This document shows, piece after piece, positions 1 to 64,000 of a stretch of DNA of 64,000 bases. This DNA comes from a virus: IMG/VR virus record IMGVR_UViG_3300011113_000805, positions 124,001 to 188,000 of that record. One strand, written 5' to 3'. Below the pieces are notes generated by a model. That model saw only the letters and a program-made list of their open reading frames with translations, did no database searches and was not told where the DNA came from. A program made the translations under genes and the position numbers. Numbering within the stretch: the first letter of the stretch is position 1; each line of letters begins with the position of its first letter.

Positions 1-313
1 TGAGAGAAACGGTGGCAGGGGATGCCCCTGTAATTTTAACACCTGCATTCCTTAGATGTCGCTGGATATTGTCAAGTTCTACCGAGTCTGACCAGGAGAG
101 CTCATTAAACTGATGATCAAGATAGTATGTCATCGTATCACCGACTGATGCGGCGAGGTCAATTAGCATACCGCCTAAACCAGCCTCACTGAAGTCCTTG
201 ATCTTGTCTGGGAAGAATGTCTGTGCATACCTAACAAGATCAGACCTGAGGTCGATAAAGTCCTTTGATAGGTAATTTCTTTGAAGTTGCGCTGCCGTAG
301 GATTTCCTGCCAT
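1..313 (-). CDS. Baseplate wedge protein, gp6-like (N-terminal part, runs off the window)
   Basis: The ATG at 313 overlaps the TAA of the gp25-like gene (TAATG), and the frame is open to the window edge, giving about 104 residues. The start reads MAGNPTAAQLQRNYLSKDF, followed by a stretch with LIDLAASVGDTMTYYLDHQ. This pattern (an early DF, then a DL-A--GD--TYYLD helix) is what I know from the N-termini of T4 gp6 / phage baseplate-J-like proteins. In that family the protein forms the wedge ring of the contractile-tail baseplate. Its position directly after the gp25-like gene fits. The C-terminus cannot be judged. Confidence 0.65.
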   Translation of the reverse strand, partial: MAGNPTAAQLQRNYLSKDFIDLRSDLVRYAQTFFPDKIKDFSEAGLGGMLIDLAASVGDTMTYYLDHQFNELSWSDSVELDNIQRHLRNAGVKITGASPATVSL

Positions 314-804
314 TAGCTCACCGTTGAAAGTACGACTTCTATGAGTCTTGTCTTGTTGTTAAGTCCTGGCACCGTGTAAGTTACCTTGACAATCACACGA
401 GAAGGATCGGTATAGGTCTGTGGAGTCTGTGCTGTTTCGAATGTCTGCAAATTCACAAAAGGTAGGTATTTCCTAACGGCAGTTCTAATCCTGTTAATAG
501 CCTCGAGGTCACCATTCTCGGTGCCAAGTTCGAATACAAGCTCTCGAAGATTTGCACCATAATCATATCGAAAAAGTCTTTCACCGTAATTTGTTAGCAA
601 AAGATTTCTCAAATTGTCGCTAATTGTGTCCTCAATGTTATGATGCATCCTGAGAAGTCCGTCTCTTTCTAGTCCCGTCTCCAGAGGCGTCTTGATGCCA
701 ATTGGATCGGCACGAACTTCCGATGCAGCAGTCGTAACTCTTCTCTGATATGATGTCGCAGACTCACCTACTGAGCTGAAATCATACTTTTTACTAGTCG
801 ACAT
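313..804 (-). CDS. 25: Baseplate wedge protein, gp25-like (GPW/gp25 family)
   Basis: 163 residues, ATG at 804 with GGAGG four bases upstream (a TTG one codon earlier is too close to it). The middle carries the gp25 signature: a run of N-x-x-NLLLTNYGERLF followed by D-Y-G-A-N-LREL, then an IRTAVRKYLPFV helix. In T4 gp25 is the small wedge protein that contacts the tail sheath and shares the lysozyme-like gpW fold. It sits between the gp6-like gene downstream and a small spike-region gene upstream. Confidence 0.85.
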   Translation of the reverse strand: MSTSKKYDFSSVGESATSYQRRVTTAASEVRADPIGIKTPLETGLERDGLLRMHHNIEDTISDNLRNLLLTNYGERLFRYDYGANLRELVFELGTENGDLEAINRIRTAVRKYLPFVNLQTFETAQTPQTYTDPSRVIVKVTYTVPGLNNKTRLIEVVLSTVS

Positions 805-840
805 CAATCCTCCAGTGGATATGTATTCAACAAGTCAAGC

Positions 841-1089
841 TCATGATGAACCTTCTCCTGTTGTTGATCCAGCACCTGTTACAGGATCAGTCGTCACAAC
901 TATTCCAGGAAGAATTTTAACGGTCACTGTCGAAACATATGCCTCCACAGCAGCTGCAATGTCACTTGACAACTGTGAGATAACAGCATTTGAATCAGCA
1001 CCGTCTGCTGATCCATCTTGTCTTGACCTCTCGAAAGCACTAGAGATTGCGCTTTGTAATGCCGCCGTGTCACCTGCTATTATTGGCAT
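841..1089 (-). CDS. Small probable virion protein next to the spike gene
   Basis: 82 residues, ATG with GGAGAG eight bases upstream. An N-terminal helical half is rich in Ala/Ser/Gln, and the C-terminal half is Val/Thr/Gly rich (ILPGIVVTTDPVTGAGSTTG). I do not recognise a family. Placed three bases after the spike gene and before gp25, it is most likely a small baseplate or spike-associated protein, but nothing in the sequence proves that. Confidence 0.6.
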   Translation of the reverse strand: MPIIAGDTAALQSAISSAFERSRQDGSADGADSNAVISQLSSDIAAAVEAYVSTVTVKILPGIVVTTDPVTGAGSTTGEGSS

Positions 1090-1092
1090 AAA

Positions 1093-2511
1093 TCACTCTC
1101 CAAAAATTCTCTTTGACCTGATACTAGGTATCTGAGCTTCCCTGGCATCCATTGCAGCCTTTAGTGCATTTGCCGCAGCATTAAGTTGTGGTGATGGGGC
1201 CCCATAGCCAGGTGTTGTGTGAGTTAGCACCGTGTCACAGAATGTTCTAATATCAGCCATGGTTGTCCTAAGAAGTGATTCTAGTTGTGCATATAGAATG
1301 TAAGGCTGGGTTGATCCTGGGGCTTCTGGGTCGCCATCACCGGCACCACCATCTAAAGAGTGACGACCAATATGAACTTGCCTTCCCGATATCTGAATGG
1401 TACCATCAGGAAGGATGATGATTGCTGCGAGGTCGTCACTTTTATTTCCTTCCTTGATAATTCGAATGGTTCCATTGATTCCGTGGATCTCATCTTTTCT
1501 TGCAATGAGCCGAAGCTGATCAGCCTTGACTCCTACAGCTGCACCTGAAGTATCAGTTAGAACTTGTCCCTCGAATGTTGTTGGGGTAAAATTACTTGTG
1601 CCAAAGTTGAAGTCTATTCCAGTCCGCTGTGAGACATAGATTCTAGCAGCATCATCGAGAAAGTCTGCATCACCCTCGACAGGAAGTGTGCCATCAAAGT
1701 CCTCAATTCTCTTTGAAACCTCAACAAACCTTCTGCGATTTGCCCTGAGAGGTGGAACTGTTCTATTCTCTATTTCGCCATTCTGTATCCACCGAGACCT
1801 GCCGGCAACTATATCAACTGTTCCTGAGAATTCGCCTGGTATCCTTGAGGAGACTGATGTCACACTTTCTTCAGGTTTGTCAGTGGGTGCCCATCCCCTA
1901 TCGGTTGTTAATGCAATGGCAGCATTGTTTGAACCGTGAATTACGAAATCACCAGGCCTCTTTATGTACCTTGGAACAGGTTCAAATCGTGTTAGCGGAA
2001 GTGAGCTAATGGTTCCTGTTAAAATAAGGTCATAACTGTTGCTACCTGATATTTTTGCCAAGGAGATATTGGGGAAATCATCCGGCTGCTCAGGTGGTGG
2101 TGCAACTCCTAGCCTATCTGTCAACTTCTCCTCTTGCCTGGTGCCAACAGTTCCTCTATCAAAGTGCGAGAAGTTTAAGTCCTCTGCTGTCTCGTCACCA
2201 TGCACACGAGAGAGCCAATATCCTACATTGGATCCATCACTGTCAAAGATGACCCAAACCATCTCGGTTGGTTTTACAGGTAACTGTAGGTGTGACGAGA
2301 AAAATGGAAAACAGAGGGTGTATGAACTTCCGGCAATGTCAGCACCTCGGGTAACCCTTCTCACAACAAGGCTTCCACGAGGAATCCTCTCTGGTATTAG
2401 AGCTATTTTCGCAGTCTCAAGCTGAGAGAGTATTTCAGGGAGATTGTCAGGACCATTGTAAATGGCAGTAACAACTCCCTTTTCAAATGGTATTTTAGGA
2501 AAATCTTTCAA
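1093..2511 (-). CDS. Baseplate central spike protein, gp5-like (OB-fold)
   Basis: 472 residues from a TTG start. Residues about 45-120 read as the OB-fold found at the N-terminus of T4 gp5 and cyanophage gp5: GSLVVRRVTRG, a PFFSSHLQLPVKPTEMVWV strand pair and a YWLSRVHG motif. No lysozyme domain follows, as in many marine T4-like phages. The last third is strand-rich (IRIIKEGNK, IIILPDGTIQISGRQV), typical of spike/gpV-like beta-helices. It would sit at the tip of the tail tube. It overlaps none of its neighbours. Confidence 0.65.
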   Translation of the reverse strand: MKDFPKIPFEKGVVTAIYNGPDNLPEILSQLETAKIALIPERIPRGSLVVRRVTRGADIAGSSYTLCFPFFSSHLQLPVKPTEMVWVIFDSDGSNVGYWLSRVHGDETAEDLNFSHFDRGTVGTRQEEKLTDRLGVAPPPEQPDDFPNISLAKISGSNSYDLILTGTISSLPLTRFEPVPRYIKRPGDFVIHGSNNAAIALTTDRGWAPTDKPEESVTSVSSRIPGEFSGTVDIVAGRSRWIQNGEIENRTVPPLRANRRRFVEVSKRIEDFDGTLPVEGDADFLDDAARIYVSQRTGIDFNFGTSNFTPTTFEGQVLTDTSGAAVGVKADQLRLIARKDEIHGINGTIRIIKEGNKSDDLAAIIILPDGTIQISGRQVHIGRHSLDGGAGDGDPEAPGSTQPYILYAQLESLLRTTMADIRTFCDTVLTHTTPGYGAPSPQLNAAANALKAAMDAREAQIPSIRSKRIFGE

Positions 2512-2513
2512 TT

Positions 2514-2873
2514 CTAGTTCCCAATTGCGTCAAACACATCCTCAGGTGACATACCAACTTCCTTTTCTGAATCGGATATCATTTCAGCTAGTTTAATTAG
2601 CTGATCATTGCATTTCCCCATTCTTTCGAGATACTTCATCAACAATGGGCCAAGATTACTGTGCTCCTGTGCACTAGTTGTTGACATGGTCATAAAGAGC
2701 TGGGTGTAGAGTACGCTAGCATATTCTCTATCAGATGTTGCATTGCTATAGATTTCCTTCCATAGCATTTTCTTTTTCTCATCTGTCGTTGCTAGTGAAT
2801 CAAGTAGGTCACCAAAATCCTTGATCTTTTCGTTACCGGCATCAATTCTTTTAATTGCATCTTTGATATTCAA
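2514..2873 (-). CDS. Hypothetical helical protein between gp55 and the spike gene
   Basis: 119 residues, TTG start inside a TTGA overlap with the stop of the late sigma gene and with AGGAGG six bases upstream. It is entirely helical and acidic, rich in Asp/Glu/Lys/Met, with no membrane segment. I do not recognise it. Translational coupling to the sigma factor suggests co-expression, not a shared function. Confidence 0.65.
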   Translation of the reverse strand: MNIKDAIKRIDAGNEKIKDFGDLLDSLATTDEKKKMLWKEIYSNATSDREYASVLYTQLFMTMSTTSAQEHSNLGPLLMKYLERMGKCNDQLIKLAEMISDSEKEVGMSPEDVFDAIGN

Positions 2874-3589
2874 GTAAGCCCTCCTATTTCCTTCACAATG
2901 TCCTTATAGTGTCTTCTAATAACAGACATTGCCGATGTTAACTTTTTCTGATCTACACCTGATATCTCACGAATATAGAGGAAGACTGCACGTTTACTAA
3001 GAAGATCTATGTCATTGACATTCTGAAAAACAAGCTTCAAAGATGTCATGATTTCTTTCTCATGATCCTCCGTAAGCCTCTTCTCTATTGTGTTAAGTAC
3101 TTCAGTGATTCTATCGCTTTTACCCTCAGCAAGGAGAATATCATCAGGTGAATGAGCAATGCTGTGATTTGCTATTACTCTTTTATCTGACATCGACAAT
3201 CTGCTGGTATCATCAATTGAGATACTTCTGTTTCCATCTTTCGATCTTTTCTTTGCATTGATGATAAGCCAATTTCTTGCAACAACATTGAAGTATGAAA
3301 ATGCCTTGGTTCCTCTGGCACCGTCAAACTTGTGCATATTCTCGTAAAGAAAGCAGACACAATCTGACTTAAGTTCATTGAATGATGCACCTTTACCAAA
3401 CCCATAAATGTAAATGAGATTTTCTACCAGCTTATTGAAAGCAGGAAAAATTTCCTTCACATAGATGTCTTCCCTTTTCTTGTCACATGTTTGCATGTGA
3501 TATCTGTCCATGGAATCCTGGACTTCTGGACCGAAGTAAAGGGTTTTTGTTGCACCTTTTGAAGGCGCTATTTTTTTCTTACCTCTCAT
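2870..3589 (-). CDS. 55: Late-transcription sigma factor, gp55-like
   Basis: 239 residues from the ATG at 3589 (AGGAG just upstream). The central part has a sigma-70 region-2-like stretch: ELKSDCVCFLYENMHKFD, then GTKAFSYFNVVARNWL, then IINAKKRSKDGN. This is how gp55 of T4-like cyanophages reads. In T4, gp55 directs host RNA polymerase to TATAAATA late promoters with gp33 and the gp45 clamp. The C-terminal half is helical with no obvious region 4. A separate region-4 protein lies at 21.7 kb. Confidence 0.8.
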   Translation of the reverse strand: MRGKKKIAPSKGATKTLYFGPEVQDSMDRYHMQTCDKKREDIYVKEIFPAFNKLVENLIYIYGFGKGASFNELKSDCVCFLYENMHKFDGARGTKAFSYFNVVARNWLIINAKKRSKDGNRSISIDDTSRLSMSDKRVIANHSIAHSPDDILLAEGKSDRITEVLNTIEKRLTEDHEKEIMTSLKLVFQNVNDIDLLSKRAVFLYIREISGVDQKKLTSAMSVIRRHYKDIVKEIGGLT

Positions 3590-3872
3590 CGGTCTCCTCC
3601 TCAACTTTTGCTATGCTTCTTGCAACACTAAGTATGACATCCCTGCTTCCCTTGACATCATCAACAACCTTTTTAATTTCAGGTGAATCATAAAAAAGTG
3701 GAATTTGCAAAACTTTAGAAATTGACTGATATCGCTCATCAAGTGCGTCTAAGGCAATCTCTAGTTGGTCCTCAATCCTGAGGACGATGTTGGAAAATTT
3801 CCAAAGATAGTAACATGCAACACCAAGTGCTGCAGTCTCCAAGGCTATCACAGCCAGCAAAAGGTAGTTCAT
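3579..3872 (-). CDS. Small membrane-anchored protein
   Basis: 97 residues. Residues 2-24 form one membrane helix (LLLAVIALETAALGVACYYLW), followed by a charged helical tail that would lie in the cytoplasm or the periplasm. The ATG is in an ATGA overlap with the glycosyltransferase upstream, and its end overlaps the sigma gene by 11 bases. Proteins of this shape are common beside gp55 in T4-like marine phages. I know of no assigned function. Confidence 0.65.
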   Translation of the reverse strand: MNYLLLAVIALETAALGVACYYLWKFSNIVLRIEDQLEIALDALDERYQSISKVLQIPLFYDSPEIKKVVDDVKGSRDVILSVARSIAKVEEETDER

Positions 3873-5029
3873 ACTAAGTCACCTAGCTCTCTATCATACT
3901 GGGCGGCAATGGCATCAAATGAGAACTTTTCTCTCACTGTTTTGCCAAGATCGATGGCCCACTTGCGAGGTGTTTCATATGAGGCATAAAATTTTCGGAC
4001 CTTTTTCTTGAAATCAGCTTCGTTTGCCTGTGCCCATTTTGAACCCTTAATGAAGATTGATCCATCAGCTCTTTCCTGAGGGATTTCCACAAGGCTGTGC
4101 TGGATGCTGATGTGTTTTCCAAGACCCATAAAGTCCATATGGCCTGACCAGTCTACACAAATGACAGGAAGGTCTGAGGCTGCCGCTTCGAGAATTGGCA
4201 GGCCAAATCCTTCACCACGAGTCAGGGTAATTAAAGCCTTGATCTTTTTCGAACGATAAAGTTGAGCCATCTCCTGTGTGGTCATCTCACCATTTACTAG
4301 ATGAACAAGAGGAAATTGATTTTCCTTACGAACTTCCTTAAGAACTGCTCCAAAGATGGAATTGAGCTGATTTCTGTGATATGAACTATTTGTTCCAAGA
4401 TTTGTCTTAATGATTAGTGAGACATCATTTCTACCAGAAAACTCTTCACAAAACCACTTTACGGCATAAAAGAGATTCTTACGATCTAGATCAGGCTTCA
4501 TTCCTGTCACTTGTCCGACCATTAGGAAATTGACAGGAGTTTTCACTTCAGGTAGTTCAAGACCTGTATCAATTTTCAGGATCTCATCTGGGAATGATTC
4601 ATGGACAACACGAGTATCAACAGTCAGTTTTCCACTTGCACGAAGAACACTTTCACTAAATCGTGATGGAACAATCACACGATCCATCCTGTTGCATGCA
4701 TCCACCCAAGCAGGTAGACACCTATCTGTCTCAACAATGGCAGACATTCCAACATTAATGGCACCGGAAACCGGTTGCCACTCATTAGGTAGTTGAAGTG
4801 AGATAGTAACATCAGGTGTTTTCTTTGGATTTCCTGTTCTCTTCATTATCTCACCGATGAGTCCACCCTCAGCATCGGGATTTACATGCCAACTTGTGAT
4901 GCCCCAAGGTGTCAAATCCACTGTGAGATCAATGTCTCGATCTTTAAGCCACCTGAAGATTTGTCTTGCGTGGGTACCATATCCTGAAAGTGAGAGGGCT
5001 GGAGCCCTAAAGAGGACCGTCTTTCTCAT
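3869..5029 (-). CDS. Glycosyltransferase, GT4 (GT-B fold)
   Basis: 386 residues. I chose the ATG at 5029 because it forms an ATGA overlap with the stop upstream and has GGAAGGTGG before it; a start six codons earlier is possible. The N-terminus has the GT-B acceptor loop (SLSGYGTHARQIFRWL). The C-terminal half carries the GT4 donor motif: TRGEGFGLPILEAAASDLPV followed by CVDWSGHMDF. It would transfer a nucleotide-sugar to a glycan or a virion component. First of the tandem glycosyltransferases of this island. Confidence 0.85.
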   Translation of the reverse strand: MRKTVLFRAPALSLSGYGTHARQIFRWLKDRDIDLTVDLTPWGITSWHVNPDAEGGLIGEIMKRTGNPKKTPDVTISLQLPNEWQPVSGAINVGMSAIVETDRCLPAWVDACNRMDRVIVPSRFSESVLRASGKLTVDTRVVHESFPDEILKIDTGLELPEVKTPVNFLMVGQVTGMKPDLDRKNLFYAVKWFCEEFSGRNDVSLIIKTNLGTNSSYHRNQLNSIFGAVLKEVRKENQFPLVHLVNGEMTTQEMAQLYRSKKIKALITLTRGEGFGLPILEAAASDLPVICVDWSGHMDFMGLGKHISIQHSLVEIPQERADGSIFIKGSKWAQANEADFKKKVRKFYASYETPRKWAIDLGKTVREKFSFDAIAAQYDRELGDLV

Positions 5030-6273
5030 AGAGTTACCACCTTCCAATTTCCTGCTTTCTTTTCCTTCCAGTCGTCGATGAGCTTATTGAGTGTATTGTG
5101 CCATGCATCAATGGTTGCCTCACTTGAGAATTCTGAGAGGGCATAGTTTCTTGCCTTTTCACCAAGTGCCTTTCTTCCTTCGGGACCCATCTCATAGAGT
5201 TTGAGAATTGCCTCGGAGACTGTCTCACTAGTGACATAATCCTCATAAATGTAAGGAACCTGTTGACTACCTACTAGTGCTCGAAGTTCTACTGGAAGAG
5301 CGACACCATTTTCAGAACCATCGCGATGATCGACGACCTGCCGTGTAAGTCCTCCGGTTTTCAAGGCAATAATAGGTTTTCCAACTGTCATTGCCTCTAG
5401 TGTTGATAGGCCAAAACCTTCGGCGAATGAGATGTTTAGTGTGAAGTCAGTGATGTTGTAGAGCACATTCATCTGATTAAAGTCAATCCTCTCCTTCGAG
5501 AAGGTAACGTTTCCTTCAACACCCATCACTCTTGCAACTTCCTGCAGGTTTGGTCCCTCCTGATCAAATGGATCCGTATGCATTAGAAGCACGGCATTTT
5601 TGTGACCATGCTTCTCCTGAAGCTTGTCAATAAAAAGCTTCCAGGCCTCAATAACATCACCTGGCCTCTTTCGGCGGGCATTCCTATTATTCCAGAATGC
5701 AACAAAGTGATCAGCTCGCTTAGGGCCTAATAGCTTTGCCTTCCAAGATTTAATCTCTTCATCCGGAAGTGGCCGAAAGATATCTGTAGGCACTGCATGT
5801 GGAACGAAGTTTGTCTTCTCAGGAAACATTGACTTGCAAATTTCGTAAGTCAAGTAAGAATGGCAATTAATGAGATCCGTGGCCTCATACATAAACCGAT
5901 TAAACTCAGGCGCTGGATAGTTGTCCCAAACATGCCACCAAGCAATAGGGCACATCTGATGAACTTCATCCTCCATCTCAAAGAGCCATGTGAAGAATCT
6001 GGGGTCTGTAAAAATCAAAATAGCATCGGGTTTCTCTGTTGCCAGAAGAACACGAAGCATATTTCTATCACCAAAGCCATCAATAGGCTTGATAATGAAG
6101 TCTGGGTTGACAACTACCGTTTCATAGTTAGCATGTTTTAGGGCGGCACCAAGTTGTCGAAATGTCCATCCTCCCTTTTGGAGAAGACCATTAATCAGAT
6201 GCCTTGTCTGTGTTCCAACGCCACTAGTCGAAAGGGCGTGATCAGAAAGTACTAAAACTTTTCTCTTTTGCAA
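5026..6273 (-). CDS. Glycosyltransferase, GT4 (GT-B fold)
   Basis: About 415 residues. The fold begins with KVLVLSDHALSTSGVGTQTR, and the donor-binding motif is FAEGFGLSTLEAMTVGKPII with an upstream LMHTDPFDQEG region, all typical of GT4. The likely start is the TTG at 6273, which has GAGG five bases upstream; an earlier TTG at 6312 would add 13 residues encoded by the arms of a perfect hairpin. Both the SD and the TTG lie in the 3' arm of that hairpin, so translation may be controlled. It overlaps the next glycosyltransferase by four bases. Confidence 0.85.
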   Translation of the reverse strand: MQKRKVLVLSDHALSTSGVGTQTRHLINGLLQKGGWTFRQLGAALKHANYETVVVNPDFIIKPIDGFGDRNMLRVLLATEKPDAILIFTDPRFFTWLFEMEDEVHQMCPIAWWHVWDNYPAPEFNRFMYEATDLINCHSYLTYEICKSMFPEKTNFVPHAVPTDIFRPLPDEEIKSWKAKLLGPKRADHFVAFWNNRNARRKRPGDVIEAWKLFIDKLQEKHGHKNAVLLMHTDPFDQEGPNLQEVARVMGVEGNVTFSKERIDFNQMNVLYNITDFTLNISFAEGFGLSTLEAMTVGKPIIALKTGGLTRQVVDHRDGSENGVALPVELRALVGSQQVPYIYEDYVTSETVSEAILKLYEMGPEGRKALGEKARNYALSEFSSEATIDAWHNTLNKLIDDWKEKKAGNWKVVTL

Positions 6274-6315
6274 TTGCGCCTCACGTAGATATCTTCTACT
6301 TGTGAGGCGCAATTG
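6271..6315 (-). promoter_or_regulatory. Hairpin occluding the RBS and start of the 5026-6273 gene
   Basis: A 14-base perfect inverted repeat (CAATTGCGCCTCAC, 6271-6284, with its complement at 6302-6315) and an inner GTAGA/TCTAC pair. In the transcript the 3' arm contains the GTGAGG ribosome site and the TTG start. There is no U run after it on the minus strand, so it does not look like a simple terminator. Confidence 0.6.
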
Positions 6316-6329
6316 TTAAACGATAATTA

Positions 6330-7127
6330 TCACGGCTTGCAGATTCCTGCCTTCCGATAGTCACAAAAATCACAAGAATACTTATTTTTGAGAAACTTTC
6401 CTGCCCTTACACCATTGACCATGCTCTTCACCATTTTCTCACCACGCTCCATTGGCTTTGGACCAATTGAGATCTCGTACTTTGAGATAGTAGAACCTGG
6501 TTTTGCACCCTTCTTCAGGACAACAAATGCACATCCGACATCGCGACTTTGAAGATTTAGTTTTCGCAGAAGATAAGATTTGTAGAGCCATAGCTGTGCA
6601 AGAACTAGATCGTTTTCAAGCTTGTCCCTTTTCCAACCATAGGCCGGACCTGTTTTCCAGTCAAGAATCCAGATCTTCCACTTTGTCTTCTCTTCGTTCA
6701 GAGGAATACGAACAACCGAGTCGACAAATCCTTTGAACTTTAGGATATCTTCACCTGGGATATCCTCGTATAATGGAAGCTCAGCTCCAAGCAGTTCCCA
6801 ACCCGGGCACTCTGTGTCTAGCCAGAGTGGAAAATCATTCAAAATATTTGTGGCCCATGTTGACCATTTTTCCACATCAGGCCTGTTGTTCTTTTGCCAG
6901 TCATCCTGGATAAGCTGAATAACTGCAGGAATATCCATGACACGAGTCTTCAGATAGTTCTCTACACCAGTATGCACATGCTTTCCAAAGTCAGCATGAA
7001 TCCAATCCTGATCCGGGAGAGGAACCTTATCAACATAAGCTAGCTTATGTTTCCAGCCACACGAATGCCATGTGCTAACTTCGGAGTATGATACGTGTGG
7101 CTTACCAGTTGGAAATTCGTTGCTCAT
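6330..7127 (-). CDS. PD-(D/E)XK nuclease with Cys cluster (Cas4/RecB-like)
   Basis: 265 residues. The catalytic core is visible: FKGFVDSVVR, then WILDWKTG about 20 residues later (the D...DxK of PD-(D/E)XK enzymes), then a QLWLY helix. One Cys near the N-terminus (SCGWKHKL) and a C-terminal C-x2-C-x7-C (SCDFCDYRKAGIC) match the iron-sulfur cluster arrangement of Cas4 and AddB nucleases. A role in phage DNA processing or recombination is likely. No CRISPR genes are near, so it is not a Cas adaptation gene. It lies as a non-sugar gene within the glycan island. Confidence 0.75.
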   Translation of the reverse strand: MSNEFPTGKPHVSYSEVSTWHSCGWKHKLAYVDKVPLPDQDWIHADFGKHVHTGVENYLKTRVMDIPAVIQLIQDDWQKNNRPDVEKWSTWATNILNDFPLWLDTECPGWELLGAELPLYEDIPGEDILKFKGFVDSVVRIPLNEEKTKWKIWILDWKTGPAYGWKRDKLENDLVLAQLWLYKSYLLRKLNLQSRDVGCAFVVLKKGAKPGSTISKYEISIGPKPMERGEKMVKSMVNGVRAGKFLKNKYSCDFCDYRKAGICKP

Positions 7128-7130
7128 GTT

Positions 7131-7163
7131 GTCCTCAGTTGAATCTTATCATTAACTGAGGAC
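7131..7163 (-). promoter_or_regulatory. Hairpin occluding the RBS of the nuclease gene
   Basis: GTCCTCAGTT at 7131-7140 pairs perfectly with AACTGAGGAC at 7154-7163. On the transcript the 3' arm ends three bases before the ATG at 7127 and contains the only SD-like sequence (TGAGGAC). No U run follows in the minus direction. Confidence 0.55.
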
Positions 7164-7193
7164 ATTTTTATCTGTTTAGAATTTAATCTGCAA

Positions 7194-8177
7194 TTAGGTT
7201 AACCTTGTAATTGACTCGCTCACAGTCTTCAGGTCGGCTTCATACATCAATCTGGCAAGTCCCTTAAATGTTGTCTTTGGAGTCCATCCAAGTTTCTCCT
7301 TTGCCTTTGTGCAATTGCCTTCAAGCCATGGAACCTCATGGGGACGTTTTAAGCGTTCATCAATGACAAGGTGTTTATCGACATCAAGTCCAGCAATTTG
7401 GAACACTTCATCGAGAAATTCTCTAACGGTGTGAGTCTCACCTGTGGCAATTACATAATCATCAGGAATGTCCTGCTGAAGCATAAGCCACATTGCTTCG
7501 ACGTAATCCTTTGCATAACCCCAGTCACGAAGTGCATGAAGATTTCCTAGAGCAATCTTGTCCTGTAAACCGAGCTTAATTCGAGCCGCTGCAAGTGTAA
7601 TCTTGCGAGTGACAAATGTCTCGCCACGGCGAGGTGATTCATGATTAAAGAGAATTCCTGATGATGCATGAATCCCATAGCCTTCGCGGTAATTTCGTGT
7701 AAGACCATGTGCAAAAACCTTGGCACATGCATAGGGCGAGGCGGGCATAAGACGAGTCTCCTCATTTTGAGGATGCTCAGGGTTATCTCCATACATTTCA
7801 GATGATGATGCCTGATAGAATCGACAATCAGGTTGCATAGTTCGAATACATTCTAAAAGCCTGAGTGGGCCCATTGCTACCGCATCAACAGTCTCCTCAG
7901 GAACATCAAAAGATACCCTTACATGTGATTGTGCTGCAAGATTGTAGACTTCATCGAATTTTTGAGCAGAAAACAATCGATAGAATGAACCAACATCACT
8001 CATTGATCCGTAGACAAGTTGAAAGTTTGGATGATTTAGTAGATGATCAATACGATCCGTGGCAAGAAGCGAAGTTCTTCGCTTCATGCCAATAACATGA
8101 TATCCTTTTTCAAGCAATAACTCAGCAAGGTAAGAACCATCTTGTCCAGTCACGCCTGTGATTAGTGCAGTTTTCAT
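7194..8177 (-). CDS. gmd: GDP-mannose 4,6-dehydratase
   Basis: 327 residues, near full length for the family (about 340-370). It has the N-terminal NAD(P) motif [20 protein letters not shown], the SSSEMYG active-site strand, the YACAK Tyr-Lys pair, and the Gmd-specific [17 protein letters not shown] segment. It converts GDP-D-mannose to GDP-4-keto-6-deoxymannose, the substrate of the GDP-fucose synthase encoded just upstream on the transcript. Together they supply GDP-L-fucose for the neighbouring glycosyltransferases. Confidence 0.93.
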
Positions 8178-8178
8178 G

Positions 8179-9129
8179 TTATACTATAACACCACGAACA
8201 TTTGGGTATCTAGCTTGAAACGACTTTATTGTCTCACGAAGACCATCATGAAGTGATGTGTATTCACCTTTCCAACCAAGAGAAATAAGCTTCTTGTTGG
8301 AAGATGGTTTCTGAAATTGACCATCAGGTTTACTAGTATCAAAAACAATTGATCCAGTAAATCCTACTTCCTCAGCTATCATGGAAGCTAAATGACCGAT
8401 AGAAACATGACTAGGATTGCCTATGTTAACAGGATCTTCACCATCGTAATTTTCAGATAACCAAAGAATTATCTTTGCAACATCTCTAGCAAACGTGAAT
8501 TCACGAAGAGGTCGCCCACTTCCCCAAATTTCTACATGATTACGATTATGAAGCTTAGCTTCATGAAATTTACGAACAAGTGACGGAATGACATGTCCGC
8601 TATTCAAATCATAGTTGTCATTAGGTCCATAAAGATTGTTTGGTACCACAGTAATGAAGTTGCAACCGTGTTGCTGACGATATGCTCTACTCTGAACTTC
8701 AAGCATTCTTTTTGCATATGCATATCCAAAATTTGATGGATGTGGAGGACCAAGATGAAGCTGCTCTTCAGTAAGTGGATACTTCACATAACAGGCATCT
8801 GGGTATATGCATGTAGAGAGGACTGATACAAGTTTGACACCTTTCTCTTTACATGCATTAAGTACATTCATGTTCATTCGAATGTTGTCATCATAGAAAT
8901 CAGCAACATTTTCTGTATTAGCTTTTACACCACCAACTCTAGCAGCACAGTGAATAACTGTATCAATAATTACATCTTGTTCCTTCAATCTTGATATTTC
9001 GTACTTGAAAGAATCAGCCGGGTGCGGTGAAAGAAGGTTGCAGTCTTTTGATGAAAGACCAATCGAATCGGAAGACAACTCTAGAATCTCTCTTCCAAGA
9101 AGACCAGATGATCCTGTCACCAAAATCAT
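8179..9129 (-). CDS. fcl: GDP-L-fucose synthase
   Basis: 316 residues. Short-chain dehydrogenase of the GMER/WcaG type: [12 protein letters not shown] at the start, [15 protein letters not shown] (catalytic Ser), YAYAK (Tyr-Lys), and the family's [13 protein letters not shown] loop. It epimerises and reduces the product of Gmd to GDP-L-fucose using NADPH. It is one base upstream of gmd and overlaps the methyltransferase by four bases. Confidence 0.92.
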
Positions 9130-9716
9130 CTCTTCGTTCCCGTGACTATGATCTCGTTGTTTCTATTGACAAGCTGCACTTTTTCAATCTTCCACTCAGT
9201 GCAGGACTCGATTAAATTACAGATTGTGTAGGGAGAGAACCAGTATTTGTGATCTGGGTGAACCATCTCGATAAAGCTGTTATCCTCAAGTCTATATTCT
9301 GCTACATTTTGCAGAGCGTTAGGAACTGATACAAGAAATCTCTCAAACTCGATTCTGTCAATTCCTCTAAAGAAATCGAGAGGAGAAAAAACGTGCTCAA
9401 CTACATCGGGCATTAGGACAACCGAGTATCTGTTGTTAATCTCTGTTACATTATCAAAGAACTTGTACGATGGCAGAAGTTCTCTGAGTTTCTGGATCCC
9501 AGCACTGTCTATGTCATATCCATCGACATCATGACCTTGGCCCACTAGAATGTTGTGAAGTCTACCAACCTCAGAAAGCGGATAGTCAGTGCAACCGACA
9601 TGAAGAATTTTTCCATTGCTATATGAACATATAAGACTGTCTCTCGTAGTGTTTGCTACTTCGCAATCTACTCTTTGGGTCCAATAGCCGTCGGAACTTC
9701 TTTTTACTACGCTCAT
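9126..9716 (-). CDS. Class I SAM-dependent methyltransferase
   Basis: 196 residues. The SAM-binding motif I is ILHVGCTDYPLS, followed by the acidic strand GYDIDSAG and a motif IV VVLMPDVVEHVFSPLDFF, where DVVEH is typical of sugar and quinone methyltransferases. Within this island a methylated sugar or glycan end is the likely substrate. It overlaps fcl by four bases. Confidence 0.75.
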   Translation of the reverse strand: MSVVKRSSDGYWTQRVDCEVANTTRDSLICSYSNGKILHVGCTDYPLSEVGRLHNILVGQGHDVDGYDIDSAGIQKLRELLPSYKFFDNVTEINNRYSVVLMPDVVEHVFSPLDFFRGIDRIEFERFLVSVPNALQNVAEYRLEDNSFIEMVHPDHKYWFSPYTICNLIESCTEWKIEKVQLVNRNNEIIVTGTKR

Positions 9717-10661
9717 CTATCGCTCCCTGTAATAATCATTATCTGCTAACAATCTCTCTAGTTCATCTTTCGAGACGCAAACATCTTTTGATGAATAAAC
9801 GTCACCAGGGAATGCGAGCTGCTTGTACTCGACTTTCTGGTCCATGATGTAAAAGCCGAGATCTTCTACGAACTTCATTCTTCTGGTCTCTTCTTCTGAT
9901 GCCATCACTTCATGTATCTTCTCACCGACTCTTGGTGAGTGAATGTCATACTTGAGACCGAACTTGCTAGAGAAGATCTCAAAGAGATCGATGATTCTAG
10001 CACTCGACGCCTTTGGAATAACATTCACTCCTGTGATGTCCGATTCAAGACTCTTGAGAACAAGGCTAACTGCATCTTCAACTGTAAGAAGGAATCTTGT
10101 CATCTCTGTCGAGTACAGACTGAGTCTCTGTTTCTTCTTGACAGCATTCCACATGAGAGGAATGACACTACCGGTAGAATTTAACACGTTTCCATAGATT
10201 GCAGTTGTGAGACGAGGACCATCTTTCTTTGTGTGAAGAATAAAAGACTCACCTGCGACATACTTCATTGCCCCATAGACGGTGGTTGCTGCCCTGCTCT
10301 TGTCTGAACTTATGAAGCAGGCTGCTTTCATACCGCAATCCTCTGCGGCTTTTCTACTATTGAAGGATCCATCGATGATGGTCCTTGAAGCTTCCTGTGG
10401 ATTCTCATCGCAAGCCTCTATTTGCTTAAGACTTGCGGCAAAGATTGCCATCGTGTGACCCCTACAGGATCTTTGCAGTCGCTCAGAGTCTCTTACATCT
10501 CCTACAATGAAATTGATTCTAGGGTAAAACTTTTTGAGATAGTAGTGCTTCGCCTCATCTCTCGAGAATACAGTGATCTCATTGTCGTTATAGGTTCTCG
10601 AGATGATCTCTCTGCCGAGGAATCCGGCGCCGCCTGTTATCAGAATTTTTTCGTTAGTCAC
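9717..10661 (-). CDS. Nucleotide-sugar 4,6-dehydratase (PseB/CapE/FlaA1-like)
   Basis: 314 residues from a GTG at 10661 with GAAGGCGG upstream; a TTG at 10712 would add 17 residues that do not fit the fold. ITGGAGFLGREI is the NAD-binding loop. ISSDKSRAATTVYGAMK is the hallmark of inverting UDP-GlcNAc 4,6-dehydratases (Ser-Asp-Lys, then Tyr-x3-Lys). TRFLLTVEDAV completes the pattern. The likely product is a UDP-4-keto-6-deoxy-HexNAc. The RmlD-like reductase two genes upstream could act next. Confidence 0.78.
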   Translation of the reverse strand: MTNEKILITGGAGFLGREIISRTYNDNEITVFSRDEAKHYYLKKFYPRINFIVGDVRDSERLQRSCRGHTMAIFAASLKQIEACDENPQEASRTIIDGSFNSRKAAEDCGMKAACFISSDKSRAATTVYGAMKYVAGESFILHTKKDGPRLTTAIYGNVLNSTGSVIPLMWNAVKKKQRLSLYSTEMTRFLLTVEDAVSLVLKSLESDITGVNVIPKASSARIIDLFEIFSSKFGLKYDIHSPRVGEKIHEVMASEEETRRMKFVEDLGFYIMDQKVEYKQLAFPGDVYSSKDVCVSKDELERLLADNDYYRER

Positions 10662-10708
10662 TTCAGTTCCGCCTTCATTAAGATATGACAGGACAGCAAT
10701 CTTTATAA

Positions 10709-11674
10709 TCAATCTACTCTGTGTCTAACCAACGCACTTTCAGGCCACCCACTCCACTCATTATCAGGAATCTGATACTTCACATCTATCTCAGCTTCTC
10801 TCTGCGAGAAATCAATCATATCAATGAGCAACCTTGTCTTGTTTGTGTGATATGCGTCAGTCTTGTGATCCCAGTTGCTGCTTCTGCAATAGTGAAGAAA
10901 CTTTGAGTCGTAGAATTCGAAAGCGAAATCTTCGGTGTATCTCTCTCTAAATTTTTCAGGAAGAACATGAGAGTTTGATGACTTCAGGTGAGAGCTCGAG
11001 AAAGCTTTCTTCACCTTGACTTCTGGATGAGACTTGAGATACATGTACAAATTGCCGCCTGTGTCAAGTGGTATGTGAAATTCTGGGTCGTTGTTTACCA
11101 GACCATTGCACACGGGACAATCGAACATGTAAGAGCCATTTATCAACCGTGGGTAGTGGCTCGAATCTTTCATTATATCGTCGGGAGAAGTGTTGTAAAT
11201 GTGTGAACCTATCAGGTTCACATCATCAAAATCGCGCAGCAAATGAGGCTTCATGGCAATTACAACCGGGGTGAGCCAGTATCTTCCCTTGCGGTGCTGT
11301 AGAGCACCTAACATTTGACAATCTTTCATTCTCTCAGAGAAAGAATATTCTCCCATCAGAAAGACGTCTCCATCGAGAATAACGCAGATGTCTTCTTGCT
11401 TAGAAATTTCTTTCTCGAGAACGTCATTCATCGCAATTGAGTGATGATATCCAGGGTAAGCTTGCGCTGCCTGTCTGCTAATGTTGGATGATACAACAAA
11501 CTCTCTCAGTCTCTCATCGCTACAAGATTTTGAGATCCTCTCAAAAATATTCTGATCATTAGAGTTGTTAACTATGATTAGTTCGTAATCGTCCTTCAAG
11601 AATCTCTTGAGAGTTTTTGCTTGAAGATGCACAAAATCAGGTCTGTTGAAGTGTATGCTGTAGATCTTGATCAA
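10709..11674 (-). CDS. Glycosyltransferase, GT-A fold
   Basis: 321 residues. It starts IKIYSIHFNRPDFVHLQ, with ELIIVNNSND as the nucleotide-binding strand and ICVILDGDVFLMGEYSF carrying a DxD metal motif (DGD). The middle is unlike any named GT family I can recall, and the C-terminus is hydrophilic with a YCRSSNWDHKTDAY stretch. Role: transfer of a sugar onto a phage-directed glycan. Its ATG overlaps the end of the reductase gene. Confidence 0.7.
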   Translation of the reverse strand: MIKIYSIHFNRPDFVHLQAKTLKRFLKDDYELIIVNNSNDQNIFERISKSCSDERLREFVVSSNISRQAAQAYPGYHHSIAMNDVLEKEISKQEDICVILDGDVFLMGEYSFSERMKDCQMLGALQHRKGRYWLTPVVIAMKPHLLRDFDDVNLIGSHIYNTSPDDIMKDSSHYPRLINGSYMFDCPVCNGLVNNDPEFHIPLDTGGNLYMYLKSHPEVKVKKAFSSSHLKSSNSHVLPEKFRERYTEDFAFEFYDSKFLHYCRSSNWDHKTDAYHTNKTRLLIDMIDFSQREAEIDVKYQIPDNEWSGWPESALVRHRVD

Positions 11675-12474
11675 ATTCTCACTCTCTCGAAATCCTTAAG
11701 CTCCTTCAATTGTTGCAATATCTCACCATTAGTAAAGTTTCCTTGCAGGATGCTAGAAAGACTTCTATCAATGAAACCAGCACTGTACTCCTGTATGCTA
11801 GCTTCAACTTCAAAAATCTCTCTCGCAGACTTTAACAGCTCGAATTTTGAGACTCTGTCAGAGTAAATGTGAGTGACTCCAGCTCCTCCTGCATCCAATC
11901 TCTCAAGGATGCACTGCGAGAGACGAAGAGTTGTAACTCCTCCCCAGTAGTGATCGACATAGCCCTTGACACTCTTTCCACTGCAGCTCCTAAACCACTC
12001 CAACAGTCCAGAGCTGTCGTGAGGATGAGTTCCTATAATGCTGGTCCTAAATACTCTGCACCTGGGATCTTCACCTTTAGATTTAGACATGCCGTAATCA
12101 TCTTCGCAATCTTTCTCGTCAGTCTCAACATATTGACCTCTTTTCCCAGAAAAGACGCAGTCAGTGCTTACGTGTATGAGTTTCTCTCCATACTTTTCAG
12201 CAAGACGCTGAGGGAATGTTGCATTGACAGCATACAGGTCATCTTTATTGCTTTGCTTCTGTTTTATCACTCCACAACAGTTCACGACAACATCGAAATT
12301 ATCTTCACTCACATCGTAATTTTGAGCATCAAAGTTTCTGTGCTTGATTTTTGATCCAACAATAGGTATCTCTTTTCGAGAATAGGGAAAAACCTCGTGC
12401 TTTCCCTCGAGGAACGCCAACTTTGTGAGAATGCTACCAAGCATCCCAGAAGCTCCAAAGATTGCTACTCTCAT
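11671..12474 (-). CDS. Nucleotide-sugar reductase, RmlD/CapF-like
   Basis: 267 residues. FGASGMLGSIL is the Rossmann loop, VVNCCGVIKQ follows, then HVSTDCVFSGKRGQY and the YGMSKSKGE Tyr-Lys pair of dTDP-4-dehydrorhamnose reductases and the CapF/WbjC N-domain. CapF's C-terminal cupin is absent. With the PseB/CapE-like dehydratase nearby, a 6-deoxy-amino-sugar pathway is plausible, but the substrate cannot be read from sequence. TAATG overlap with the next gene. Confidence 0.72.
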   Translation of the reverse strand: MRVAIFGASGMLGSILTKLAFLEGKHEVFPYSRKEIPIVGSKIKHRNFDAQNYDVSEDNFDVVVNCCGVIKQKQSNKDDLYAVNATFPQRLAEKYGEKLIHVSTDCVFSGKRGQYVETDEKDCEDDYGMSKSKGEDPRCRVFRTSIIGTHPHDSSGLLEWFRSCSGKSVKGYVDHYWGGVTTLRLSQCILERLDAGGAGVTHIYSDRVSKFELLKSAREIFEVEASIQEYSAGFIDRSLSSILQGNFTNGEILQQLKELKDFERVRI

Positions 12475-13403
12475 TAGTACCAGCCAAAAGCCGTCTCTAG
12501 AGTCTTAATTCTATTGAGGTAAGTGTGTCTATCTCGTACTATTTCTGCAACATGTCGGCATGAGTTAGTGGAGATCTCAAGTTCATGACACTTCACGAAA
12601 GCATCACAATAGTTTTCACTCGCAAGAGGAGGTATTCCATCGAGCATTTCGATTATGGCAGATGAGTTAGTCACAGGAACTCTATTATAAGAGGCATTCT
12701 TAAAAGCTCTACAAGGCAGATATTCCACTCTTCTCTGCCAGTCTCCGACTATTGCAGGTGATATCCACGAAGTTTGTGCTGCAAATCTACTCTCCCAACC
12801 TTCAGTTACTCTAGCATAAGCAAAAGAGATTTGTAACTCTGCAAGAGAGCTGGCTGCTCTCTGTATCTCGTTAACATTCCCCATTTCACCTTCAGTTATT
12901 GAGCCTACCCAATAGACTGTGTTTGTTTTTCTTGAAGCAATAACACTACGTGGAAGTATCTCAATTTCTTCAGGCAGAAGATGAGTTGCCCATGGCATAA
13001 CTAAAAGTTTCGAAACCAAACCACCTTCCTCAAAAGAGTCAGCAAATGTTTCCCACCTGGAGATAACATTCTGGTTCTTTGTCAGGGAAGAGTTAACCGT
13101 GCTATAAGCCTTCAAATTTAAGCACCTCTCACCAATGTGTGAGAACCTCTTGAAATCTACATGGTGCAGAACATACCAGCAATCATTTCTGATCGGCATT
13201 TTCTCATTCTTGAAGCCCTCAGTTATAAAAAGTGTGTTTGAGAAATCGACTCCATCCACATTGTCAGTGTCTGAGAGCCATATCACATTTTCGATAGTTC
13301 TTTGGTATGCCCTAAAGAACGCTGCATGCACGTATGCGTGAGTGTGGCTGCTGCCATTCACAAGCCTCTCACCCCAGATAACAACCTTACTGTATGGTCT
13401 CAA
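12474..13403 (-). CDS. Probable glycosyltransferase (GT-B-like)
   Basis: 309 residues, TTG start in a TTGA overlap with GAGGTGAG upstream. The N-terminus (VVIWGERLVNGSSHTHAYV) and a C-terminal PAIVGDWQRRVEYLPCRAFKN segment followed by PVTNS look like the acceptor and donor sides of GT-B enzymes, but there is no E-x7-E motif. I cannot assign a family. Context, inside an unbroken run of sugar genes, is the main support. Confidence 0.5.
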   Translation of the reverse strand: MRPYSKVVIWGERLVNGSSHTHAYVHAAFFRAYQRTIENVIWLSDTDNVDGVDFSNTLFITEGFKNEKMPIRNDCWYVLHHVDFKRFSHIGERCLNLKAYSTVNSSLTKNQNVISRWETFADSFEEGGLVSKLLVMPWATHLLPEEIEILPRSVIASRKTNTVYWVGSITEGEMGNVNEIQRAASSLAELQISFAYARVTEGWESRFAAQTSWISPAIVGDWQRRVEYLPCRAFKNASYNRVPVTNSSAIIEMLDGIPPLASENYCDAFVKCHELEISTNSCRHVAEIVRDRHTYLNRIKTLETAFGWY

Positions 13404-14098
13404 GATCTCACCTCAATATGATTCTTATCAAGAGCAACTATTCGTGGAACTACACCATGTTTTCCAGCACAGTGTCTCTCTGAGTAACAATAAGAAGGAT
13501 TAAGAGTCTTCACTTTCTGTAGATTACTCGTGAGGTATCTGTTCAAATGAGACTCATCATGCCATACTGCTATATGGTTTCTAGAATCATCAATATCGAT
13601 ATTGTCCTTAATGGTCCTCGCAAGTTTGAGATACTCTTTTGTCTCTCCGCCGCTAAAGCCACCAGCCCAGTAACATGGTCGATACTCATTTGAATCAATA
13701 TAAGCAGTGCTTACCTGATTAACTTCTGGGGTTCCAAGAGAAACAAAGTAGTAACCAGGATGCGCAGTTGCAACCAAAGGCTTAGTAGGAGAAGGCAAGA
13801 TTTCTTCTCCTACTTTGTCGACACAAAGCATGTCGATATCTGAGTAGTAAAGAGCTTCGGTTTCATTGAGCAACGCTTCCTCGATTTTAAGAAAGTGGTG
13901 GAAACGATACAAAGTATCTCCTGGAAAACCACGTCTTTCTATCTTGATGTGAGTTACCCTATCATCAATGAAGTCCTTGTCAGTGAAAAGATAGTACTTT
14001 TTCTTCTTACTTATCAAGAAATTAATTTCCAGAGAATCAATTAACGGTTTCACAAACTGGTCGTACTTACCGGTACAAATGAGAAGTACTCCTATCAT
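13400..14098 (-). CDS. ABO/GT6-type glycosyltransferase
   Basis: 232 residues from the ATG at 14098 (GGAGAAACTC before it, ATGA overlap). The GT6 pattern is clear: FPGDTLYRFHHF, then ALYYSDIDMLCV with an intact DxD (DID), a CYWAGGFSGG loop, and AVWHDESHLNRYL, matching the WHDESHLN segment that closes the active site of alpha-1,3-galactosyl- and GalNAc-transferases. GT6 enzymes make ABO and alpha-Gal epitopes in vertebrates. From memory, bacterial members often replace DxD by NxN, and a copy is known in a cyanophage. The donor here is likely UDP-Gal or UDP-GalNAc. Confidence 0.8.
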   Translation of the reverse strand: MIGVLLICTGKYDQFVKPLIDSLEINFLISKKKKYYLFTDKDFIDDRVTHIKIERRGFPGDTLYRFHHFLKIEEALLNETEALYYSDIDMLCVDKVGEEILPSPTKPLVATAHPGYYFVSLGTPEVNQVSTAYIDSNEYRPCYWAGGFSGGETKEYLKLARTIKDNIDIDDSRNHIAVWHDESHLNRYLTSNLQKVKTLNPSYCYSERHCAGKHGVVPRIVALDKNHIEVRS

Positions 14099-14904
14099 GA
14101 GTTTCTCCAAACGATTGGAATGTCCTCGTGACAAGCTCTTGGAAGAACCTTGTAGTAATGAACAGGATCAATTCTCTCTCCATTGAGATATCTTTCATTC
14201 AGATCTATGTGTGACACATTACCGCAACGATTCTTGTGCGTATCTTGCACTCTATTTATTGGCATGTTAATCATCTTCGAAACAACATTACAGATAGCAA
14301 TTTGTGGAACAACAAAGTAATTCTTTATCTGCTGTATCGCATCCTCAAAATTGTTTGGTGCGCTAAAATGAAGCCCATTAACCCATGCTGCTAGTTCAGC
14401 TGTTCTGAAAACGTTTCCAGCCACCGAAAAAACATATTGCCAATCATGTATCGAGTTTCTCCAGTCCCAAATAAAATAACCATTGTGAACATTACCATTT
14501 GGAATAGGCTGCGGCATGTTCAAAGAATAACAATATGAAAGTTGGAGACCAAGTTTTGGAGAGTAGCAGATCACCTGTGGATTACTTTGCAGTAATTGGG
14601 AAATCTCCGAAAAGTTAATATGATCTCTAAATAAATCATCATCCACAGCAAACATAACCGTTGGTGACCTGCGCATATCATTCAGCCACCCCTTGACCTG
14701 TAATTGGAAGTCAGATTCCTCTATGAAATTGACTGTTGTATGTTGTGAAATACAAAGTTTATAGCCGGCAATGAAGTTTGCTGAGCTACATTTATAGAGA
14801 ACTGATACGCTGCCAATATTTGTGATTCTCTCCTCAAGAGATGAAAGAAGAAGATCAAGTTGACAGGCTCGATCTTTTGAAAAGATTAGTACGTCGGTGC
14901 TCAT
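14095..14904 (-). CDS. Glycosyltransferase, GT-A-like
   Basis: 269 residues. It starts TDVLIFSKDRACQLDLLLSSL, a nucleotide-binding strand and helix. TVMFAVDDDLFRD gives the DxD motif at about residue 90, and a C-terminal INRVQDTHKNRCG stretch is recurrent in phage sugar transferases of this kind as I remember them. Two ATGA-type overlaps link it to its neighbours. The sugar is not predictable. Confidence 0.65.
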   Translation of the reverse strand: MSTDVLIFSKDRACQLDLLLSSLEERITNIGSVSVLYKCSSANFIAGYKLCISQHTTVNFIEESDFQLQVKGWLNDMRRSPTVMFAVDDDLFRDHINFSEISQLLQSNPQVICYSPKLGLQLSYCYSLNMPQPIPNGNVHNGYFIWDWRNSIHDWQYVFSVAGNVFRTAELAAWVNGLHFSAPNNFEDAIQQIKNYFVVPQIAICNVVSKMINMPINRVQDTHKNRCGNVSHIDLNERYLNGERIDPVHYYKVLPRACHEDIPIVWRNS

Positions 14905-15578
14905 TTCGAAACTCCATAAAGATTTGAATAGAATCTACTTAGAATAACAGGAACCATAGGATTATAGTTCACATTGTGCACATGATTATAGATATTCAGC
15001 GGTTCATTAAGATTAGCTAATCTAGCATATGGCAAAAGCCTCATCCACAGATCCATATCCTCTGCAAATGGAAATATCTCCCAGTATCCTCCAACTTTTT
15101 CTAGAATACTTGAACGAAAAATAACTGATGGATGACCTATAGGATTTCTACCTGTAAATAGCCAATTAATACACTCGTTATGTGTTAATGGGTATTTGGT
15201 AATTGTTCGATTATTATTTTCATTCACTATCATTTGAGATCCAAGAATATCAATATTCGTGTTCTCAAGTACTTCTATCTGCCTGACAAGTTTTTCAGGA
15301 AGCCACTCATCATCAGCATCTTGTCTTGCGATATACTTTCCTCTTGAAATCTTCAGGCAAGAATTCAGTGCAGAAACTATTCCTGGTTGCGTTTCAATGA
15401 CTCTTACCCTAGAATCATTAAAAGATTTGGCTACTTCAAGAGTGTTATCACTGCTAGCATTAACAGCAATGATAACTTCAATATTAGTATAGCTCTGTTC
15501 TAGAACACTATTGACTGCTTGACTTAATGTCTTTTCAGAATTTCTAGCAGGAATTACTACCGAAACCAAGGGACTCAA
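14901..15578 (-). CDS. Glycosyltransferase, GT2
   Basis: 225 residues from a TTG at 15578 that forms a TTGA overlap with the gene upstream and has GAGG eight bases before it; an ATG at 15614 would overlap that gene by 40 bases. SVVIPARNSEKTLSQAVNSV and ISRGKYIARQDADDEWLPEK (DADD metal motif) are textbook GT2, and PFAEDMDLWMRL supplies the ED catalytic region. The acceptor is unknown. Confidence 0.85.
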   Translation of the reverse strand: MSPLVSVVIPARNSEKTLSQAVNSVLEQSYTNIEVIIAVNASSDNTLEVAKSFNDSRVRVIETQPGIVSALNSCLKISRGKYIARQDADDEWLPEKLVRQIEVLENTNIDILGSQMIVNENNNRTITKYPLTHNECINWLFTGRNPIGHPSVIFRSSILEKVGGYWEIFPFAEDMDLWMRLLPYARLANLNEPLNIYNHVHNVNYNPMVPVILSRFYSNLYGVSK

Positions 15579-17458
15579 GAATCGATCCTCAGATAAGGCA
15601 TGGGCTTTGACCAATTGACCTTTGCATGAAACACATGTCCTCCAAGTTCAGTTGCAAGTCGTTTTGCTAGATTGGAGATTTCCTCGTCGGTGACTTCGCT
15701 CCATGGCTTGTCAAAGAACATGTTGTTTTCTGCGGTATCCTCTTGCTGAATATTGTAGAGGCTTTCCCAGTGACGTTGCCAAAAGTCACGATATGTTCTA
15801 ATTTTTCTTTCAATGTCAAACCAGGAGAAATGCCTCACAGAGGGAAGATCGTTAACAATAAGCCTAAACCAGTTCTCATAAGCCTCGAGGGCATTTTCAT
15901 TTCCTGCCATGGCAGCAACTCTGGCTTCATGTGCCGCATTATGATAGAAGCCAACAAATGGTATAATCTCACCTGTCTCGGCATGCACATAGTCACAACC
16001 ATCAGTGCCAGGCCGTGAATATAGCTCACCATTTTCATCAATCATTCGTAGCTGAACAGGAATTCCATGAGTGATATGGGGCTTGTTGCGACTAAGCCTC
16101 CACTTCCATGGCGTGATATCAAGTCTCACCTTTTCCTTCGATCCCCAGTACTCAACTACCGGTAGACACACAAGATCATATGCTGGGTTAAGATTCTTGC
16201 AGAGCTCTGCAACCTTAGGCCAATCACTTTCCGGAAGAATCTCATCAGAGTCCATCTGCCAACAGAATTCTTTTGTGCAAAGTTTTCTAGCTTCTGCCTT
16301 TTGTGCACCGTCAAATACAGCAAACCTCTTTGCTGTCCAGTCTCTAATGAGTTGCCTTGCTACAATTCTACTGTCAGCAGCAGCTAGCTCCTGCAATCTC
16401 TCCCATGTTCCATCAGTCGAACCCCCATCTAGAACTACAACTTCTTGACAGAAGCCTAACATTGATCGAATAGTGTCTTCCCATGGATATTTCTGAGAAA
16501 TGCAGTTTCTTACTGTGGTATATCCACTAATTGATGGTTGCCAATTCATTGAACTTTTAACTCCCTTCCAGAATGTTTCTCTGGATGCATAAAGATAAGA
16601 TTCGGTTTCGACAATGTCAGAAGATTGGAACCACTCCTCGGTGGCATGTTCAACATTGCTGTTAAGGTGCAATTTGCACCCAAGAAGCTTAGCCTCGATC
16701 ACTAGTCGAGGACATGTATCACCTCCTCGAGGAAGATAGACTAACCCCTCAGCCCTGGAGAGCTTCTCTAGAAAGGCTTCAGGTGCAAGTGACTGTACAA
16801 CTTCATATGCATGCCCCTCTTGCTTACACCAAGCTATAGCATCCTCAGTACCTTTAATCCAAGATCCGGATCCAAGAACTATCCAGCCACTTCGGGAGTG
16901 AGACTTTTGAGATTCCTGAAGCTCCCTTAACTTTATCCAGAAGGATTCACTAAAAACTGATGAGAGTACTAACTGCTCTTTTTCTTTCAGAAATGGAAAA
17001 CGTCTCAGATATCTTTCTTGCTGTTTTTCAGACATCCACCAAAGTGACTTGGCACCAAGATAGAATGCTGAGGTTAGCTTTCCAATTGGGTCATTTTCAC
17101 AATCACATTCTGTGCCTGTAGCCGCAGTGTGTTTTTCTGGTGAACGATATTTGCAAAATTTATAGTCGTACTCCAGTACCGAGTACTTCATATTGGCAAC
17201 GATAGTAGGAATTAGATTTTTGTCCAAACCTGCCCAGTTACCAAATATCCAGTATTTTCCATGCCCCTCTTCCAGGTTCTTCATGGAAACTTCTCTAGAT
17301 CGAAGCTTAAAAACTCTAAAAGGTGAAGACTCAATTAGTGCTTCAGTAGTGAGTTCAGCTCCACCAATTAGATCTTCAGCAAAGAAGTCCGCTACAAAAA
17401 CAACATCACAGGTGGAAGGAATAGAAGTATGTGGTTTTTCAAACTGATTGACGAACAT
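15575..17458 (-). CDS. Two-domain glycosyltransferase (GT-B-like N-half, GT2 C-half)
   Basis: 627 residues. The first ~310 look like a GT-B protein: DLIGGAELTTEALI, GWIVLGSGSWIKGTEDAI, and LVYLPRGGDTCPRLVIEAKL as the donor loop. Residues from about 310 are a GT2 domain: NCISQKYPWEDTIRSML, VVVLDGGSTDGTWERLQEL, and CWQMDSDEILP with its D-x-D. One chain could therefore add two sugars. First gene after a strong terminator, so probably the promoter-proximal gene of the glycan island. No SD is visible before the ATG. Confidence 0.8.
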   Translation of the reverse strand: MFVNQFEKPHTSIPSTCDVVFVADFFAEDLIGGAELTTEALIESSPFRVFKLRSREVSMKNLEEGHGKYWIFGNWAGLDKNLIPTIVANMKYSVLEYDYKFCKYRSPEKHTAATGTECDCENDPIGKLTSAFYLGAKSLWWMSEKQQERYLRRFPFLKEKEQLVLSSVFSESFWIKLRELQESQKSHSRSGWIVLGSGSWIKGTEDAIAWCKQEGHAYEVVQSLAPEAFLEKLSRAEGLVYLPRGGDTCPRLVIEAKLLGCKLHLNSNVEHATEEWFQSSDIVETESYLYASRETFWKGVKSSMNWQPSISGYTTVRNCISQKYPWEDTIRSMLGFCQEVVVLDGGSTDGTWERLQELAAADSRIVARQLIRDWTAKRFAVFDGAQKAEARKLCTKEFCWQMDSDEILPESDWPKVAELCKNLNPAYDLVCLPVVEYWGSKEKVRLDITPWKWRLSRNKPHITHGIPVQLRMIDENGELYSRPGTDGCDYVHAETGEIIPFVGFYHNAAHEARVAAMAGNENALEAYENWFRLIVNDLPSVRHFSWFDIERKIRTYRDFWQRHWESLYNIQQEDTAENNMFFDKPWSEVTDEEISNLAKRLATELGGHVFHAKVNWSKPMPYLRIDS

Positions 17459-17502
17459 AAAAAATAATACGCACTAGTGATGAAAGTGTTTAAGAAAATA
17501 AA

Positions 17503-17538
17503 AATTGCGCTATAGCGAATGAACACTATAGCGCAATT
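17503..17538 (-). terminator. Rho-independent terminator
   Basis: A 13-base stem (AATTGCGCTATAG with its complement at 17526-17538) and a 10-base loop. On the minus strand it is followed by a U-rich run (TTTTATTTTC). It follows the fibre gene at 17573 and separates it from the glycan island. Confidence 0.75.
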
Positions 17539-17542
17539 GAGC

Positions 17543-17565
17543 AATATAGCTACATGAGCTATATT
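17543..17565 (-). other. Second hairpin beside the terminator
   Basis: AATATAGCT (17543-17551) pairs with AGCTATATT (17557-17565) around a 5-base loop. It lies just before the terminator on the minus strand. It has no U run of its own and may help termination or mRNA end stability. Confidence 0.45.
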
Positions 17566-17572
17566 CTAAATA

Positions 17573-19138
17573 CTACTCATCAAGTTCGGGGACTGGTTCA
17601 AGCACAAACTTGTATCTTTTACCGGTTTTATTGAATCTGATAGAGAGGAAATCTTCTTCTTCGATCAAGGTATAGTCACCTCTATCATTTCTGAGATGTA
17701 AGTCTCCGGTGTAGATATTTGCCCAACGGAGTGCAGGAGAGCCAAGATTGTAAGTAACGTCAGCACCGGGAAGAACTGCTGTATTTGTTACTGTGCTAAC
17801 TAGGGTTGAGTTAGCAACAAAGTGCACTTCTGCACCAGCGACAGCTGTATCGATGCTCTGCTCTGAGGAGTAGAATGCAACATTAGGGTTGGATCCAACT
17901 GAGCCTGAATAGATCGAAGCAAATCCTGCTGCTCCTGTCTTTCCAAAGATAGATTTGGCATCAGAGGCATCAGACTGTAGCGCTAGCACATTGCTCTGTC
18001 TAGCAGTAATATTTGCAATTCTTCCATATGGACCGGCTGAGGAAGAAGAGAACGTAACCATCTCAGTTCCACTTCTCTTCAGAGTAAAGTCTGTTGCGAT
18101 CAGGGCGATATTCTGGCTTCCGCTAATCGCGACATCAGACCCGGCGCCACCTGAAAGGATCAGTGTTGTACCTGACCTACGAAGTGCATAGTTGGCATCA
18201 TTCACTTCGAAGACAGCGGCTCTCATATTAGCCAGCGTCATGCTAGTAAGAGAAGTGACCGTTCCGTTGTTGGTTGCTAAAGCACCAACACCCCATGTGT
18301 CATTGGCAACACGGCCAAGAACCAAATCGGGTGCACCCGAGTAAGACCCAGCACCACTTGATCCTGAGAAAATTGCAATTCCACCGTTTGCATTAGGTCC
18401 AGTTGCCCCGGATGCCATTAGTACAATAGGATCTTTAACAAGAAGGTTTGTTGTATCAACTGTCGTTGTTGTTCCTTGAACTGTTAGATTACCAGGAACA
18501 ACAACGTTTGAAGATGCAAAACCAACTGTGATAGCAGTAGCTGCTCCACCAACATTGAGTGTTGTTGCTGTATCATTGACAAGGTTAAATGTTGTCTGTG
18601 AGGTTGTTAGACTATTGCTAGTAAGATGAAGATTCGATCCGGTAATGTTTCCGTTTGTAGGAAGAATGACTTTGCCGGCACCTGTTCCATCTTTTACTGT
18701 GACTGAGCCGGAAGTAACTACAGATCCTGTAGTGAAAACCTCACCAGCTGTTACAGATGACCAGTAAGTATCACCACCACCGGCAACCAATGATGTGAGA
18801 GTTACACCACCAGTATTGTTTGAGTCGAAGAAAGTGAGACCACCGGATCCGGATGTGATCTTTGCGACACCACCCTGAAATCTGATCTCGTTAGAATCGA
18901 TGATAATTGATCCAGTACCAACAGTCAAGGTACCTGAGATGACAGTGTCACCTCCAAACACCGAAACTCCAGAAGTGCCTTTTCCACCTCTAGATCCTGA
19001 AACGAAGAACTCAACATCTGTACCAGGCATTGCTGGGAATGAACCAGCACCTGGATTTGCAATTCTTACGGATCCTGTAATACCGATCCGCCAGGAGTCA
19101 CTAGAAGACCCCGAAATATTATTGGTGATTAGAGCCAT
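17573..19138 (-). CDS. Fibre-like virion protein with conserved C-terminal motif
   Basis: 521 residues, low in charge, rich in Gly, Ser, Thr and Val. The N-terminus contains VEFFVSGSRGGKGTSGVSVF, repeated-strand modules (DTVISGTLTVGTGSIIIDS) and a TTTVDTTNLLVKDPIV segment known from phage fibre and peptidase-tail proteins. It ends with NLGSPALRWANIYTGDLHLR followed by an acidic tail, and the next gene ends the same way. A trimeric beta-structured fibre or receptor-contact protein is likely. Its start codon and SD lie in a 10-base hairpin. Confidence 0.7.
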   Translation of the reverse strand: MALITNNISGSSSDSWRIGITGSVRIANPGAGSFPAMPGTDVEFFVSGSRGGKGTSGVSVFGGDTVISGTLTVGTGSIIIDSNEIRFQGGVAKITSGSGGLTFFDSNNTGGVTLTSLVAGGGDTYWSSVTAGEVFTTGSVVTSGSVTVKDGTGAGKVILPTNGNITGSNLHLTSNSLTTSQTTFNLVNDTATTLNVGGAATAITVGFASSNVVVPGNLTVQGTTTTVDTTNLLVKDPIVLMASGATGPNANGGIAIFSGSSGAGSYSGAPDLVLGRVANDTWGVGALATNNGTVTSLTSMTLANMRAAVFEVNDANYALRRSGTTLILSGGAGSDVAISGSQNIALIATDFTLKRSGTEMVTFSSSSAGPYGRIANITARQSNVLALQSDASDAKSIFGKTGAAGFASIYSGSVGSNPNVAFYSSEQSIDTAVAGAEVHFVANSTLVSTVTNTAVLPGADVTYNLGSPALRWANIYTGDLHLRNDRGDYTLIEEEDFLSIRFNKTGKRYKFVLEPVPELDE

Positions 19139-19163
19139 GAAAGTCCTCCTATCGGACTTTCAT
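19137..19163 (-). promoter_or_regulatory. Hairpin occluding the start of the fibre gene
   Basis: ATGAAAGTCC (19137-19146) pairs with GGACTTTCAT (19154-19163), loop of 7. On the transcript the AGGAGG ribosome site runs from loop into stem, and the AUG overlaps the end of the 3' arm. Confidence 0.6.
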
Positions 19164-19168
19164 AATTA

Positions 19169-19774
19169 TCACTCTTCTAGAGGAGCTAGCATCATTTTGT
19201 ATTTTTTACCGGTAAGATTGTTGATAACACAAAGATAATCAGCTTCTTCCAGAATTGTCCAATTCCCTCTTTCATTTCGAAGATGCAAGTCACCGGTATA
19301 GACGTTTGCATATCTACTTGATGGTGAACCCAGATTTCTAGTTCTGTCACCATCAGGGATAAGATCTGACTTAAGTGTTGAAGTCACACTAATGCTTCCA
19401 ACACTTAGCGTGTTTGTTCCTGAATTGTAGTTGAAGGCGGATTCAGCAGCAAAAGCTCCAGAACCATTATTGTATTGTACATCACCTCCTGCACCTGCAG
19501 CACCACCAGAACCTGCTCCAAAGAGTGTTCCTGAGATAAAAACGTCACCACCAAATGTTACCCTATCATTTCCTCCAACAGAGCCAGAGATAAAAAGCCA
19601 GGTATCAGATCCTGTGCCTGCCAGAATGAGAGAGCTTGTATCAACAGTGACACCATCATTACCGGCAGCACCTGAGCCGATTAGAAGGAGCCGAGGATTT
19701 GAAGTGCTTCCGGAAGCAATAATCCTTTCGGCGCGAATGCCTGATGTCTTAAAATCTGGTGGTCTAGATGGCAT
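19169..19774 (-). CDS. Short fibre-like virion protein, same C-terminal motif
   Basis: 201 residues. After an N-terminal section with WLFISGSVGGNDRVTFGGDV, matching the equivalent part of the 521-residue neighbour, it has GGDVQYNNGSGAF and then NLGSPSSRYANVYTGDLHLR followed by an acidic end. The shared last ~50 residues (Y-TGDLHLRN-RG, then E--D-L and GK-YK) suggest a common attachment or chaperone-recognition end. TAATG overlap with the small protein upstream. Confidence 0.65.
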   Translation of the reverse strand: MPSRPPDFKTSGIRAERIIASGSTSNPRLLLIGSGAAGNDGVTVDTSSLILAGTGSDTWLFISGSVGGNDRVTFGGDVFISGTLFGAGSGGAAGAGGDVQYNNGSGAFAAESAFNYNSGTNTLSVGSISVTSTLKSDLIPDGDRTRNLGSPSSRYANVYTGDLHLRNERGNWTILEEADYLCVINNLTGKKYKMMLAPLEE

Positions 19775-20019
19775 TAGTCAGAACTCGCAATAATGTAATC
19801 ACATGTGACAGCAGCTGTGTCACTAGTTTCAAATGTTGCATTTCCTCCACTGACACCGGTGAAGAGTGAAACGTTGGATCGTGGTGTCGCTACAGGTGCA
19901 ATTGTGCCACTAATTGCTGGGTCTATTGGAACTGTCGTTCCAACACCTGCAACAGGAGGTGTGACGACAACAGTTCCAAACTGTATAGTGATACTGTCAA
20001 TGCCCAACTTAGTTCTCAT
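19774..20019 (-). CDS. Small probable virion protein
   Basis: 81 residues, strand-rich and nearly uncharged, with PVAGVGTTVPIDPAISGTIA. I do not recognise it. It overlaps its neighbours by one to four bases, within a virion-gene block, so co-assembly with the fibres is a reasonable guess. Confidence 0.55.
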   Translation of the reverse strand: MRTKLGIDSITIQFGTVVVTPPVAGVGTTVPIDPAISGTIAPVATPRSNVSLFTGVSGGNATFETSDTAAVTCDYIIASSD

Positions 20020-20330
20020 TCAGACACCACAAGAATTGCAACTGATCCACTTGTCGCAACAGATGAACCTATAGTTACTGAGTTGGTGTTGATAGTTTTT
20101 ACAAAGACATTGAAACTGTCATCCTGTGCTGTCGCAACAACAACAGGGGCACTAACATATGGATTAAGAAAAGAGTAAGTTACTTCACTATTGCCGGCAA
20201 ATGAGATAACTGTGCTCTCCAAAACAACAGTCCCATCTGCCCGATAATCATACTTAGGCTCTCTTCGAATAAATGGGTAAGCCTTGGCATACCGATTAAG
20301 GTCCACTTTTCTAAATGTGGCAGATCCCAA
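20016..20330 (-). CDS. Small beta-rich virion protein
   Basis: 104 residues. A basic N-terminus (FRKVDLNRYAKAYPFIRREP) precedes a beta-rich domain, VTYSFLNPYVSAPVVVATAQ, then NVFVKTINTNSVTIG. This resembles the H-type-lectin-like 'F-x-x-PY--PVV--T' domains on phage fibres. First gene of the four-gene fibre block. Confidence 0.55.
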   Translation of the reverse strand: MGSATFRKVDLNRYAKAYPFIRREPKYDYRADGTVVLESTVISFAGNSEVTYSFLNPYVSAPVVVATAQDDSFNVFVKTINTNSVTIGSSVATSGSVAILVVSE

Positions 20331-20361
20331 GGCTCACCTCACAACCATATCTATGCAGGAC

Positions 20362-21669
20362 TCAAAGCTGTTGACTGGCAAGAGTTGCTAGAGGTGATCT
20401 TTCCCCGCGATCCAGGCGAATATGACCAAAGAGATCAGAGCCCTTAAGTCTTTCAATCGCAATCGTTAAGCCATTAGAGAACTTGTCTAGATATGCGGTG
20501 TCCACCTGTTCAGTGTCACCCAGTAAGACCATCTTAGTACCTTCACCACATCTAGTTACCAGAGTCTTGATTTCATGAATTGTCAAATTTTGAGATTCAT
20601 CGACAATGATAAAGCAGTTGTTAAAGCTTCGGCCTCGAATGTAGGAAATAGGTGAGATCTCAATAACACCACGTTGTCTCATCATTTCGAAATAAGATGT
20701 ATCACGGTAGGCATTTCTGAAGTTATCAATGATAGGCATGAGCCAAGGAGCCATCTTTTCCTCAAGAGTGCCTGGAAGGAATCCAAGGTCACGACCCACC
20801 GGTTCAATGGATCTTGTGATGATGATTCTTTCATACTTCTTGCTATTGAGTCCGGCCATTGCAGCGATAAGAGCTAGGAATGTCTTACCGGATCCAGCTA
20901 GACCGGTCATGGCAACAAGGGGTACCCGTTCATCAGTTAAAAGGTGCAATGCAGCGCGCTGTTCCTTCGAACGTGGAGAAACACCAAGGCCATCAAACTT
21001 GTCTCGCATTTTGGTAATGACACCGTCACGGTACATACCGATAAGACTCTTCTTCGGATTACCTTCAGCCGTGGCTACCACCAAGGAGTTATTGTAGAGT
21101 TCCCAGGATGATTCAGGAGTTATCCGGCCATCCTGGTAATATGTTTCCATGTCATCGTCATCCAGAATAATCTGGGATACTCCTGAATAAACAGGATTAC
21201 CGTCTCGTACGGTCTTAGGCACGTCCTTGTAGTAATCCTCAGCCTGAATCCCAATAGCATCCGCTTTTAGCCTGAGGTTAATGTCTTTTGTAATGATGAC
21301 GACTTCCTCGGCACCATTTGCCTTGAGCCAAGCTGCAACCCATAGAATTCTGTGGTCACCCTTCTTAAGGTCAAACTCCTCAGGAATTGCGACACCAGGA
21401 TCATCCTGGTGGTCTCTGACAACACTAAGGCGGATGTCTTGCATCTCAAGATAGACACCGTCCTGAAGGCTACCTTTCTTTCTAAGTGCGTCCAGGGATC
21501 GATTGACTTCACGAGCTGCATTGCCAATGAGTTCCTTCCTATCCTTAAATCTGTCAAGCTCCTCAAGGGCTATTAGTGGAATAACTACATCATTACCATT
21601 AAAGGAAAAGATGGAGGATGAATCGTACAGGAGTACGCTAGTGTCAAGGACGAAAGTCTTTCTGCTCAA
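20362..21669 (-). CDS. PIN-PhoH protein (PhoH2 type)
   Basis: 435 residues, TTG start with GAGG upstream. Residues 1-150 form a PIN ribonuclease domain (FVLDTSVLLYD with D9, GDHRILWVA with D105, ITKDINLRLKA with D129). The PhoH ATPase follows, with Walker A GLAGSGKT at 256-263, ITRSIEPVGRDLGFLPG, and Walker B FIIVDESQN at about 353-361. Bacterial PhoH2 proteins are reported as RNA helicase-ribonucleases. Many phages carry PhoH alone; here the PIN half is intact. It is divergent from the sigma-like gene at 21728. Confidence 0.9.
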   Translation of the reverse strand: MSRKTFVLDTSVLLYDSSSIFSFNGNDVVIPLIALEELDRFKDRKELIGNAAREVNRSLDALRKKGSLQDGVYLEMQDIRLSVVRDHQDDPGVAIPEEFDLKKGDHRILWVAAWLKANGAEEVVIITKDINLRLKADAIGIQAEDYYKDVPKTVRDGNPVYSGVSQIILDDDDMETYYQDGRITPESSWELYNNSLVVATAEGNPKKSLIGMYRDGVITKMRDKFDGLGVSPRSKEQRAALHLLTDERVPLVAMTGLAGSGKTFLALIAAMAGLNSKKYERIIITRSIEPVGRDLGFLPGTLEEKMAPWLMPIIDNFRNAYRDTSYFEMMRQRGVIEISPISYIRGRSFNNCFIIVDESQNLTIHEIKTLVTRCGEGTKMVLLGDTEQVDTAYLDKFSNGLTIAIERLKGSDLFGHIRLDRGERSPLATLASQQL

Positions 21670-21727
21670 GTGTTTGTTACCTCTATAAGATTTCTATACA
21701 TGCTCAGCAAATTCGTAACATTTCTAT

Positions 21728-22000
21728 ATGAAGCCTACCATAGATTTTGTTAAGGGAACTACCTGCTTTGCAGAGCATGAGAAGCGTATGCTAACATGTC
21801 AGAAGAAGTCATGTCGACAATGGATCGATGATGAATGTTCCCTAAATTGCACTATCTTGAAAGCAAAAGAACCTCACACTTTGCAAGAAATTGGTGACAT
21901 GTTTGGCGTCACAAGAATGCGTATTTGCCAACTTGAGAAATCAATTCTTGCAAAAGTGGAGGAACTAGACGAGATTATTGGTCTCAACCCTTCTTCTTAG
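21728..22000 (+). CDS. Stand-alone sigma-70 region 4-like protein with Cys motif
   Basis: 90 residues, one of very few plus-strand genes. Residues 52-77 (TLQEIGDMFGVTRMRICQLE) are a region-4 helix-turn-helix, close to the TL-EVG--FGVTRERIRQIE of primary sigma factors. Residues 24-41 hold four Cys (C-x4-C...C-x3-C) that could bind a metal. No region 2 is present. It may bias host RNA polymerase at early or middle promoters, or act with the gp55-like factor. No SD is visible. Its last 17 bases overlap the convergent gene. Confidence 0.7.
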   Translation: MKPTIDFVKGTTCFAEHEKRMLTCQKKSCRQWIDDECSLNCTILKAKEPHTLQEIGDMFGVTRMRICQLEKSILAKVEELDEIIGLNPSS

Positions 22001-22343
22001 AGCCGCCGGCCCTTGTCTGTGAAGTAACAACAGGTTCAGGTTCAGCCTGAACCTGTTCCACAATTGTATCCTGGGCTACCAGAGCAGGTTCAGGTTCAGC
22101 CTGGGCCTGTTCCACAATTGTATCCTGGGCTACCAGAGCAGGTTCAGGTTCAGCAACCTTCAAGGTATCAGCAACAATTTCACTTTCCTCCTGTACAGGA
22201 GGAGGAAATGATTCCTGAGGAGTCTCCGGTTTTGCGGACCTTCTTGGGAGTGGTGCTGGCAAAGGAGACGCCGGTGCCGCTCGACGAGGAAGTGGCGCTT
22301 CCGGTGGAACAGCAGGTGCGACACCTCTTGGCAAAGAGGTCAT
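21984..22343 (-). CDS. Pro/Ala/Glu-rich low-complexity protein with tandem repeat
   Basis: 119 residues. N-terminal Pro/Arg-rich stretch (APLPRRAAPASPLPAPLPRR), then an acidic part with two and a bit copies of an 18-residue unit (AEPEPALVAQDTIVEQ-Q) and a lysine-rich end. It is disordered. The ATG lies in an ATGA overlap with the histone-H1-like gene, which supports expression. It may be a DNA- or head-associated accessory protein. No family recognised. Confidence 0.5.
   Translation of the reverse strand: MTSLPRGVAPAVPPEAPLPRRAAPASPLPAPLPRRSAKPETPQESFPPPVQEESEIVADTLKVAEPEPALVAQDTIVEQAQAEPEPALVAQDTIVEQVQAEPEPVVTSQTRAGGSKKKG
22031..22155. repeat. 54-bp tandem repeat (2.3 copies)
   Basis: Units at 22031-22084 and 22085-22138 differ at a few positions only (CCTGAACC against CCTGGGCC), with a partial third copy to 22155. 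It encodes the 18-residue repeat of the overlapping minus-strand protein, so it is a coding repeat and not a CRISPR. Confidence 0.85.
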
Positions 22344-22576
22344 TCAGCAGTCTCCTTTTCTTTCTTCCTTTCCTTTTCGGTATTAACTGTGACCTTCACT
22401 AGCGATGCAAGTTTACCGCGAAGGGCACGAAGACCCTTGCGAGCTCTTACACCTGCACTGGCATTGCCTGATGCATTCTTGCGAATATCTAGATCTACAG
22501 CTTCAACAGCTGCTCTTACTTCATTCCAAAGTTCCAGGATCGAATTCTCCACTTGCCTTTTCTCCTTCGGGAGCAA
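22340..22576 (-). CDS. Histone H1-like (Hc1-type) small basic protein
   Basis: 78 residues, TTG start with GAGGAG four bases upstream. The core reads RKNASGNASAGVRARKGLRALR, like the GN--A--RARK-L--L helix of chlamydial Hc1 and phage 'histone H1-like' proteins, followed by a Lys/Glu-rich tail. It probably binds DNA. It overlaps the upstream gene by about 56 bases, which is long for this genome; a GTG at 22552 is another possible start. Confidence 0.5.
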   Translation of the reverse strand: MLPKEKRQVENSILELWNEVRAAVEAVDLDIRKNASGNASAGVRARKGLRALRGKLASLVKVTVNTEKERKKEKETAE

Positions 22577-22772
22577 TGAGCTCCTCTTTGTTGATGATAT
22601 GAGGCTTTACTGCCTCTAATACCGCTAGCATTGCATCGCGGCTCTCCAGTTCAAGACTTAAAAACTCAATGAGTTTAAGTCGCTGGTAGTCTGACACTCC
22701 AAATTCATTTAGTCTCTGATTAATTTCTCTAGCTTCTTGAATCTGCCTAAGCCAGTTATTCTCAAGTGACAT
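22521..22772 (-). CDS. Hypothetical helical protein
   Basis: 83 residues from the ATG at 22772 (ATGA overlap, GGAG eight bases upstream). Helical first 60 residues (WLRQIQEAREINQRLNEFGV), then a short acidic tail. Not recognised. Confidence 0.6.
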   Translation of the reverse strand: MSLENNWLRQIQEAREINQRLNEFGVSDYQRLKLIEFLSLELESRDAMLAVLEAVKPHIINKEELIAPEGEKASGEFDPGTLE

Positions 22773-23230
22773 CAAAATGTCTCCGACATATCGTAAGATT
22801 CTATCTTAAACTTTTGCGGACCTTCAAGAGTTAACACTTTTCCTTTTGTTAAGCCGTCTGATTTTTCACGTGTAAGTACAATTTTCTCGCCCCACTTGCC
22901 TTCGCTATAGATGAAGTGAGCAAATTCCCAAGTTGCAATATCACAATCATAGCCCTTAAGTAAGTTACCTAGTTCTGTAGGTATCATCAACTGAATGTCA
23001 TCAATTGAAATAATGGCACTTGAGCTTTCCTTTGTGGTAATCTCGGACTTACAGATATCTACAATTCGATGAATAATTCCGCAATTGTTGCATGTAGCAT
23101 CCTTAGGAATAACATTACCACCATCTTCCAATACCGAGAACACTACGAATGAGTGAAACACAGGATTTGGCGACCTCTTTAAAGTAGGAAGGACGCAATG
23201 GCACTGGATGAGATGTTTTACTCCTTGCAT
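22772..23230 (-). CDS. Conserved phage protein with zinc-binding Cys motif
   Basis: 152 residues from the ATG at 23230, five bases past the previous stop; an ATG 13 codons earlier would overlap that gene. MQGVKHLIQCHCVLPTL starts the domain, and CNNCGIIHRIVDICKSEI supplies a C-x2-C. The arrangement CHC...CNNCG-IHRIVDIC is one I remember from T4-like marine phages as a protein of unknown function. The WEFAHFI and GEKIVLTRE blocks follow. Confidence 0.6.
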   Translation of the reverse strand: MQGVKHLIQCHCVLPTLKRSPNPVFHSFVVFSVLEDGGNVIPKDATCNNCGIIHRIVDICKSEITTKESSSAIISIDDIQLMIPTELGNLLKGYDCDIATWEFAHFIYSEGKWGEKIVLTREKSDGLTKGKVLTLEGPQKFKIESYDMSETF

Positions 23231-23235
23231 GCTGA

Positions 23236-23451
23236 TTAGTTCCGAAAAAAGTTCTTCACGACATTCCAAAGTGATGTGTATGCATTGTTGGCAACCTGAT
23301 CAATACTAGTCTGAGCAGTTGCAACAATCTTCTGTGTTACTTTCATATCAAGCCCTTCACGACGACAAGTCTCAATTAGGTTTGTCGATGTAACATCCTT
23401 GACACTTCCAAAGACACTATAGTACTGTTTTCCAAATTCTGATTCGTTCAT
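23236..23451 (-). CDS. Hypothetical small protein
   Basis: 71 residues from the ATG at 23451, which has AGGAGGTGGC directly upstream. Mixed helical sequence ending in SLWNVVKNFFRN. Not recognised. Confidence 0.6.
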   Translation of the reverse strand: MNESEFGKQYYSVFGSVKDVTSTNLIETCRREGLDMKVTQKIVATAQTSIDQVANNAYTSLWNVVKNFFRN

Positions 23452-23497
23452 GCCACCTCCTATTTGAAATAGAAATACAGATTTTTCTGATGTAAAA

Positions 23498-23953
23498 CTA
23501 CCTTGCACTGCGATCTGCGATAGAGGAAGAGACCCATGCCCGCGGCTTTATCTGAACTTTAAACCCACAAGAGCTAACCATTGTTGTTAGCTGCTTCACA
23601 AATTTTGATGATTTATGCTTCTCGCTGGAGAGATCAAGATGAACCTCAGCATCTCTTCCAAGTTCATTTTTGATTTCACTGGCAACAATAAGTGATCTCA
23701 TTGCTTCCTCAGAAAGCCGCTGTCCTAAATGTTTAATATCACCTAGACTCATTTCATCACGATGATACATAAATCGACCACCAAGACCGGGCCTGTGTGT
23801 AGCAATAACTGTTGCAAAGATCCATCTTCCACCAATGAGATGTGAGTCAGTTCCTACAAAGATCTCGATGCTAGGGTCTAGCAGGAGGTTTCTAGCTTCA
23901 TTGTGATCAGCCTCTTCTCCGCTTGGCCACAGCCATTTTCTTGTCAAGAGCAA
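23498..23953 (-). CDS. RNase H-fold protein, YkuK/DUF458-like
   Basis: 151 residues from a TTG at 23953, five bases after AGGAGG. IEIFVGTDSHLIGGRWIFAT opens an RNase H-like sheet (D in the first strand), followed by GGRFMYHRDEM and the AEVHLDLSSEKHKSS strand with an acidic residue, ending KPRAWVSSSIADR. This is the order seen in the DUF458 family (B. subtilis YkuK), whose function is not settled. It overlaps the chaperonin-like gene by about 47 bases. Confidence 0.65.
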   Translation of the reverse strand: MLLTRKWLWPSGEEADHNEARNLLLDPSIEIFVGTDSHLIGGRWIFATVIATHRPGLGGRFMYHRDEMSLGDIKHLGQRLSEEAMRSLIVASEIKNELGRDAEVHLDLSSEKHKSSKFVKQLTTMVSSCGFKVQIKPRAWVSSSIADRSAR

Positions 23954-25184
23954 GGACACCTCCTGTATTTTGAGCTAATTTTAAGTAAGCATCATGTGTC
24001 ATTTTTGCAACGTGAATTGAATCACCTGGCAAAGTCTTTTCATTTGCAACTGTAACACCTTTTAACCTTGCCGACATGAAGCATCTCATTCCATAATCAA
24101 ATCTCTCTTTGCATACCTGGCTCAGATCTCCGAATTCCTCACCAATGCATACGGTAATTCGACGACCGGAGATCCTTGCAATTCTTCTAGAAATAAGCCC
24201 TTTAACATGCTCATCCTTGAATAAACTCAGTTCATGCCGCAATCGCTTGAGATGTTCATTTCTCCAAAAGTCATTTCGAATATTCACCTTAAGCATTCCC
24301 TTTTCGATTATGACATCTGATTCTTTTGATGAATTTTCAAGTGACAAGATAGGTGATAAAACTGCTCCGGTAACACCGGCTATATCATGCACGGTATATT
24401 CATCATCTATACTAACACCAGGTGTTACAGGAATAATATCGAATATCCCTCTAGAGTTGTTTGTATGGATTGTACTGGCAACTTCAGATGAAAACGCTCT
24501 AGCAAGCAGAATAGCAGAGACACCATTCTTTGCACAGTCATCTAGTAATCTGTGTACCTGGCCTACGGACTCAATAACACCATCAAAGACAATAAAGACT
24601 CTTGATGTGAGCCTGCCGGCGGAAGCAAAGCTAGGAGAAACAATCACAGGAAATGAGGATGACTCATCCACAGAGATGTGACTCAGCCCACCCAGTGTGA
24701 CAGTTAGGTTTCCAGTTGGCCCTAACATACGTATTGCCACTGCTAACATTTCCTCTACTGTCTTGTCATTGACAGTAGAGATGAGCTTTTCAATATCACT
24801 AGAGACAAGTTTTCTTGGCGATGAATTAGAGAGAGTTTTTCCTGCCAAGAGCCTTAGAAATAGTGCAGCAGAGCCAGGTGATGATTGTTCTGCCCTGTAT
24901 GCACTTATAAGCATGAGAGATCTTGTGACTCTCTCGTTATCATTGACAGGAGCATAAGACGACAGTATCCTAAGTGCATCAGAATCTGAGCCACCAAGGA
25001 TTCTATTGTTAAAGACTTCGGCAACTGGGGCCTCGAGGGTAGAAATTGCCCAATTGGCAATTTTTCTCGAGGCCCGCAGTATATCACTACCGTCACCGGT
25101 AAGTTTTCTAGCTGTCTCGCCAGAGGTTATTTGATGCAAAGGTGATAATCTCCTCTGCTGATTCTGGTGTGTATCCATAGTCAT
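23907..25184 (-). CDS. Divergent GroEL-like chaperonin
   Basis: 425 residues against about 548 in GroEL; the start is uncertain (a TTG at 25139 with GGAG nine bases upstream would give 410). GroEL landmarks appear in order: KTVEEMLAVAIRMLGPTGNL (GroEL DETVGKLIAEAMDKVGKEG), an apical-like GVSAILLARAFSSEV and IPVTPGVSIDDEYTVHDIAG (GroEL KAPGFGDRRKAMLEDIA), LKRLRHELSLFKDEHVKGLI, RRIARISGRRITVCIGEE (GroEL LAKLAGGVAVIKVG), then a C-terminal AYLKLAQNTGGVLALDK. The GDGTT nucleotide loop reads SSPGSAA, so ATP use is doubtful. Confidence 0.6.
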   Translation of the reverse strand: MTMDTHQNQQRRLSPLHQITSGETARKLTGDGSDILRASRKIANWAISTLEAPVAEVFNNRILGGSDSDALRILSSYAPVNDNERVTRSLMLISAYRAEQSSPGSAALFLRLLAGKTLSNSSPRKLVSSDIEKLISTVNDKTVEEMLAVAIRMLGPTGNLTVTLGGLSHISVDESSSFPVIVSPSFASAGRLTSRVFIVFDGVIESVGQVHRLLDDCAKNGVSAILLARAFSSEVASTIHTNNSRGIFDIIPVTPGVSIDDEYTVHDIAGVTGAVLSPILSLENSSKESDVIIEKGMLKVNIRNDFWRNEHLKRLRHELSLFKDEHVKGLISRRIARISGRRITVCIGEEFGDLSQVCKERFDYGMRCFMSARLKGVTVANEKTLPGDSIHVAKMTHDAYLKLAQNTGGVLALDKKMAVAKRRRG

Positions 25185-27033
25185 TTACAAGCGTATTAAC
25201 CATATCTGAATATTTCTTTTGCTGCTCATTGTCACGACTCTTTGACTTGGTGACAATGCGTGCCATGTCCTTCACCGAGGAGATAAGATATCCTTCAATT
25301 GCCTCACGAAGGGGCTCATATGAACGATAATCAACCTTAGTGCCTCTGCGGAACTTGGCAAACATGTAAGCAGTGACATCAGATCTGAATCCATCACGCA
25401 TTGAGCCGGTAACACCAATCTGTTCCTCAATGGCTCTCATGAACTTCTCATCAGGTTCCCTCTCTTCTGAGGTGACACGATCCTTCATCTTCTGACGTGT
25501 TGTGAAAGCCTCAGCATTATCAAGGTAGTTGTCAAAGAGTGATTGTGCCTGTTCTTCATATGCCGTAACAAAAGCCTTGGCAATTTCTCCTTCAAGGATC
25601 TTGAGATACTCTTCACGAATAATTTTTTGTAGAATTTCAAGGTATCTCTTCTTGTCTTCCTCGTTGATAATCTGCTCCTTTACTTGCTTGATAAGTGATT
25701 CAATCACACGTGTAGGAGTGATGAATCCCTTATCTGAGTCGGTTAGAGCAGAATCAAGGGCCTTGGTGATGAAACGTGTAGAGATGCCATCCATTCCTTC
25801 ATGTTTCGCCTCCTCACGAAGGTCACTGATATCAACCTTTCTGGTCTTGCCTTTTTCAACAATTTCTTGACCATCATAAATCTTCATCTTCGTGAGAAGA
25901 TCACACTTTGCCGAAGGCTTAAGTCGGCTCATTACGGAGAACATTGCGGCAACCTTAATGGTATGAGGTGCAATGTGCGCCCTGAAATCAGACCTCCGAA
26001 TCATCTTCTCGTAGATCTTCATCTCCTGAGCTAGTTCAAGGACGTAGGGAACCTCGATCTTCACAACACGGTCAAGAATTGCCTCATTCGTGTGTTCTGA
26101 CTTGAATCGATTCCACTCAGCCTCGTTGCAGTGTGAAATGATAACACCGTCAAAGTAGAGCATTGAATTCTTGCCAGGCGTTGGTACATTCTTCTCCTGA
26201 GTGGCTGTGAGAATTGTGTGGAGGAACTCGATCTCATTCTTGAAGATTTCAACAAACTCCACAACACCGCGGTTGCCAACGTTGAATGCACCGTTAAGAT
26301 TGAGGACACGAGGATCATCTTCGGAGTACTTATCCAGCTTAGAGATGTCTTCAGAACCGATAAGTGCCGAGACATCCTGGCTATTGGCATCCATTGGAGG
26401 AACTACTGCAATGCCACGCCGAGCACGCTGTGAGAATGAGGATCGCACGACAGGGAATCTCTCGTACTCACCATTGAACTCCTCCATTAACCGATAGCGG
26501 CAAACAGGACAGAGATCACCCTCAATATGGACATTTAGAAGTTTTTCGAATTCTCCACGAAGACTTCTAGGAAGAAGGTGAAGGGGCTCTTCACGAACAG
26601 GACATCCCTCAAGGTGATAAACAGGTTCGGCTGCCTTCTCTAGAGCTTTCTTTACAGCATCTGCAAGTGCCGACTTGCCAGAACCAACAGGTCCCATAAG
26701 TAGGAGAACCTGTCGGCTCTCTTCACCCTTCAACGATGCTGACTTCAAGAATCTCATGATCTTTGCGATGACACGCTCGTGACCGTAAAATTCATCCTTG
26801 AAGTAAGAATAAGTCCGAAGTTTGTCACCACCAAATAGCTTCTTGCAACGAGGATCAGCCTCATCAAGAGTTCCGGAACCATAAGACTCGATTGCATCAA
26901 CCAGCCGCTTTGCGGCAAGCTTTGTAACTGCCGGTTCCTGCCTTACTAGTTCAAGATAATCTACGAAACTACCACTCCAAGATTCTTTTTGTGAATCCTG
27001 CCTCTGCTTCTTAATGATGCTTAGAAAATCCAC
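25108..27033 (-). CDS. prkA: PrkA-type serine protein kinase (YeaG)
   Basis: 641 residues, full length for PrkA. GTG start with AGGAGG five bases upstream. The N-terminal AAA+ domain has Walker A GPVGSGKSA (114-122), a zinc-like CPVCRYRL, FNVGNRGVVEFVEIFK and DGVIISHCNEAEWNRF, all PrkA signatures. The C-terminal half (STRFITKALDSALTD, then FITPTRVIESLIKQVK) is the PrkA C-domain. In bacteria PrkA/YeaG works with YeaH and YcgB/SpoVR in stress and nutrient-limitation responses; here all three are adjacent. It overlaps the chaperonin-like gene. Confidence 0.93.
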   Translation of the reverse strand: MDFLSIIKKQRQDSQKESWSGSFVDYLELVRQEPAVTKLAAKRLVDAIESYGSGTLDEADPRCKKLFGGDKLRTYSYFKDEFYGHERVIAKIMRFLKSASLKGEESRQVLLLMGPVGSGKSALADAVKKALEKAAEPVYHLEGCPVREEPLHLLPRSLRGEFEKLLNVHIEGDLCPVCRYRLMEEFNGEYERFPVVRSSFSQRARRGIAVVPPMDANSQDVSALIGSEDISKLDKYSEDDPRVLNLNGAFNVGNRGVVEFVEIFKNEIEFLHTILTATQEKNVPTPGKNSMLYFDGVIISHCNEAEWNRFKSEHTNEAILDRVVKIEVPYVLELAQEMKIYEKMIRRSDFRAHIAPHTIKVAAMFSVMSRLKPSAKCDLLTKMKIYDGQEIVEKGKTRKVDISDLREEAKHEGMDGISTRFITKALDSALTDSDKGFITPTRVIESLIKQVKEQIINEEDKKRYLEILQKIIREEYLKILEGEIAKAFVTAYEEQAQSLFDNYLDNAEAFTTRQKMKDRVTSEEREPDEKFMRAIEEQIGVTGSMRDGFRSDVTAYMFAKFRRGTKVDYRSYEPLREAIEGYLISSVKDMARIVTKSKSRDNEQQKKYSDMVNTLVNDYGYTPESAEEIITFASNNLWRDS

Positions 27034-27042
27034 GATATCCTC

Positions 27043-28365
27043 CTATGAAATCTCAAACTCTTCATCTTCAACAATGGTCATCAGCTTGACAGGACCATTC
27101 CACAACTCTTTCATAAGCCTGACACAATTGTCAGCATAATCGAGTTCCAGATCACGACCATCATGTTCATGCCTTAGCACTAATGTATTTTGGCCATCAA
27201 CGTTATCTACGTATATCACAGGAATCATATTTCCTGACACTGTTTTTAGTAGCGCAGCCCTAACATTATGCCAACTGTCTTCATCTTCTACAATGTCATC
27301 AATTGTCCAGTCAGGATTTTTACCTGACTTAGGGCTAAATGTAAAGAGATTTAGTTCCCGCGCTTTCTCCTCAGTGAGGTACTGCATAATGAAACTCTCA
27401 TCATTGCAAACTTCTCTTGCAAGGAAGCATTCCTCAATGCCAAACCTCTTCTCAATGTCATTGAATATCTCAAAACCAAGATGATAAGGATTGATTTTTA
27501 GACCCCAAGGACGAAGTACGGCATTGTGTGTTTTAAGAAAAGGAATGTGATACTCATCTGGAAGCTCTAGGTCATGAAGGATTCTATAGTGCCAGAATGA
27601 TGCCCAACCTTCATTCATTACTTTTGTTCTGATTTGTGGCCAGAAGTAAAGTGATTCATCATGAATAATTTCAATGATATCCTTTTGCCAGTCAGTTAAC
27701 TTGTGATTATTTTCCAGAACAAAGCCAAGAATGTCATATTCTGGTTCTAGAGGAACACTCTCAAGATTAAAGTACTTCCAGATACCAATTTTGTCATTCT
27801 TCACCATTTCGGCATACTTCTTCTTGAGCTCTTTTTCTGGGAGTCTAGTCCTGCCGCGGCGATCTGTCTGGTAAGTGAATGCATGACAGGCGTCAATTAT
27901 TCTCTCGACTGCCTCTATGCCAATTGATGGATCCTCAATGTATCCTTTAATTCTCTTTGCAGCGTTTCGAAACCTCATAGTAACTGTTGCAGCATCAGTG
28001 TCCTTGAATGTCCGATTCTTCTTGAAAAAATCAGAGTGACCGACACAATGTGCCATAATGAGTATCTGCAGGTAGAGAGGATTCTCCAACATGAGATAAG
28101 CAATTGAAGGATCTGAGTTGATGATTAGTTCATAGGGAAGCCCTTCGGCACCTGCATTGTACATAAAGTGCGTTCTTTCAAACGCTTTTCCATAAGACCA
28201 GTTTGCATAGTGTGAGGGCATACCATGGTATGACATGTGACCGATCATCTCACGATAGTCACATGTCTCGTATGCAATGGGGTACCAGTCCAACCCGTGA
28301 CCACGTGCAATTTCACAGATCTTATTGTCCCACTCTTCAAGTTCTGCAATGCTATAGTCTCCCAC
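27043..28365 (-). CDS. spoVR: SpoVR/YcgB family protein
   Basis: 440 residues, GTG start in a TAGTG overlap with GGAGGTG upstream. SpoVR signatures are all present: AHCVGHSDFF, GIWKYFNLESVPLEPEYDIL, WPQIRTKVMNEGWASFWHYR, and NPYHLGFEIFNDIEKRFG, then EVCNDESFIMQYLTEE. Its role in bacteria is unclear (spore cortex in Bacillus; part of the YeaG-YeaH-YcgB set elsewhere). It lies nine bases before prkA on the transcript. Confidence 0.95.
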   Translation of the reverse strand: MGDYSIAELEEWDNKICEIARGHGLDWYPIAYETCDYREMIGHMSYHGMPSHYANWSYGKAFERTHFMYNAGAEGLPYELIINSDPSIAYLMLENPLYLQILIMAHCVGHSDFFKKNRTFKDTDAATVTMRFRNAAKRIKGYIEDPSIGIEAVERIIDACHAFTYQTDRRGRTRLPEKELKKKYAEMVKNDKIGIWKYFNLESVPLEPEYDILGFVLENNHKLTDWQKDIIEIIHDESLYFWPQIRTKVMNEGWASFWHYRILHDLELPDEYHIPFLKTHNAVLRPWGLKINPYHLGFEIFNDIEKRFGIEECFLAREVCNDESFIMQYLTEEKARELNLFTFSPKSGKNPDWTIDDIVEDEDSWHNVRAALLKTVSGNMIPVIYVDNVDGQNTLVLRHEHDGRDLELDYADNCVRLMKELWNGPVKLMTIVEDEEFEIS

Positions 28366-29537
28366 TAGACACCTCCAAAGAACATTTTGAATGTAGGCCA
28401 GATGTCTGACTTGCTCTTCATCAATGAATGACGAAGCTTAGGAGCCAGTGATGGAAGGTTCTTGAAAAGCCACCCCTCACGATCCCAAGCAGGAGTGACA
28501 TCAGTGGGCTTAATCTCACAGTACCCCACCATTTGACTCATGTCACAAAGCTCCCTATAAGCTTCAAACGCTTTTTGATTATCTTCACCCCAATTATCAC
28601 CATCAGTGCAGTGAAATGCATAGATGTTCCAGGCAGAAGGATGATACCGATCACGAATAATGTCAATTGCTAGCTTAGGTGCTGAAGAGACATAAGTTCC
28701 ACCGGCAGATCCTCGCTTAAAGAATGAGTCCTCATCGGTTTCATGTGCTTCTGTTGTGTGTGCAATGAAGACAATATCAACTTTATCGTACTTGTGACGA
28801 ATGAATTGATAGAGCAAGAAGTAAAAAGACCTAGCGATAAACTTGATCTCTTGTGTCATAGAGCCAGAGACATCCATCATGAAAAAGATGGCAGCATTTG
28901 TTGCCTCTTTGGGCTTTGACTTGATGTGATGGTATCTGAGGTCATTATCGTGGAATGGAAAGACTTCATTTCCATCCTCATCCAGCTCAACTGTTCCTGC
29001 CCGTCGAGCAGCAGCCAATCGCTTTATGCGATTAATTACAGACTCTTTCTTGTCAAGCCGAGGAGGAATTCCAGTAGACCTAGTACCATGCCGCCGCGGC
29101 TTCTCTTGAAGAAGTGTCTGTAGCTTCTTTTTCTCAAGTTCAGGCAAATTTAGTGACGAGAAAAGGTATTCAGCAAGTTCTTCAAGTGTGATTTCAACAT
29201 CATAGAATTCCTCACCCTTGTCATTACCAGGTTTTCCAGCTCCACCTTGCCCCTGCTGCTGTTGACCCTTCTTGACAACCTGTCCCTTTTGAATATCGGT
29301 GCCAGGTGCAGAACCAACATGTTTTTTATCACTGTTGTCACCAAAGATGAATTGCCACTCCTTGATGCCTCTGACAGGAATTCTGATCTTCTTTTTCCCA
29401 TCTTGGCCAATGATAGACTCCTCAGCGACAATATCACTGATTCCATCCTTGATGGCTTTCTCAATCTTCTGCTTGTGTCTTGATCGATCAGCAGCTGATC
29501 GGTCGGCGTTTGTTTTGTGTTCTCTGAAAATTGACAT
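28365..29537 (-). CDS. yeaH: YeaH/YhbH family vWA protein (DUF444)
   Basis: 390 residues from the ATG at 29537. MSIFREHKTNADRSAADRSR is the DUF444 start. The conserved IPVRGIKEWQFIFG strand, a Gln/Gly-rich linker, and a vWA domain with MIDAS DVSGS at about 222-226 follow, then IVFIAHTTEAHETDEDSFF, RGSAGGTYVSSA (MIDAS Thr) and HCTDGDNWGED. In bacteria YeaH is the partner of YeaG/PrkA. It is the first gene of this triad on the transcript; no clear SD precedes it. Confidence 0.93.
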   Translation of the reverse strand: MSIFREHKTNADRSAADRSRHKQKIEKAIKDGISDIVAEESIIGQDGKKKIRIPVRGIKEWQFIFGDNSDKKHVGSAPGTDIQKGQVVKKGQQQQGQGGAGKPGNDKGEEFYDVEITLEELAEYLFSSLNLPELEKKKLQTLLQEKPRRHGTRSTGIPPRLDKKESVINRIKRLAAARRAGTVELDEDGNEVFPFHDNDLRYHHIKSKPKEATNAAIFFMMDVSGSMTQEIKFIARSFYFLLYQFIRHKYDKVDIVFIAHTTEAHETDEDSFFKRGSAGGTYVSSAPKLAIDIIRDRYHPSAWNIYAFHCTDGDNWGEDNQKAFEAYRELCDMSQMVGYCEIKPTDVTPAWDREGWLFKNLPSLAPKLRHSLMKSKSDIWPTFKMFFGGV

Positions 29538-29573
29538 CTTGATTATAGGTATCAACTTTTTCTGCTCAGTAAC

Positions 29574-29945
29574 CTATGAATAGAAAATTTCTTTAGCTTT
29601 TTGCAAAGGATTTAGGAGAAATTCCTCGCAAGATTCTTCTACAAATCGCCAGGGAACATATGAGCTCGCCCACTCACCTGTAGGTTTTTTACTGCTCATA
29701 GCAACAACAAACACACTAGTTCCCAACTCAATAGGTTCGTGTGTCATAAAATCATTCTCTGCGAGGCGAATTCCGCACATTTCTAGTAGGCACCTGTTTG
29801 CGGCATGCTGTATAGTTTCACCTCTCTTTATCTCACCGTTTGGTACGGTAAAAATATCATCACCACAATCAACTGCAAGAAGCTTATCCAGTGTTGGTGA
29901 GATAACAATTACTCCAACATGTGTAAAGATTTTTGCCTTAGACAT
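29574..29945 (-). CDS. Nudix-like protein with an altered Nudix box
   Basis: 123 residues from the ATG at 29945 (eight-base overlap with the cupin gene). The Nudix box reads GEIKRGETIQHAANRCLLEM then CG, so R is kept but two of the three box Glu after it are Cys and Met. The fold is otherwise Nudix (THVGVIVIS, then FVVAMSS). Catalysis on nucleoside diphosphates may be lost or changed. It follows the cupin and nucleotidyltransferase genes; a sugar-nucleotide link is possible (compare GDP-mannose hydrolases). Confidence 0.6.
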   Translation of the reverse strand: MSKAKIFTHVGVIVISPTLDKLLAVDCGDDIFTVPNGEIKRGETIQHAANRCLLEMCGIRLAENDFMTHEPIELGTSVFVVAMSSKKPTGEWASSYVPWRFVEESCEEFLLNPLQKAKEIFYS

Positions 29946-30309
29946 TAGATGAGGAACCGCCTTCCTTTCGTGAGTAGTCATCTTCAAGTCTTACAACATC
30001 ATCTAATTCAGGCGTTGATACTTCTACAAGAAGGACACTGGATCCTTCGGCGCAGAAACGATGAACAGTACCAGGTTTCACGTGAAATGTATCACCTGGA
30101 ATCATTCTCATCTTTGTGAATGGCACCATGTCACCAATCTCTAACAGCAAAGTTCCATTCAAGACCCTAATTGTTTCATCCTTGACATTATGATACTGAC
30201 GTGATAGCCTATGACCAGAGTTGATGTACAGATATTTTGCAACATACCTGTCTGTCTCTGCCCAAATCTCTTCATAGCCCCATGGCTTCTCAACAAACCT
30301 AACACTCAC
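29938..30309 (-). CDS. Cupin phosphomannose isomerase-like protein
   Basis: 123 residues. VEKPWGYEEIWAETDRYVAK and LYINSGHRLSRQYHNVKDE carry the cupin metal ligands (H..QYH), with VLNGTLLL, PGDTFHVKPGTVHRF and EVSTPELDDVVRLEDDY. This matches the type II phosphomannose isomerase domain. It could form mannose-6-phosphate for the GDP-mannose needed by Gmd, although no mannose-1-phosphate guanylyltransferase is visible here. Confidence 0.82.
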   Translation of the reverse strand: MSVRFVEKPWGYEEIWAETDRYVAKYLYINSGHRLSRQYHNVKDETIRVLNGTLLLEIGDMVPFTKMRMIPGDTFHVKPGTVHRFCAEGSSVLLVEVSTPELDDVVRLEDDYSRKEGGSSSNV

Positions 30310-30797
30310 TGGCGACTCCTAATTGCCTTTACTAAATCTGAAGATGACTGGATTTTCCCGCCTCCTACACCAAAAACAACTTGACAGTTTATTGCCTGAC
30401 AGACATCAAATTCTGGCACGTTCGCTGCAGCATCCCTATCACCACCTTTTGTGAAGACAATAGGTTTAAGTATCTCAAGTGCGCCAACAACTGTCTGACC
30501 ACCGTCATCCCATGGGACAACATAATCAACACCTCTAATGCCGGCTATTATTTCCATTCTCTCATTGAGAGGCATGAATGAATAGCCCTTTTTTCTTGCT
30601 AGAAATCCATCACCATTCACAATAACCGCTAATCGCGTTCTGACTCCAAGTTCCCTAGCAAGGTTACCAGACTCCAGAATGCATCGAAGGTGACCAACAT
30701 GCATCGGGTCAAATCCACCAGAAGTGACAATTAGTCTCTCGCTCCTAATGTCAGCCTGTGTTCTTAAGTCCTGTGTGTTACTAAAAATTTCGCTCAT
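30306..30797 (-). CDS. Cytidylyltransferase-fold nucleotidyltransferase (HldE/RfaE C-domain-like)
   Basis: 163 residues from the ATG at 30797. IVTSGGFDPMHVGHLRCILE contains the HxGH site; RLAVIVNGDGFLARKKG and MPLNERMEIIAGIRGVDYVV follow, and VFGVGGGKIQSSSDLVKA closes the site. It resembles the adenylyltransferase half of HldE, which makes ADP-heptose. It starts right after a terminator hairpin and no SD precedes it. Grouped with a cupin isomerase and a Nudix-like gene. Confidence 0.8.
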   Translation of the reverse strand: MSEIFSNTQDLRTQADIRSERLIVTSGGFDPMHVGHLRCILESGNLARELGVRTRLAVIVNGDGFLARKKGYSFMPLNERMEIIAGIRGVDYVVPWDDGGQTVVGALEILKPIVFTKGGDRDAAANVPEFDVCQAINCQVVFGVGGGKIQSSSDLVKAIRSRQ

Positions 30798-30811
30798 GTT
30801 AAAAAATATGC

Positions 30812-30841
30812 TGCCCACGAAGTCAGTAAACTTCGTGGGCA
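30812..30841 (-). terminator. Rho-independent terminator
   Basis: TGCCCACGAAG pairs with CTTCGTGGGCA (11 bp, 8-base loop). Minus-strand reading continues GCATATTTTTTAAC, a good U tract. It follows the helicase gene, and the next ATG (30797) is only 15 bases away. Confidence 0.8.
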
Positions 30842-30855
30842 AATAGTGTTAGGTT

Positions 30856-32472
30856 TTATTCCTTTAGAGAATTCCGGAAACCTTCAGGAAAGATATTAGA
30901 GTTCTTGTCGTAGAATCGATTCCAGTCGGCATCAAGAATGTAACTAACAGCGTGATCGTTAAATGATCTAACTGAGCGACCAACAGACTGAACAATTGTC
31001 TTTGCAGTCTGTAGTGGATACCACCAAGGCCATCGATGCATCCGCTTCTTCACAATCTTGTCACCCAGGTAAGGATACGGAACTTTACAGATAATCTGGA
31101 AACGTGAGAGATCATCCTTCAAATCGACTCCTTCTTGCATTGAAGGAGACAATAGAACTGTAGGACGTGTGCTGGAGATGTGCTCCTGTAATTTTTGAAC
31201 TCGATCTTCACTCCCATGAATCAGCAATCGATTAGACTTTACATTGTCCTTAAGAAACTTTGCAATGCGATATGTGTGACAATGAATAACACCCTTATCA
31301 TTCGGATGCTGCTTCAAGATCTCGCTAACAGCATGCGCTAGTTTTGGAAGATCCTGATCAATACTGCCGGCTGTCATCTTTGCGATAGGATATGCAAAGA
31401 TAGGATGATTCTCGGAAGGAAAAGGTGACGGAATAGAGATGAATGCACAGTCATCCTTTGGAATTCCAAGCATCTGGCAAAATCCTTCTTGATTGAGGAT
31501 AGTTGCAGACATTAGGAGAACTTTCTTTCCACTCTTGAAGAGCATCTGTTCAGCATACGCCGAGACATCAATAGGCTTAAATTCAAGCTTTCGCATTGAT
31601 TTGCCTTCACTCTCGACCATATTAAAAATCCAGTTCTCTTCATCATAGAGCTGAATAAACTTCTCTACCTTGGCCGTGTGACCTTCAAGCATCTCATGCT
31701 GTTTTGCCAATGCAACAAACTCAGACTTCATTCGCTCACCAAGATTAAATTTCTCGATGAGAAGCTCGTATTGCTTCAAATGAGACCGAAGCTTTGGTGC
31801 ATAAGATTCAGTCACCCACTTCCATGCCTGTTTTTGTGTCGTGATATCAGGCATCTCAAGCTTTAGCACCTGTTTTGAGAACTTCTCGGACATCGTGATT
31901 TCAATAAATCCGCTAAGTTCAATGTCTGCATTGTGTGCCTCATCGATTACCAGCAATTCACGAGGAACAAGCTTCCCAGAATATGCTGTCTCAGCAAGAA
32001 AGTAGCTAAAATTTGTGACTGACTCAGTCGATGAGATAAACTTTCGCTTCTCTTCCTTGTATGTACAGTTAAAGGAGCAGGTGCGAGCAAACTTTGATGT
32101 ATGATCTTTCTCTGCTTTCAGCTGTCGAAGTGACTCACTACAATTTTGCTTTTTGTGAAATTTACACTGATAATTTGCAGATGACATCACCTGTCGCATG
32201 GTGTTGCCAAAGTCCTTCACATACTGTTCCTGCAAAAGCTTCTGCGTCGTTAGAAAATAAGCACCTGGGCTGTATTCTTCCGATTTTGAGCTATTTGCAG
32301 TCACCCATCGTGCAATAGTCAATCCAATAGCTGACTTTCCAACACCGGTACCGGCTTCACATACAACAAACCTTTTTCCTGAAGCATATGCTTCAATTGC
32401 AAACTCAATTGCCCGCCGCTGTGGCTCACGAATATCATCAAAAGGAAAGTGACCTGTGTAATTGTGTTCCAT
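30856..32472 (-). CDS. DinG/XPD-like superfamily 2 DNA helicase
   Basis: 538 residues from the ATG at 32472. Walker A CEAGTGVGKSAIG, a four-Cys cluster between motifs I and II (YQCKFHKKQNC ... RTCSFNC) as in iron-sulfur helicases, VIDEAHN, LLMSATIL, GVIHCHTY, PSMQEGVDLKDDL and QSVGRSVRS in motif VI. DinG unwinds damaged or R-loop DNA. T4 encodes Dda and UvsW in such roles; this looks like a separate acquisition. It follows two small genes at close spacing. Confidence 0.9.
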   Translation of the reverse strand: MEHNYTGHFPFDDIREPQRRAIEFAIEAYASGKRFVVCEAGTGVGKSAIGLTIARWVTANSSKSEEYSPGAYFLTTQKLLQEQYVKDFGNTMRQVMSSANYQCKFHKKQNCSESLRQLKAEKDHTSKFARTCSFNCTYKEEKRKFISSTESVTNFSYFLAETAYSGKLVPRELLVIDEAHNADIELSGFIEITMSEKFSKQVLKLEMPDITTQKQAWKWVTESYAPKLRSHLKQYELLIEKFNLGERMKSEFVALAKQHEMLEGHTAKVEKFIQLYDEENWIFNMVESEGKSMRKLEFKPIDVSAYAEQMLFKSGKKVLLMSATILNQEGFCQMLGIPKDDCAFISIPSPFPSENHPIFAYPIAKMTAGSIDQDLPKLAHAVSEILKQHPNDKGVIHCHTYRIAKFLKDNVKSNRLLIHGSEDRVQKLQEHISSTRPTVLLSPSMQEGVDLKDDLSRFQIICKVPYPYLGDKIVKKRMHRWPWWYPLQTAKTIVQSVGRSVRSFNDHAVSYILDADWNRFYDKNSNIFPEGFRNSLKE

Positions 32473-32473
32473 T

Positions 32474-32755
32474 TTATTTCTCACGATTCAGGTGAATGAG
32501 TGTTCCACGAAGTGCCGGCACATCAGGATCTTGACAGTATTTTACAAACTCGGCTCTCTGAGTGCTGTAAATGCTTTCACCACAAAGATATGAAACAGTT
32601 TCATCGGTTGCCCCAACAATGAGGACATCACCTATCATTGGCAGAAACCATACTTGCCCCGGAAAGATAGGTGTCCTTAATGCAACCTGTCGTAGGTAAG
32701 ACCTGACAAACGGTGAAGCCACAACATCAAATATTGCCCTAAGAATGTTAAGCAT
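32474..32755 (-). CDS. Hypothetical protein
   Basis: 93 residues from the ATG at 32755 (eight-base overlap). TPIFPGQVWFLPMIGDVLIV and an STQRAEFVKYCQDPDVPALR block read as a small beta barrel followed by helix. Not recognised; it ends one base before the helicase ATG. Confidence 0.6.
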   Translation of the reverse strand: MLNILRAIFDVVASPFVRSYLRQVALRTPIFPGQVWFLPMIGDVLIVGATDETVSYLCGESIYSTQRAEFVKYCQDPDVPALRGTLIHLNREK

Positions 32756-33050
32756 CACTTTTGTTTCTCCGCTTTCTGGTAGGCTTCTCATGAAAGAGCT
32801 GCTCAGGTCGAAATGCCCTGATCATTCCCTTAACCTCATCCCAGACTGTAATTGACACATTTCCGCTAGTGTGTCGGTGAATTTCCTTGACAGTTCCCCA
32901 AGAGAACTTGTCACCAATAACACTAGTGGGAAACCACACAATACCGCCAATCTTAATTTCATCAAATGAGCCTAATCTTTCACCATGATCGATTGGAGGA
33001 AGTACAAAAGAAGTATTTTGAATTCTTTTTACTTTCTTAGTCTTTTTCAT
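32748..33050 (-). CDS. Small basic SH3/KOW-like protein
   Basis: 100 residues, with Lys-rich ends (MKKTKKVKR, KPTRKRRNKSDA) around a beta domain: IGGIVWFPTSVIGDKFSWGT, VKEIHRHTSG, VSITVWDEVKGMIRAF. Several short genes in this window share this 'valve' pattern (G-x-V-W/K-F...V-x-E-I), suggesting small RNA- or protein-binding barrels. Function unknown; no SD before the ATG. Confidence 0.55.
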   Translation of the reverse strand: MKKTKKVKRIQNTSFVLPPIDHGERLGSFDEIKIGGIVWFPTSVIGDKFSWGTVKEIHRHTSGNVSITVWDEVKGMIRAFRPEQLFHEKPTRKRRNKSDA

Positions 33051-33074
33051 ATCTAAATACTATTACACAAACCC

Positions 33075-33389
33075 TTAGTGTTCAAGGCCTCTTCTTCCAC
33101 GTGTAGGATTTCTTGCCATTCTCTTTCTTTGAATTTTCTCTACTTGATCGCGAGCCCAGAACTTTGCACTAGTCTCATCAGAAAAGAACCTCATAGGTAG
33201 ACTGGCAGAGCCATCAGCGGTAGATATCTTTACATTCCATCCTCCTTGTGATGGATTTGGTGAAACTTCTGCATTAATACCATCAATGTGACGCCAGTCT
33301 TGCATGGTGTCTTCTGCAGGTAAACTCTTGAAGTTTCTACCAATTTCTTCCCTGATGAGAAGTCGTAGTAATCGAATTACGGTGTTCAT
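33075..33389 (-). CDS. Hypothetical protein with capsid-targeting-like leader
   Basis: 104 residues from the ATG at 33389. The first 20 residues (MNTVIRLLRLLIREEIGRNF) are an amphipathic helix with an I-R-E site, like the leaders of the ADP-ribosyltransferase paralogues at 56-63 kb. The rest is a small domain (SQGGWNVKISTADGSASLPM, FFSDETSAKFWARDQVEKIQ) with a basic tail. Packaging into the head is an inference from the leader only. Confidence 0.55.
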   Translation of the reverse strand: MNTVIRLLRLLIREEIGRNFKSLPAEDTMQDWRHIDGINAEVSPNPSQGGWNVKISTADGSASLPMRFFSDETSAKFWARDQVEKIQRKRMARNPTRGRRGLEH

Positions 33390-33419
33390 AGTTATAACTA
33401 TGCCAAAAGCAAAAATAAA

Positions 33420-33444
33420 GCATGCCGAGCATTGCTCGGCATGC
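33420..33444 (-). terminator. Rho-independent terminator
   Basis: GCATGCCGAGC pairs perfectly with GCTCGGCATGC around ATT. On the minus strand TTTATTTTTGCTTTT follows. It terminates transcripts coming from the Hsp20 gene. Confidence 0.8.
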
Positions 33445-33460
33445 AATCAATTTATATTGA

Positions 33461-33856
33461 TCACTCGATATCGATGTTTCGCCTCACAGGCTTTCGAGAG
33501 TTGACAGAAAGATAAAGAATACCGCTATCATAGCGTGCTGAAATGTTCGAACTGTCAACAGTCTCAGAAAGAGACCAGCTACGAGAATATTGCTGATTGC
33601 CATTTTGGGTCTTTCGATTACCGGAAACTCGAAGTGTACGATCTTCGGTATAGACCTGAATGTCACTTCGGCTGACACCTGGCATATAAACCTCGATGTC
33701 ATAGCCGTCATCACGATGATTTACCCGAGCCTCAGCTCGTACGATGAAGTTTTGTGAATCATTATCTGACTGATTAACTCGACGTCCTCGGCCGAAAGAA
33801 TCCATGTCAAACATTGCGTCAAGTGCTGTGTAGTAGTTAGGAATCATTGTGAGCAT
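33461..33856 (-). CDS. Small heat-shock protein (Hsp20/alpha-crystallin)
   Basis: 131 residues from the ATG at 33856 (AGGAG eight bases upstream). The N-terminus (YYTALDAMFDMDSF) and the alpha-crystallin domain are clear: GYDIEVYMPGVSRSDIQVY, LRVSGNRK, YSRSWSLSETVDSSNISARY, SGILYLSVNSRKP. The C-terminal extension ends NIDIE. Holdase chaperones of this kind are common in T4-like marine phages and may guard capsid assembly. Confidence 0.92.
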   Translation of the reverse strand: MLTMIPNYYTALDAMFDMDSFGRGRRVNQSDNDSQNFIVRAEARVNHRDDGYDIEVYMPGVSRSDIQVYTEDRTLRVSGNRKTQNGNQQYSRSWSLSETVDSSNISARYDSGILYLSVNSRKPVRRNIDIE

Positions 33857-34259
33857 TCTTCTTTCTCCTGCGGGCTTCATTGCCCGACTTAGTAATGTAA
33901 TCACTATTCTTAGACTGAACACCCTTTTGGGTAGATTTTTTTGCTTCCTTTATTGACCATACTAAAGGATTGTCTCGAAAATACTCCTCAGCTGTTACAA
34001 CCTGATGATCACCAAATGACATTTCGAAATCTGAGCTTGATTCAGGAACACCTGCAAGAACCAACTTTGAAATATCCGAGTTGCCAATACAGCCTAGAAA
34101 TCCTCCTGCCGTAATACCGGTAACTGTTACTTCAACAATCGGCCCGGCCGGTGTCTTGGCATAGACTTTGGTGCCCTGCGAATATTTTCTTGCTGCTTCT
34201 ACAGGAGGCTGATCAACATATTTCGTACGTCGACGATTGTCTAAAGGCTCTTTCTTCAT
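33837..34259 (-). CDS. Hypothetical basic protein with small beta domain
   Basis: 140 residues from the ATG at 34259 (TAATG overlap). A charged start (MKKEPLDNRRRTKYVDQPP), a beta segment GTKVYAKTPAGPIVEVTVTG, and a lysine-rich tail. Not recognised. Confidence 0.55.
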   Translation of the reverse strand: MKKEPLDNRRRTKYVDQPPVEAARKYSQGTKVYAKTPAGPIVEVTVTGITAGGFLGCIGNSDISKLVLAGVPESSSDFEMSFGDHQVVTAEEYFRDNPLVWSIKEAKKSTQKGVQSKNSDYITKSGNEARRRKKNAHNDS

Positions 34260-34588
34260 TACATATCCCAAATATTGTCTGTAAAAGTTCCAAAATCACG
34301 CTTCACATGAACTTTCCAGATGTATCGATAAACCATAGACTGCTTGCTATGGAATTTCAAATTATGAACCTTATCGACAGGAACTTCCAGAAACTTTGAA
34401 GCCTGACGAAGCTTCTTTCGAAACTTTCTCTTTGCCTGCCGTTGATCTTCTGGAGTCAGGGTTGATAGGCAACGATCTAGCGACTTTAAATTAGAAGTAG
34501 CATTCGCACTCCAGGTAGGCATGTAGCTACCATATGAAACAAGACCGATATTGAGATATGCAATATCAATGAATTGTGAAACAGACAT
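34259..34588 (-). CDS. Hypothetical basic protein
   Basis: 109 residues from the ATG at 34588, which has AGGAGACAAAGC upstream. Helical, with DQRQAKRKFRKKLRQASKFL and a following Tyr/Lys-rich segment; a nucleic-acid-binding role is possible. Not recognised. It is divergent from the plus-strand virion gene at 34868. Confidence 0.6.
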   Translation of the reverse strand: MSVSQFIDIAYLNIGLVSYGSYMPTWSANATSNLKSLDRCLSTLTPEDQRQAKRKFRKKLRQASKFLEVPVDKVHNLKFHSKQSMVYRYIWKVHVKRDFGTFTDNIWDM

Positions 34589-34867
34589 GCTTTGTCTCCT
34601 AATATGGTTACTTGGACATCGAGGATTGCTAGTCCTTTCACCTGTAATGCTACTCATCCCCGGGGATAATCCATGAGCAAACGTTTGGCCTGTGAAAGGC
34701 AAGGATGTTTCTTCCCGGTCAACATTCCTTTTTACGTATAAGACAAGAGAACACAATAAGCATTCTTTGCTTTATACATGCAATTTGGATTGCATTCACA
34801 GTTCATTTTATTACAATTGGCATCATGTATAAAGTCTTTGTCATGCATATTTAGATGTGAGGTTAAA
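34589..34867. other. Divergent intergenic region with nested inverted repeats
   Basis: 279 bases without a supported gene. CCTTTCAC (34634-34641) pairs with GTGAAAGG (34692-34699) around an inner CTCAT/ATGAG pair and a CCCCGGGG palindrome. CTTTATACATG (34770-34780) pairs with CATGTATAAAG (34824-34834), enclosing the hairpin ATGCAAT-TTGG-ATTGCAT. It probably holds promoters in both directions and a structured 5' leader for the gene at 34868. Confidence 0.5.
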
Positions 34868-35275
34868 ATGTCGTCAAACTGGCCCCGACCCGCTCATAAT
34901 TTTGTTCCTGAATATCAACAATCAGGAATTCCTTTTGTTACCAGCTCAGCTGCAAATGAAATAACCACGACACCTGTTAGTATAAGCTTTCCATATGTTA
35001 CACGTTGGGTACAGATCTTTAACACAGATGGTACATCAGGGGACACAATGCGTGTAGGTTTTACTGAGAATGGTGTGAAAGCAACTGAGACAGCAAATTA
35101 CATCGTTCTCTCAGGAGGTCAGTCTACCGAGAGACTTGAACTCAAATGCACAAGACTTTGGTTTAGACAACAAGGTGGGGCATGCTCCTTTAGCGTCATT
35201 GCAGGACTCACAAATGTTCCGGCAAGTGATTTTCCTATCTTGACAGGATCAAACCAAGTTGCAGGTGTAGGATAA
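34868..35275 (+). CDS. Virion structural protein of T4-like marine phages
   Basis: 135 residues from the ATG at 34868 (GAGG six bases upstream). SSNWPRPAHNFVPEYQQSGI starts the protein; FPYVTRWVQIFNTD, MRVGFTENGVK and SNQVAGVG at the end form a beta sandwich. I remember this pattern (PRP--N-VPEYQ-SG-P then FPYVTRW) from small virion proteins of cyanophage-like myoviruses, sometimes annotated near the capsid. The plus strand and its own leader set it apart from the surrounding genes. Confidence 0.65.
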   Translation: MSSNWPRPAHNFVPEYQQSGIPFVTSSAANEITTTPVSISFPYVTRWVQIFNTDGTSGDTMRVGFTENGVKATETANYIVLSGGQSTERLELKCTRLWFRQQGGACSFSVIAGLTNVPASDFPILTGSNQVAGVG

Positions 35276-35281
35276 AACTAA

Positions 35282-35306
35282 CAAAGCCAGGCACTGCCTG
35301 GCTTTG
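35282..35306. terminator. Terminator between convergent genes
   Basis: CAAAGCCAGGCA pairs with TGCCTGGCTTTG almost without a loop. On the minus strand TTAGTTTTATC follows; there is no T run on the plus side. It lies between the plus-strand virion gene and the minus-strand membrane protein. Confidence 0.7.
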
Positions 35307-35325
35307 CAACTAACCTTGACTATAG

Positions 35326-35598
35326 TCAGGGCTGTTGAGATGTTTCTGTCACGGTCGTTACAGGAGTAGTTACCGTGCTAGACTCCGGAGTAGCCGTAAC
35401 ATCAGTTGAGACGTCAGATGTTGGCAGTTCAGTAACTGAAGTTTCCGGTACAGTATCAACTGGAGACTCAGGTGCAGGTGGTGTCACCTCTGCTGAAGCT
35501 CCAGTGCCCCAGAACTGGGCGGTAAAGGCTGTCAGTGCGGCAGCAAGCGCAAGAAGAAGTGCGGAAAGTAGCTTGTTATTTCGAAGAGTTTCGAGCAT
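35326..35598 (-). CDS. Single-pass membrane protein with Thr/Pro-rich outer tail
   Basis: 90 residues from the ATG at 35598 (GAGG six bases upstream). MLETLRNNKLLSALLLALAA plus ALTAFTAQFW gives a basic N-terminus and one membrane helix; the rest is Pro/Thr/Ser/Val-rich with many acidic residues, as in surface-exposed linkers. It follows a lipoprotein gene by eight bases. An envelope role (lysis or superinfection exclusion) is possible, but no spanin-type coiled coil is visible. Confidence 0.6.
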   Translation of the reverse strand: MLETLRNNKLLSALLLALAAALTAFTAQFWGTGASAEVTPPAPESPVDTVPETSVTELPTSDVSTDVTATPESSTVTTPVTTVTETSQQP

Positions 35599-35606
35599 CA
35601 TTCACC

Positions 35607-35717
35607 TCAGTTTTCAGTAGAAGGCGTTACGCCAGTGTCATCAGAAGTACCAGTGTCATTCTCCTTATCACCGCATGCGGTAAGGAGTGCCAGAACAATT
35701 AATGCAATTGTCTTCAT
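35607..35717 (-). CDS. Very small lipoprotein
   Basis: 36 residues: MKTIALIVLALLTACGDKEN then a Thr/Asp/Ser-rich tail. The signal peptide ends in a lipobox LTAC at residues 12-15, so Cys15 would be lipid-modified. AAAGGAAAAA precedes the ATG. It resembles bacterial 'entericidin'-size and phage outer-membrane lipoproteins. It pairs with the membrane protein just downstream; together they may span the envelope. Confidence 0.65.
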   Translation of the reverse strand: MKTIALIVLALLTACGDKENDTGTSDDTGVTPSTEN

Positions 35718-36285
35718 TTTTTCCTTTGCCTTTTCCTTTAGGCGTTATTACTATAACATATTGATGTTGATTGTACAAGACTGAATTATCATCGAAAATC
35801 GAATCAGTCACATATGGTGGACCTGGTGGGTTCTGCCCCCACGTCCAAAGCATCTCGAGATATGCAAGTTACGTAACCTTCCTTGAAACCGCAAGGCCGG
35901 TGTCATCACCTTTGGTGATCGTCACGATCCCCTGTTTCTCTTCGCTTCTATGCCGGTGATCGATCCGCCAAGTCGCTGCACATCATTTACACACCTGACA
36001 GTCTTGATGACTTACTGCCAAATGCCACGGGATCTTTGTCCCGGGACTTCAATCAGGCCGCGAGACGCTCACTGAAGTGGGAAGTGTTGTTGGCACTTTG
36101 AAAAGGCCTTGATGTAGGCCACACATGTCACGCTTGCACAAATTTTGATACCCTGTCGAATCTATATCAGGCCCTCATTAATATCATTGATGATTATGCA
36201 AATATGTTTATGTTTGTTCGAATTCTTTTCGAAAAAATTTGAATCTTCTCTCGGTCATAGCATACCCAGTAATAGGGGGTGAAGA
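35718..36285. other. Long non-coding region rich in short hairpins
   Basis: 568 bases with no gene I can support. The section from about 35880 to 36140 is richer in G+C than its flanks and has many small inverted repeats: ATCACC-TTT-GGTGAT (near 35906), GGGATC-TTT-GTCCCG (near 36029), AAGTG..CACTT and GGCC-TTGATGTA-GGCC (36105-36120). A frame open from 35919 to 36101 has no start codon. The A+T-rich end (36180-36270) may hold the protease promoter, for example TTGATG at 36187 with TATGTT 16 bases later. Confidence 0.45.
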
Positions 36286-36978
36286 ATGAGAAATTTTCTT
36301 TTTGCTCTAATGTTTATGTGTTGCGGCAGTAATGGCAATGCATCTACTGAATCAGCTGGCCTAGTAACGGTTAGGGAAATTATTGCCAAGTGTGATGCAG
36401 ATGGAAGCTGTGAAACAGCTCTAGTTGGTGCTGGTGGAAGTGCTGTGAGGATTATATGGGAAGGTGAATTTTATTGGCTTACAGCAGGTCATGTTTGTGC
36501 CCCATTAGGTGAAAAAGATACTATCACAATGGTCAGGTCAATGACTGTGACGCCAGTAGGATTGGATCCCGCTAAGAGCACTCCAATTGATGGTGCTGTT
36601 TATCGAAATGACATTGATCTTTGTCTCATGCCCGCACAGCCTGGCATGGCAAGATTACTTTCAGGCAGAGCATTACGTCCTGGGGAGAGACTTCATACAT
36701 TTGCTTTCCCAGGAAATGGTTACTCAACCGAACTCTATCCGCTCTATGAAGGAACTTTCAATGGTAAAATTTCCACTACCACATGTGTTACATCAATTCC
36801 TGTTGCACCTGGATCTTCAGGCGCCGGAATTATTGATAAACGTGGCCGAGTAGTAGGAGTAGTTACTTCAGTAATGGCGACGTTCAATCACTTCTCAATG
36901 TTTTCTTGTCCAGATGCAACGGTGTGGTTTGTGAGTGAAGCGGCCGCACTCCTTCGTGCAAGGAAAGTGGTCGAATAA
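36286..36978 (+). CDS. Secreted trypsin-like serine protease
   Basis: 230 residues, ATG after GGGGGTGAAGA. Residues 1-19 are a signal peptide (MRNFLFALMFMCCGSNGNAS). The chymotrypsin triad is visible: H69 in WLTAGHVCA, D109 or D111 in RNDIDLCLM, S178 in APGSSGAGIID. Cys pairs (C36-C42 region, C71, C113, C167) could form disulfides in the periplasm. T4-like phages do not normally carry such an enzyme. It could act on periplasmic or outer-membrane host proteins, in lysis or in blocking superinfection. Confidence 0.85.
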   Translation: MRNFLFALMFMCCGSNGNASTESAGLVTVREIIAKCDADGSCETALVGAGGSAVRIIWEGEFYWLTAGHVCAPLGEKDTITMVRSMTVTPVGLDPAKSTPIDGAVYRNDIDLCLMPAQPGMARLLSGRALRPGERLHTFAFPGNGYSTELYPLYEGTFNGKISTTTCVTSIPVAPGSSGAGIIDKRGRVVGVVTSVMATFNHFSMFSCPDATVWFVSEAAALLRARKVVE

Positions 36979-37111
36979 AACCCATTCCATCAAGGAGCGC
37001 TCCTTCTTGTGGTTGCAATGAGTGATCAAATACCTCCTCTAGAGCATTCTGAAAATCACTGTGTGTCTTAATTGGTGTAACCGTAAAGAAAACTGCCAAA
37101 ACAAAATTCAT
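36884..37111 (-). CDS. Possible small secreted or membrane-associated protein
   Basis: 75 residues, ATG with GGGAG nine to ten bases upstream. It starts MNFVLAVFFTVTPIKTHSDF, a short hydrophobic start, then FQNALEEVFDHSLQPQEG. Its last 95 bases overlap the convergent protease gene, which weakens the call. Confidence 0.3.
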   Translation of the reverse strand: MNFVLAVFFTVTPIKTHSDFQNALEEVFDHSLQPQEGALLDGMGFIRPLSLHEGVRPLHSQTTPLHLDKKTLRSD

Positions 37112-37130
37112 ATTGCAAATCTCCCGAGGT

Positions 37131-37160
37131 ATTATCTATACCTTAGGAGATAATTTTTCT
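37131..37160 (+). terminator. Terminator after the protease gene
   Basis: ATTATCT (37131-37137) pairs with AGATAAT (37148-37154), followed on the plus strand by TTTTTC. It is about 150 bases after the protease stop. Confidence 0.5.
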
Positions 37161-37449
37161 ATCGCCAGAGAAGTTCTACGATATTTCCGGATGGATCTTT
37201 GATGTATTTTGAACGTGTACCGTCACGATGAGTCTTAGCATCAGAAGGTGCATCCCCTTCGGCAAGGAATGCAAAGTGTGCAGGATGCTGATTTGGTGTT
37301 ACAAGGGCAAGAAAACATGTGCCTGACTCAAGAAGAGCCCAGGTTGAATCCTGATATGCAATCTTAAGACCAAACTCCTGGGAATACCAGGCTGAGTCTC
37401 GTGCAATATCAAGTGACTTAATGGCAATGTGATCGATTTTTGATGTCAA
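37159..37449 (-). CDS. Glyoxalase/VOC superfamily protein
   Basis: 96 residues from a TTG at 37449 that overlaps the deaminase stop (TTGA) with GGAGG nine bases upstream. SKIDHIAIKSLDIARDSAWY opens the VOC fold, WALLESGTCFLALV and HPAHFAFLAE are the central strands, and YIKDPSGNIVELLWR is the conserved end with its metal-binding Glu. The substrate is unknown. Confidence 0.75.
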   Translation of the reverse strand: MTSKIDHIAIKSLDIARDSAWYSQEFGLKIAYQDSTWALLESGTCFLALVTPNQHPAHFAFLAEGDAPSDAKTHRDGTRSKYIKDPSGNIVELLWR

Positions 37450-37799
37450 AGCTTCATTTCCTCCCACTGCCCATCCCAGTTAGTGTATCGAACACGCCGC
37501 ACACCTGCATGTCGAAGAAAATTCTGGCAGTGAATGCAGGGACGCGCCATTGTTAGGGTTCCATCCTTTAGAAATCGAACAACATGAATTTTTTCAGGAG
37601 GCGGACCATGCCTAAGATTGAGAACAAGATCCACCTCAGCATGAATTTCATGGTGAGTGACTTTGGAGTTGGGGTATCGCTTCCGAAACTTTGCTGTAAG
37701 CTTCGGACGATTGATACCGATTACACCACGATTTGTCCACGCCGCAAGATGAAACTCATTTCCATTGCTGAGTGCCATCTCACGGGCATCGTAGTACAC
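37446..37799 (-). CDS. Cytidine/dCMP deaminase-like protein
   Basis: 117 residues from a GTG (AGGAG about 14 bases upstream; an ATG at codon 8 is possible). The zinc site is complete: THHEIHAEVDLVL (HAE) and MARPCIHCQNFL (PCxxC). Short for a dCMP deaminase (T4 Cd is 193). It could act in nucleotide metabolism or on nucleic acid. A GCTATGAT/ATCATAGC hairpin (37826-37843) lies upstream. Confidence 0.75.
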   Translation of the reverse strand: MYYDAREMALSNGNEFHLAAWTNRGVIGINRPKLTAKFRKRYPNSKVTHHEIHAEVDLVLNLRHGPPPEKIHVVRFLKDGTLTMARPCIHCQNFLRHAGVRRVRYTNWDGQWEEMKL

Positions 37800-37936
37800 T
37801 TGACACGTTATTTCTCCTATCGTAAGCTATGATGAATCATAGCCAATTAAGTGCAGATTTACACTTAAGAATTTCTAAAATGCCTACTCGAATAACAAGA
37901 TTCGCATGAATGTGCCTCAAGTGTACATTTTCGAAA
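37800..37936. other. Intergenic region with two hairpins
   Basis: GCTATGAT (37826-37833) with ATCATAGC (37836-37843), then TTAAGTG...CACTTAA. No coding frame seen. It could hold the promoter for the deaminase-VOC pair. Confidence 0.4.
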
Positions 37937-38818
37937 TTATGTTTCCCAATTCTTGATAGTATGCAAAGCCCAATCTTCAATGGTAGTCATACCATAGTCA
38001 TTGTATTGAGAATTGGTTGCAGCAATGTTCCATTTGCCGATAAAGAGTAGCGCATCATCCTTATCAAGGAACCCCAGAACTCTCTGGTTAAAAAGAGAGC
38101 CAATACTGACTTTTACATATGTGTCTAGATTCTTGTCATCATTAAGATGACTGTCATAGTTCTTTGCGGTCGAAGCTACCAACCAATCTTTCAGCTTTTC
38201 AATCGAATTCGGATGAATTCCTTTAAGGCCTCGCAAATTAAGATATTTCGAAATTCTGGAACCAAGAAAAGGAGAATTTGATCGATTGATGAAAATAAGC
38301 TTTGACTCCTCAACTTCCTGCCAATTGGAAGGAATATGAAAATGTTTTCCATCCCATCCCACAGCAGAATTTAGAAGATCAAACCTCTCTAGGGTCTCAT
38401 GGAGAGTAGGATGGCAAAGTTTTTCATGATTGACAAATTGCAGATTTGTGCCAATTTCACAGTTAAGGACTGCAATGCGTTTTTCCATTGCATTGCCGGC
38501 AGGTGACAAAATCCAATCCTGCTTCTGAGGCTGGGACTGTGCCTTAATGTAATTATTTGGAATTTTGGGATCTGGAAAGAAAACATCAATATCACCTCTT
38601 TCATAGAAGTATGAATTGATGTCACGTCCTAGAATGACATTTCGAACAAATCCACCTGCAAGCCAACCGCCTGATTCGATTGCGGCACGAACGTCACGAT
38701 GTTCGTGACACCGGTGTAAAAAACTACCCATCACAGTTCCAAGACTGTTCGGGTAGTTTTTTACACCGTGTTGAAATCGATCAACAACCTGCTGAGGGGT
38801 AAGGGCAATAAAATCCAT
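37937..38818 (-). CDS. Nucleotidyltransferase-fold protein (tRNA nucleotidyltransferase head-like)
   Basis: 293 residues from the ATG at 38818, which follows GGTGGGTGAT. SGGWLAGGFVRNVILGRDIN followed by RGDIDVFFPD is the GG-x-x-R...D-x-D core of the Pol-beta/CCA-adding nucleotidyltransferase fold. The remaining 200 residues match nothing I know, and the protein is short for a CCA enzyme. The first 35 codons contain an 18-base perfect inverted repeat. It lies near the tRNA genes, so a tRNA link is conceivable but unproven. Confidence 0.6.
   Translation of the reverse strand: MDFIALTPQQVVDRFQHGVKNYPNSLGTVMGSFLHRCHEHRDVRAAIESGGWLAGGFVRNVILGRDINSYFYERGDIDVFFPDPKIPNNYIKAQSQPQKQDWILSPAGNAMEKRIAVLNCEIGTNLQFVNHEKLCHPTLHETLERFDLLNSAVGWDGKHFHIPSNWQEVEESKLIFINRSNSPFLGSRISKYLNLRGLKGIHPNSIEKLKDWLVASTAKNYDSHLNDDKNLDTYVKVSIGSLFNQRVLGFLDKDDALLFIGKWNIAATNSQYNDYGMTTIEDWALHTIKNWET
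38712..38768. repeat. 18-bp perfect inverted repeat inside a coding region
   Basis: CGGTGTAAAAAACTACCC (38712-38729) and its complement at 38751-38768, with an inner ACAGT/ACTGT pair in the 21-base spacer. It lies near the 5' end of the nucleotidyltransferase-fold gene. The A6/T6 runs make it look like a terminator or a small mobile hairpin element. Confidence 0.8.
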
Positions 38819-38819
38819 A

Positions 38820-38939
38820 TCACCCACCAAAGAAGCTAATGAATGAGCAGACAAACAGCGTTACAACCGTGATGGCAACAAGACCGTAGATTGCACCATC
38901 CAGCCAAGCATTATGGCTATCATTATCACCTTGAAACAT
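38820..38939 (-). CDS. Very small membrane protein
   Basis: 39 residues: MFQGDNDSHNAWLDGAIYGL then a hydrophobic run VAITVVTLFVCSFISFFGG, one membrane helix. GTGAGAG precedes the ATG; the TGA is two bases before the next ATG. Tight spacing supports translation. Confidence 0.6.
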   Translation of the reverse strand: MFQGDNDSHNAWLDGAIYGLVAITVVTLFVCSFISFFGG

Positions 38940-38954
38940 TGAACTCTCACGTAA

Positions 38955-39083
38955 TCAGGAGTTATAGAATATCTTGCCGCAAACTTTACAGTGTCTGTCA
39001 AAATTCTTAGAGTGCCCACACTATCATGAATGAGCTCCGGCATCTTTTCCGATTATTTCCTTATTACATTTCCCGCAGTGCAT
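38955..39083 (-). pseudogene. Small zinc-ribbon ORF broken by two adjacent stops
   Basis: ATG at 39083 with GAAGG upstream. It reads MHCGKCNKEIIGKDAGAHS, then TGA TAG, then, in the same frame, CGHSKNFDRHCKVCGKIFYN and a stop 16 bases before the next gene. Both halves have paired Cys/His (C-x2-C; C-x-H ... HC-x2-C) as one zinc ribbon would. Either a decayed gene or a read-through product. Confidence 0.45.
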
Positions 39084-39128
39084 TGAACCTTCAATCTCCA
39101 ATTAAAGGCTCTTGATATTTCAAGAAAA

Positions 39129-39206
39129 TGGTAGGGCGTACAGGAGTCGAACCTGTATGATCCAATTACGGTACCAGGAGGTAGAAGCTCCGGCCGATAA
39201 CGCCCC
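39129..39206 (-). tRNA. tRNA-like gene, anticodon TCT (Arg), no D arm visible
   Basis: 78 bases with encoded CCA. Acceptor GGGGCGT/ACGCCCT (one G-U) and T arm ACAGG-TTCGACT-CCTGT are normal. Positions 8-40 instead form one long anticodon arm: A9-T39 and T8-A40, C11-G13 with C36-G38, C14-C15 with G32-G33, G16-G19 with C27-C30 (bulged T10 and T31), closing a canonical 7-base loop CTTCTAC with anticodon TCT. The segment ATTGGATCAT links it to the T arm. No D arm can be drawn. It may be a degenerate tRNA-Arg, or a tRNA-like RNA with another job. Confidence 0.55.
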
Positions 39207-39238
39207 AAAGTTTCCTGTCTTTCCAGGATGTCAGATCG

Positions 39239-39301
39239 GATTCAACTATCAATATGTGCAGAGGTTGTCTGTTTCTTTAGTGTCATACAGCTAGTTGAAT
39301 C
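39239..39301. repeat. 10-bp inverted repeat between two tRNA genes
   Basis: GATTCAACTA (39239-39248) and TAGTTGAATC (39292-39301), perfect, with a 43-base spacer. No coding potential seen. It might fold the tRNA precursor or mark a processing site. Confidence 0.5.
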
Positions 39302-39322
39302 AGTCCTTACGATCATTGGTAT

Positions 39323-39398
39323 TGGTAGGGCGGGTGGGGATTGAACCCACGACCTCCAGGATATAAGCCTGCTGCTCTGACCGCTGAGCTACCGCCCC
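39323..39398 (-). tRNA. tRNA-Ile (TAT)
   Basis: 76 bases with encoded CCA. Acceptor GGGGCGG/CCGCCCT, D arm GCTC-AGCGGTCA-GAGC, anticodon arm with loop CTTATAT (anticodon TAT, for AUA codons), T arm GTGGG-TTCAATC-CCCAC. A normal cloverleaf. It would read the rare Ile codon AUA. Confidence 0.93.
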
Positions 39399-39476
39399 AT
39401 AATTTCCAGCGATTCAGTTTTTGTACAGCGTAACTTAGAGGCTAACACTGGAGGTTAGCAAGAAACTATAAACAAA
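39399..39476. other. Short gap after thioredoxin
   Basis: 78 bases with no coding frame. TAACTTAGAGGCTAACACTGGAGGTTA contains a short inverted repeat but no convincing terminator. Confidence 0.3.
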
Positions 39477-39791
39477 TCAGGAAGTTTGTTCAATCTTCTT
39501 TGCAAGAAGAACAACATCACCAAGGGAGCTTCCAACAACCTGAGCGACAGGGGACCCATTGGCAAAGCCAATAACGGTTGGCACCGCCATGATTCCCATC
39601 TCCTTTGCAAGGAGAGGAGAGTCATCAATATCGACATATGCAAAAGTCATGTTAGGGAAGGAAGTTGAGATCTCTTCAACACGAGGCTTCATGGTCCGAC
39701 AAGGACCACACCATGGTGCTCCAAATTGGACTACAACTCGAGGAGTTTCGGCAATGAGCTGCTTTACGGCAGTGTCGTTTAGAGTTAGCAT
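39477..39791 (-). CDS. Thioredoxin
   Basis: 104 residues from the ATG at 39791 (AGGAGAAAAA upstream), the standard thioredoxin length. VVVQFGAPWCGPCRTMKPRV has the WCGPC redox site at 27-31; YVDIDDSPLLAKEMGIMAVP holds the cis-Pro (MAVPT) and FANGSPVAQVVGSS the last strands. It could supply electrons to a phage ribonucleotide reductase or help folding. It is set between tRNA genes. Confidence 0.95.
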   Translation of the reverse strand: MLTLNDTAVKQLIAETPRVVVQFGAPWCGPCRTMKPRVEEISTSFPNMTFAYVDIDDSPLLAKEMGIMAVPTVIGFANGSPVAQVVGSSLGDVVLLAKKIEQTS

Positions 39792-39807
39792 TTTTTCTCC
39801 TATTAGG

Positions 39808-39881
39808 TGGAGCAAGCGCCGAGATTTGAACTCGGTTCTCCGGCTTGGAAGGCCGGGGCACAACCCATATACCACGCTTGC
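39808..39881 (-). tRNA. tRNA-Gly (TCC)
   Basis: 74 bases with encoded CCA. Acceptor GCAAGCG/CGCTTGC, short D arm GTAT/GTGC (with G-U pairs), anticodon arm CCGGC-CTTCCAA-GCCGG (anticodon TCC, for GGA), T arm CCGAG-TTCAAAT-CTCGG. It immediately precedes thioredoxin on the transcript. Confidence 0.93.
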
Positions 39882-39944
39882 AATTTATGTTCATCAGGAC
39901 ATACAGAATATAATCACTCTGTGGTAACTTGAACACTATTTTTG

Positions 39945-40160
39945 TTATCTTTTTTGCCTTTTTGACCAAACAATTTGCACACGATCTTCAGAGAAACATG
40001 CCCATGCAACCCACTGAAGGCCATCACCAGAAATCCAGTTCAGCTCTTGAATGTGAGTTCCTTCCGGAATAACAACATCATCAGCGTCATAATTTGGATA
40101 CTGAAAGCCGTGATGTCCTACAATGCTAGGTTTACCTGTAAACTCTCTCTTTGCAATCAT
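39945..40160 (-). CDS. Hypothetical small protein
   Basis: 71 residues. EGTHIQELNWISGDGLQWVA and CFSEDRVQIVWSKRQKR suggest a small beta barrel. Four-base overlap with the next gene upstream. Not recognised. Confidence 0.6.
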   Translation of the reverse strand: MIAKREFTGKPSIVGHHGFQYPNYDADDVVIPEGTHIQELNWISGDGLQWVAWACFSEDRVQIVWSKRQKR

Positions 40161-40447
40161 TTCGACACCTCGGTCAATGGTAAAGGTACAACAAATTGAG
40201 ATTCAAACCAATAGAGCGATCCATCAATCATTACCTGCGTCAACTTGATATTTCGAGACTCCTTTATTGTTTCATATGTTGAAACAACGAAGCCAATTGA
40301 ATCTGCCTTGGGAATGATGTATTTTCCTTTAGTCCGATGATTTTTCCACATATAGATGGCATCGAGTTTAAACACATGCCCAGTCGGAACTTCAATTTCG
40401 ACACCATAATCAATAGGTGAAAATGTAACTAGTGAACCTGGTGTCAT
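40157..40447 (-). CDS. Hypothetical small protein
   Basis: 96 residues from the ATG at 40447 (ATGA overlap). TPGSLVTFSPIDYGVEIEVP then GHVFKLDAIYMWKN, beta-rich. Not recognised. Confidence 0.6.
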   Translation of the reverse strand: MTPGSLVTFSPIDYGVEIEVPTGHVFKLDAIYMWKNHRTKGKYIIPKADSIGFVVSTYETIKESRNIKLTQVMIDGSLYWFESQFVVPLPLTEVSK

Positions 40448-40983
40448 TCCCAATAGACCTCTTCACCACGTCGATAATACTTCAAATTCTGTCGTGCAGA
40501 TTCTTTTGAGAAATGACCGTCGCGATATGTTGCATAGTTGTTCGGAATAAGGGCAAATTGACCGGTTTTAAGAGCAATAAGATTAAGTGGTTTATGCTCT
40601 TCCGGATATCTGCTATAACCGTCAGTCCAATCAATCATGATACCGGTATGTCTACCAATTCCTTTGAAAGGTGCATGCACCTCACATGCAAGACCTTCAA
40701 GATACTTTGCATGAAATGTTTCAATATCATCACCCATTGCTGCCCATGGCATGAGCTGCTCTCGAGGTAAGGAAAAATCATTTGTTGTTGAGAGAGCATG
40801 AATAGGCATACCGCTCCAATGGGCGCCTGACTCAAGGAAAACATGGCACATGAGTGTTTGATATTCTCGAGAATAAACACCATGCCAAATCCCAGGAGTC
40901 ATGCCTGGTGGCATGCTAGGACCAAGAAATTCGTTTTTCACGTTAACGTAAAGATGAAAAGGTAGGTTAGCGTGTTTTCCCAT
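40444..40983 (-). CDS. Hypothetical protein
   Basis: 179 residues from the ATG at 40983; earlier starts would run far into the upstream gene. MGKHANLPFHLYVNVKNEFL, TPGIWHGVYSREYQTLMCHV and FKGIGRHTGIMIDWTDGYSR contain several His and Trp but no motif I can name. Confidence 0.6.
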   Translation of the reverse strand: MGKHANLPFHLYVNVKNEFLGPSMPPGMTPGIWHGVYSREYQTLMCHVFLESGAHWSGMPIHALSTTNDFSLPREQLMPWAAMGDDIETFHAKYLEGLACEVHAPFKGIGRHTGIMIDWTDGYSRYPEEHKPLNLIALKTGQFALIPNNYATYRDGHFSKESARQNLKYYRRGEEVYWE

Positions 40984-41005
40984 GTTTGATAATATCATTC
41001 CTACG

Positions 41006-42055
41006 TCATGATTTATATCTTCCTGTTGATACCCACCTATCCTTGTTTCTGACTTTGCTCCGGAGTGTTCGGACAAGTCCATCGATAGGCTCTTCGTCAC
41101 CAGCTTTCACTCTTTGGAGCATTGACAGGAGTCGGCTAGCCTCACTTGGTTCCATAAAAGTCCTATAGCCAGGAGGAAAACCTGCTGAGGCCGCAGTGAG
41201 ATATCTCTCAATGTCTCCTATCATTCTGTCCTTACCTGGATCAACCTCACCAGCAGCTAGTCTCTTGAGGCGATCATACACGTTTCCAATCGGAATGCTG
41301 GCCTTGTCTGAGAATGTCGCATAGATTGGTGCCATTAGTCGCTGCAAATCTGCATAAGTTTTCTCTGGTATCTTGAAAGGCTTCGAAGTGCCGGAGACAA
41401 AGATACCCTCGGGTGGTCCTCCAAGAATGCTCTCACCAAAGATCTCCATCAGCGCTCCTGACACAGTGAGCTCAAGGCTCTTCTTCTCTTCCTTGGAGAG
41501 GGCCCTCCCGGTGCCTATCTTGGTGAGATACTCCTCCAGCTGGAGGCGAGTTTCAGGACTCAGGGGTCGAGGTCTCTTCGTAATGTCTTGCTGTGTGAGG
41601 AACTTGAGCCGGGACTGCTGGTTATTGAGTTCACTAGCCATCTCACTAGTCATCTTACCTGTGAATTCAATGGCAATATTCTTGTCACCGATGACATAGT
41701 CGATGTAGTCCGGACGCCTGTCATTCTTGATTACTTCGAACTTGAATGAGATATTTGGAACATTTACAGGGATGGAGGAATTTTCAATGGTTGCCCGTAC
41801 ACCGGCAATATCTGCCCACGTATTTTCACTGCCAGAATCGTCATCCTTGAATTTCGCTAGAACCTCTCCTTTCCTGATCTCTACGGCCAGGTGCTGTCCT
41901 GCAAGTTTTTCAGTATAGCTTGCAAGTGGTTCCCGACCCAGGATGTCCTGAAGAACCATCGAGATGTCATCCGGTGTTAGATCAGCAAGTTTAGGAGTCG
42001 GTGCTTCCAGCATAAGTCTTACTAGCTGCCTGACGATTGCGAATTTTTGATTCAT
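41006..42055 (-). CDS. Large hypothetical protein with capsid-targeting-like leader
   Basis: 349 residues. It begins MNQKFAIVRQLVRLMLEAPT, an amphipathic leader of the type seen on the effector paralogues, although its LMLE does not fit the (I/L)-x-E rule exactly. The middle has YIDYVIGDKNIAIEFTGK, and further on LGGPPEGIFVSGTSKPFKIP, a pattern I associate with unassigned head-associated proteins of T4-like phages. It overlaps the next gene by four bases. Confidence 0.6.
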   Translation of the reverse strand: MNQKFAIVRQLVRLMLEAPTPKLADLTPDDISMVLQDILGREPLASYTEKLAGQHLAVEIRKGEVLAKFKDDDSGSENTWADIAGVRATIENSSIPVNVPNISFKFEVIKNDRRPDYIDYVIGDKNIAIEFTGKMTSEMASELNNQQSRLKFLTQQDITKRPRPLSPETRLQLEEYLTKIGTGRALSKEEKKSLELTVSGALMEIFGESILGGPPEGIFVSGTSKPFKIPEKTYADLQRLMAPIYATFSDKASIPIGNVYDRLKRLAAGEVDPGKDRMIGDIERYLTAASAGFPPGYRTFMEPSEASRLLSMLQRVKAGDEEPIDGLVRTLRSKVRNKDRWVSTGRYKS

Positions 42056-42822
42056 AGCATAAACCTCACAAGATTTCTAATAAGCCTCTCAGACACAGCC
42101 GACCATTCACTTCGAGGACAAAGTCTAATTGCACTAGTTGAAAGAGTATTGAAAACTTCCTCAGCAATTCTATCAGGGAGAGGGGGCAACATTGGCAAAA
42201 ATCCCTCTTTGTCACCATCGCACAGCATCTTTCGCATATGCGTACCACTAATCTCAACTGTGCTTGACCTTGGAATTCCAAATTTCATAATGCTGGTACC
42301 AAAGCTTCCTGGATAAAGCTTGTTCATAAGACTCTCAGGATAATTTTGATTGATGTCATCGATGTCAGAATAAACAGTGATCACTGTATCATTCGGATTG
42401 ACAGTAATGCCAACATATGGAAGCGTCACCGAATCATCACCTGCTTCGCTAGCCTTATGTAGAACTTCCAAGACCTTATGCACTGAGGTGATGGGAGAAG
42501 GAAGAATGCCATCGGCGGGTGTTAGCACCGTAACATTAGGTGGAAACTCCAGATTTGGAATCAACAAAGTTTCCCAGATGTACTTCATATCCTCACCAAA
42601 TATTGGTGTCTCACCAGGGATAGGCCTCTCCTTACCTCCACTTTTCTTTATTCCAGGCTTTGTTCCTCTACTTGTGTATGAAACAAGCACAAAGACCTCA
42701 TCATTTTCAGGTGATCCCTCAATAGCTACGCCAGATGCATCACCTAGTGCCGCTAGCTGAACTAGCATATGATGCCCCAGATGATAAGGTTTTGCTGACA
42801 TTGGCACCAATCCAATTCTCAT
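42052..42822 (-). CDS. Nucleotidyltransferase of the HxGH (cytidylyltransferase) fold
   Basis: 256 residues, ATG with GAGG five bases upstream. IGLVPMSAKPYHLGHHMLVQ holds HLGH, and VEISGTHMRKMLCDG is the IS-x-T-x-x-R motif that closes the active site in NMN and pantetheine-phosphate adenylyltransferases. The long middle (DDINQNYPESLMNKLYPG) is unusual. The substrate is unknown; nicotinate/nicotinamide nucleotide is one option. Confidence 0.75.
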   Translation of the reverse strand: MRIGLVPMSAKPYHLGHHMLVQLAALGDASGVAIEGSPENDEVFVLVSYTSRGTKPGIKKSGGKERPIPGETPIFGEDMKYIWETLLIPNLEFPPNVTVLTPADGILPSPITSVHKVLEVLHKASEAGDDSVTLPYVGITVNPNDTVITVYSDIDDINQNYPESLMNKLYPGSFGTSIMKFGIPRSSTVEISGTHMRKMLCDGDKEGFLPMLPPLPDRIAEEVFNTLSTSAIRLCPRSEWSAVSERLIRNLVRFML

Positions 42823-42880
42823 TTTGACCTCATAACTTTCAGATCATACATATGACTTTCAAAAACAAGAAATCAATCTT

Positions 42881-43093
42881 GTGTCACAGAATAACTCAGA
42901 ATGTATCTTGTGTGGTGGTATATGTTACCCTTTATGGTCAGGAGGGTTAAATCCTGATTCATTCTGTGACACTGGTGAGCATCCTGAGGGTTGGCCATTG
43001 TCAATAAAATTAACAAAGGCCATATGGCCTTTGTCGACGAATTCATTGCTGCCTATGAAATTACAATGTCTCGCATTGTCAATTGCAAAGTGA
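42881..43093 (+). CDS. Doubtful small Cys-containing protein
   Basis: 70 residues from a GTG. SECILCGGICYPLWSGGLNP then DSFCDTGEHPEGWPL looks like a small zinc-binding protein (C-x2-C...C), but the rest runs through a terminator palindrome and into the convergent gene, and no SD is visible. An 11-base inverted repeat (TGTCACAGAAT at 42882 with ATTCTGTGACA at 42961) brackets the plausible part. Confidence 0.3.
   Translation: MSQNNSECILCGGICYPLWSGGLNPDSFCDTGEHPEGWPLSIKLTKAIWPLSTNSLLPMKLQCLALSIAK
43013..43034 (-). terminator. Terminator palindrome
   Basis: ACAAAGGCCATATGGCCTTTGT, a perfect 22-base palindrome, followed on the minus strand by TAATTTTATTG. It ends transcripts of the gene at 43053. 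Confidence 0.7.
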
Positions 43094-43553
43094 TGAACCA
43101 GGGTTCTCCCATTCCACCTGCAAGCTCATTGACAGCTAGTGCGCTTGGATGACCCAGCATACTCCATTTCTCAAGATTCACGCCTTCATGATCTTGAACA
43201 AGAAGATTGCAACGAAGAGGCGTAGACTTCTTGAGCCAAGCGAAAAGCTTACTTGTGAGACCCGGAATAACACGAATCTCAACCACCATTTCACCTGTTG
43301 TTGCCTCTCCTGGAGTGAAAACACTCCATTTAATGGAATCAACTTCAAGTTCAGGCATGCTTTCAATGCTTAAACTCCACTGAGGTGACTCATCAACCCC
43401 CTCAGGAGCTTCTGTCTCATCAGCAACCATCAGGCCTGCTGATGCCAAAACCTCAGGCATTGTTCGAAAATCAACAGGTGGAGATGCTACTTCACTAGGG
43501 GCATCAGCAGAATCGGAAATCTCAGCATTACGACGCTTTCTGGAAAATTTCAA
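43053..43553 (-). CDS. Hypothetical acidic protein
   Basis: 166 residues. A basic start (MKFSRKRRNAEI), an acidic Pro-rich linker to about residue 60, then a folded part (VEIRVIPGLTSKLFAWLKKS, MLGHPSALAVNEL). ATGA overlap with the small gene upstream. Not recognised. Confidence 0.6.
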   Translation of the reverse strand: MKFSRKRRNAEISDSADAPSEVASPPVDFRTMPEVLASAGLMVADETEAPEGVDESPQWSLSIESMPELEVDSIKWSVFTPGEATTGEMVVEIRVIPGLTSKLFAWLKKSTPLRCNLLVQDHEGVNLEKWSMLGHPSALAVNELAGGMGEPWFITLQLTMRDIVIS

Positions 43554-43750
43554 CTCTCACCCCATGACTTTACAGTCTCGGTAATTGCAGAAGCAAATTC
43601 TTTTTGAGCTCGAGTCTCATCCCAAACAGAGATGCCCCATGCCTTCATCAGTACTTGTTTTACATCATCATCAAACTCAATCTCAACTTCACTGCTTCCA
43701 TTGAGACCTTGCTTAATGCCTTTTACACGAATTGGAACTTGTTTTCTCAC
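43550..43750 (-). CDS. Hypothetical small protein
   Basis: 66 residues, RKQVPIRVKGIKQGLNGSSE then an acidic strand and helix. Not recognised. Coupled by overlap to the next gene. Confidence 0.55.
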   Translation of the reverse strand: MRKQVPIRVKGIKQGLNGSSEVEIEFDDDVKQVLMKAWGISVWDETRAQKEFASAITETVKSWGES

Positions 43751-43790
43751 GGTATCTCCTATTAGAATGTATTGACAGAATTAAAGTTGT

Positions 43791-44531
43791 TCACTCACCT
43801 TTTGATTTCCGAAAGAGAGCAATACTGCTCACAGGCACATCTTTCACCTTCTCATTATGAAGAATCTTGACAATAATTTCACCCCACATATTCATGTTTC
43901 GATCACCGAGAATGATTGCGTGTTCTCCATAATGACGCACAAGAGTGCCAGGAGGAAACTTTTTCGGAATCGATTCCCAAGTCGCAAAGACTCCTTTGAA
44001 GGAGTCACGAAGCACTTGCACATCATCAACCTCGAGAACATTGTTCTTGGAGAACCGACTGAAAATAGAATTAAGCCGGTAACGAAGATTGCCGCGTCGT
44101 TCCCAGTAGAGAGTACTCTGGTTTTGCATGCGACGCTCGAGACCCCTCACAAGGGTGACAAAGTCATCATCCATCTGTTGGAGCTCTAGAGGACGATCTG
44201 CTCCTTCAATAATTTTTCGAGCATAAGCAACCTGCCAGACATTGAGATCTTTGCCATCCTCAAGAATATGCAAGAAACGCTGCAATGCATCGGACTCATG
44301 CTTGCGAAGGCACTTAGGGATCGTTTGACGAATTTCAGTGATAAGTGGCCAGCTCTGCCAAGACTCAGGGATGCCCTTCTTGAGAAGTTCATCCAGAATT
44401 TGACTGCCACGTCCTCGAGGTTGTTTACCACCTGCAATGGTAGAAAGAAAGCTGCCGGACCAGGTTGAACCAAGACCGGCAGCGATATAGCCTTCAGCAA
44501 GGGATGCGACCTGAGCCTGATCGAAAATCAT
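43791..44531 (-). CDS. Hypothetical protein with C-terminal barrel-like domain
   Basis: 246 residues from the ATG at 44531 (GGAGGGAAA upstream). The helical N-terminal ~170 residues include KGIPESWQSWPLITEIRQTI, then PKKFPPGTLVRHYGEHAIIL, a KOW/SH3-like end shared in style with other small genes here. Not recognised. Confidence 0.6.
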   Translation of the reverse strand: MIFDQAQVASLAEGYIAAGLGSTWSGSFLSTIAGGKQPRGRGSQILDELLKKGIPESWQSWPLITEIRQTIPKCLRKHESDALQRFLHILEDGKDLNVWQVAYARKIIEGADRPLELQQMDDDFVTLVRGLERRMQNQSTLYWERRGNLRYRLNSIFSRFSKNNVLEVDDVQVLRDSFKGVFATWESIPKKFPPGTLVRHYGEHAIILGDRNMNMWGEIIVKILHNEKVKDVPVSSIALFRKSKGE

Positions 44532-44603
44532 TTTCCCTCCATTCATAGTGAATATAATCCACTTTTGATCACAAGGGAAGGTCAGGAAGCAAATTTTTGC
44601 AAA

Positions 44604-44792
44604 TTAATCTAGAGCTTCCTGGGCTACCTTCACGGCAAGTCTGAAAGTTAGATTCCTGATAGATCTAGCCTCAGCCTTGGTTACTCTAACCTTGCCATCA
44701 GCATCAGCCTTTAGGGCCTCAGTGATCTCCTTTACCAGCGCAATGGCCTCTGGCGCAATTGTTACAAGCTCATCCGTTGTTAGTTCTGCCAT
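44604..44792 (-). CDS. Hypothetical small acidic protein
   Basis: 62 residues from the ATG at 44792, with a strong AAGGAGG nine bases upstream. All helical (LTTDELVTIAPEAIALVKEI). A hairpin TTTAGGTGCGG-GGTTT-CCGCAaaCCTAAA (44806-44834) ends exactly where the SD begins. Confidence 0.65.
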   Translation of the reverse strand: MAELTTDELVTIAPEAIALVKEITEALKADADGKVRVTKAEARSIRNLTFRLAVKVAQEALD

Positions 44793-44805
44793 GTCAGGGT
44801 CCTCC

Positions 44806-44834
44806 TTTAGGTGCGGGGTTTCCGCAAACCTAAA
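44806..44834 (-). promoter_or_regulatory. Hairpin abutting the ribosome site of the 62-residue gene
   Basis: TTTAGG-TGCGG pairs with CCGCA-CCTAAA with a two-base bulge; GGAGG follows directly on the transcript. It could be a 5' stabilising element, or the terminator of the methylase with an internal ribosome site. Confidence 0.45.
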
Positions 44835-44857
44835 ATTACATAGGACTCTCATCGTGG

Positions 44858-45601
44858 TTATTTTGTCAATGGTTGTCTCCACCAAAGAACTTCCTCAACC
44901 TTTGGCTTTTTACCATCAGTTTGCCTCTTTCCTGTTGAGGCCCTCACTCTGGTTTCTCGGTTCCACCCATGGAGTGCTTTTTCATATCTCTCACTAGTAT
45001 AGCCTGAGATGAAAACCCACGATGGAAGTTCACTAACAATCGAGAGAAACCTATCCTGATTTATGCCGGCATAATGCACACTTTGTTTTACATCATAAGG
45101 AGGATCCAGATAGACGACGTCATTTATTCCTGGTGCTATCTCTTTCAAAAATTCTTCCCAATCACGATTGGTAATCACTGCATGCTTTTCATTTAGAAGC
45201 TCTCGGGCGGCTTTCATTCTTTTAATGGTGTTTTCTCGTGAGTGACCATTTCTGTGACATGTTGTGTTAGGGCCCATCTTGAAGGTATCACCAAAACGGG
45301 CGACATAGGACTCGGCAAGATGCTTCTCTGGGCTCTCCGGGGCTTCCATCCATGCTTTCCATAGTGCCTTGTCAATAGGTGCATTATCAACAAAGTCAAA
45401 GTTACCAGCATGATCACGTAGTGCCATCAAGAAATGATGCGTTCCTATATCATTGAGACATGCAGACTCAAACATGAGGCCACTAGTGACTGTACGAAAG
45501 AAAACATTCCCCCTTCCAGTAAAGGGCTCTATCCATCTTTCAAATTTTTGTGGGAAAAAATTCACAAGCCAGGGTGCTGTCCTGGCTTTAGAACCATGCA
45601 T
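44858..45601 (-). CDS. dam: DNA adenine N6-methyltransferase (D12 class, Dam-like)
   Basis: 247 residues from the ATG at 45601 (a TTG six codons earlier is possible). KARTAPWLVNFFPQKFERWI then EPFTGRGNVFF is the SAM motif (F-x-G-x-G), and DVVYLDPPYD the catalytic DPPY. T4 Dam has 259 residues. The target is likely GATC, protecting phage DNA. The leader contains a 14-base hairpin and a 13-codon reading frame starting at 45629. Confidence 0.9.
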   Translation of the reverse strand: MHGSKARTAPWLVNFFPQKFERWIEPFTGRGNVFFRTVTSGLMFESACLNDIGTHHFLMALRDHAGNFDFVDNAPIDKALWKAWMEAPESPEKHLAESYVARFGDTFKMGPNTTCHRNGHSRENTIKRMKAARELLNEKHAVITNRDWEEFLKEIAPGINDVVYLDPPYDVKQSVHYAGINQDRFLSIVSELPSWVFISGYTSERYEKALHGWNRETRVRASTGKRQTDGKKPKVEEVLWWRQPLTK

Positions 45602-45628
45602 CTTGAATGTCGGTGTCAAGTGTGCTCA

Positions 45629-45671
45629 TTGCCTCGCTGCTATGTCTATATATAGGCTAGCAGCGAGGCAA
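45629..45671 (-). promoter_or_regulatory. 14-bp hairpin before dam
   Basis: TTGCCTCGCTGCTA (45629-45642) pairs with its complement at 45658-45671. On the transcript the 3' arm ends GAGGCAA and runs into an AUG that opens a 13-codon frame. No U run follows. Confidence 0.55.
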
Positions 45672-45679
45672 CAGCGAAG

Positions 45680-47008
45680 CTATTCGACCGGAGTGGCTTT
45701 CCAGGCATCGTATGCCGCAATCACCTTCGGATCGACATCGGAGGGATCACGAAATCGAGAAAATACAGGGAATCGCATCTTTCCATCCGGGGTGAATGGC
45801 GGTTGGTGCTCACACTCTACAATCCTACCCAGCCAGCCATCCGGATTCTGATTGATCTCGTTCTTCAGCTTGTCAGAGTATCCACCGCCCACACGAGTCA
45901 CGACACCATTGGGAGTGAGGACCCGAAATCCTCCAAACTGACCAGCTCGCTTGGTGGCATTGCCGGCCTGATACCAGCCGATAACAACACCCTCCTCGGT
46001 GGCGACAGGCTTCAGCTTCAGGATTGCGTTGGAGCGCTTCCACTTGTAAGTTGCCTTCATGTCCTTCAGCATGACACCCTCGTATCCATTGTCGAGGCAG
46101 ACTGTGTAGAAGTCACGAAGCTCCTTCTCATTCAGGCAAGTCTTTGCCTTGACATACCGAAAAGGACCGGTAGTCGTGAGATCACCATTGCCAAGGAGCG
46201 CCTTAAGTCCCTCAAGTCGATCAGCGTAAGTGAGATTGGTGGATTGAGCTTGCCAGTCGCTGAAAGGGATCCAGTCGAAGACATGATACAGCATCGAGCT
46301 ATCGTCTTTCTTGGACTTTGCCGACATCACAACCGAGGCAGACTCATTCCAGTCCTGTCCCATAACTTCACCGTCGAGGACGAAGTCGTCACCAGGAAGT
46401 TCAGAAATCGCACGCTGAATACGAGGAAGGGTCTCGAGAGGAGTTCCGTTTCGGGTGTAGAGGGTGACTTCACCACCATGCTTCACGGCGATACAACGAA
46501 GACCGTCAAGCTTCGCTTCAACACGAACAGGATAGGCAACAGGCTCGGTAATCTCCCAGGTACCATTGATGCCTTGGGTTGAGAGGCCACCGGCAAGAGC
46601 CACCGCGAAGGGAACGATAGTGCCCGGCCAGACTTTATTGACTGTCGTGTGTGAGACACCACAGCGCAGGTTGCGCCAGAGGATCCGTTCCAACCACTTC
46701 CGAGCAAGCTCGTCACCGGATGCAATGAGGGTACTGACAGCACTCTTTGCCTCGTTCCCCCTCAACTCACGCTTGTCAAGACGAAGGAGAAGGTCCAGGA
46801 ATTCGACCACCAGGTCATCGCCGTGACCACGGGATCCAACAGTTCGAGACTTGTCGTACTTAGAGACACCCCAGTTCTTCCAGGGATCGAAGGTCATTGA
46901 GAAAGTTCGATGCAGGAGACTATTGTTCTTTTCAGTTTCGAGAATTTCCTCCTTGAAAAGGCGGCTGCCATCGGACTCAAGCTTTTCGAGAATTTCAATG
47001 ACACTCAT
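45680..47008 (-). CDS. ATP-dependent DNA ligase
   Basis: 442 residues, ATG with GGAGGTAATA upstream. Adenylation motif EAKLDGLR (K166), DFVLDGEVMG, DNGYEGVMLKD and ILKLKP are motifs I, III, IV and V; an N-terminal helical DNA-binding domain and a C-terminal OB domain (GGFRVLTPNGVVTRVGGGYS) frame them. Close in size to T4 gp30 (487). Joins nicks in replication and repair. Higher in G+C than the neighbours (many third-position G/C). Confidence 0.93.
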   Translation of the reverse strand: MSVIEILEKLESDGSRLFKEEILETEKNNSLLHRTFSMTFDPWKNWGVSKYDKSRTVGSRGHGDDLVVEFLDLLLRLDKRELRGNEAKSAVSTLIASGDELARKWLERILWRNLRCGVSHTTVNKVWPGTIVPFAVALAGGLSTQGINGTWEITEPVAYPVRVEAKLDGLRCIAVKHGGEVTLYTRNGTPLETLPRIQRAISELPGDDFVLDGEVMGQDWNESASVVMSAKSKKDDSSMLYHVFDWIPFSDWQAQSTNLTYADRLEGLKALLGNGDLTTTGPFRYVKAKTCLNEKELRDFYTVCLDNGYEGVMLKDMKATYKWKRSNAILKLKPVATEEGVVIGWYQAGNATKRAGQFGGFRVLTPNGVVTRVGGGYSDKLKNEINQNPDGWLGRIVECEHQPPFTPDGKMRFPVFSRFRDPSDVDPKVIAAYDAWKATPVE

Positions 47009-47118
47009 TATTACCTCCGAACATAGGTAATATAATTACTTTGAGCATAGAAGAACACTTCTATTTGGACATTTCTTAAAAAATTTGCATATTTATTGGT
47101 TCAAGAGGCAATGCTGTG
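47009..47118. other. Divergent promoter region between ligase and the kinase
   Basis: 110 bases, A+T-rich. It contains the ATAGAAG-AACA-CTTCTAT hairpin (about 47047-47064), and GCATATTTATT close before the plus-strand gene; a similar GCATATTTAG lies before the plus-strand gene at 34868. The promoter assignment is tentative. Confidence 0.4.
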
Positions 47119-47781
47119 ATGAAGAACACGATTCAAACGTTAAGGCACATTATATCAGAGACACTTCTTCAAGAAATTGCTCCAAGAGAATTCGATCCTC
47201 ACAAGAAGGCTGTTATAGTTGCCGGACCCATGGGAGCAGGAAAAACAACAATATCAAAACTCATTCTTGGAGGTCTCGGTTTCATTAATCGAGATGTTGA
47301 CGATATGTTAGTTAGACTTCTAAAACAAGAAAAAATGAAGCTTGACATGAAGGACTACACACCAAAAGAACTAGCCGTTGTCGATAGCCTTAGAAGCAAG
47401 ACATTTGATTGGATCGAAAAGGTGCAGAAGAGAGACAGGGAAGCAGGCAGAGGTATCATTGTCAATATGACAGGCGCAAATTTTCCCTTTACAATGCAAT
47501 TGACGCAGGAGTTTGAGGACGCAGGCTACAAAGTCAAAATGCTCTTTGTAGATGTCACGCTAAAAACATCACTTGCAAGAAATAGGACCCGCGAGAGATC
47601 GGTCAATGAGAAAGTTGTTGAGGAGAAGTACCATAGGACAAAAGAAAACATTCCTAAGTTCAAGGAAGCATTCGGAGATGACTTTCACTACTTTGACTCT
47701 GAGACTGGGAAGGCGTCACTAAGCGATCCACAGGTCATAAAGATTAGCAAAGACATCACAAACTGGAGACCTGCAAGATAA
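47119..47781 (+). CDS. P-loop kinase (zeta-toxin/AAA_33-like) with capsid-targeting-like leader
   Basis: 220 residues from the ATG at 47119, or one codon earlier at a GTG with GAGG seven bases upstream. MKNTIQTLRHIISETLLQEI is an amphipathic leader with I-S-E and L-Q-E sites. Walker A is AGPMGAGKTTISK. FINRDVDDMLVRL, GRGIIVNMTGANF and SLARNRTRERS match the zeta/polynucleotide-kinase-like family. The substrate (sugar nucleotide, nucleic acid end) is unknown. One of few plus-strand genes. Confidence 0.72.
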   Translation: MKNTIQTLRHIISETLLQEIAPREFDPHKKAVIVAGPMGAGKTTISKLILGGLGFINRDVDDMLVRLLKQEKMKLDMKDYTPKELAVVDSLRSKTFDWIEKVQKRDREAGRGIIVNMTGANFPFTMQLTQEFEDAGYKVKMLFVDVTLKTSLARNRTRERSVNEKVVEEKYHRTKENIPKFKEAFGDDFHYFDSETGKASLSDPQVIKISKDITNWRPAR

Positions 47782-47786
47782 CAAGC

Positions 47787-48623
47787 CTAAGGGGAAATTG
47801 CCTTAACTGTGATTCCCATGTTGGTGACCCTCTCCTCCAACCGCCAAGCTTCATTAGGTGAAAGCGGATAGTTAGAATTGAAGTCGGAGATGATAATAAG
47901 TCTCTGGCCGCGCTTCATTCTTTCCAGTAAGGCCCAATATGAGTACCAGATCTCAGTCCCACCTGCAGGATAAGTACCTCTCCAGTCACCTGGTGTACAA
48001 CTGAGTGACCTAGAGAGGAAAACTTCTGAACCTCGAGGCCGGGCAGCGGCAATAAGTTTCATCCACTTCTTGTAGTAGCGCGCCGCCGATCCGGAAGCAT
48101 CAACGAGATAGACATCGGCCTCGAGACGACTGAGGTCTGCTGGTGACTCTTGCTTCCATGACAAAACAAGATTGACTCGTCTTGAGGCAGGATCGTGACC
48201 GGAAACTCTTTCACCGGTGCTTTGAGATCGGATACGGAGACCCCTAACTGTAAGGGTGGTCACAACAGATGCGACACGTTCGGCGGCAAGGGCCTCGTTG
48301 TGCCCGGGCTCACCGCAGCCATCGGTCATCCCTGTTAGTGTCAGGGTGCTACCAGGAGGAACATCCCTTAGGAATGTCTCAAGGCGAGTACGCTGGAATG
48401 AGTCTATAATGCTGCTACCTTCGGAAAATTCAATATCGATGCTCCTGCGCAATTCCTGTACCTCCATAGGAGCAGGCTCCCAGGGAACATCGACCGGACA
48501 GAGACAGTGAGGTGCCTGACATCGATCAAGTCCTGAGAGTTTGTGCAGATCTGTGCTAATGTCGATTGATGTGAAGAGACTGGTTCCCAGAAAGATTGCG
48601 GATATCAGGTCACTAGTAGTCAC
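47787..48623 (-). CDS. OmpA-like domain fused to a von Willebrand A domain
   Basis: 278 residues, GTG start. Residues about 60-160 are OmpA-like: FSEGSSIIDSFQRTRLETFL, TLTLTGMTDGCGEPGHNEAL, AAERVASVVTTL, SRRVNLVL. From about 168 there is a vWA domain with a full MIDAS set: VDASGS, GGTEIWY (Thr), IISDFNSN (Asp). A short hydrophobic N-terminus (LISAIFLGTSLF) may anchor it. Peptidoglycan binding plus a metal-dependent protein-binding domain suggests an envelope role. Confidence 0.7.
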   Translation of the reverse strand: MTTSDLISAIFLGTSLFTSIDISTDLHKLSGLDRCQAPHCLCPVDVPWEPAPMEVQELRRSIDIEFSEGSSIIDSFQRTRLETFLRDVPPGSTLTLTGMTDGCGEPGHNEALAAERVASVVTTLTVRGLRIRSQSTGERVSGHDPASRRVNLVLSWKQESPADLSRLEADVYLVDASGSAARYYKKWMKLIAAARPRGSEVFLSRSLSCTPGDWRGTYPAGGTEIWYSYWALLERMKRGQRLIIISDFNSNYPLSPNEAWRLEERVTNMGITVKAISP

Positions 48624-49013
48624 TCAGGCATCATCCTGCTGCACAAGGATATTAACAGGGGTAAGGAGATTGACTTGTAGTATATTACCATTGGTTGCAT
48701 CCTGGATCATTCCTGAATCATCCTGAGGTACATCCCACAGGTATTCCGGAAGAACATTGTTTGAGTGTAACCATAGCAATTTATTGTCAATGTAAAGCTT
48801 GTACCACTTGCCTACTGAGACAATAAAAACACCAATTTGCTTGACAGGAACATTCACCTTTCCTGTCACCCGAACGTTCCCTCTTTCAGCTATTTCTAGA
48901 AACTTCCATCCTGTCACTGTGCCTGAAAGGAGTTTTCTTGAACGAACTAGTGCTCCTGGTTCGATTGATTGGTCATTTGATTTCATTCGGGATTCAGATT
49001 TAAGGGTGATCAT
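48624..49013 (-). CDS. Hypothetical barrel-like protein
   Basis: 129 residues from the ATG at 49013 (AAGGATACAG upstream, 14-base overlap). EPGALVRSRKLLSGTVTGWK, NVRVTGKVNVPVKQIGVFIV and WYKLYIDNKLLWLHSNNVLP are beta-rich. Not recognised. Confidence 0.6.
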   Translation of the reverse strand: MITLKSESRMKSNDQSIEPGALVRSRKLLSGTVTGWKFLEIAERGNVRVTGKVNVPVKQIGVFIVSVGKWYKLYIDNKLLWLHSNNVLPEYLWDVPQDDSGMIQDATNGNILQVNLLTPVNILVQQDDA

Positions 49014-49170
49014 CTGTATCCTTCTGATTCTCTATTGATCTTAAACCTAGCAGTGATAAGGCACAAATGAGTGCAACCATTGCAAAACAACCAAAGGCTG
49101 CCCAATTGTACCTGGTGTCAAAAAGTACGATCAGCAATAGAAACACTATATCATTTAAGATTTCAGCCAT
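49000..49170 (-). CDS. Small membrane protein
   Basis: 56 residues from the ATG at 49170. Two hydrophobic segments (ILNDIVFLLLIVLF and FGCFAMVALICALSLLGL) separated by DTRYNWA form a helical hairpin in the inner membrane. Such small hairpins can be holin-like, but there is no other lysis gene beside it. Confidence 0.55.
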   Translation of the reverse strand: MAEILNDIVFLLLIVLFDTRYNWAAFGCFAMVALICALSLLGLRSIENQKDTDDHP

Positions 49171-49243
49171 ATGCTGCTTAGCCTCTTGTAAAATTATACT
49201 ACTAAACAAAGCATGTTACACATGCAGCTGAATTAATGAGACG

Positions 49244-49441
49244 TTATTCAATAGATGCAACTGCATCTACTATCTGGGATGCAATTGTCTGTGCAACTTC
49301 ATTAGTAACTGGCTCACCAATTACGTGCGAATCCAGGATAAAGTTAACATCTTCCTCATAAAGCAAGACTGTTACTAGCACAGCATTAGGCTCATCACCA
49401 TATGGTCCTTCTGTGCAAATTCTTTGTGCTAATACTTTCAT
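49244..49441 (-). CDS. Hypothetical small protein
   Basis: 65 residues from the ATG at 49441 (GAGGTG eight bases upstream, TAATG overlap with the fibre gene). KVLAQRICTEGPYGDEPNAV, a beta strand pair and a helix. Not recognised. Confidence 0.55.
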   Translation of the reverse strand: MKVLAQRICTEGPYGDEPNAVLVTVLLYEEDVNFILDSHVIGEPVTNEVAQTIASQIVDAVASIE

Positions 49442-50511
49442 TATGAAACACCTCTTTTCCAAAATCTAGCCTTAGTTAAGGTTGCTGAAAGAGTTCCTCC
49501 TCCAAATAGCAAGCTTAAATGACCTGGTGATAATCCCCATGTTGTTCCCATTGGGGTTCTTGTAAATCCATCTCGATACAACTGCGTATATGAAGAAAGA
49601 CTGGCAGGCAGTGCAGTTGAAACAATTGAACCAATCATTTCACCAGGAAAAAATCCTGACAACATTGAAACATTTGCAAAGTCAGATGTTGATGTTATTA
49701 TAGTTGGGCTTATTTCACTGTTACCAACTGAATACATTCTGCATGCACCGTTTCTATTGCCTGCCGTGTTGATAAGGCGTGCTCCACATCCACTTCCGGA
49801 ACCATTTGGATTTTGAGCATTTCCAAGCATTGAAGTGAGAAATGCACTGCCTGCTAAAGTAGGTGAAAGTATTTCTAATTCTATTGCAAATCCATCTGGT
49901 GACAAGGCATCAATTCCTAATGTAGACCAATCAGGCAAAAGAGAAATAAATGGCCTTCCTGCCCCTGTATTGGAAAGCTGTATTCCTGTGCCATTGACTA
50001 GTGTGACAGAATAAGTTCCTGCGCTATCTTGGCCCAGTGTGATGTTTGGAAGGCCTCCGCCGGTTGTAATAGTTGTTGGTGAAGAATAAGGGCCTGATGA
50101 TGTGCAATTTGCAAAGTCATAAGTTCCTGCAATTTGCCAATCAATCGAACCGATCACTTGCGAGGGTGATCTCACAGCAACGGCTAACATCGTTTTCGAA
50201 ACTTGGCCATCTGTGCCGGTACCTGTAACAACAACAACATAAGTTACATTATCTGAAAGTCCTGATGCTATAGACACGCTATAAGGACCTTCACCACTTC
50301 CTGTTATAGAAACAGAAGGTGTTGATGCATCAGATCCAGTACATGTTGCACTTACAGTTACAGGATGTGACCATGTGCCTATTAGTGTTGTACCTAATGA
50401 AGTAGTTCCTGCCGATAAAGAAATTGGTGCCGGTGCCACCGGTGCAACCAGGGCATCAGGAACAGATGGCACCTGTGTTATGGTGCTTCCATTTCGAATA
50501 AAGACACTCAA
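49441..50511 (-). CDS. Virion protein with Ig-like and ConA-like parts
   Basis: 356 residues, low charge. An N-terminal Pro/Ala linker, then an Ig-like segment (TLIGTWSHPVTVSATCTGSD to VVVVTGTGTDGQVSKTMLAV), then a second beta domain (DWQIAGTYDFANC; GFAIELEILSPTLAGSAFL; YTQLYRDGFTRTPMG) like the jelly-roll heads of fibres. Probably a host-contact protein. It overlaps the upstream fibre gene by four bases. Confidence 0.6.
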   Translation of the reverse strand: MSVFIRNGSTITQVPSVPDALVAPVAPAPISLSAGTTSLGTTLIGTWSHPVTVSATCTGSDASTPSVSITGSGEGPYSVSIASGLSDNVTYVVVVTGTGTDGQVSKTMLAVAVRSPSQVIGSIDWQIAGTYDFANCTSSGPYSSPTTITTGGGLPNITLGQDSAGTYSVTLVNGTGIQLSNTGAGRPFISLLPDWSTLGIDALSPDGFAIELEILSPTLAGSAFLTSMLGNAQNPNGSGSGCGARLINTAGNRNGACRMYSVGNSEISPTIITSTSDFANVSMLSGFFPGEMIGSIVSTALPASLSSYTQLYRDGFTRTPMGTTWGLSPGHLSLLFGGGTLSATLTKARFWKRGVS

Positions 50512-51899
50512 TTTGACCCCACAATATACCAGTTGTAAGATGAGCCGCTAATACCGGCGATAAGTGAGACTGAACCAGAAGCCGCATTAATTTTTAGTTC
50601 AGTCGCACCGTCTATCACGTTAGGTGACGATGCTGTGATGACAAACGCTGTAGTCCCGCAGAAACCACCAACATCTTTAATGACATACATTCTGCCAATG
50701 TATTCGCCTGAAATAACAGGAAGCGTTCCAGTGTAAGCACCCAGTGAAGTGTCGACACCAATGAATGACTGCGTTGTGAAATTAAAGTTTGCTGTTTGAT
50801 TTCCAAATCTATAGCCAATGCTTCCTGAGTTGAAGACTGAACCACTAACAAAAACATGCGAGCTTGTCAAAGAGTGAATAGATCCTGTTGGGACTGTAAG
50901 GATCTTTGATGTGTCATTGAATGTAAAGGTTGCATCACCGCCAAATGCTGTGGCATCATTGTATTGCACATAGGAGTCAGAGCCACCAGGTGAAGATGCC
51001 GCGGCTGCAAGATTTGTTGAAACACCAGCACCAAGACCTGTGATGTCCCAATATCCGCCTCTATTTGTTCCACCGGTCTCAAATATTCTTACTCTGTTCT
51101 GATTCACATCAATTGTAACACCTGTCGTTAGTGTGGTGTTAGTGACAGCTTTACTAAGAAAGACTTCACCTCCTTCATCACCTGTCGAAAAGACAGATTT
51201 AAGCACTCCTGATGATGCAATGCTAGATGAGACAAACAGCTCAGTACTGTCAATCCTTGCCCATTCAGACACTGTTGTTCCGGCACCCGAAGCAACACCT
51301 CTTAGTGTGATAAACGTAGGAGTGTTTGTTGATGTCCAATTTTCCTTTGCATAAACATAGAATCCACCAACCGTATTTGACCATCCTGCATTTGTTCTAC
51401 CTCGAGCACTGAACGAAGCTAACCCATCATTTGCCTGCACAGCTGTCGGTGATCCAACAGATCCTCTGGCTCGAGCACCAATAAACTTGAAAGATGAAAA
51501 AGCCGCCGTATTGTCATAATGAAGACCTGTAACTCCACGAACATCATTAGTGCCTTGAGATGCAATAGTCAGAGTCGCTTCAGGAACTGATGTGCCTATT
51601 CCAACTCTGCTGTTTGACTTATCCAAGAAAATAAGATCATTATCAACCGTGACATTTCCACCGATAAAAACGTTTGATCCTGAAAGTGTTAGATTGTTTA
51701 ACATTCTGGTTGTACCAGAAGTTACCAGATCACCACCAATTACAGTCTTGGAATTGCCACCAATAGCACCCGATACAAAAAGCACAGCATCCGACGGCCT
51801 TTGTGGAAAGCCGGCGGTTGTATTGGCAATCACCAATGTACCGGTGACAGCTGTATTGGAAGTTCCATTACTTCCTGATATTGTTCCAACTAGGGCCAT
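50508..51899 (-). CDS. Fibre-like virion protein, paralogous to the 17.6-kb fibre
   Basis: 463 residues. The start (MALVGTISGSN, then GTLVIANTTAGFPQRPSDAV and LFVSGAIGGNS) lines up with the start of the 521-residue fibre at 17573-19138. Later RVGIGTSVPEATLTIASQGT is the 'G-x-G-T--P---L-I' motif common in phage fibre and collar proteins, and YVQYNDATAFGGDATF matches the middle of the 201-residue fibre. No intramolecular chaperone end is seen. Confidence 0.65.
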   Translation of the reverse strand: MALVGTISGSNGTSNTAVTGTLVIANTTAGFPQRPSDAVLFVSGAIGGNSKTVIGGDLVTSGTTRMLNNLTLSGSNVFIGGNVTVDNDLIFLDKSNSRVGIGTSVPEATLTIASQGTNDVRGVTGLHYDNTAAFSSFKFIGARARGSVGSPTAVQANDGLASFSARGRTNAGWSNTVGGFYVYAKENWTSTNTPTFITLRGVASGAGTTVSEWARIDSTELFVSSSIASSGVLKSVFSTGDEGGEVFLSKAVTNTTLTTGVTIDVNQNRVRIFETGGTNRGGYWDITGLGAGVSTNLAAAASSPGGSDSYVQYNDATAFGGDATFTFNDTSKILTVPTGSIHSLTSSHVFVSGSVFNSGSIGYRFGNQTANFNFTTQSFIGVDTSLGAYTGTLPVISGEYIGRMYVIKDVGGFCGTTAFVITASSPNVIDGATELKINAASGSVSLIAGISGSSYNWYIVGSN

Positions 51900-51941
51900 G
51901 CACCCTCCTCGGAATATCTATTCCTTAGGGAGGGAATGAAA

Positions 51942-52538
51942 TCAGACAATTTCGAAATCTTCGAGCTTAAGCTTAAAGTCTCGAATGCTTTTGATGGATC
52001 CCTTGCTGATACGATCGACAGCCGGAATCCACTCAACACCACAGGCTCGAAAAAAGTCCTCTTCCTCGCGAACAATAAGTCGGCGACCATCCGGAAGTGA
52101 AGGATATCCTTCGATCATTCGTCCACCACCACTTACCTTCTTCCAACGTGCAAACATTCCTGGAACAAATCCCGTCATTGGATTGCCATTGGGTCCGACG
52201 CCAGAGCCGGTACGCATCATAAAGAGACCACCCCAATTCTGAGGCGAAGTAATGAAAAGGTCCAACTTGAGACCGTCGTTGAGCATCATGCGGAGGTAGC
52301 GTGCCCCGGGCTTTGGCGGCCACGGAATGATATCCGGAACACCGGGCTTGATGAACCCACCCCAGGCACTAAGAGAAGCAAAGAGCCCCTCCCAGTCACT
52401 CACTTGTGCAACGAGCTCGATGTCTTTTACCTGCGACTTTCGCCGGCGAATAGAGCCAGCAACCTCAGCCCGAGCACAGTGGGGAAGGATGGAGAGACGA
52501 ATCGCCTCGGCGAGAGGAAGTGCCTGTTCAATGTCCAT
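51942..52538 (-). CDS. DNA polymerase beta-like nucleotidyltransferase
   Basis: 198 residues from the ATG at 52538 (GGAG seven bases upstream). EVAGSIRRRKSQVKDIELVA is the GS-x-RR...D-x-E/D palm motif, GLKLDLFI the third acidic strand, and NWGGLFMMRTGS plus the REEEDFFRACGVEWIP thumb-like end match family X polymerases. The N-terminal 8-kDa/helix-hairpin-helix domain is missing, as in other phage copies. Possibly gap repair. Confidence 0.75.
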   Translation of the reverse strand: MDIEQALPLAEAIRLSILPHCARAEVAGSIRRRKSQVKDIELVAQVSDWEGLFASLSAWGGFIKPGVPDIIPWPPKPGARYLRMMLNDGLKLDLFITSPQNWGGLFMMRTGSGVGPNGNPMTGFVPGMFARWKKVSGGGRMIEGYPSLPDGRRLIVREEEDFFRACGVEWIPAVDRISKGSIKSIRDFKLKLEDFEIV

Positions 52539-52605
52539 ATGCATTCTCCATAATCATCTGTTATTATGGTTTTTGCAAATAGGACACCCTTCGGAGCCAA
52601 ATACT

Positions 52606-53226
52606 TCAACTATTTTGTCGCCTTAGAGAGCCTCTTGTTCGCATGTAATCGCTAACACTCTTATGCGCAATGGCACTGGTGTCGTCACCTGATCTGATGG
52701 CTTTCCTAATGAGAGTGCTACTAAGTCCCTCTGTCCTGGGTAACCGTAGGAACCATGCCCCATCTCGCATTTCGAAACAGGGCATTGGTGAGCAGTCTCC
52801 ATAGTCCTCGCCAATTAATCTGACAAACGTTGAGCCTGGATGTAGAGACTCAAAGTATCTCTTGTACTCCGCAGAATTCTGCCATGTGGGTTTACGAAGC
52901 TCCCAGTCGGAGACTACAATGCCTGTGCCGGCCGTAATTGACTGTAAGAGATTAAACCTGTCATCAGGAGGAAGTATCTCATTGCGGTCCTTAAATTTCC
53001 TCTCCAACCACCGGGGATGATTTGGGCACATGTAGAGACCGACAACGTCGTAACCCATCTTCTCTACGGTTCGCATAGCAGCAAGGGTGACATTGACATG
53101 CCCGCGGTGGGGTGGATTAAAAGAACCATCATTGACGAGAACGAGACTTCTATTACTAGGACGGCTATTTCTCTTAATTTCCTCTTGAATGAGGGACCGA
53201 AGTAATGTCTCGATTAAATTTCTCAT
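52606..53226 (-). CDS. NMN adenylyltransferase-like protein with capsid-targeting-like leader
   Basis: 206 residues from the ATG at 53226. MRNLIETLLRSLIQEEIKRN is an amphipathic leader with an I-Q-E site. The enzyme follows: LVNDGSFNPPHRGHVNVTLA (HxGH), WLERKFKDRNEILPPDDRF, FVRLIGEDYGD, and EGLSSTLIRKAIRSG (the SST-x-x-R motif). This matches NadD/NadM-type adenylyltransferases making NAD(P) dinucleotides. The leader suggests it may travel in the virion with the ADP-ribosyltransferase-like proteins. Confidence 0.75.
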   Translation of the reverse strand: MRNLIETLLRSLIQEEIKRNSRPSNRSLVLVNDGSFNPPHRGHVNVTLAAMRTVEKMGYDVVGLYMCPNHPRWLERKFKDRNEILPPDDRFNLLQSITAGTGIVVSDWELRKPTWQNSAEYKRYFESLHPGSTFVRLIGEDYGDCSPMPCFEMRDGAWFLRLPRTEGLSSTLIRKAIRSGDDTSAIAHKSVSDYMRTRGSLRRQNS

Positions 53227-53248
53227 AGATGGTGCCAAATGAATATTT

Positions 53249-53336
53249 GGTGCCGGCACATTCGTGAATCCACCTAACCCAGTCAATGTTACACAACTAG
53301 TTGGAAGGGATTGCGGTACTGCAATGTGCCGGCACC
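53249..53336. repeat. 14-bp perfect inverted repeat with 60-base spacer
   Basis: GGTGCCGGCACATT (53249-53262) and AATGTGCCGGCACC (53323-53336). The spacer holds no gene. It lies upstream of the adenylyltransferase gene and just after the gene at 53341, so it may terminate one and control the other. A further CCAAAT/ATTTGG hairpin sits between it and the ATG at 53226. Confidence 0.7.
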
Positions 53337-53340
53337 ACTA

Positions 53341-53820
53341 CTAAGTATACATAAAAGGACGAAGTTTTCTTGAGGCATGTACATCATCCCCAAATTTCTT
53401 TCCTGCCTGTGTGATTCTGTCACTTATTTCAGATCTTATTCTAAACTTTTCTGATCCCTGAAGTTCTGGGCATGCCTTAATTACACGACCAAGCTGAAGA
53501 GATACAACAGCAATTTCTGTACCAGCAGGACCTATCCCGGTCTTAAATTTTTCTATTTTGTCTTCTAGCATGCTAATAAGTTCATTCACTCTAGGATTAT
53601 TGTGACAGCCTGCATTGCGCAAATCCTCAACAGCACCTTCTAAAGCTATCTCAAAATCACTAACTGCCCTATCATTGAGATCTTTACCGGCAAAGAGATC
53701 TTGTGACTCATTGATACCGGCTAGCCGACGCCAATTATGTAAGTCAAGTGTAGATTCGTTGATATTTCTTACAGCGGAAGAATCGTTAGAAAAAATGAAA
53801 TCAGCCAATCGTTTCTTCAT
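53341..53820 (-). CDS. Hypothetical helical protein
   Basis: 159 residues from the second of two ATGs (GGAG five bases upstream). KKRLADFIFSNDSSAVRNIN then ES..., and LAGINES, give two I-N-E sites near the N-terminus, reminiscent of prohead-protease sites. The rest is helical (FEIALEGAVEDLRNAG, ELISMLEDKIEKFKTG). Possibly another head-packaged protein; not recognised. Confidence 0.55.
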   Translation of the reverse strand: MKKRLADFIFSNDSSAVRNINESTLDLHNWRRLAGINESQDLFAGKDLNDRAVSDFEIALEGAVEDLRNAGCHNNPRVNELISMLEDKIEKFKTGIGPAGTEIAVVSLQLGRVIKACPELQGSEKFRIRSEISDRITQAGKKFGDDVHASRKLRPFMYT

Positions 53821-53861
53821 CATATCTCCATTTTGATATGTATGCCGATTGATTGGTTGAT

Positions 53862-54083
53862 TTAAGAATTGCTTGTCTTTAGTATTCGTTGAATCTCTCT
53901 ATCCAGATACCAGCGCGCTTTCTCGAGGTCTTCAATCCTTTTTGATGGATCCTTCAACCCATTTCTTGAGATGTATTTTATTGTGTTTCCAAGATTAAAT
54001 CCAAGATCCCAAGCCTCAATAACATCAATTGCCTCATATCCACTGCTCTTTCGATAGTGTGATGGATGGTCTACATTACTCAC
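53862..54083 (-). CDS. DUF3310 protein
   Basis: 73 residues from a GTG at 54083 (AGGAG six bases upstream). NVDHPSHYRKSSGYEAIDVI then EAWDLGFNLGNTIKYISRNG and DLEKARWYLDREI is the full DUF3310 pattern. This small family is widespread in phages, usually near nucleotide-metabolism or replication genes, and has no agreed function. Confidence 0.88.
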   Translation of the reverse strand: MSNVDHPSHYRKSSGYEAIDVIEAWDLGFNLGNTIKYISRNGLKDPSKRIEDLEKARWYLDREIQRILKTSNS

Positions 54084-54294
54084 TTGCATCTCCTGTTGCA
54101 AACTTTCTTAAAGTTGATGAAAGAAACCAGCCCATAAAGTTATCAGCTGTGAAATTTACGTAAACCTCCTGTGTGCCTGGCATTGTCGTCATCTCATTTG
54201 TCACTACACCAATATAATTGACGACACTCCCTTTCCTCCACTGCGTCCAAGTAACAAGGTCTCCAACTTTAAAGTGAGTATTATCATTATGCAT
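54076..54294 (-). CDS. Hypothetical small barrel-like protein
   Basis: 72 residues from the ATG at 54294. HFKVGDLVTWTQWRKGSVVN then YIGVVTNEM, QEVYVNF and FLSSTLRKF: the same small beta-barrel style as at 32748 and 40157. Overlaps the topoisomerase gene by eight bases. Confidence 0.6.
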   Translation of the reverse strand: MHNDNTHFKVGDLVTWTQWRKGSVVNYIGVVTNEMTTMPGTQEVYVNFTADNFMGWFLSSTLRKFATGDASE

Positions 54295-55651
54295 ATGACT
54301 TTTCAACCTTTTGGAGAAGTTCAAGAAGATCGCGCCTATAAAGATCTTGATGCGATGTTTTTTCTAGTTTAGACTTTTCCTTCATCTTCTGGCTCATTTT
54401 CTTCTGGATCTCTGCAAATCTCTCTTGTGTCAGCGACCAAAGAGGCATGCCAAGAAGATAATCATAAGAGTCATCTTGTTTCACAATACCTTCAGACTCA
54501 ATTGACCTGATGATGTCAGACTTTTTCTGGTTTGCAATGATGATCTTCTTGTTAATCACGGCATCAATAAATTTTGCTCGAGCATCAAGTGCTGCAATTT
54601 CACTAGCAATATTAGACAGCATTAGCTCCTTACGCTTCTGATAGTAGGAAAGCCTAAATTGCACAAACCATCGAACAAGATCCTCAGCACGCTCGAAAAC
54701 GCGAAGCTTACCATTCTCGTCAAGTGTTGTCAGGTTCTCACCTTCACCATCTCTCATCTTAAGAAGCTCACCTAGCTTGTCCTTCTTAAGGATCTCAGCA
54801 AGGTTGGCACGAGGAAACTTTAGGATGTATCTCACCCTATCCGTAGAATGATCCTCATATGAAGAAATGATACCTTTTTCCACCATGCTGTCAAGGTGTG
54901 CTTCATACTTTTCGTAAGTAAAGCTGGGTGGGATTTCGGTAATCTCAACAGTCGATGTGTTCTTTACTTCCCATTTTCCCCTAAAGACCCATGATCGCAC
55001 AGATCCTTCAGCAAGCTCTACATCGCCCCAGAAACCGTTAATCCACGGTTTCAGAATGGAAATTTCACCGCCTTCAAGACAGGTTAGGCAAGCATTAATC
55101 AAGTCAATGGGGTGCCTGTTTAGAATATTGGTTGCAAATCCTACGGCAATGCCTGAGCCACCATTGAGCAACACAGTAGGAATGATAGGTAGGAAGAAAT
55201 GAGGTTCAATCTCCTCGCCCTCTTCATACTTTGGGGTCGTAAGCTCAAAGTCTTTGTAGAGAAGTCGAAAATTCTCGTTAAACTTAACACCAATATAACG
55301 AGAGGCACCTGCAACAGGTGATCGAAGACTGCCAAACTGGCCAATTCCTTGAAAAATAGGCATAGAGTTCTTAAACTCCTGCGTCATTCCAACGATGGTG
55401 CCATCAAGTGAGCCATGATGAAAGAATGAAAGGGCCGCCGCCTGACCGCCAAGCTGGAAAACCTTCATTGGCTTCTCATTGCCAGTCTTCCAGAGACGAT
55501 TTGCAGCATACGCAATCTTTCGTTGTGAGGGTTTGAAACCATCAACTGCTGATGGTATGGCACGCTGCTCAACAACGTAAACTGCGTAATTTCTGTATTC
55601 ATGATCGAAGAATTCATCAACATTACGAACAGGCACTGATTGTGTTTCCAA
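54287..55651 (-). CDS. 52: Type II DNA topoisomerase, medium subunit (gp52-like)
   Basis: 454 residues, close to T4 gp52 (442). RAIPSAVDGFKPSQRKIAYA, AALSFFHHGSLDGTIVGMTQ, IGQFGSLRSPVAGASRYIGV (catalytic Tyr119) and NGGSGIAVGFATNILNRHP are the GyrA/ParC breakage-reunion motifs, followed by a coiled-coil region. It works with the gp39-like subunit at 63.2 kb; in this genome six effector-like genes and a Nudix gene lie between the two. Confidence 0.93.
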   Translation of the reverse strand: METQSVPVRNVDEFFDHEYRNYAVYVVEQRAIPSAVDGFKPSQRKIAYAANRLWKTGNEKPMKVFQLGGQAAALSFFHHGSLDGTIVGMTQEFKNSMPIFQGIGQFGSLRSPVAGASRYIGVKFNENFRLLYKDFELTTPKYEEGEEIEPHFFLPIIPTVLLNGGSGIAVGFATNILNRHPIDLINACLTCLEGGEISILKPWINGFWGDVELAEGSVRSWVFRGKWEVKNTSTVEITEIPPSFTYEKYEAHLDSMVEKGIISSYEDHSTDRVRYILKFPRANLAEILKKDKLGELLKMRDGEGENLTTLDENGKLRVFERAEDLVRWFVQFRLSYYQKRKELMLSNIASEIAALDARAKFIDAVINKKIIIANQKKSDIIRSIESEGIVKQDDSYDYLLGMPLWSLTQERFAEIQKKMSQKMKEKSKLEKTSHQDLYRRDLLELLQKVEKSYA

Positions 55652-55707
55652 AACTTCACCATGATGCTATGGTAGCATTATATCACAATATTCAAATTGG
55701 TCACTTG

Positions 55708-56241
55708 CTATGTGATGTTCTTATCATTGACATATGTGATTACGGGCATCTTTGCCTGCTTAAGCGTGAATTTAATGCCAAAATGAATTGGGTAACCGTC
55801 AAGCTTCTTCGACTCAAAGACCTCATTTGCAGAGAACCATCGAAACTCTAGGTTCTCATTATCACCTGAAAAGCATTCCCAGGCCAACTTCTGTTTTAGT
55901 GTGATATCGGCAACTAGTGTCAGATATGCAAATCCATTTCCTTGCCACAAAGTGCTGCTAACAATCTGCTCACTTGAGAAGTCAAGGGGTAAAGAGCCGC
56001 ACTCTTCAATGGTTTCTCGAAAAGCAGTGCGAACCAGAAGTTCATCATTAATGACACCTGGAACTGTTGCATCCTTGCTGTCAATTCCTCCACCAGAAAT
56101 GCTCCAGGTAAGACCATGATTTACCCAAGGAGCACGAAGCAAAAGAAGGATTGTATTGTCCTCAGAGCAGCAAAACATAATACCAGCCGCGGCGTGGTCT
56201 TCAAAATTTCTTTGCTTTTTTACTTTAATGATTTTTGACAT
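55708..56241 (-). CDS. Nudix hydrolase
   Basis: 177 residues. ILLLLRAPWVNHGLTWSISG, GGGIDSKD, an insertion, then RTAFRETIEECGSLP give a complete REUXEE Nudix box. LEFRWFSANEVFE and HFGIKFTL complete the fold. Substrates in this family are nucleoside diphosphates linked to another group (ADP-ribose, NADH, dNTP, sugars). Beside the ADP-ribosyltransferase-like genes an ADP-ribose or NAD-related substrate is tempting, but unproven. Confidence 0.85.
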   Translation of the reverse strand: MSKIIKVKKQRNFEDHAAAGIMFCCSEDNTILLLLRAPWVNHGLTWSISGGGIDSKDATVPGVINDELLVRTAFRETIEECGSLPLDFSSEQIVSSTLWQGNGFAYLTLVADITLKQKLAWECFSGDNENLEFRWFSANEVFESKKLDGYPIHFGIKFTLKQAKMPVITYVNDKNIT

Positions 56242-56356
56242 ATCGACAGTAGGTGCCTTATTGTGTAATAGGTCTTATGAATTATTAGACAATAATCGAG
56301 CTTGTTCTATTGGTTGCAGCTTAATTTTCATGTGAGTAACTATTTAATGAGACGTG
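56242..56356. other. Gap at the end of the effector cluster
   Basis: 115 bases, A+T-rich, no coding frame. No strong terminator hairpin seen. Confidence 0.3.
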
Positions 56357-57367
56357 TCATGCTCTTAGTTTATCCTTGAGATGTTCCGGAACATTTTTCC
56401 AGTACTTGTGATCAAGGCCGTAGATACTCAAACCCACCTGCAGGTCCTCTGGAAGGGTAATGATAGATGTGGATCCGAGAAAGAGATTGCCTTTTACCAC
56501 AAGTCCATCAGGAAGGGATGTGATAGTTGTGCCTGCAAGATCAAGACTTCCTTTTACTATAAGGCCTTCTGGAAGGGATTTAATAGAAGCGCCGGCGAGA
56601 TCAAGATTACCATTTATGACTCTTTGATCTTTTGGTAGTTTCTCAAAACGCTTAAAAACACTTAGTATCGATAAGCTAGTAGGTGCTTTGATTAAGACTT
56701 CATTAACCCGGATTGTACCGACAGCAATAACCTCCTTTTCATGCTGGAAGTCCTCAATGCGTGTTAATCTATAAAGCCCATCACAGTCAATCCATTTCCC
56801 AGGATTGTCTTCTACAGTAGCGCAGAGAATGATTCCAAATTGTTTGCCATCCCCGGTGGCAAAACCTTTGGCTTGATCAAGGCTTTTTGTCCAGGATGCT
56901 ACATAATTTTCATTCCTATTCGTTAAATCAATTTGTACCTTGCCGGTACTAACGTAATCTAGATTGCCCTCTTTTAGGGCCTGTTGAACTATTTCATCAA
57001 ATGTGGTGTCATTTGGCAGAAATTTCTCTACAGTGTCTCTGCTAGAAATTAGCAATCCTCGATAGAGAGTGCCAGGTGGTGGTGTTTTAAAGATATCTGT
57101 ATAGAGGTCTTGATTGATATACTTCAAGATTCGATTAATAGCATTTTTGGCAAGAGGCATATTTCCACCGAAAAAATGATTGATCAAATACCTGTAAAGC
57201 TCATTCTCAATCTCGGTATCCTCCTCCGGAGGCGGTTTAGGTGAACCTGCACGAACATTTGCAAAGGCATACTTCCCCAGAGGAGCATCAGCTGGTGCCT
57301 CTGGCTTGTAGGCACCATCAGACTCCAGAAGAACTTGGCGAATGAGAGAGCGGGGGAGATGAGTCAT
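56357..57367 (-). CDS. Predicted R-S-E ADP-ribosyltransferase with leucine-rich repeats (copy 1)
   Basis: 336 residues. Leader MTHLPRSLIRQVLLES with an L-L-E site at 14-16, then a Pro-rich linker. Catalytic domain: R103 in GTLYRGL, S158-W-T in YVASWTKSLDQAKGFA, and E210-K-E212 in HEKEVIAVG, the R-STS-ExE order of arginine-type ADP-ribosyltransferases (T4 Alt, ModA; bacterial toxins). Then three 20-residue repeats (SLPEGLIVKGSLDLAGTTIT style) and a cap ending YWKNVPEHLKDKLRA. It has its own AATAAATA box but no SD. Confidence 0.7.
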   Translation of the reverse strand: MTHLPRSLIRQVLLESDGAYKPEAPADAPLGKYAFANVRAGSPKPPPEEDTEIENELYRYLINHFFGGNMPLAKNAINRILKYINQDLYTDIFKTPPPGTLYRGLLISSRDTVEKFLPNDTTFDEIVQQALKEGNLDYVSTGKVQIDLTNRNENYVASWTKSLDQAKGFATGDGKQFGIILCATVEDNPGKWIDCDGLYRLTRIEDFQHEKEVIAVGTIRVNEVLIKAPTSLSILSVFKRFEKLPKDQRVINGNLDLAGASIKSLPEGLIVKGSLDLAGTTITSLPDGLVVKGNLFLGSTSIITLPEDLQVGLSIYGLDHKYWKNVPEHLKDKLRA

Positions 57368-57372
57368 AAAGA

Positions 57373-57382
57373 CTATTTATTC
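57373..57382 (-). promoter_or_regulatory. Possible T4-type late promoter box
   Basis: Minus strand GAATAAATAG, five bases before the ATG at 57367. Seven of eight bases of the T4 late box TATAAATA. The same GAATAAATAG-C/T-CTTT-ATG string precedes the first gene of the cluster at 63190. The close spacing would give an almost leaderless mRNA, so the role is uncertain. Confidence 0.4.
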
Positions 57383-57404
57383 TTCACATGTGAATGAATA
57401 CTAG

Positions 57405-58730
57405 TCAGTATTGAAGTTTACCTTTGAGGTGTTTCGGAACACCGCCCCAGTACTTGCGATCGAGGCCGTAGATGCTGCCGCCCACATGGAGATCTGATGG
57501 GAGGGTGGTGATGGAAGTGCTGAGGATGAGAGCTCCTATCACATGGAGGTCTGATGGGAGGGAGGTGATGGAAGTGCCGGCGAGGTAGAGACTGCCGCCC
57601 ACATGGAGTCCTTCTGGGAGGGAGGTGATGGAAGTGTCGGCGAGGTCGAGGTCTTCGCCCACATGGAGTCCTTCTGGGAGGGAGGTGACAGGAGTGCCGG
57701 TGAGGCGGAGACCGCCCACATGGAGTCCTTCTGGGAGGGTGGTGATGGAAGTGTCGGCGAGGTCGAGCCATCCGTCCACTTGGAGGCCTTCTGGGAGGGT
57801 GGTGATGCGAGTGCCGCGGAGGAAGAGAGCTCCCATCACATGGAGGTCTGACGGGAGGGAGGTGATGGACGTGCCACGGAGGTCGAGCCATCCGCCCACG
57901 TGGAGGCCTGACGGGAGGGTGGTGATGGGAGTGTTACGGAGGTCGAGATTGCCCTCCACAACCCTCTGATCTTCCGGGAGTTGCTCGAGACGTTTCAGCG
58001 CTTTCAATGCTGCCTGTGTAGGATCCCACTTCCCAGCTTCGAAGTCACCTGCTGCAGATCGACGAATGGCTGACTGCTGCACGGGTCGACCCTCTCTGTC
58101 GCTGACACCTGGTCGATCGAGGGGTGCAAGAAGTTTTGACCTGTCGATGGGTGTCCAGGGCTCAGAGACGGGGTCCCCATTATGAGCAACCTGCTTCCAC
58201 GCCATTGGAACTGCCGTTGTCGGGTCGTAAACAACGACAACATGACCGTCATTTCTACCCGTGAAGACGAGACCCTTCACTTCATGCTGAAGAGGTTTGT
58301 GGACTTTGTAGGCCAAATCTGAAGTAAATTTACTGCCCTTCGGTCGCCTAACCCCCTCCAACGCCTTGATAACAGTCTCACTGTAGCCGACTTCCTCGGC
58401 CTGTTCAGCAGGTGTGAGCCGACGCTTATAGACCTTCAGAGCGATCTCAGGATCGAAGATGATGTACCCGTAGAGGTTTACCTTCAACTTGATGATGTGA
58501 TCACCGTAGTCACCTCTTTCGGTCTTCGTGCCTTTAAGGTTGTAGACGGTGTAGAGACCCTTCCCGTACATTGCTCCGGCACCGGCACCCGGTGTGAACT
58601 TGTCACTCAGCAAGGCATCGATGAGTGCCTGAGGGTCTGCCCCTGTCCCGTGGTAGACGACAGCCTGAGCACCGTACACCTCCTCGAGAAGGAGGGTTTC
58701 GCGGATGAGAGAGCGGAGGAGCTGGGTCAT
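57405..58730 (-). CDS. Predicted PARP-like (H-Y type) ADP-ribosyltransferase with eight leucine-rich repeats (copy 2)
   Basis: 441 residues. Leader MTQLLRSLIRETLLLEEVYG (L-L-E at 14-16). Then a different catalytic type: AVVYHGTG (H27) and MYGKGLYTVY (Tyr55/Tyr60) as in the H-Y-x class of PARP-like enzymes, with GYIIFDPEIALKVY and FTGRNDGHVVVVYDP; the third catalytic residue is not clear. Residues from about 250 hold eight 20-residue repeats (TSITSLPEGLHVGGSLYLAG) and the YWGGVPKHLKGKLQ cap. Its G+C is visibly higher than that of copies 1 and 3-5. Confidence 0.65.
   Translation of the reverse strand: MTQLLRSLIRETLLLEEVYGAQAVVYHGTGADPQALIDALLSDKFTPGAGAGAMYGKGLYTVYNLKGTKTERGDYGDHIIKLKVNLYGYIIFDPEIALKVYKRRLTPAEQAEEVGYSETVIKALEGVRRPKGSKFTSDLAYKVHKPLQHEVKGLVFTGRNDGHVVVVYDPTTAVPMAWKQVAHNGDPVSEPWTPIDRSKLLAPLDRPGVSDREGRPVQQSAIRRSAAGDFEAGKWDPTQAALKALKRLEQLPEDQRVVEGNLDLRNTPITTLPSGLHVGGWLDLRGTSITSLPSDLHVMGALFLRGTRITTLPEGLQVDGWLDLADTSITTLPEGLHVGGLRLTGTPVTSLPEGLHVGEDLDLADTSITSLPEGLHVGGSLYLAGTSITSLPSDLHVIGALILSTSITTLPSDLHVGGSIYGLDRKYWGGVPKHLKGKLQY
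57480..57980. repeat. About 60-bp coding tandem repeats (eight copies)
   Basis: Plus-strand units such as GGGAGGGAGGTGATGGAAGT recur every 57-60 bases, with the unit TGGAGTCCTTCTGGGAGG several times exact. They encode the leucine-rich repeats of the overlapping minus-strand gene. Two units are 57 bases long (19 residues). Near identity between units suggests recent expansion by unequal recombination. Confidence 0.85.
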
Positions 58731-60058
58731 CTTAGTTTATCCCTGAGATGTTTCGGAACATTTTTCCAGTACTCATGTTTAAGACCAAAAATACCGCCGC
58801 CTATCTGGAGTCCTGCTGGGAGGGAGGTGATGCCCGTGCCGGTGAGGTCGAGGTTCCCACCTACGCTGAGATCTGCTGGAAGGGAGGTAACAGATGTGTG
58901 CTGAAGATAGAGACTCTCATCCACTTTGAGACCATCTGGAAGAGAGGTGATATCACTCTGAGAAAGATCAAGTACTTTTCTCGCGTGGAGACCTTTCGGA
59001 AGTGAAGTAACTTTACTTGACCTAAGACTAAGTGATCCTTTTATCTGCATGTCATCAGGAAGAGATTTGATATTAGTCCCGGTCATAATAATGTCACCTA
59101 TTACAACTAGACCTTTTGGAAGGAAAGTGATTTTTGTGAAGGCACAATTAAGATTACCGGTAATTTTAAGATCTTCTGGAAGTGACGTGATTGATGTCCC
59201 CCTAACATTTAGACTTCCCTTAATCTGGAGACCATTCGGAAGTGTGATATTGTTCGAATTAGATTCTAAGTCGGCAAGCCTAATATCACCATTCAATATT
59301 CTCTTGTTTTTTGGTAAGCTCTCGAAAGCTATTAGTTTTTGCAGTACTATAATTTCATGACTAAACCTGATCATAACTTTATCAACTCTAATAGTTCCAG
59401 TGGCAATGACTTCTCTCTCATCCGCATAGTCAGCAATTTCTATTAAGTCATAAAGACCTTCACAGTCAATCCATTTTCCAGGATTGTCTGCCACTGTGGC
59501 ACAGAAAATGATAGCTAGATTTTTGTGATCAACTGAAGCAAATTCTTTGGCCTTGCTAAGACTCTTCGTCCAGGAAGCCGAGTGTTTCCCCGCCTTATTT
59601 GTTAAATCAATTTGCGCCTTAAAACTAAGAAAATTATTTGTTAGTTTTAAGGCGCTTTGCTGACGAAAAATGTCAGCAAAAGAAATCCCGGGTGGAAGAA
59701 ATTTTTCTATAAGTTTAGCGTTTTCTTTGTTATAGGAAAGTGTTATTCCTCGATAAAGGGTCTTAACTTTTGGCACCTTAAAAACATCTGTGTAAAGACC
59801 CTGATTGATAAAGCCTATAACTTGATCAACCTCCTCTTTAGAAAGCGGAGTATTTCCACTGTCAAAATGACGTCTCAATGATTGAAATAGTTGATTCTCG
59901 ATCTCCGTATTTTTTTCACGAGGAGGTTTACGCCTGCCTACCCTATTGAGTGCAAATGCATATTTCCCAAGAGGAGCATCGGCTGGTGCCTCTGGCTTGT
60001 AAGGCCTATTAGACTCTAGCTGGATTTGACGAACCAATGAACGGAGAAGATGAGTCAT
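58727..60058 (-). CDS. Predicted R-S-E ADP-ribosyltransferase with eight leucine-rich repeats (copy 3)
   Basis: 443 residues. Leader MTHLLRSLVRQIQLESNRPY (here IQLE, not an exact (I/L)-x-E). Catalytic residues: R103 (LYRGI), S162-W-T (SASWTKSLSKAKEF), E214-R-E216 (DEREVIATG). GKWIDCEGLYDL, shared by all R-S-E copies, lies between. Eight divergent repeats follow, then YWKNVPKHLRDKLR. ATGA overlaps at both ends. Its repeats are more diverged than those of copy 2, so it is an older array. Confidence 0.7.
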   Translation of the reverse strand: MTHLLRSLVRQIQLESNRPYKPEAPADAPLGKYAFALNRVGRRKPPREKNTEIENQLFQSLRRHFDSGNTPLSKEEVDQVIGFINQGLYTDVFKVPKVKTLYRGITLSYNKENAKLIEKFLPPGISFADIFRQQSALKLTNNFLSFKAQIDLTNKAGKHSASWTKSLSKAKEFASVDHKNLAIIFCATVADNPGKWIDCEGLYDLIEIADYADEREVIATGTIRVDKVMIRFSHEIIVLQKLIAFESLPKNKRILNGDIRLADLESNSNNITLPNGLQIKGSLNVRGTSITSLPEDLKITGNLNCAFTKITFLPKGLVVIGDIIMTGTNIKSLPDDMQIKGSLSLRSSKVTSLPKGLHARKVLDLSQSDITSLPDGLKVDESLYLQHTSVTSLPADLSVGGNLDLTGTGITSLPAGLQIGGGIFGLKHEYWKNVPKHLRDKLR

Positions 60059-61173
60059 ATTAGTTTATCCTTGAGATGTTCCGGAACATTTTTCCTGTAC
60101 GTATCTTCAAACTCACTAATATAACCATCCACTTGTAGATCCTCTGGGAGAGCTGTGATAGGAACTTTGAAGAGATATAGATTGCCATTTACCACAAGCC
60201 CCTTAGGAAGTGATCTGATAAACGAATAGGAGAGAATGAGATTACCCTTCACGTGAAGCCCTTCTGGAAGAGAGATTAGAGGTGTATTTGTGAGGTTCAG
60301 ATCACCTTCCACCACAAGCCCTTCAGGAAGGGAGGTAATAGATGCGTAGGAGATATCTAGATTGCCTTTCACGTGAAGCCCTTCCGGAAGAGAGACATTA
60401 TCGATTCTGCTGAGATCGACATGTCCATTCATAACTCTCTGGTCTTTTGGTAGTTTTTTAAGCTGTTCAAGCTCATATAGTTTCATAACACTTAATGGCA
60501 CCTTAACCTTAACTTCACTGACCCGAATTGTGCCGACAGCAATAACCTCACTTTCTTCTTCATATTCGTCAATATTTCGCAATCCATAAAACCCTTCGCA
60601 GTCGATCCATTTCCCAGGATTGTTTTCTACTGTGGCACAGAGGATGACTTGAAATCTAGCATCGCTTGCATATGCAAACTGTTTAGCTTGACCAAGGCTT
60701 TTTGTCCAAGATGCTGTGTATCTTTCATCCCTATTCGTCAGGTCAAGCTGTGTTTCGAAACTAGCAAAATCTGTAGTGCGCTTTGCAGTTTGCAAAATTG
60801 CACCATCAATTGCACCATTTTTTTGTAGAAGTTTTTCCACAATGCTTCTATCTTTGACACTTAATCCTCGATAGAGTGTACCAGCTGGTGGTGCCTTGAA
60901 GATGTCCGAGTAAAGCCCCTGATCGATGAAGTCTAAAATTTGATCAGTGGTCTTTTTCGAGAGTGGGACATTATCACGAAAATGCATGTGCAATTCTTCA
61001 AGAATTGCCTCCTCAGTCTTCGTATCTTCCTCCGGAGGCGGTCTAGGGGATCTTGCACGAATATTGGCAAAGGCATACTTCCCAAGAAGAGCATCCGCCG
61101 GGGCTTCTGGTTTGTAGGCGCCATCAGACTCAAGAAGAACTTGACGAATGAGAGAGCGAAGGAGCTGGGTCAT
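60055..61173 (-). CDS. Predicted R-S-E ADP-ribosyltransferase with five leucine-rich repeats (copy 4)
   Basis: 372 residues. Leader MTQLLRSLIRQVLLESDGAY (L-L-E). Catalytic residues: R102 (GTLYRGL), S155-W-T (TASWTKSLGQAKQF), E207-S-E209 (EEESEVIAVG). Five repeats (ITSLPEGLVVEGDLNLTNTP style) and a changed cap (TYRKNVPEHLKDKLI). The linker after the leader is nearly identical to copy 1, so these two are close relatives. Overlaps both neighbours by four bases. Confidence 0.7.
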   Translation of the reverse strand: MTQLLRSLIRQVLLESDGAYKPEAPADALLGKYAFANIRARSPRPPPEEDTKTEEAILEELHMHFRDNVPLSKKTTDQILDFIDQGLYSDIFKAPPAGTLYRGLSVKDRSIVEKLLQKNGAIDGAILQTAKRTTDFASFETQLDLTNRDERYTASWTKSLGQAKQFAYASDARFQVILCATVENNPGKWIDCEGFYGLRNIDEYEEESEVIAVGTIRVSEVKVKVPLSVMKLYELEQLKKLPKDQRVMNGHVDLSRIDNVSLPEGLHVKGNLDISYASITSLPEGLVVEGDLNLTNTPLISLPEGLHVKGNLILSYSFIRSLPKGLVVNGNLYLFKVPITALPEDLQVDGYISEFEDTYRKNVPEHLKDKLI

Positions 61174-62171
61174 CTTAGTTTATCCTTGAGATGTTCCGGA
61201 ACATTTTCCCAGTACTCACGTTTAAGACCAAAAATACCGACGCCTACCTGCAGATCCTCTGGAAGGATGATGATAGATGTGGTTCCGAGGCTGAGAATGC
61301 CTTTTACCACAAGTCCTTCAGGAAGGGATGTGATAGGTGCATTTGAAAGATACAGATCACCCTTCACCACAAGTCCTTCAGGAAGGGATGTGATATCTGT
61401 ACCTGAAAGGTCGAGTCCACCCTTCGTAATTCTTCGATTTTTTGGCAAATTCATGATTTGTGATATTTCAAACTCTGTCCCAATTACCACAGACGGCCTA
61501 ATCATAACTTCATTAACCCGAATTGTGTCGACAGCAATAACTTCATTTTCATCGTTATAGTTCTTAAAATCATTCAACCTATAAAGACCTGAACAGTCAA
61601 TCCATTTCCCTGGGCTATCATTCACTGTGGCACAGGCAATGATAGCAAAATCAGAAGAATTACCGCCAGCAAATTCCTTAGCCTTTTTAAGGCTCTTTGT
61701 CCAAGATGCTGTGTATCTTTCATTTATGTTTGTCAAGTCAAGCTGTGTTTTGAAACTAGCAAAATCTTCACCTGTCTCTATAATCTGCCTCCAGGCATCA
61801 TTAAATGTGATTCCCTTTGGTAGAAATTTCTCAGCAACATATCTATCGCTAATGCTCAAACCTCGATAAAGGTTGATACTAGGGATTGGCGCCTTAAAGA
61901 CATCTGAATAAAGATCTTTTTCGATAAAATCTAAGATTTGATCAGCATAAAATTTCGAAATAGGCTGATAGGAAGAAAAATGAGAGATCAAACTTCTATA
62001 GAGATATCTCTCAGTCTGAGTGTCTTCCTCCGGAGGCGGCTTGGGAGTGCCTAAACGAACATTTGCAAAGGCGTACTTCCCAAGAGGAGCATTGTGTGGG
62101 GCAACCGGGGTATAGGTCTCGTCAGACTCGAGAAGAACTTGGCGAATGAGAGAGCGGAGGAGCTGGGTCAT
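61170..62171 (-). CDS. Predicted R-S-E ADP-ribosyltransferase with three leucine-rich repeats (copy 5)
   Basis: 333 residues. Leader MTQLLRSLIRQVLLESDETY (L-L-E). Catalytic residues: R103 (NLYRGL), S156-W-T (TASWTKSLKKAKEF), E208-N-E210 (DENEVIAVD). Three repeats (ITSLPEGLVVKGDLYLSNAP) and cap YWENVPEHLKDKLR. ATGA overlaps with copies 4 and 6. Confidence 0.7.
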   Translation of the reverse strand: MTQLLRSLIRQVLLESDETYTPVAPHNAPLGKYAFANVRLGTPKPPPEEDTQTERYLYRSLISHFSSYQPISKFYADQILDFIEKDLYSDVFKAPIPSINLYRGLSISDRYVAEKFLPKGITFNDAWRQIIETGEDFASFKTQLDLTNINERYTASWTKSLKKAKEFAGGNSSDFAIIACATVNDSPGKWIDCSGLYRLNDFKNYNDENEVIAVDTIRVNEVMIRPSVVIGTEFEISQIMNLPKNRRITKGGLDLSGTDITSLPEGLVVKGDLYLSNAPITSLPEGLVVKGILSLGTTSIIILPEDLQVGVGIFGLKREYWENVPEHLKDKLR

Positions 62172-63190
62172 CTTAGTTTATATCTTAGTTTATCCTTGAG
62201 ATGTTCCGGAACATCCTCCCAGTATTTGCGATCGAGGCCGTAGATAGCACCGCGCACCTGGAGATCTATTGGAAGGGAGGTGATACCTGTGCTGTGAAGG
62301 ACGAGATCGCCACCCACATGGAGGCCTGTCGGGAGGGAGGTGATAGGGGTGTTGTAGAGGTTGAGATGGCCACCCACGTGGAGGCCTGTCGGGAGGGAGG
62401 TGATACCTGTGTTACTGAGGTAGGTATCGCCCTTCATGATCCTCTGATCTTCCGGGAGTTGCTCGAGATGTTTCAGTGCTTTCAAGACTGCCCGTATAGG
62501 ATCCCACTTCCCAGCTTCGAAGTCACCCATTGCCGAGCGACGAAGAGCCGACTGCTTCACGGGTCGACCCTCTCTGGCGCTGATATCGGGACGATCGAGA
62601 GGCGCAAGAAGAGCTGCCCTGTCAACGGGTGTCCAGGATTTAGAACCAACCTGCTTCCACGCCATTGGAACCGCGGTCGTTGGGTCGTAAACGACGGCGA
62701 CCCTACCATCATTCCTGCCTGTGAAGACGATACCCTTTACTTCGTGCTGGAGAGACTCATAGACGTTGTGGGCCGAGCTTGAAGTAAATTTGTTGTCCTT
62801 CGGTGGTTTAACCTCCTCCAGCACCTTGATGACTGTCTCACTGTAGCCGACTTCCTGGGCTTGCCCAGCAGGTGTGAGCGGGCGCTTATAGACCTTTAGG
62901 GCGATCTCAGGATCAAAGATGATGTACCCGTAGAGGTTCACTTTGAGCTTGATGACGTGGTCACCGTAGTAACCTCTTTCAGTCTTCGTATCTTTAAGGT
63001 CATAGACAGTGTAGAGACCCTTCCCGTACATTGCACCGGCACCGGTACCTGGTGTGAACTTGTCCTGCAGCAGAGCGTCGATGAGAGCCTGTGGGTCAGC
63101 TCCTGTCCCATGATAGACGACGGTCTGGGCGCCATAAACTTCTTCCAGGAGGAGGGTTTCACGAATGAAAGAGCGAAGGAGATATGACAT
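62168..63190 (-). CDS. Predicted PARP-like (H-Y type) ADP-ribosyltransferase with three leucine-rich repeats (copy 6)
   Basis: 340 residues. Leader MSYLLRSFIRETLLLEEVYG. The first ~240 residues are nearly the same as copy 2 (VVYHGTG, MYGKGLYTVYDL, GYIIFDPEIALKVYKR), but only three repeats follow (ITSLPTGLHVGGHLNLYNTP) before YWEDVPEHLKDKLR. So the pair differs mainly in repeat number. First gene of the cluster on the transcript, nine bases after the topoisomerase stop, with an AATAAATA box but no SD. Confidence 0.65.
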   Translation of the reverse strand: MSYLLRSFIRETLLLEEVYGAQTVVYHGTGADPQALIDALLQDKFTPGTGAGAMYGKGLYTVYDLKDTKTERGYYGDHVIKLKVNLYGYIIFDPEIALKVYKRPLTPAGQAQEVGYSETVIKVLEEVKPPKDNKFTSSSAHNVYESLQHEVKGIVFTGRNDGRVAVVYDPTTAVPMAWKQVGSKSWTPVDRAALLAPLDRPDISAREGRPVKQSALRRSAMGDFEAGKWDPIRAVLKALKHLEQLPEDQRIMKGDTYLSNTGITSLPTGLHVGGHLNLYNTPITSLPTGLHVGGDLVLHSTGITSLPIDLQVRGAIYGLDRKYWEDVPEHLKDKLRYKLR

Positions 63191-63195
63191 AAAGG

Positions 63196-63205
63196 CTATT
63201 TATTC
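63196..63205 (-). promoter_or_regulatory. Possible T4-type late promoter box
   Basis: Minus strand GAATAAATAG overlapping the topoisomerase stop and five bases before the ATG at 63190, identical to the box before copy 1. It would let the effector cluster be transcribed late and apart from the topoisomerase gene. Confidence 0.4.
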
Positions 63206-64000
63206 ATCATTTGAAGAAAGATTAGCCACTCCTAGAATTTTTGCCTTACGAGGTGCCGGATCTGCCGCAAACCAAGTTTCGAGTGTTGAGCGCAATTCTT
63301 CACCACCTGAGAGCGCAAACATTCTAGGATTTCGAATGATTTCGTTGTAGTCACTATCTTCAAGTGCAGCCAGTCCCTTTTTGTACCCAATGTCCCACTT
63401 TTTGACGTCCTTAGTCTTTTGAGACCAGGCCTCAAAATCCTCGTTTGTATAGAAAGCAATTCTTTCACTGCCTTTCTGTACAACAACAAGAGGTGTCATG
63501 ACTCGACAAATGCGACCTTGTGTAAAGAGCTCAGGCCAATACTTGCCAAAGAAGTTTATCAAAAGACCAGCAATGGAATCACCATCAGGATCGGCATCGG
63601 AGTAGATAAGGACCTTGCCATAGCGGAGTTCCTTAGGTTCCTCACCCATTTTCAGGCCAATTGCAGTGAGGAGATCTTTCACTTCTTGATTTTGAATAAC
63701 ACGTGTATTTGCAAGCTCCATTACATTGATAAACTTGCCTCGAAGTGGAAATGCTCCTTGTGTATTGGAATCACGAAATTTTCTAAATGCTGAGGAAGCT
63801 GAGTCTCCCTCGAAGAGACTAAGGGTGCAGTTCTCTCGATCCTTTCCCTTAGCATCGATGAGTTTCAGAACTTTTCCTTTGCCTACCTGCTTGTTGAGCT
63901 CACGAAGCTGCTTCCTTTCATCAGCAAGGGCTTTCTGTTGTGCCCAGTCCAAAATTCGCTGAACGACTTCGGATGCGAGAATGGCCTTAAGAGTCTTTTC
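63200..64000 (-). CDS. 39: Type II DNA topoisomerase, large subunit (gp39/GyrB-like), C-terminal part
   Basis: The frame is open to the window edge (it begins EKTLKAILASEVVQRILDWA there), about 266 residues seen. TLSLFEGDSASSAFRKFRDS (the TOPRIM Glu), PLRGKFINVMELANTRVIQN and KVLIYSDADPDGDSIAGLLI (DxD of TOPRIM) are the GyrB/ParE/gp39 signatures, as is GLAALEDSDYNEIIRNPRMF. Partner of the medium subunit at 54.3-55.7 kb. The ATPase domain lies beyond the window. Confidence 0.93.
   Translation of the reverse strand, partial: EKTLKAILASEVVQRILDWAQQKALADERKQLRELNKQVGKGKVLKLIDAKGKDRENCTLSLFEGDSASSAFRKFRDSNTQGAFPLRGKFINVMELANTRVIQNQEVKDLLTAIGLKMGEEPKELRYGKVLIYSDADPDGDSIAGLLINFFGKYWPELFTQGRICRVMTPLVVVQKGSERIAFYTNEDFEAWSQKTKDVKKWDIGYKKGLAALEDSDYNEIIRNPRMFALSGGEELRSTLETWFAADPAPRKAKILGVANLSSNDE

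Follow-up and report, generated by a model that had tools for sequence, protein, structure and literature searches.

Can a phage gene encode a tRNA with no D arm between its acceptor stem and its anticodon arm, and, if so, what has become of the D arm? The question is raised by a locus in a 64,000-nt stretch (the window) of a 257,178-base IMG/VR virus record. A sequence-only reading of the window had described there a tRNA-like gene of 78 nt with an acceptor stem, T arm, discriminator, CCA and a CTTCTAC loop (UCU, Arg), and all of these are present as described (Table 1). It had also called the gene D-armless, remarking that such tRNAs are known from mitochondria and not from phages; none is indeed on record outside mitochondria, and a 2024 paper describes all known bacterial tRNAs as cloverleaves and armless tRNAs as confined to mitochondria (PMC11551756). 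On the basis of sequence comparison, we consider it highly probable that the window element is a functional phage tRNA-Arg reading AGA, of a class whose D-loop strand is placed after the anticodon arm.

Anatomy of the window element

Read along its own strand, the element is GGGGCGT TATCGGCC GGAG CTTCTAC CTCC TGGTACCGTAATTGGATCAT ACAGG TTCGACT CCTGT ACGCCCT A CCA. The acceptor stem, the T arm, an anticodon loop with U33 and purine 37, and the CCA of a canonical tRNA are all there, and A20, C35, U36 and A73 make up the bacterial arginine identity set. What is missing is the D arm that canonical tRNAs have between the acceptor and anticodon stems: just 8 nt separate the two stems here, which leaves no space for a D arm, and the consensus fold of the relatives contains no D hairpin. 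The 8-nt connector TATCGGCC is the short connector of mitochondrial-type D-armless tRNAs. The absence of D-loop G18 and G19 that marks those tRNAs is not observed here, as GUAAYUGG is kept 3' of the anticodon arm together with the Levitt pair. Neither does the element resemble circularly permuted tRNA genes, whose ends lie inside a loop and whose acceptor strands are adjacent in the precursor; its acceptor strands are at both gene ends.

Folded as a single sequence, the element favours another structure (-26.8 kcal/mol, versus -20.9 kcal/mol for the permuted fold); structure is frequently mispredicted for unmodified tRNA transcripts. Two partial readings were discarded. Interpretation of CCTCCTTA as a copy of the 16S anti-SD was dropped because the anticodon stem sequence is free to vary across the family, and a class-II-like long variable arm was ruled out by comparison with relatives.

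Table 1. Features of the window element and the adjacent canonical tRNA genes (window coordinates).
Feature	Position	Strand	Remarks
Predicted permuted tRNA-Arg(UCU) gene	39129..39206	-	78 nt including CCA; R1 41.9 bits, full layout matched; belongs to short-linker subfamily A2; RF00005 just 25.9 bits
Acceptor stem 5' strand GGGGCGT	39200..39206	-	pairs with ACGCCCT 39133-39139; 1-72 is G-U; all 7 pairs covary in A1 and A2
U8 A9	39198..39199	-	invariant, 270/270 family members (U8 required by the scan, A9 not)
Extension helix 5' strand C11 G12 G13	39194..39196	-	partner CCG 39169-39171; covariation in short-linker members
Anticodon arm GGAG CTTCTAC CTCC	39177..39191	-	4 bp plus C-U mismatch at the 27-43 position; anticodon UCU 39185-39183; stem covaries in A1 and A2
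Relocated D-loop strand UAAUUGGA	39161..39168	-	3' of anticodon arm; A14 A15 U16 U17 G18 G19 A20 equivalents; motif GTA[AG]..GG[AT] kept in family
Connector UCAU to T arm	39157..39160	-	final U is the 48 equivalent, Levitt partner of A15
T arm ACAGG TTCGACT CCTGT	39140..39156	-	read from sequence; covaries
Discriminator A73 and encoded CCA	39129..39132	-	read from sequence
Canonical tRNA-Ile(UAU)	39323..39398	-	upstream, same strand; ARAGORN and Rfam, 67.4 bits
Canonical tRNA-Gly(UCC)	39808..39881	-	same strand; ARAGORN and Rfam, 53.7 bits

A family of genes with the same layout

When IMG/VR was scanned for the bare anticodon arm GGAGCTTCTACCTCC, the matches were canonical tRNAs and, unexpectedly, some 17 loci that share the layout of the window element, in which an anticodon arm 8-9 nt past the acceptor stem is followed by a conserved CGTAAYTGGA and then the T arm. 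The pattern GTAAHWGGANBTGNRAATNNNGGTTCGA, with the anticodon left free, matched more than 100 IMG/VR stretches, with Arg anticodons in all matches listed; two additional patterns extended the set to members with a short linker and to members in which GGT replaces GGA. A descriptor scan of the 5.69 Mb fetched gave 271 unique sequences, compared with none on the reversed sequence. One of them is a false match to a canonical tRNA, which leaves 270 distinct members in 305 loci. U33 and purine 37 occur throughout the family, both being required by the scan, as was U8 (A9 was not). CCA is encoded in 113 of the 271 sequences, and anticodons are limited to real sense codons with matching identity bases.

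Some contigs hold several permuted tRNAs. Five stand in series on contig L271 (3904-5165, +), with anticodons GAU, CAU, UAU, CAU and ACG, and other contigs have two to four each; rare anticodons are CUU (Lys, L259) and UAC (Val, L412 and L497).

Fold and covariation

The 64 long-form members align without gaps over 80 columns. RNAalifold, unprompted, returned the permuted fold for this alignment, with double changes at 20 of 24 pairs: an acceptor stem, a 3-4 bp D stem enclosing the anticodon arm, an extension helix, the anticodon arm itself, an 8-nt bulge UAAYUGGA and the T arm. Tested as a named structure on the same sequences, it paired in 98.0% of cells and reached a covariation score of 0.913, against 0.234 for shuffled and at most 0.187 for slid controls. 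The D-stem pairs of the long forms show changes on both sides in 28 and 18 sequences (G-C, A-U, C-G and C-G, U-A, A-U, respectively). In the 111 short-linker forms, the type to which the window element belongs, the D stem is gone and the extension helix, of 3 bp, covaries; its pair 1 is C-G in all 111 members, pair 2 is paired in all 111 with five pair types, and pair 3 is paired in 101. The 13 sequences nearest to the window element (subfamily A2) have TA[TC]CGG...ACCGTAAYTGGA..AT in common. Covariance among relatives, which the sequence-only reading had proposed as a check, is found for the permuted fold, with A2 scoring 0.801 against 0.222 when shuffled; the extension pairs are invariant within this subfamily.

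The relatives change how the locus is to be read. The region described earlier as a single stem of 11 pairs does pair, but as a 4-5 bp anticodon stem and a separate 3-bp helix (C11 G12 G13 / C36 C37 G38). A GTA/TAC mini-hairpin suggested for the bases before the T arm finds no support because TAC runs into the T stem. The GG that had been placed on the 'wrong side' of the anticodon arm does exist there and is conserved. No D arm exists in the usual place, as had been stated; the molecule is nevertheless not devoid of its parts, as the D-loop strand G18 G19 A20 survives in a new place, 3' of the anticodon arm, and a 3-bp D stem wrapping that arm is retained in many relatives.

In place of a cloverleaf, the predicted secondary structure has two stacked arms and a bulge. 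The chain would begin with the acceptor 5' strand, U8 A9, the D-stem 5' strand (in long forms) and an extension helix opening with the invariant C-G, continue through the anticodon arm, the D-loop strand GUAAYUGG(A/U), the D-stem 3' strand (again in long forms) and U48, and end with the T arm, the acceptor 3' strand, the discriminator and a CCA that about two fifths of members encode.

Tertiary core and amino-acid identity

The equivalents of positions 15 and 48, the Levitt pair, are A-U in 236, G-C in 32 and G-G in 2 of the 270 members (A-U or G-C in 268/270). For the set fetched with position 15 free and position 48 held to Y, the 15-48 table is 11:0 / 0:22 (p = 5e-9). This retention of the Levitt pair of canonical tRNA makes an L-shaped core likely; the bulged D-loop would dock on the T loop to produce the L shape.

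Bacterial arginine identity comprises A20, C35, U/G36 and A/G/U73, and isoleucine identity includes A73 and U20 (PMC9976931). In the permuted family, base 20, right after GG, is A in 188 of 188 members with Arg anticodons (UCU, ACG, UCG, CCU, GCG) and U in 76 of 79 with UAU, GAU or CAU. When both anticodon and base 20 were left free, the set contained Arg members with A20 at 71:0 and non-Arg members at 1:28 (p = 6e-24). The discriminator is G, A or U in 187 of the 188 Arg-anticodon members and A in all UAU, GAU and CAU members. Agreement between the anticodon and identity bases elsewhere in the molecule would be hard to explain otherwise than by charging, to which it points. The permuted members are most likely charged tRNAs, predicted to combine a two-armed secondary structure with an L-shaped core, and host RNase P, CCA enzyme, ArgRS or IleRS, EF-Tu and the ribosome would accept them.

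Detection by gene finders and covariance models

Permuted tRNAs have been overlooked because gene finders assume the canonical order; ARAGORN missed 350 of 381 placements. ARAGORN and Rfam at the gathering score leave the window element uncalled, and call only the tRNA-Ile(UAU) and tRNA-Gly(UCC) genes here. Its RF00005 score falls under the gathering cut-off of 29 bits. Some other members exceed this cut-off (L328 at 44.1, L327 at 36.5 and L605 at 33.4 bits), and a covariance-based finder may therefore report them as odd or pseudo tRNAs.

We built a covariance model, R1, from the 64 long-form relatives with the window sequence excluded. Its score for the window element (Table 1) corresponds to E = 2.8e-8 in the window, and the canonical tRNAs of the window's genome score at most 31 bits. 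The R1 bit score was rejected as lone proof because canonical tRNA-Gly(UCC) of alphaproteobacteria reaches 39-41 bits. Decisive for the predicted identity of the window element are that it matches the permuted layout from end to end, that its canonical score is lower, and that it aligns with 12 close relatives in A2.

Possible codon supply and replacement, and genomic neighbours

The phage of the window has 11 canonical tRNAs, none with a UCU anticodon, and AGA is its top Arg codon (112 of 433 in 21 ORFs). A permuted tRNA-Arg would supply AGA decoding in phages otherwise without tRNA-Arg(UCU), and permuted tRNAs would more generally boost AGA or AUA decoding during infection. Canonical tRNAs are rarer beside permuted tRNAs of the same anticodon for UCU (14/825 versus 54/1486, p = 0.005), ACG (1/615 versus 42/1696, p = 2.5e-5) and UAU (3/616 versus 46/1695, p = 2e-4), p-values that are merely indicative since the loci are fragments and partly redundant. 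Loci chosen for canonical tRNA-Arg(UCU) were left out of the background, which weakens the UCU effect. No such depletion is seen for GAU, CAU or UCG, and both kinds of gene are present at some loci.

In a related contig (G003, with a PrkA-type kinase 88% identical), tRNA-Ile(UAU) has a canonical tRNA-Arg(UCU) as its neighbour, close to a homologue of window gene 37937-38854, and the lineage of the window may therefore have given up a canonical gene for a permuted one. The sequence-only reading had named in advance, as evidence of a one-off deletion, the presence of a normal D arm at the same site in related phages; the canonical gene does exist, but the deletion does not follow, because the window element belongs to a large covarying family. 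Among 50 relatives of the phage recruited by the PrkA-type kinase, a DNA search with the element found no homologue, and R1 at E <= 1e-5 found none in 25 of those contigs; from its absence in these relatives, which are fragment contigs, the element would have been acquired or replaced in the window's lineage.

The kinase, a serine kinase of the PrkA/YeaG type (641 aa), belongs to a group of three genes at 25108-29555 (-) of the window; of the other two, one is of unknown function and one encodes a protein that matches a 'sporulation protein' family. Relatives of the kinase are encoded in 157 IMG/VR stretches, the best 80 of the 157 at 66-90% identity. A search of IMG/VR with the NMNAT-like neighbour at 42052-42822 found no relatives. 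Several tandem paralogous genes of 333-443 aa at 56357-63190 (-) have a common N-terminus like MTxLLRSLIRQ(V/T)LLES/E, and similar N-termini occur at 41006-42055, 47116-47781 and 52606-53286; this recurrence suggests a common targeting or packaging tag.

Members in cultured phages and in bacterial genomes

A nucleotide search with the window region against cultured phages gave canonical tRNA matches only. Permuted members are present, without annotation, in Caulobacter phage phiCbK, Vibrio phage PG07, Pseudomonas phage Boevelstad, Microbacterium phage Pumpernickel, Limnohabitans phage DC31 and Sinorhizobium phage Phosso, and also occur in Mycobacterium phage Cosmo and Streptomyces phage Francob. 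In phiCbK, a permuted Arg(ACG) occupies an unannotated gap between tRNA-Gln and tRNA-Gly in a tRNA cluster whose annotated genes include no Arg tRNA. Two Streptomyces phage genes carry other annotations: tRNA-Val(aac) in Yaboi (L609:601-679) has the layout of a permuted Arg(UCU), and tRNA-Phe(gaa) in Mildred21 (L610:601-676) that of a permuted Arg(UCG). The crAss-like Kehishuvirus 'tikkala', sole cultured relative in a DNA search with an Ile member, is a member by sequence with a weak R1 score (28.8 bits).

Felix O1 carries a permuted Arg(UCU) at 25951-26029, and its group comprises 119 phage records with the permuted gene, the copy being at least 95% identical in 115 of them; not one of the 5,426 E. 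coli genomes searched has a gene of this type. The Felix O1 genome paper reported that Arg[AGA] is over-used and that a tRNA it 'might have expected' was not found (PMC3185647). The permuted gene appears to supply this AGA tRNA. Phage heid (Felixounavirus, MN850577) was isolated on E. coli K-12 MG1655; its 25 canonical tRNAs include no UCU anticodon, and it likewise carries the permuted gene, at 12063-12144 (-). Annotated HNH endonuclease genes of Felix O1 (ORF45, L614:2004-2396) and heid (L606:1032-1430) start within the permuted tRNA, and their annotated starts are therefore probably misplaced. A homing endonuclease adjoining the permuted tRNA may aid its spread.

Outside phages, 257 Gb of bacterial and archaeal genomes yielded just 8 stretches that match the strict pattern, several of them short MAG contigs of possibly viral origin. 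In the Brucella/Ochrobactrum group, a permuted Arg(UCU) with the full layout occurs at 50 bits or more in 8 of 35 genomes (L633:9520-9599 (+), also L622 and L623-L628), with the acceptor mostly GCCCGCG/CGCGGGC; under strict filters, 3 of 398 genomes match across the whole order containing this group. The two loci examined in the group are flanked by host-type genes and lie near tRNA-Gln or tRNA-Thr. Integrated elements are often located near tRNA genes.

Alternative explanations

The window element could be truly D-armless in the manner of mitochondrial tRNA-Ser(AGY), the D arm having been deleted to leave the 8-nt connector, with an extended variable arm (TGGT-CCG / TGG-ATCA) after the anticodon arm. 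The acceptor-8 nt-anticodon arm spacing does resemble that of mitochondrial D-armless tRNAs, and a 7-bp variable-region hairpin forms within the single-sequence minimum-energy fold. That hairpin is not conserved, whereas GUAAYUGGA is; in relatives, CCG pairs instead with C11 G12 G13 and covaries with it (CGG/CCG, CTC/GAG, CCC/GGG, CAC/GTG and others), and G18G19, A20 and the Levitt pair are kept, though true D-armless tRNAs do not need them. We regard a D-armless tRNA as quite improbable here. Decay is very improbable: a functionless pseudogene or rearranged remnant would account for the failure of canonical tRNA finders and for the canonical tRNA-Arg(UCU) beside tRNA-Ile(UAU) in a related phage, but it is excluded for the family by strong covariation over hundreds of diverse sequences, and it fits poorly with the intact acceptor stem, T arm and CCA of the window copy and with the near-identical copies in the Felix O1-type records.

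Phages use tRNAs against host tRNases (PMC11555353), and an altered core could change recognition by tRNA-targeting nucleases. A tRNA-shaped RNA acting outside translation, as a decoy or sponge for such nucleases or as a regulatory RNA binding ArgRS or IleRS, is nonetheless improbable, given sense-codon anticodons with matching identity bases, U33 and purine 37 throughout (as the scan required), encoded CCA in the proportion given above, and genes that tend to fill gaps in the canonical set. A decoy or regulatory role would also be compatible with translation. Counting against the preferred reading, a functional tRNA-Arg with a relocated D-loop strand, are the window anticodon stem, with just 4 pairs and a C-U mismatch, and the loss in short-linker forms of the long-form D-stem pairs.

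Escape from tRNA-targeting defence is one possibility for what favoured the permuted form. In a wider and more speculative account, which we think rather unlikely as a whole, phages, and some alphaproteobacteria via mobile elements, would carry a parallel permuted-core tRNA class for Arg, Ile and a few others, kept because its core evades the tRNA nucleases or quality control by which the host disables canonical tRNAs during infection, and so sustaining translation of rare AGA and AUA codons.

Relation to known tRNAs and significance

Algal and archaeal permuted tRNA genes have their halves in swapped order, and a canonical cloverleaf is regained by processing. Only the word 'permuted' is common to these and the phage genes; unlike them, the phage genes have the acceptor strands at the two gene ends, and therefore no canonical tRNA can be restored. 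Canonical bacterial tRNA-Arg (RF00005) has in common with the permuted form the 7-bp acceptor stem, the T arm with its TTCRANN loop, the 7-nt anticodon loop (U33, purine 37), A20, C35, the 15-48 pair and CCA; the permuted form differs in that its D-loop strand comes after the anticodon arm, any D stem encloses that arm, and a four-way cloverleaf is lacking. Mitochondrial D-armless tRNA-Ser(AGY) and the synthetic E. coli 'mini HisT' likewise pass from acceptor stem to anticodon arm without an intervening D arm; those molecules lack any D-loop and are modelled as Y-shaped, whereas permuted tRNAs keep the D-loop and its tertiary partners elsewhere in the chain (PMC11551756). Acceptance of mini HisT by E. 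coli HisRS, EF-Tu and the ribosome shows that bacterial translation tolerates D-arm loss (PMC11551756). Allo-tRNA, selC* tRNA-Cys and tRNA-Sec are also non-standard bacterial architectures; they alter stem lengths with the order acceptor-D-anticodon-variable-T intact, whereas permuted tRNAs alter the order (PMC7609411).

The class is apparently undescribed so far: no earlier description of permuted-core tRNAs was found in open-licence PMC full text, and phages do not come up in a 2020 review of non-canonical tRNAs. From its sequence, this would be an RNA that works like a tRNA yet does so without the cloverleaf that defines one. A non-cloverleaf topology is seen here in nature, across hundreds of phage contigs and also in textbook phages of E. 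coli, Caulobacter, Mycobacterium and Streptomyces, and phage tRNA counts require revision. Permuted tRNAs are ready test systems for recognition by ArgRS and IleRS, for RNase P and EF-Tu, and for anti-phage tRNA nucleases, and the class separates what a tRNA needs, its tertiary contacts and identity bases, from the order of these along the chain.
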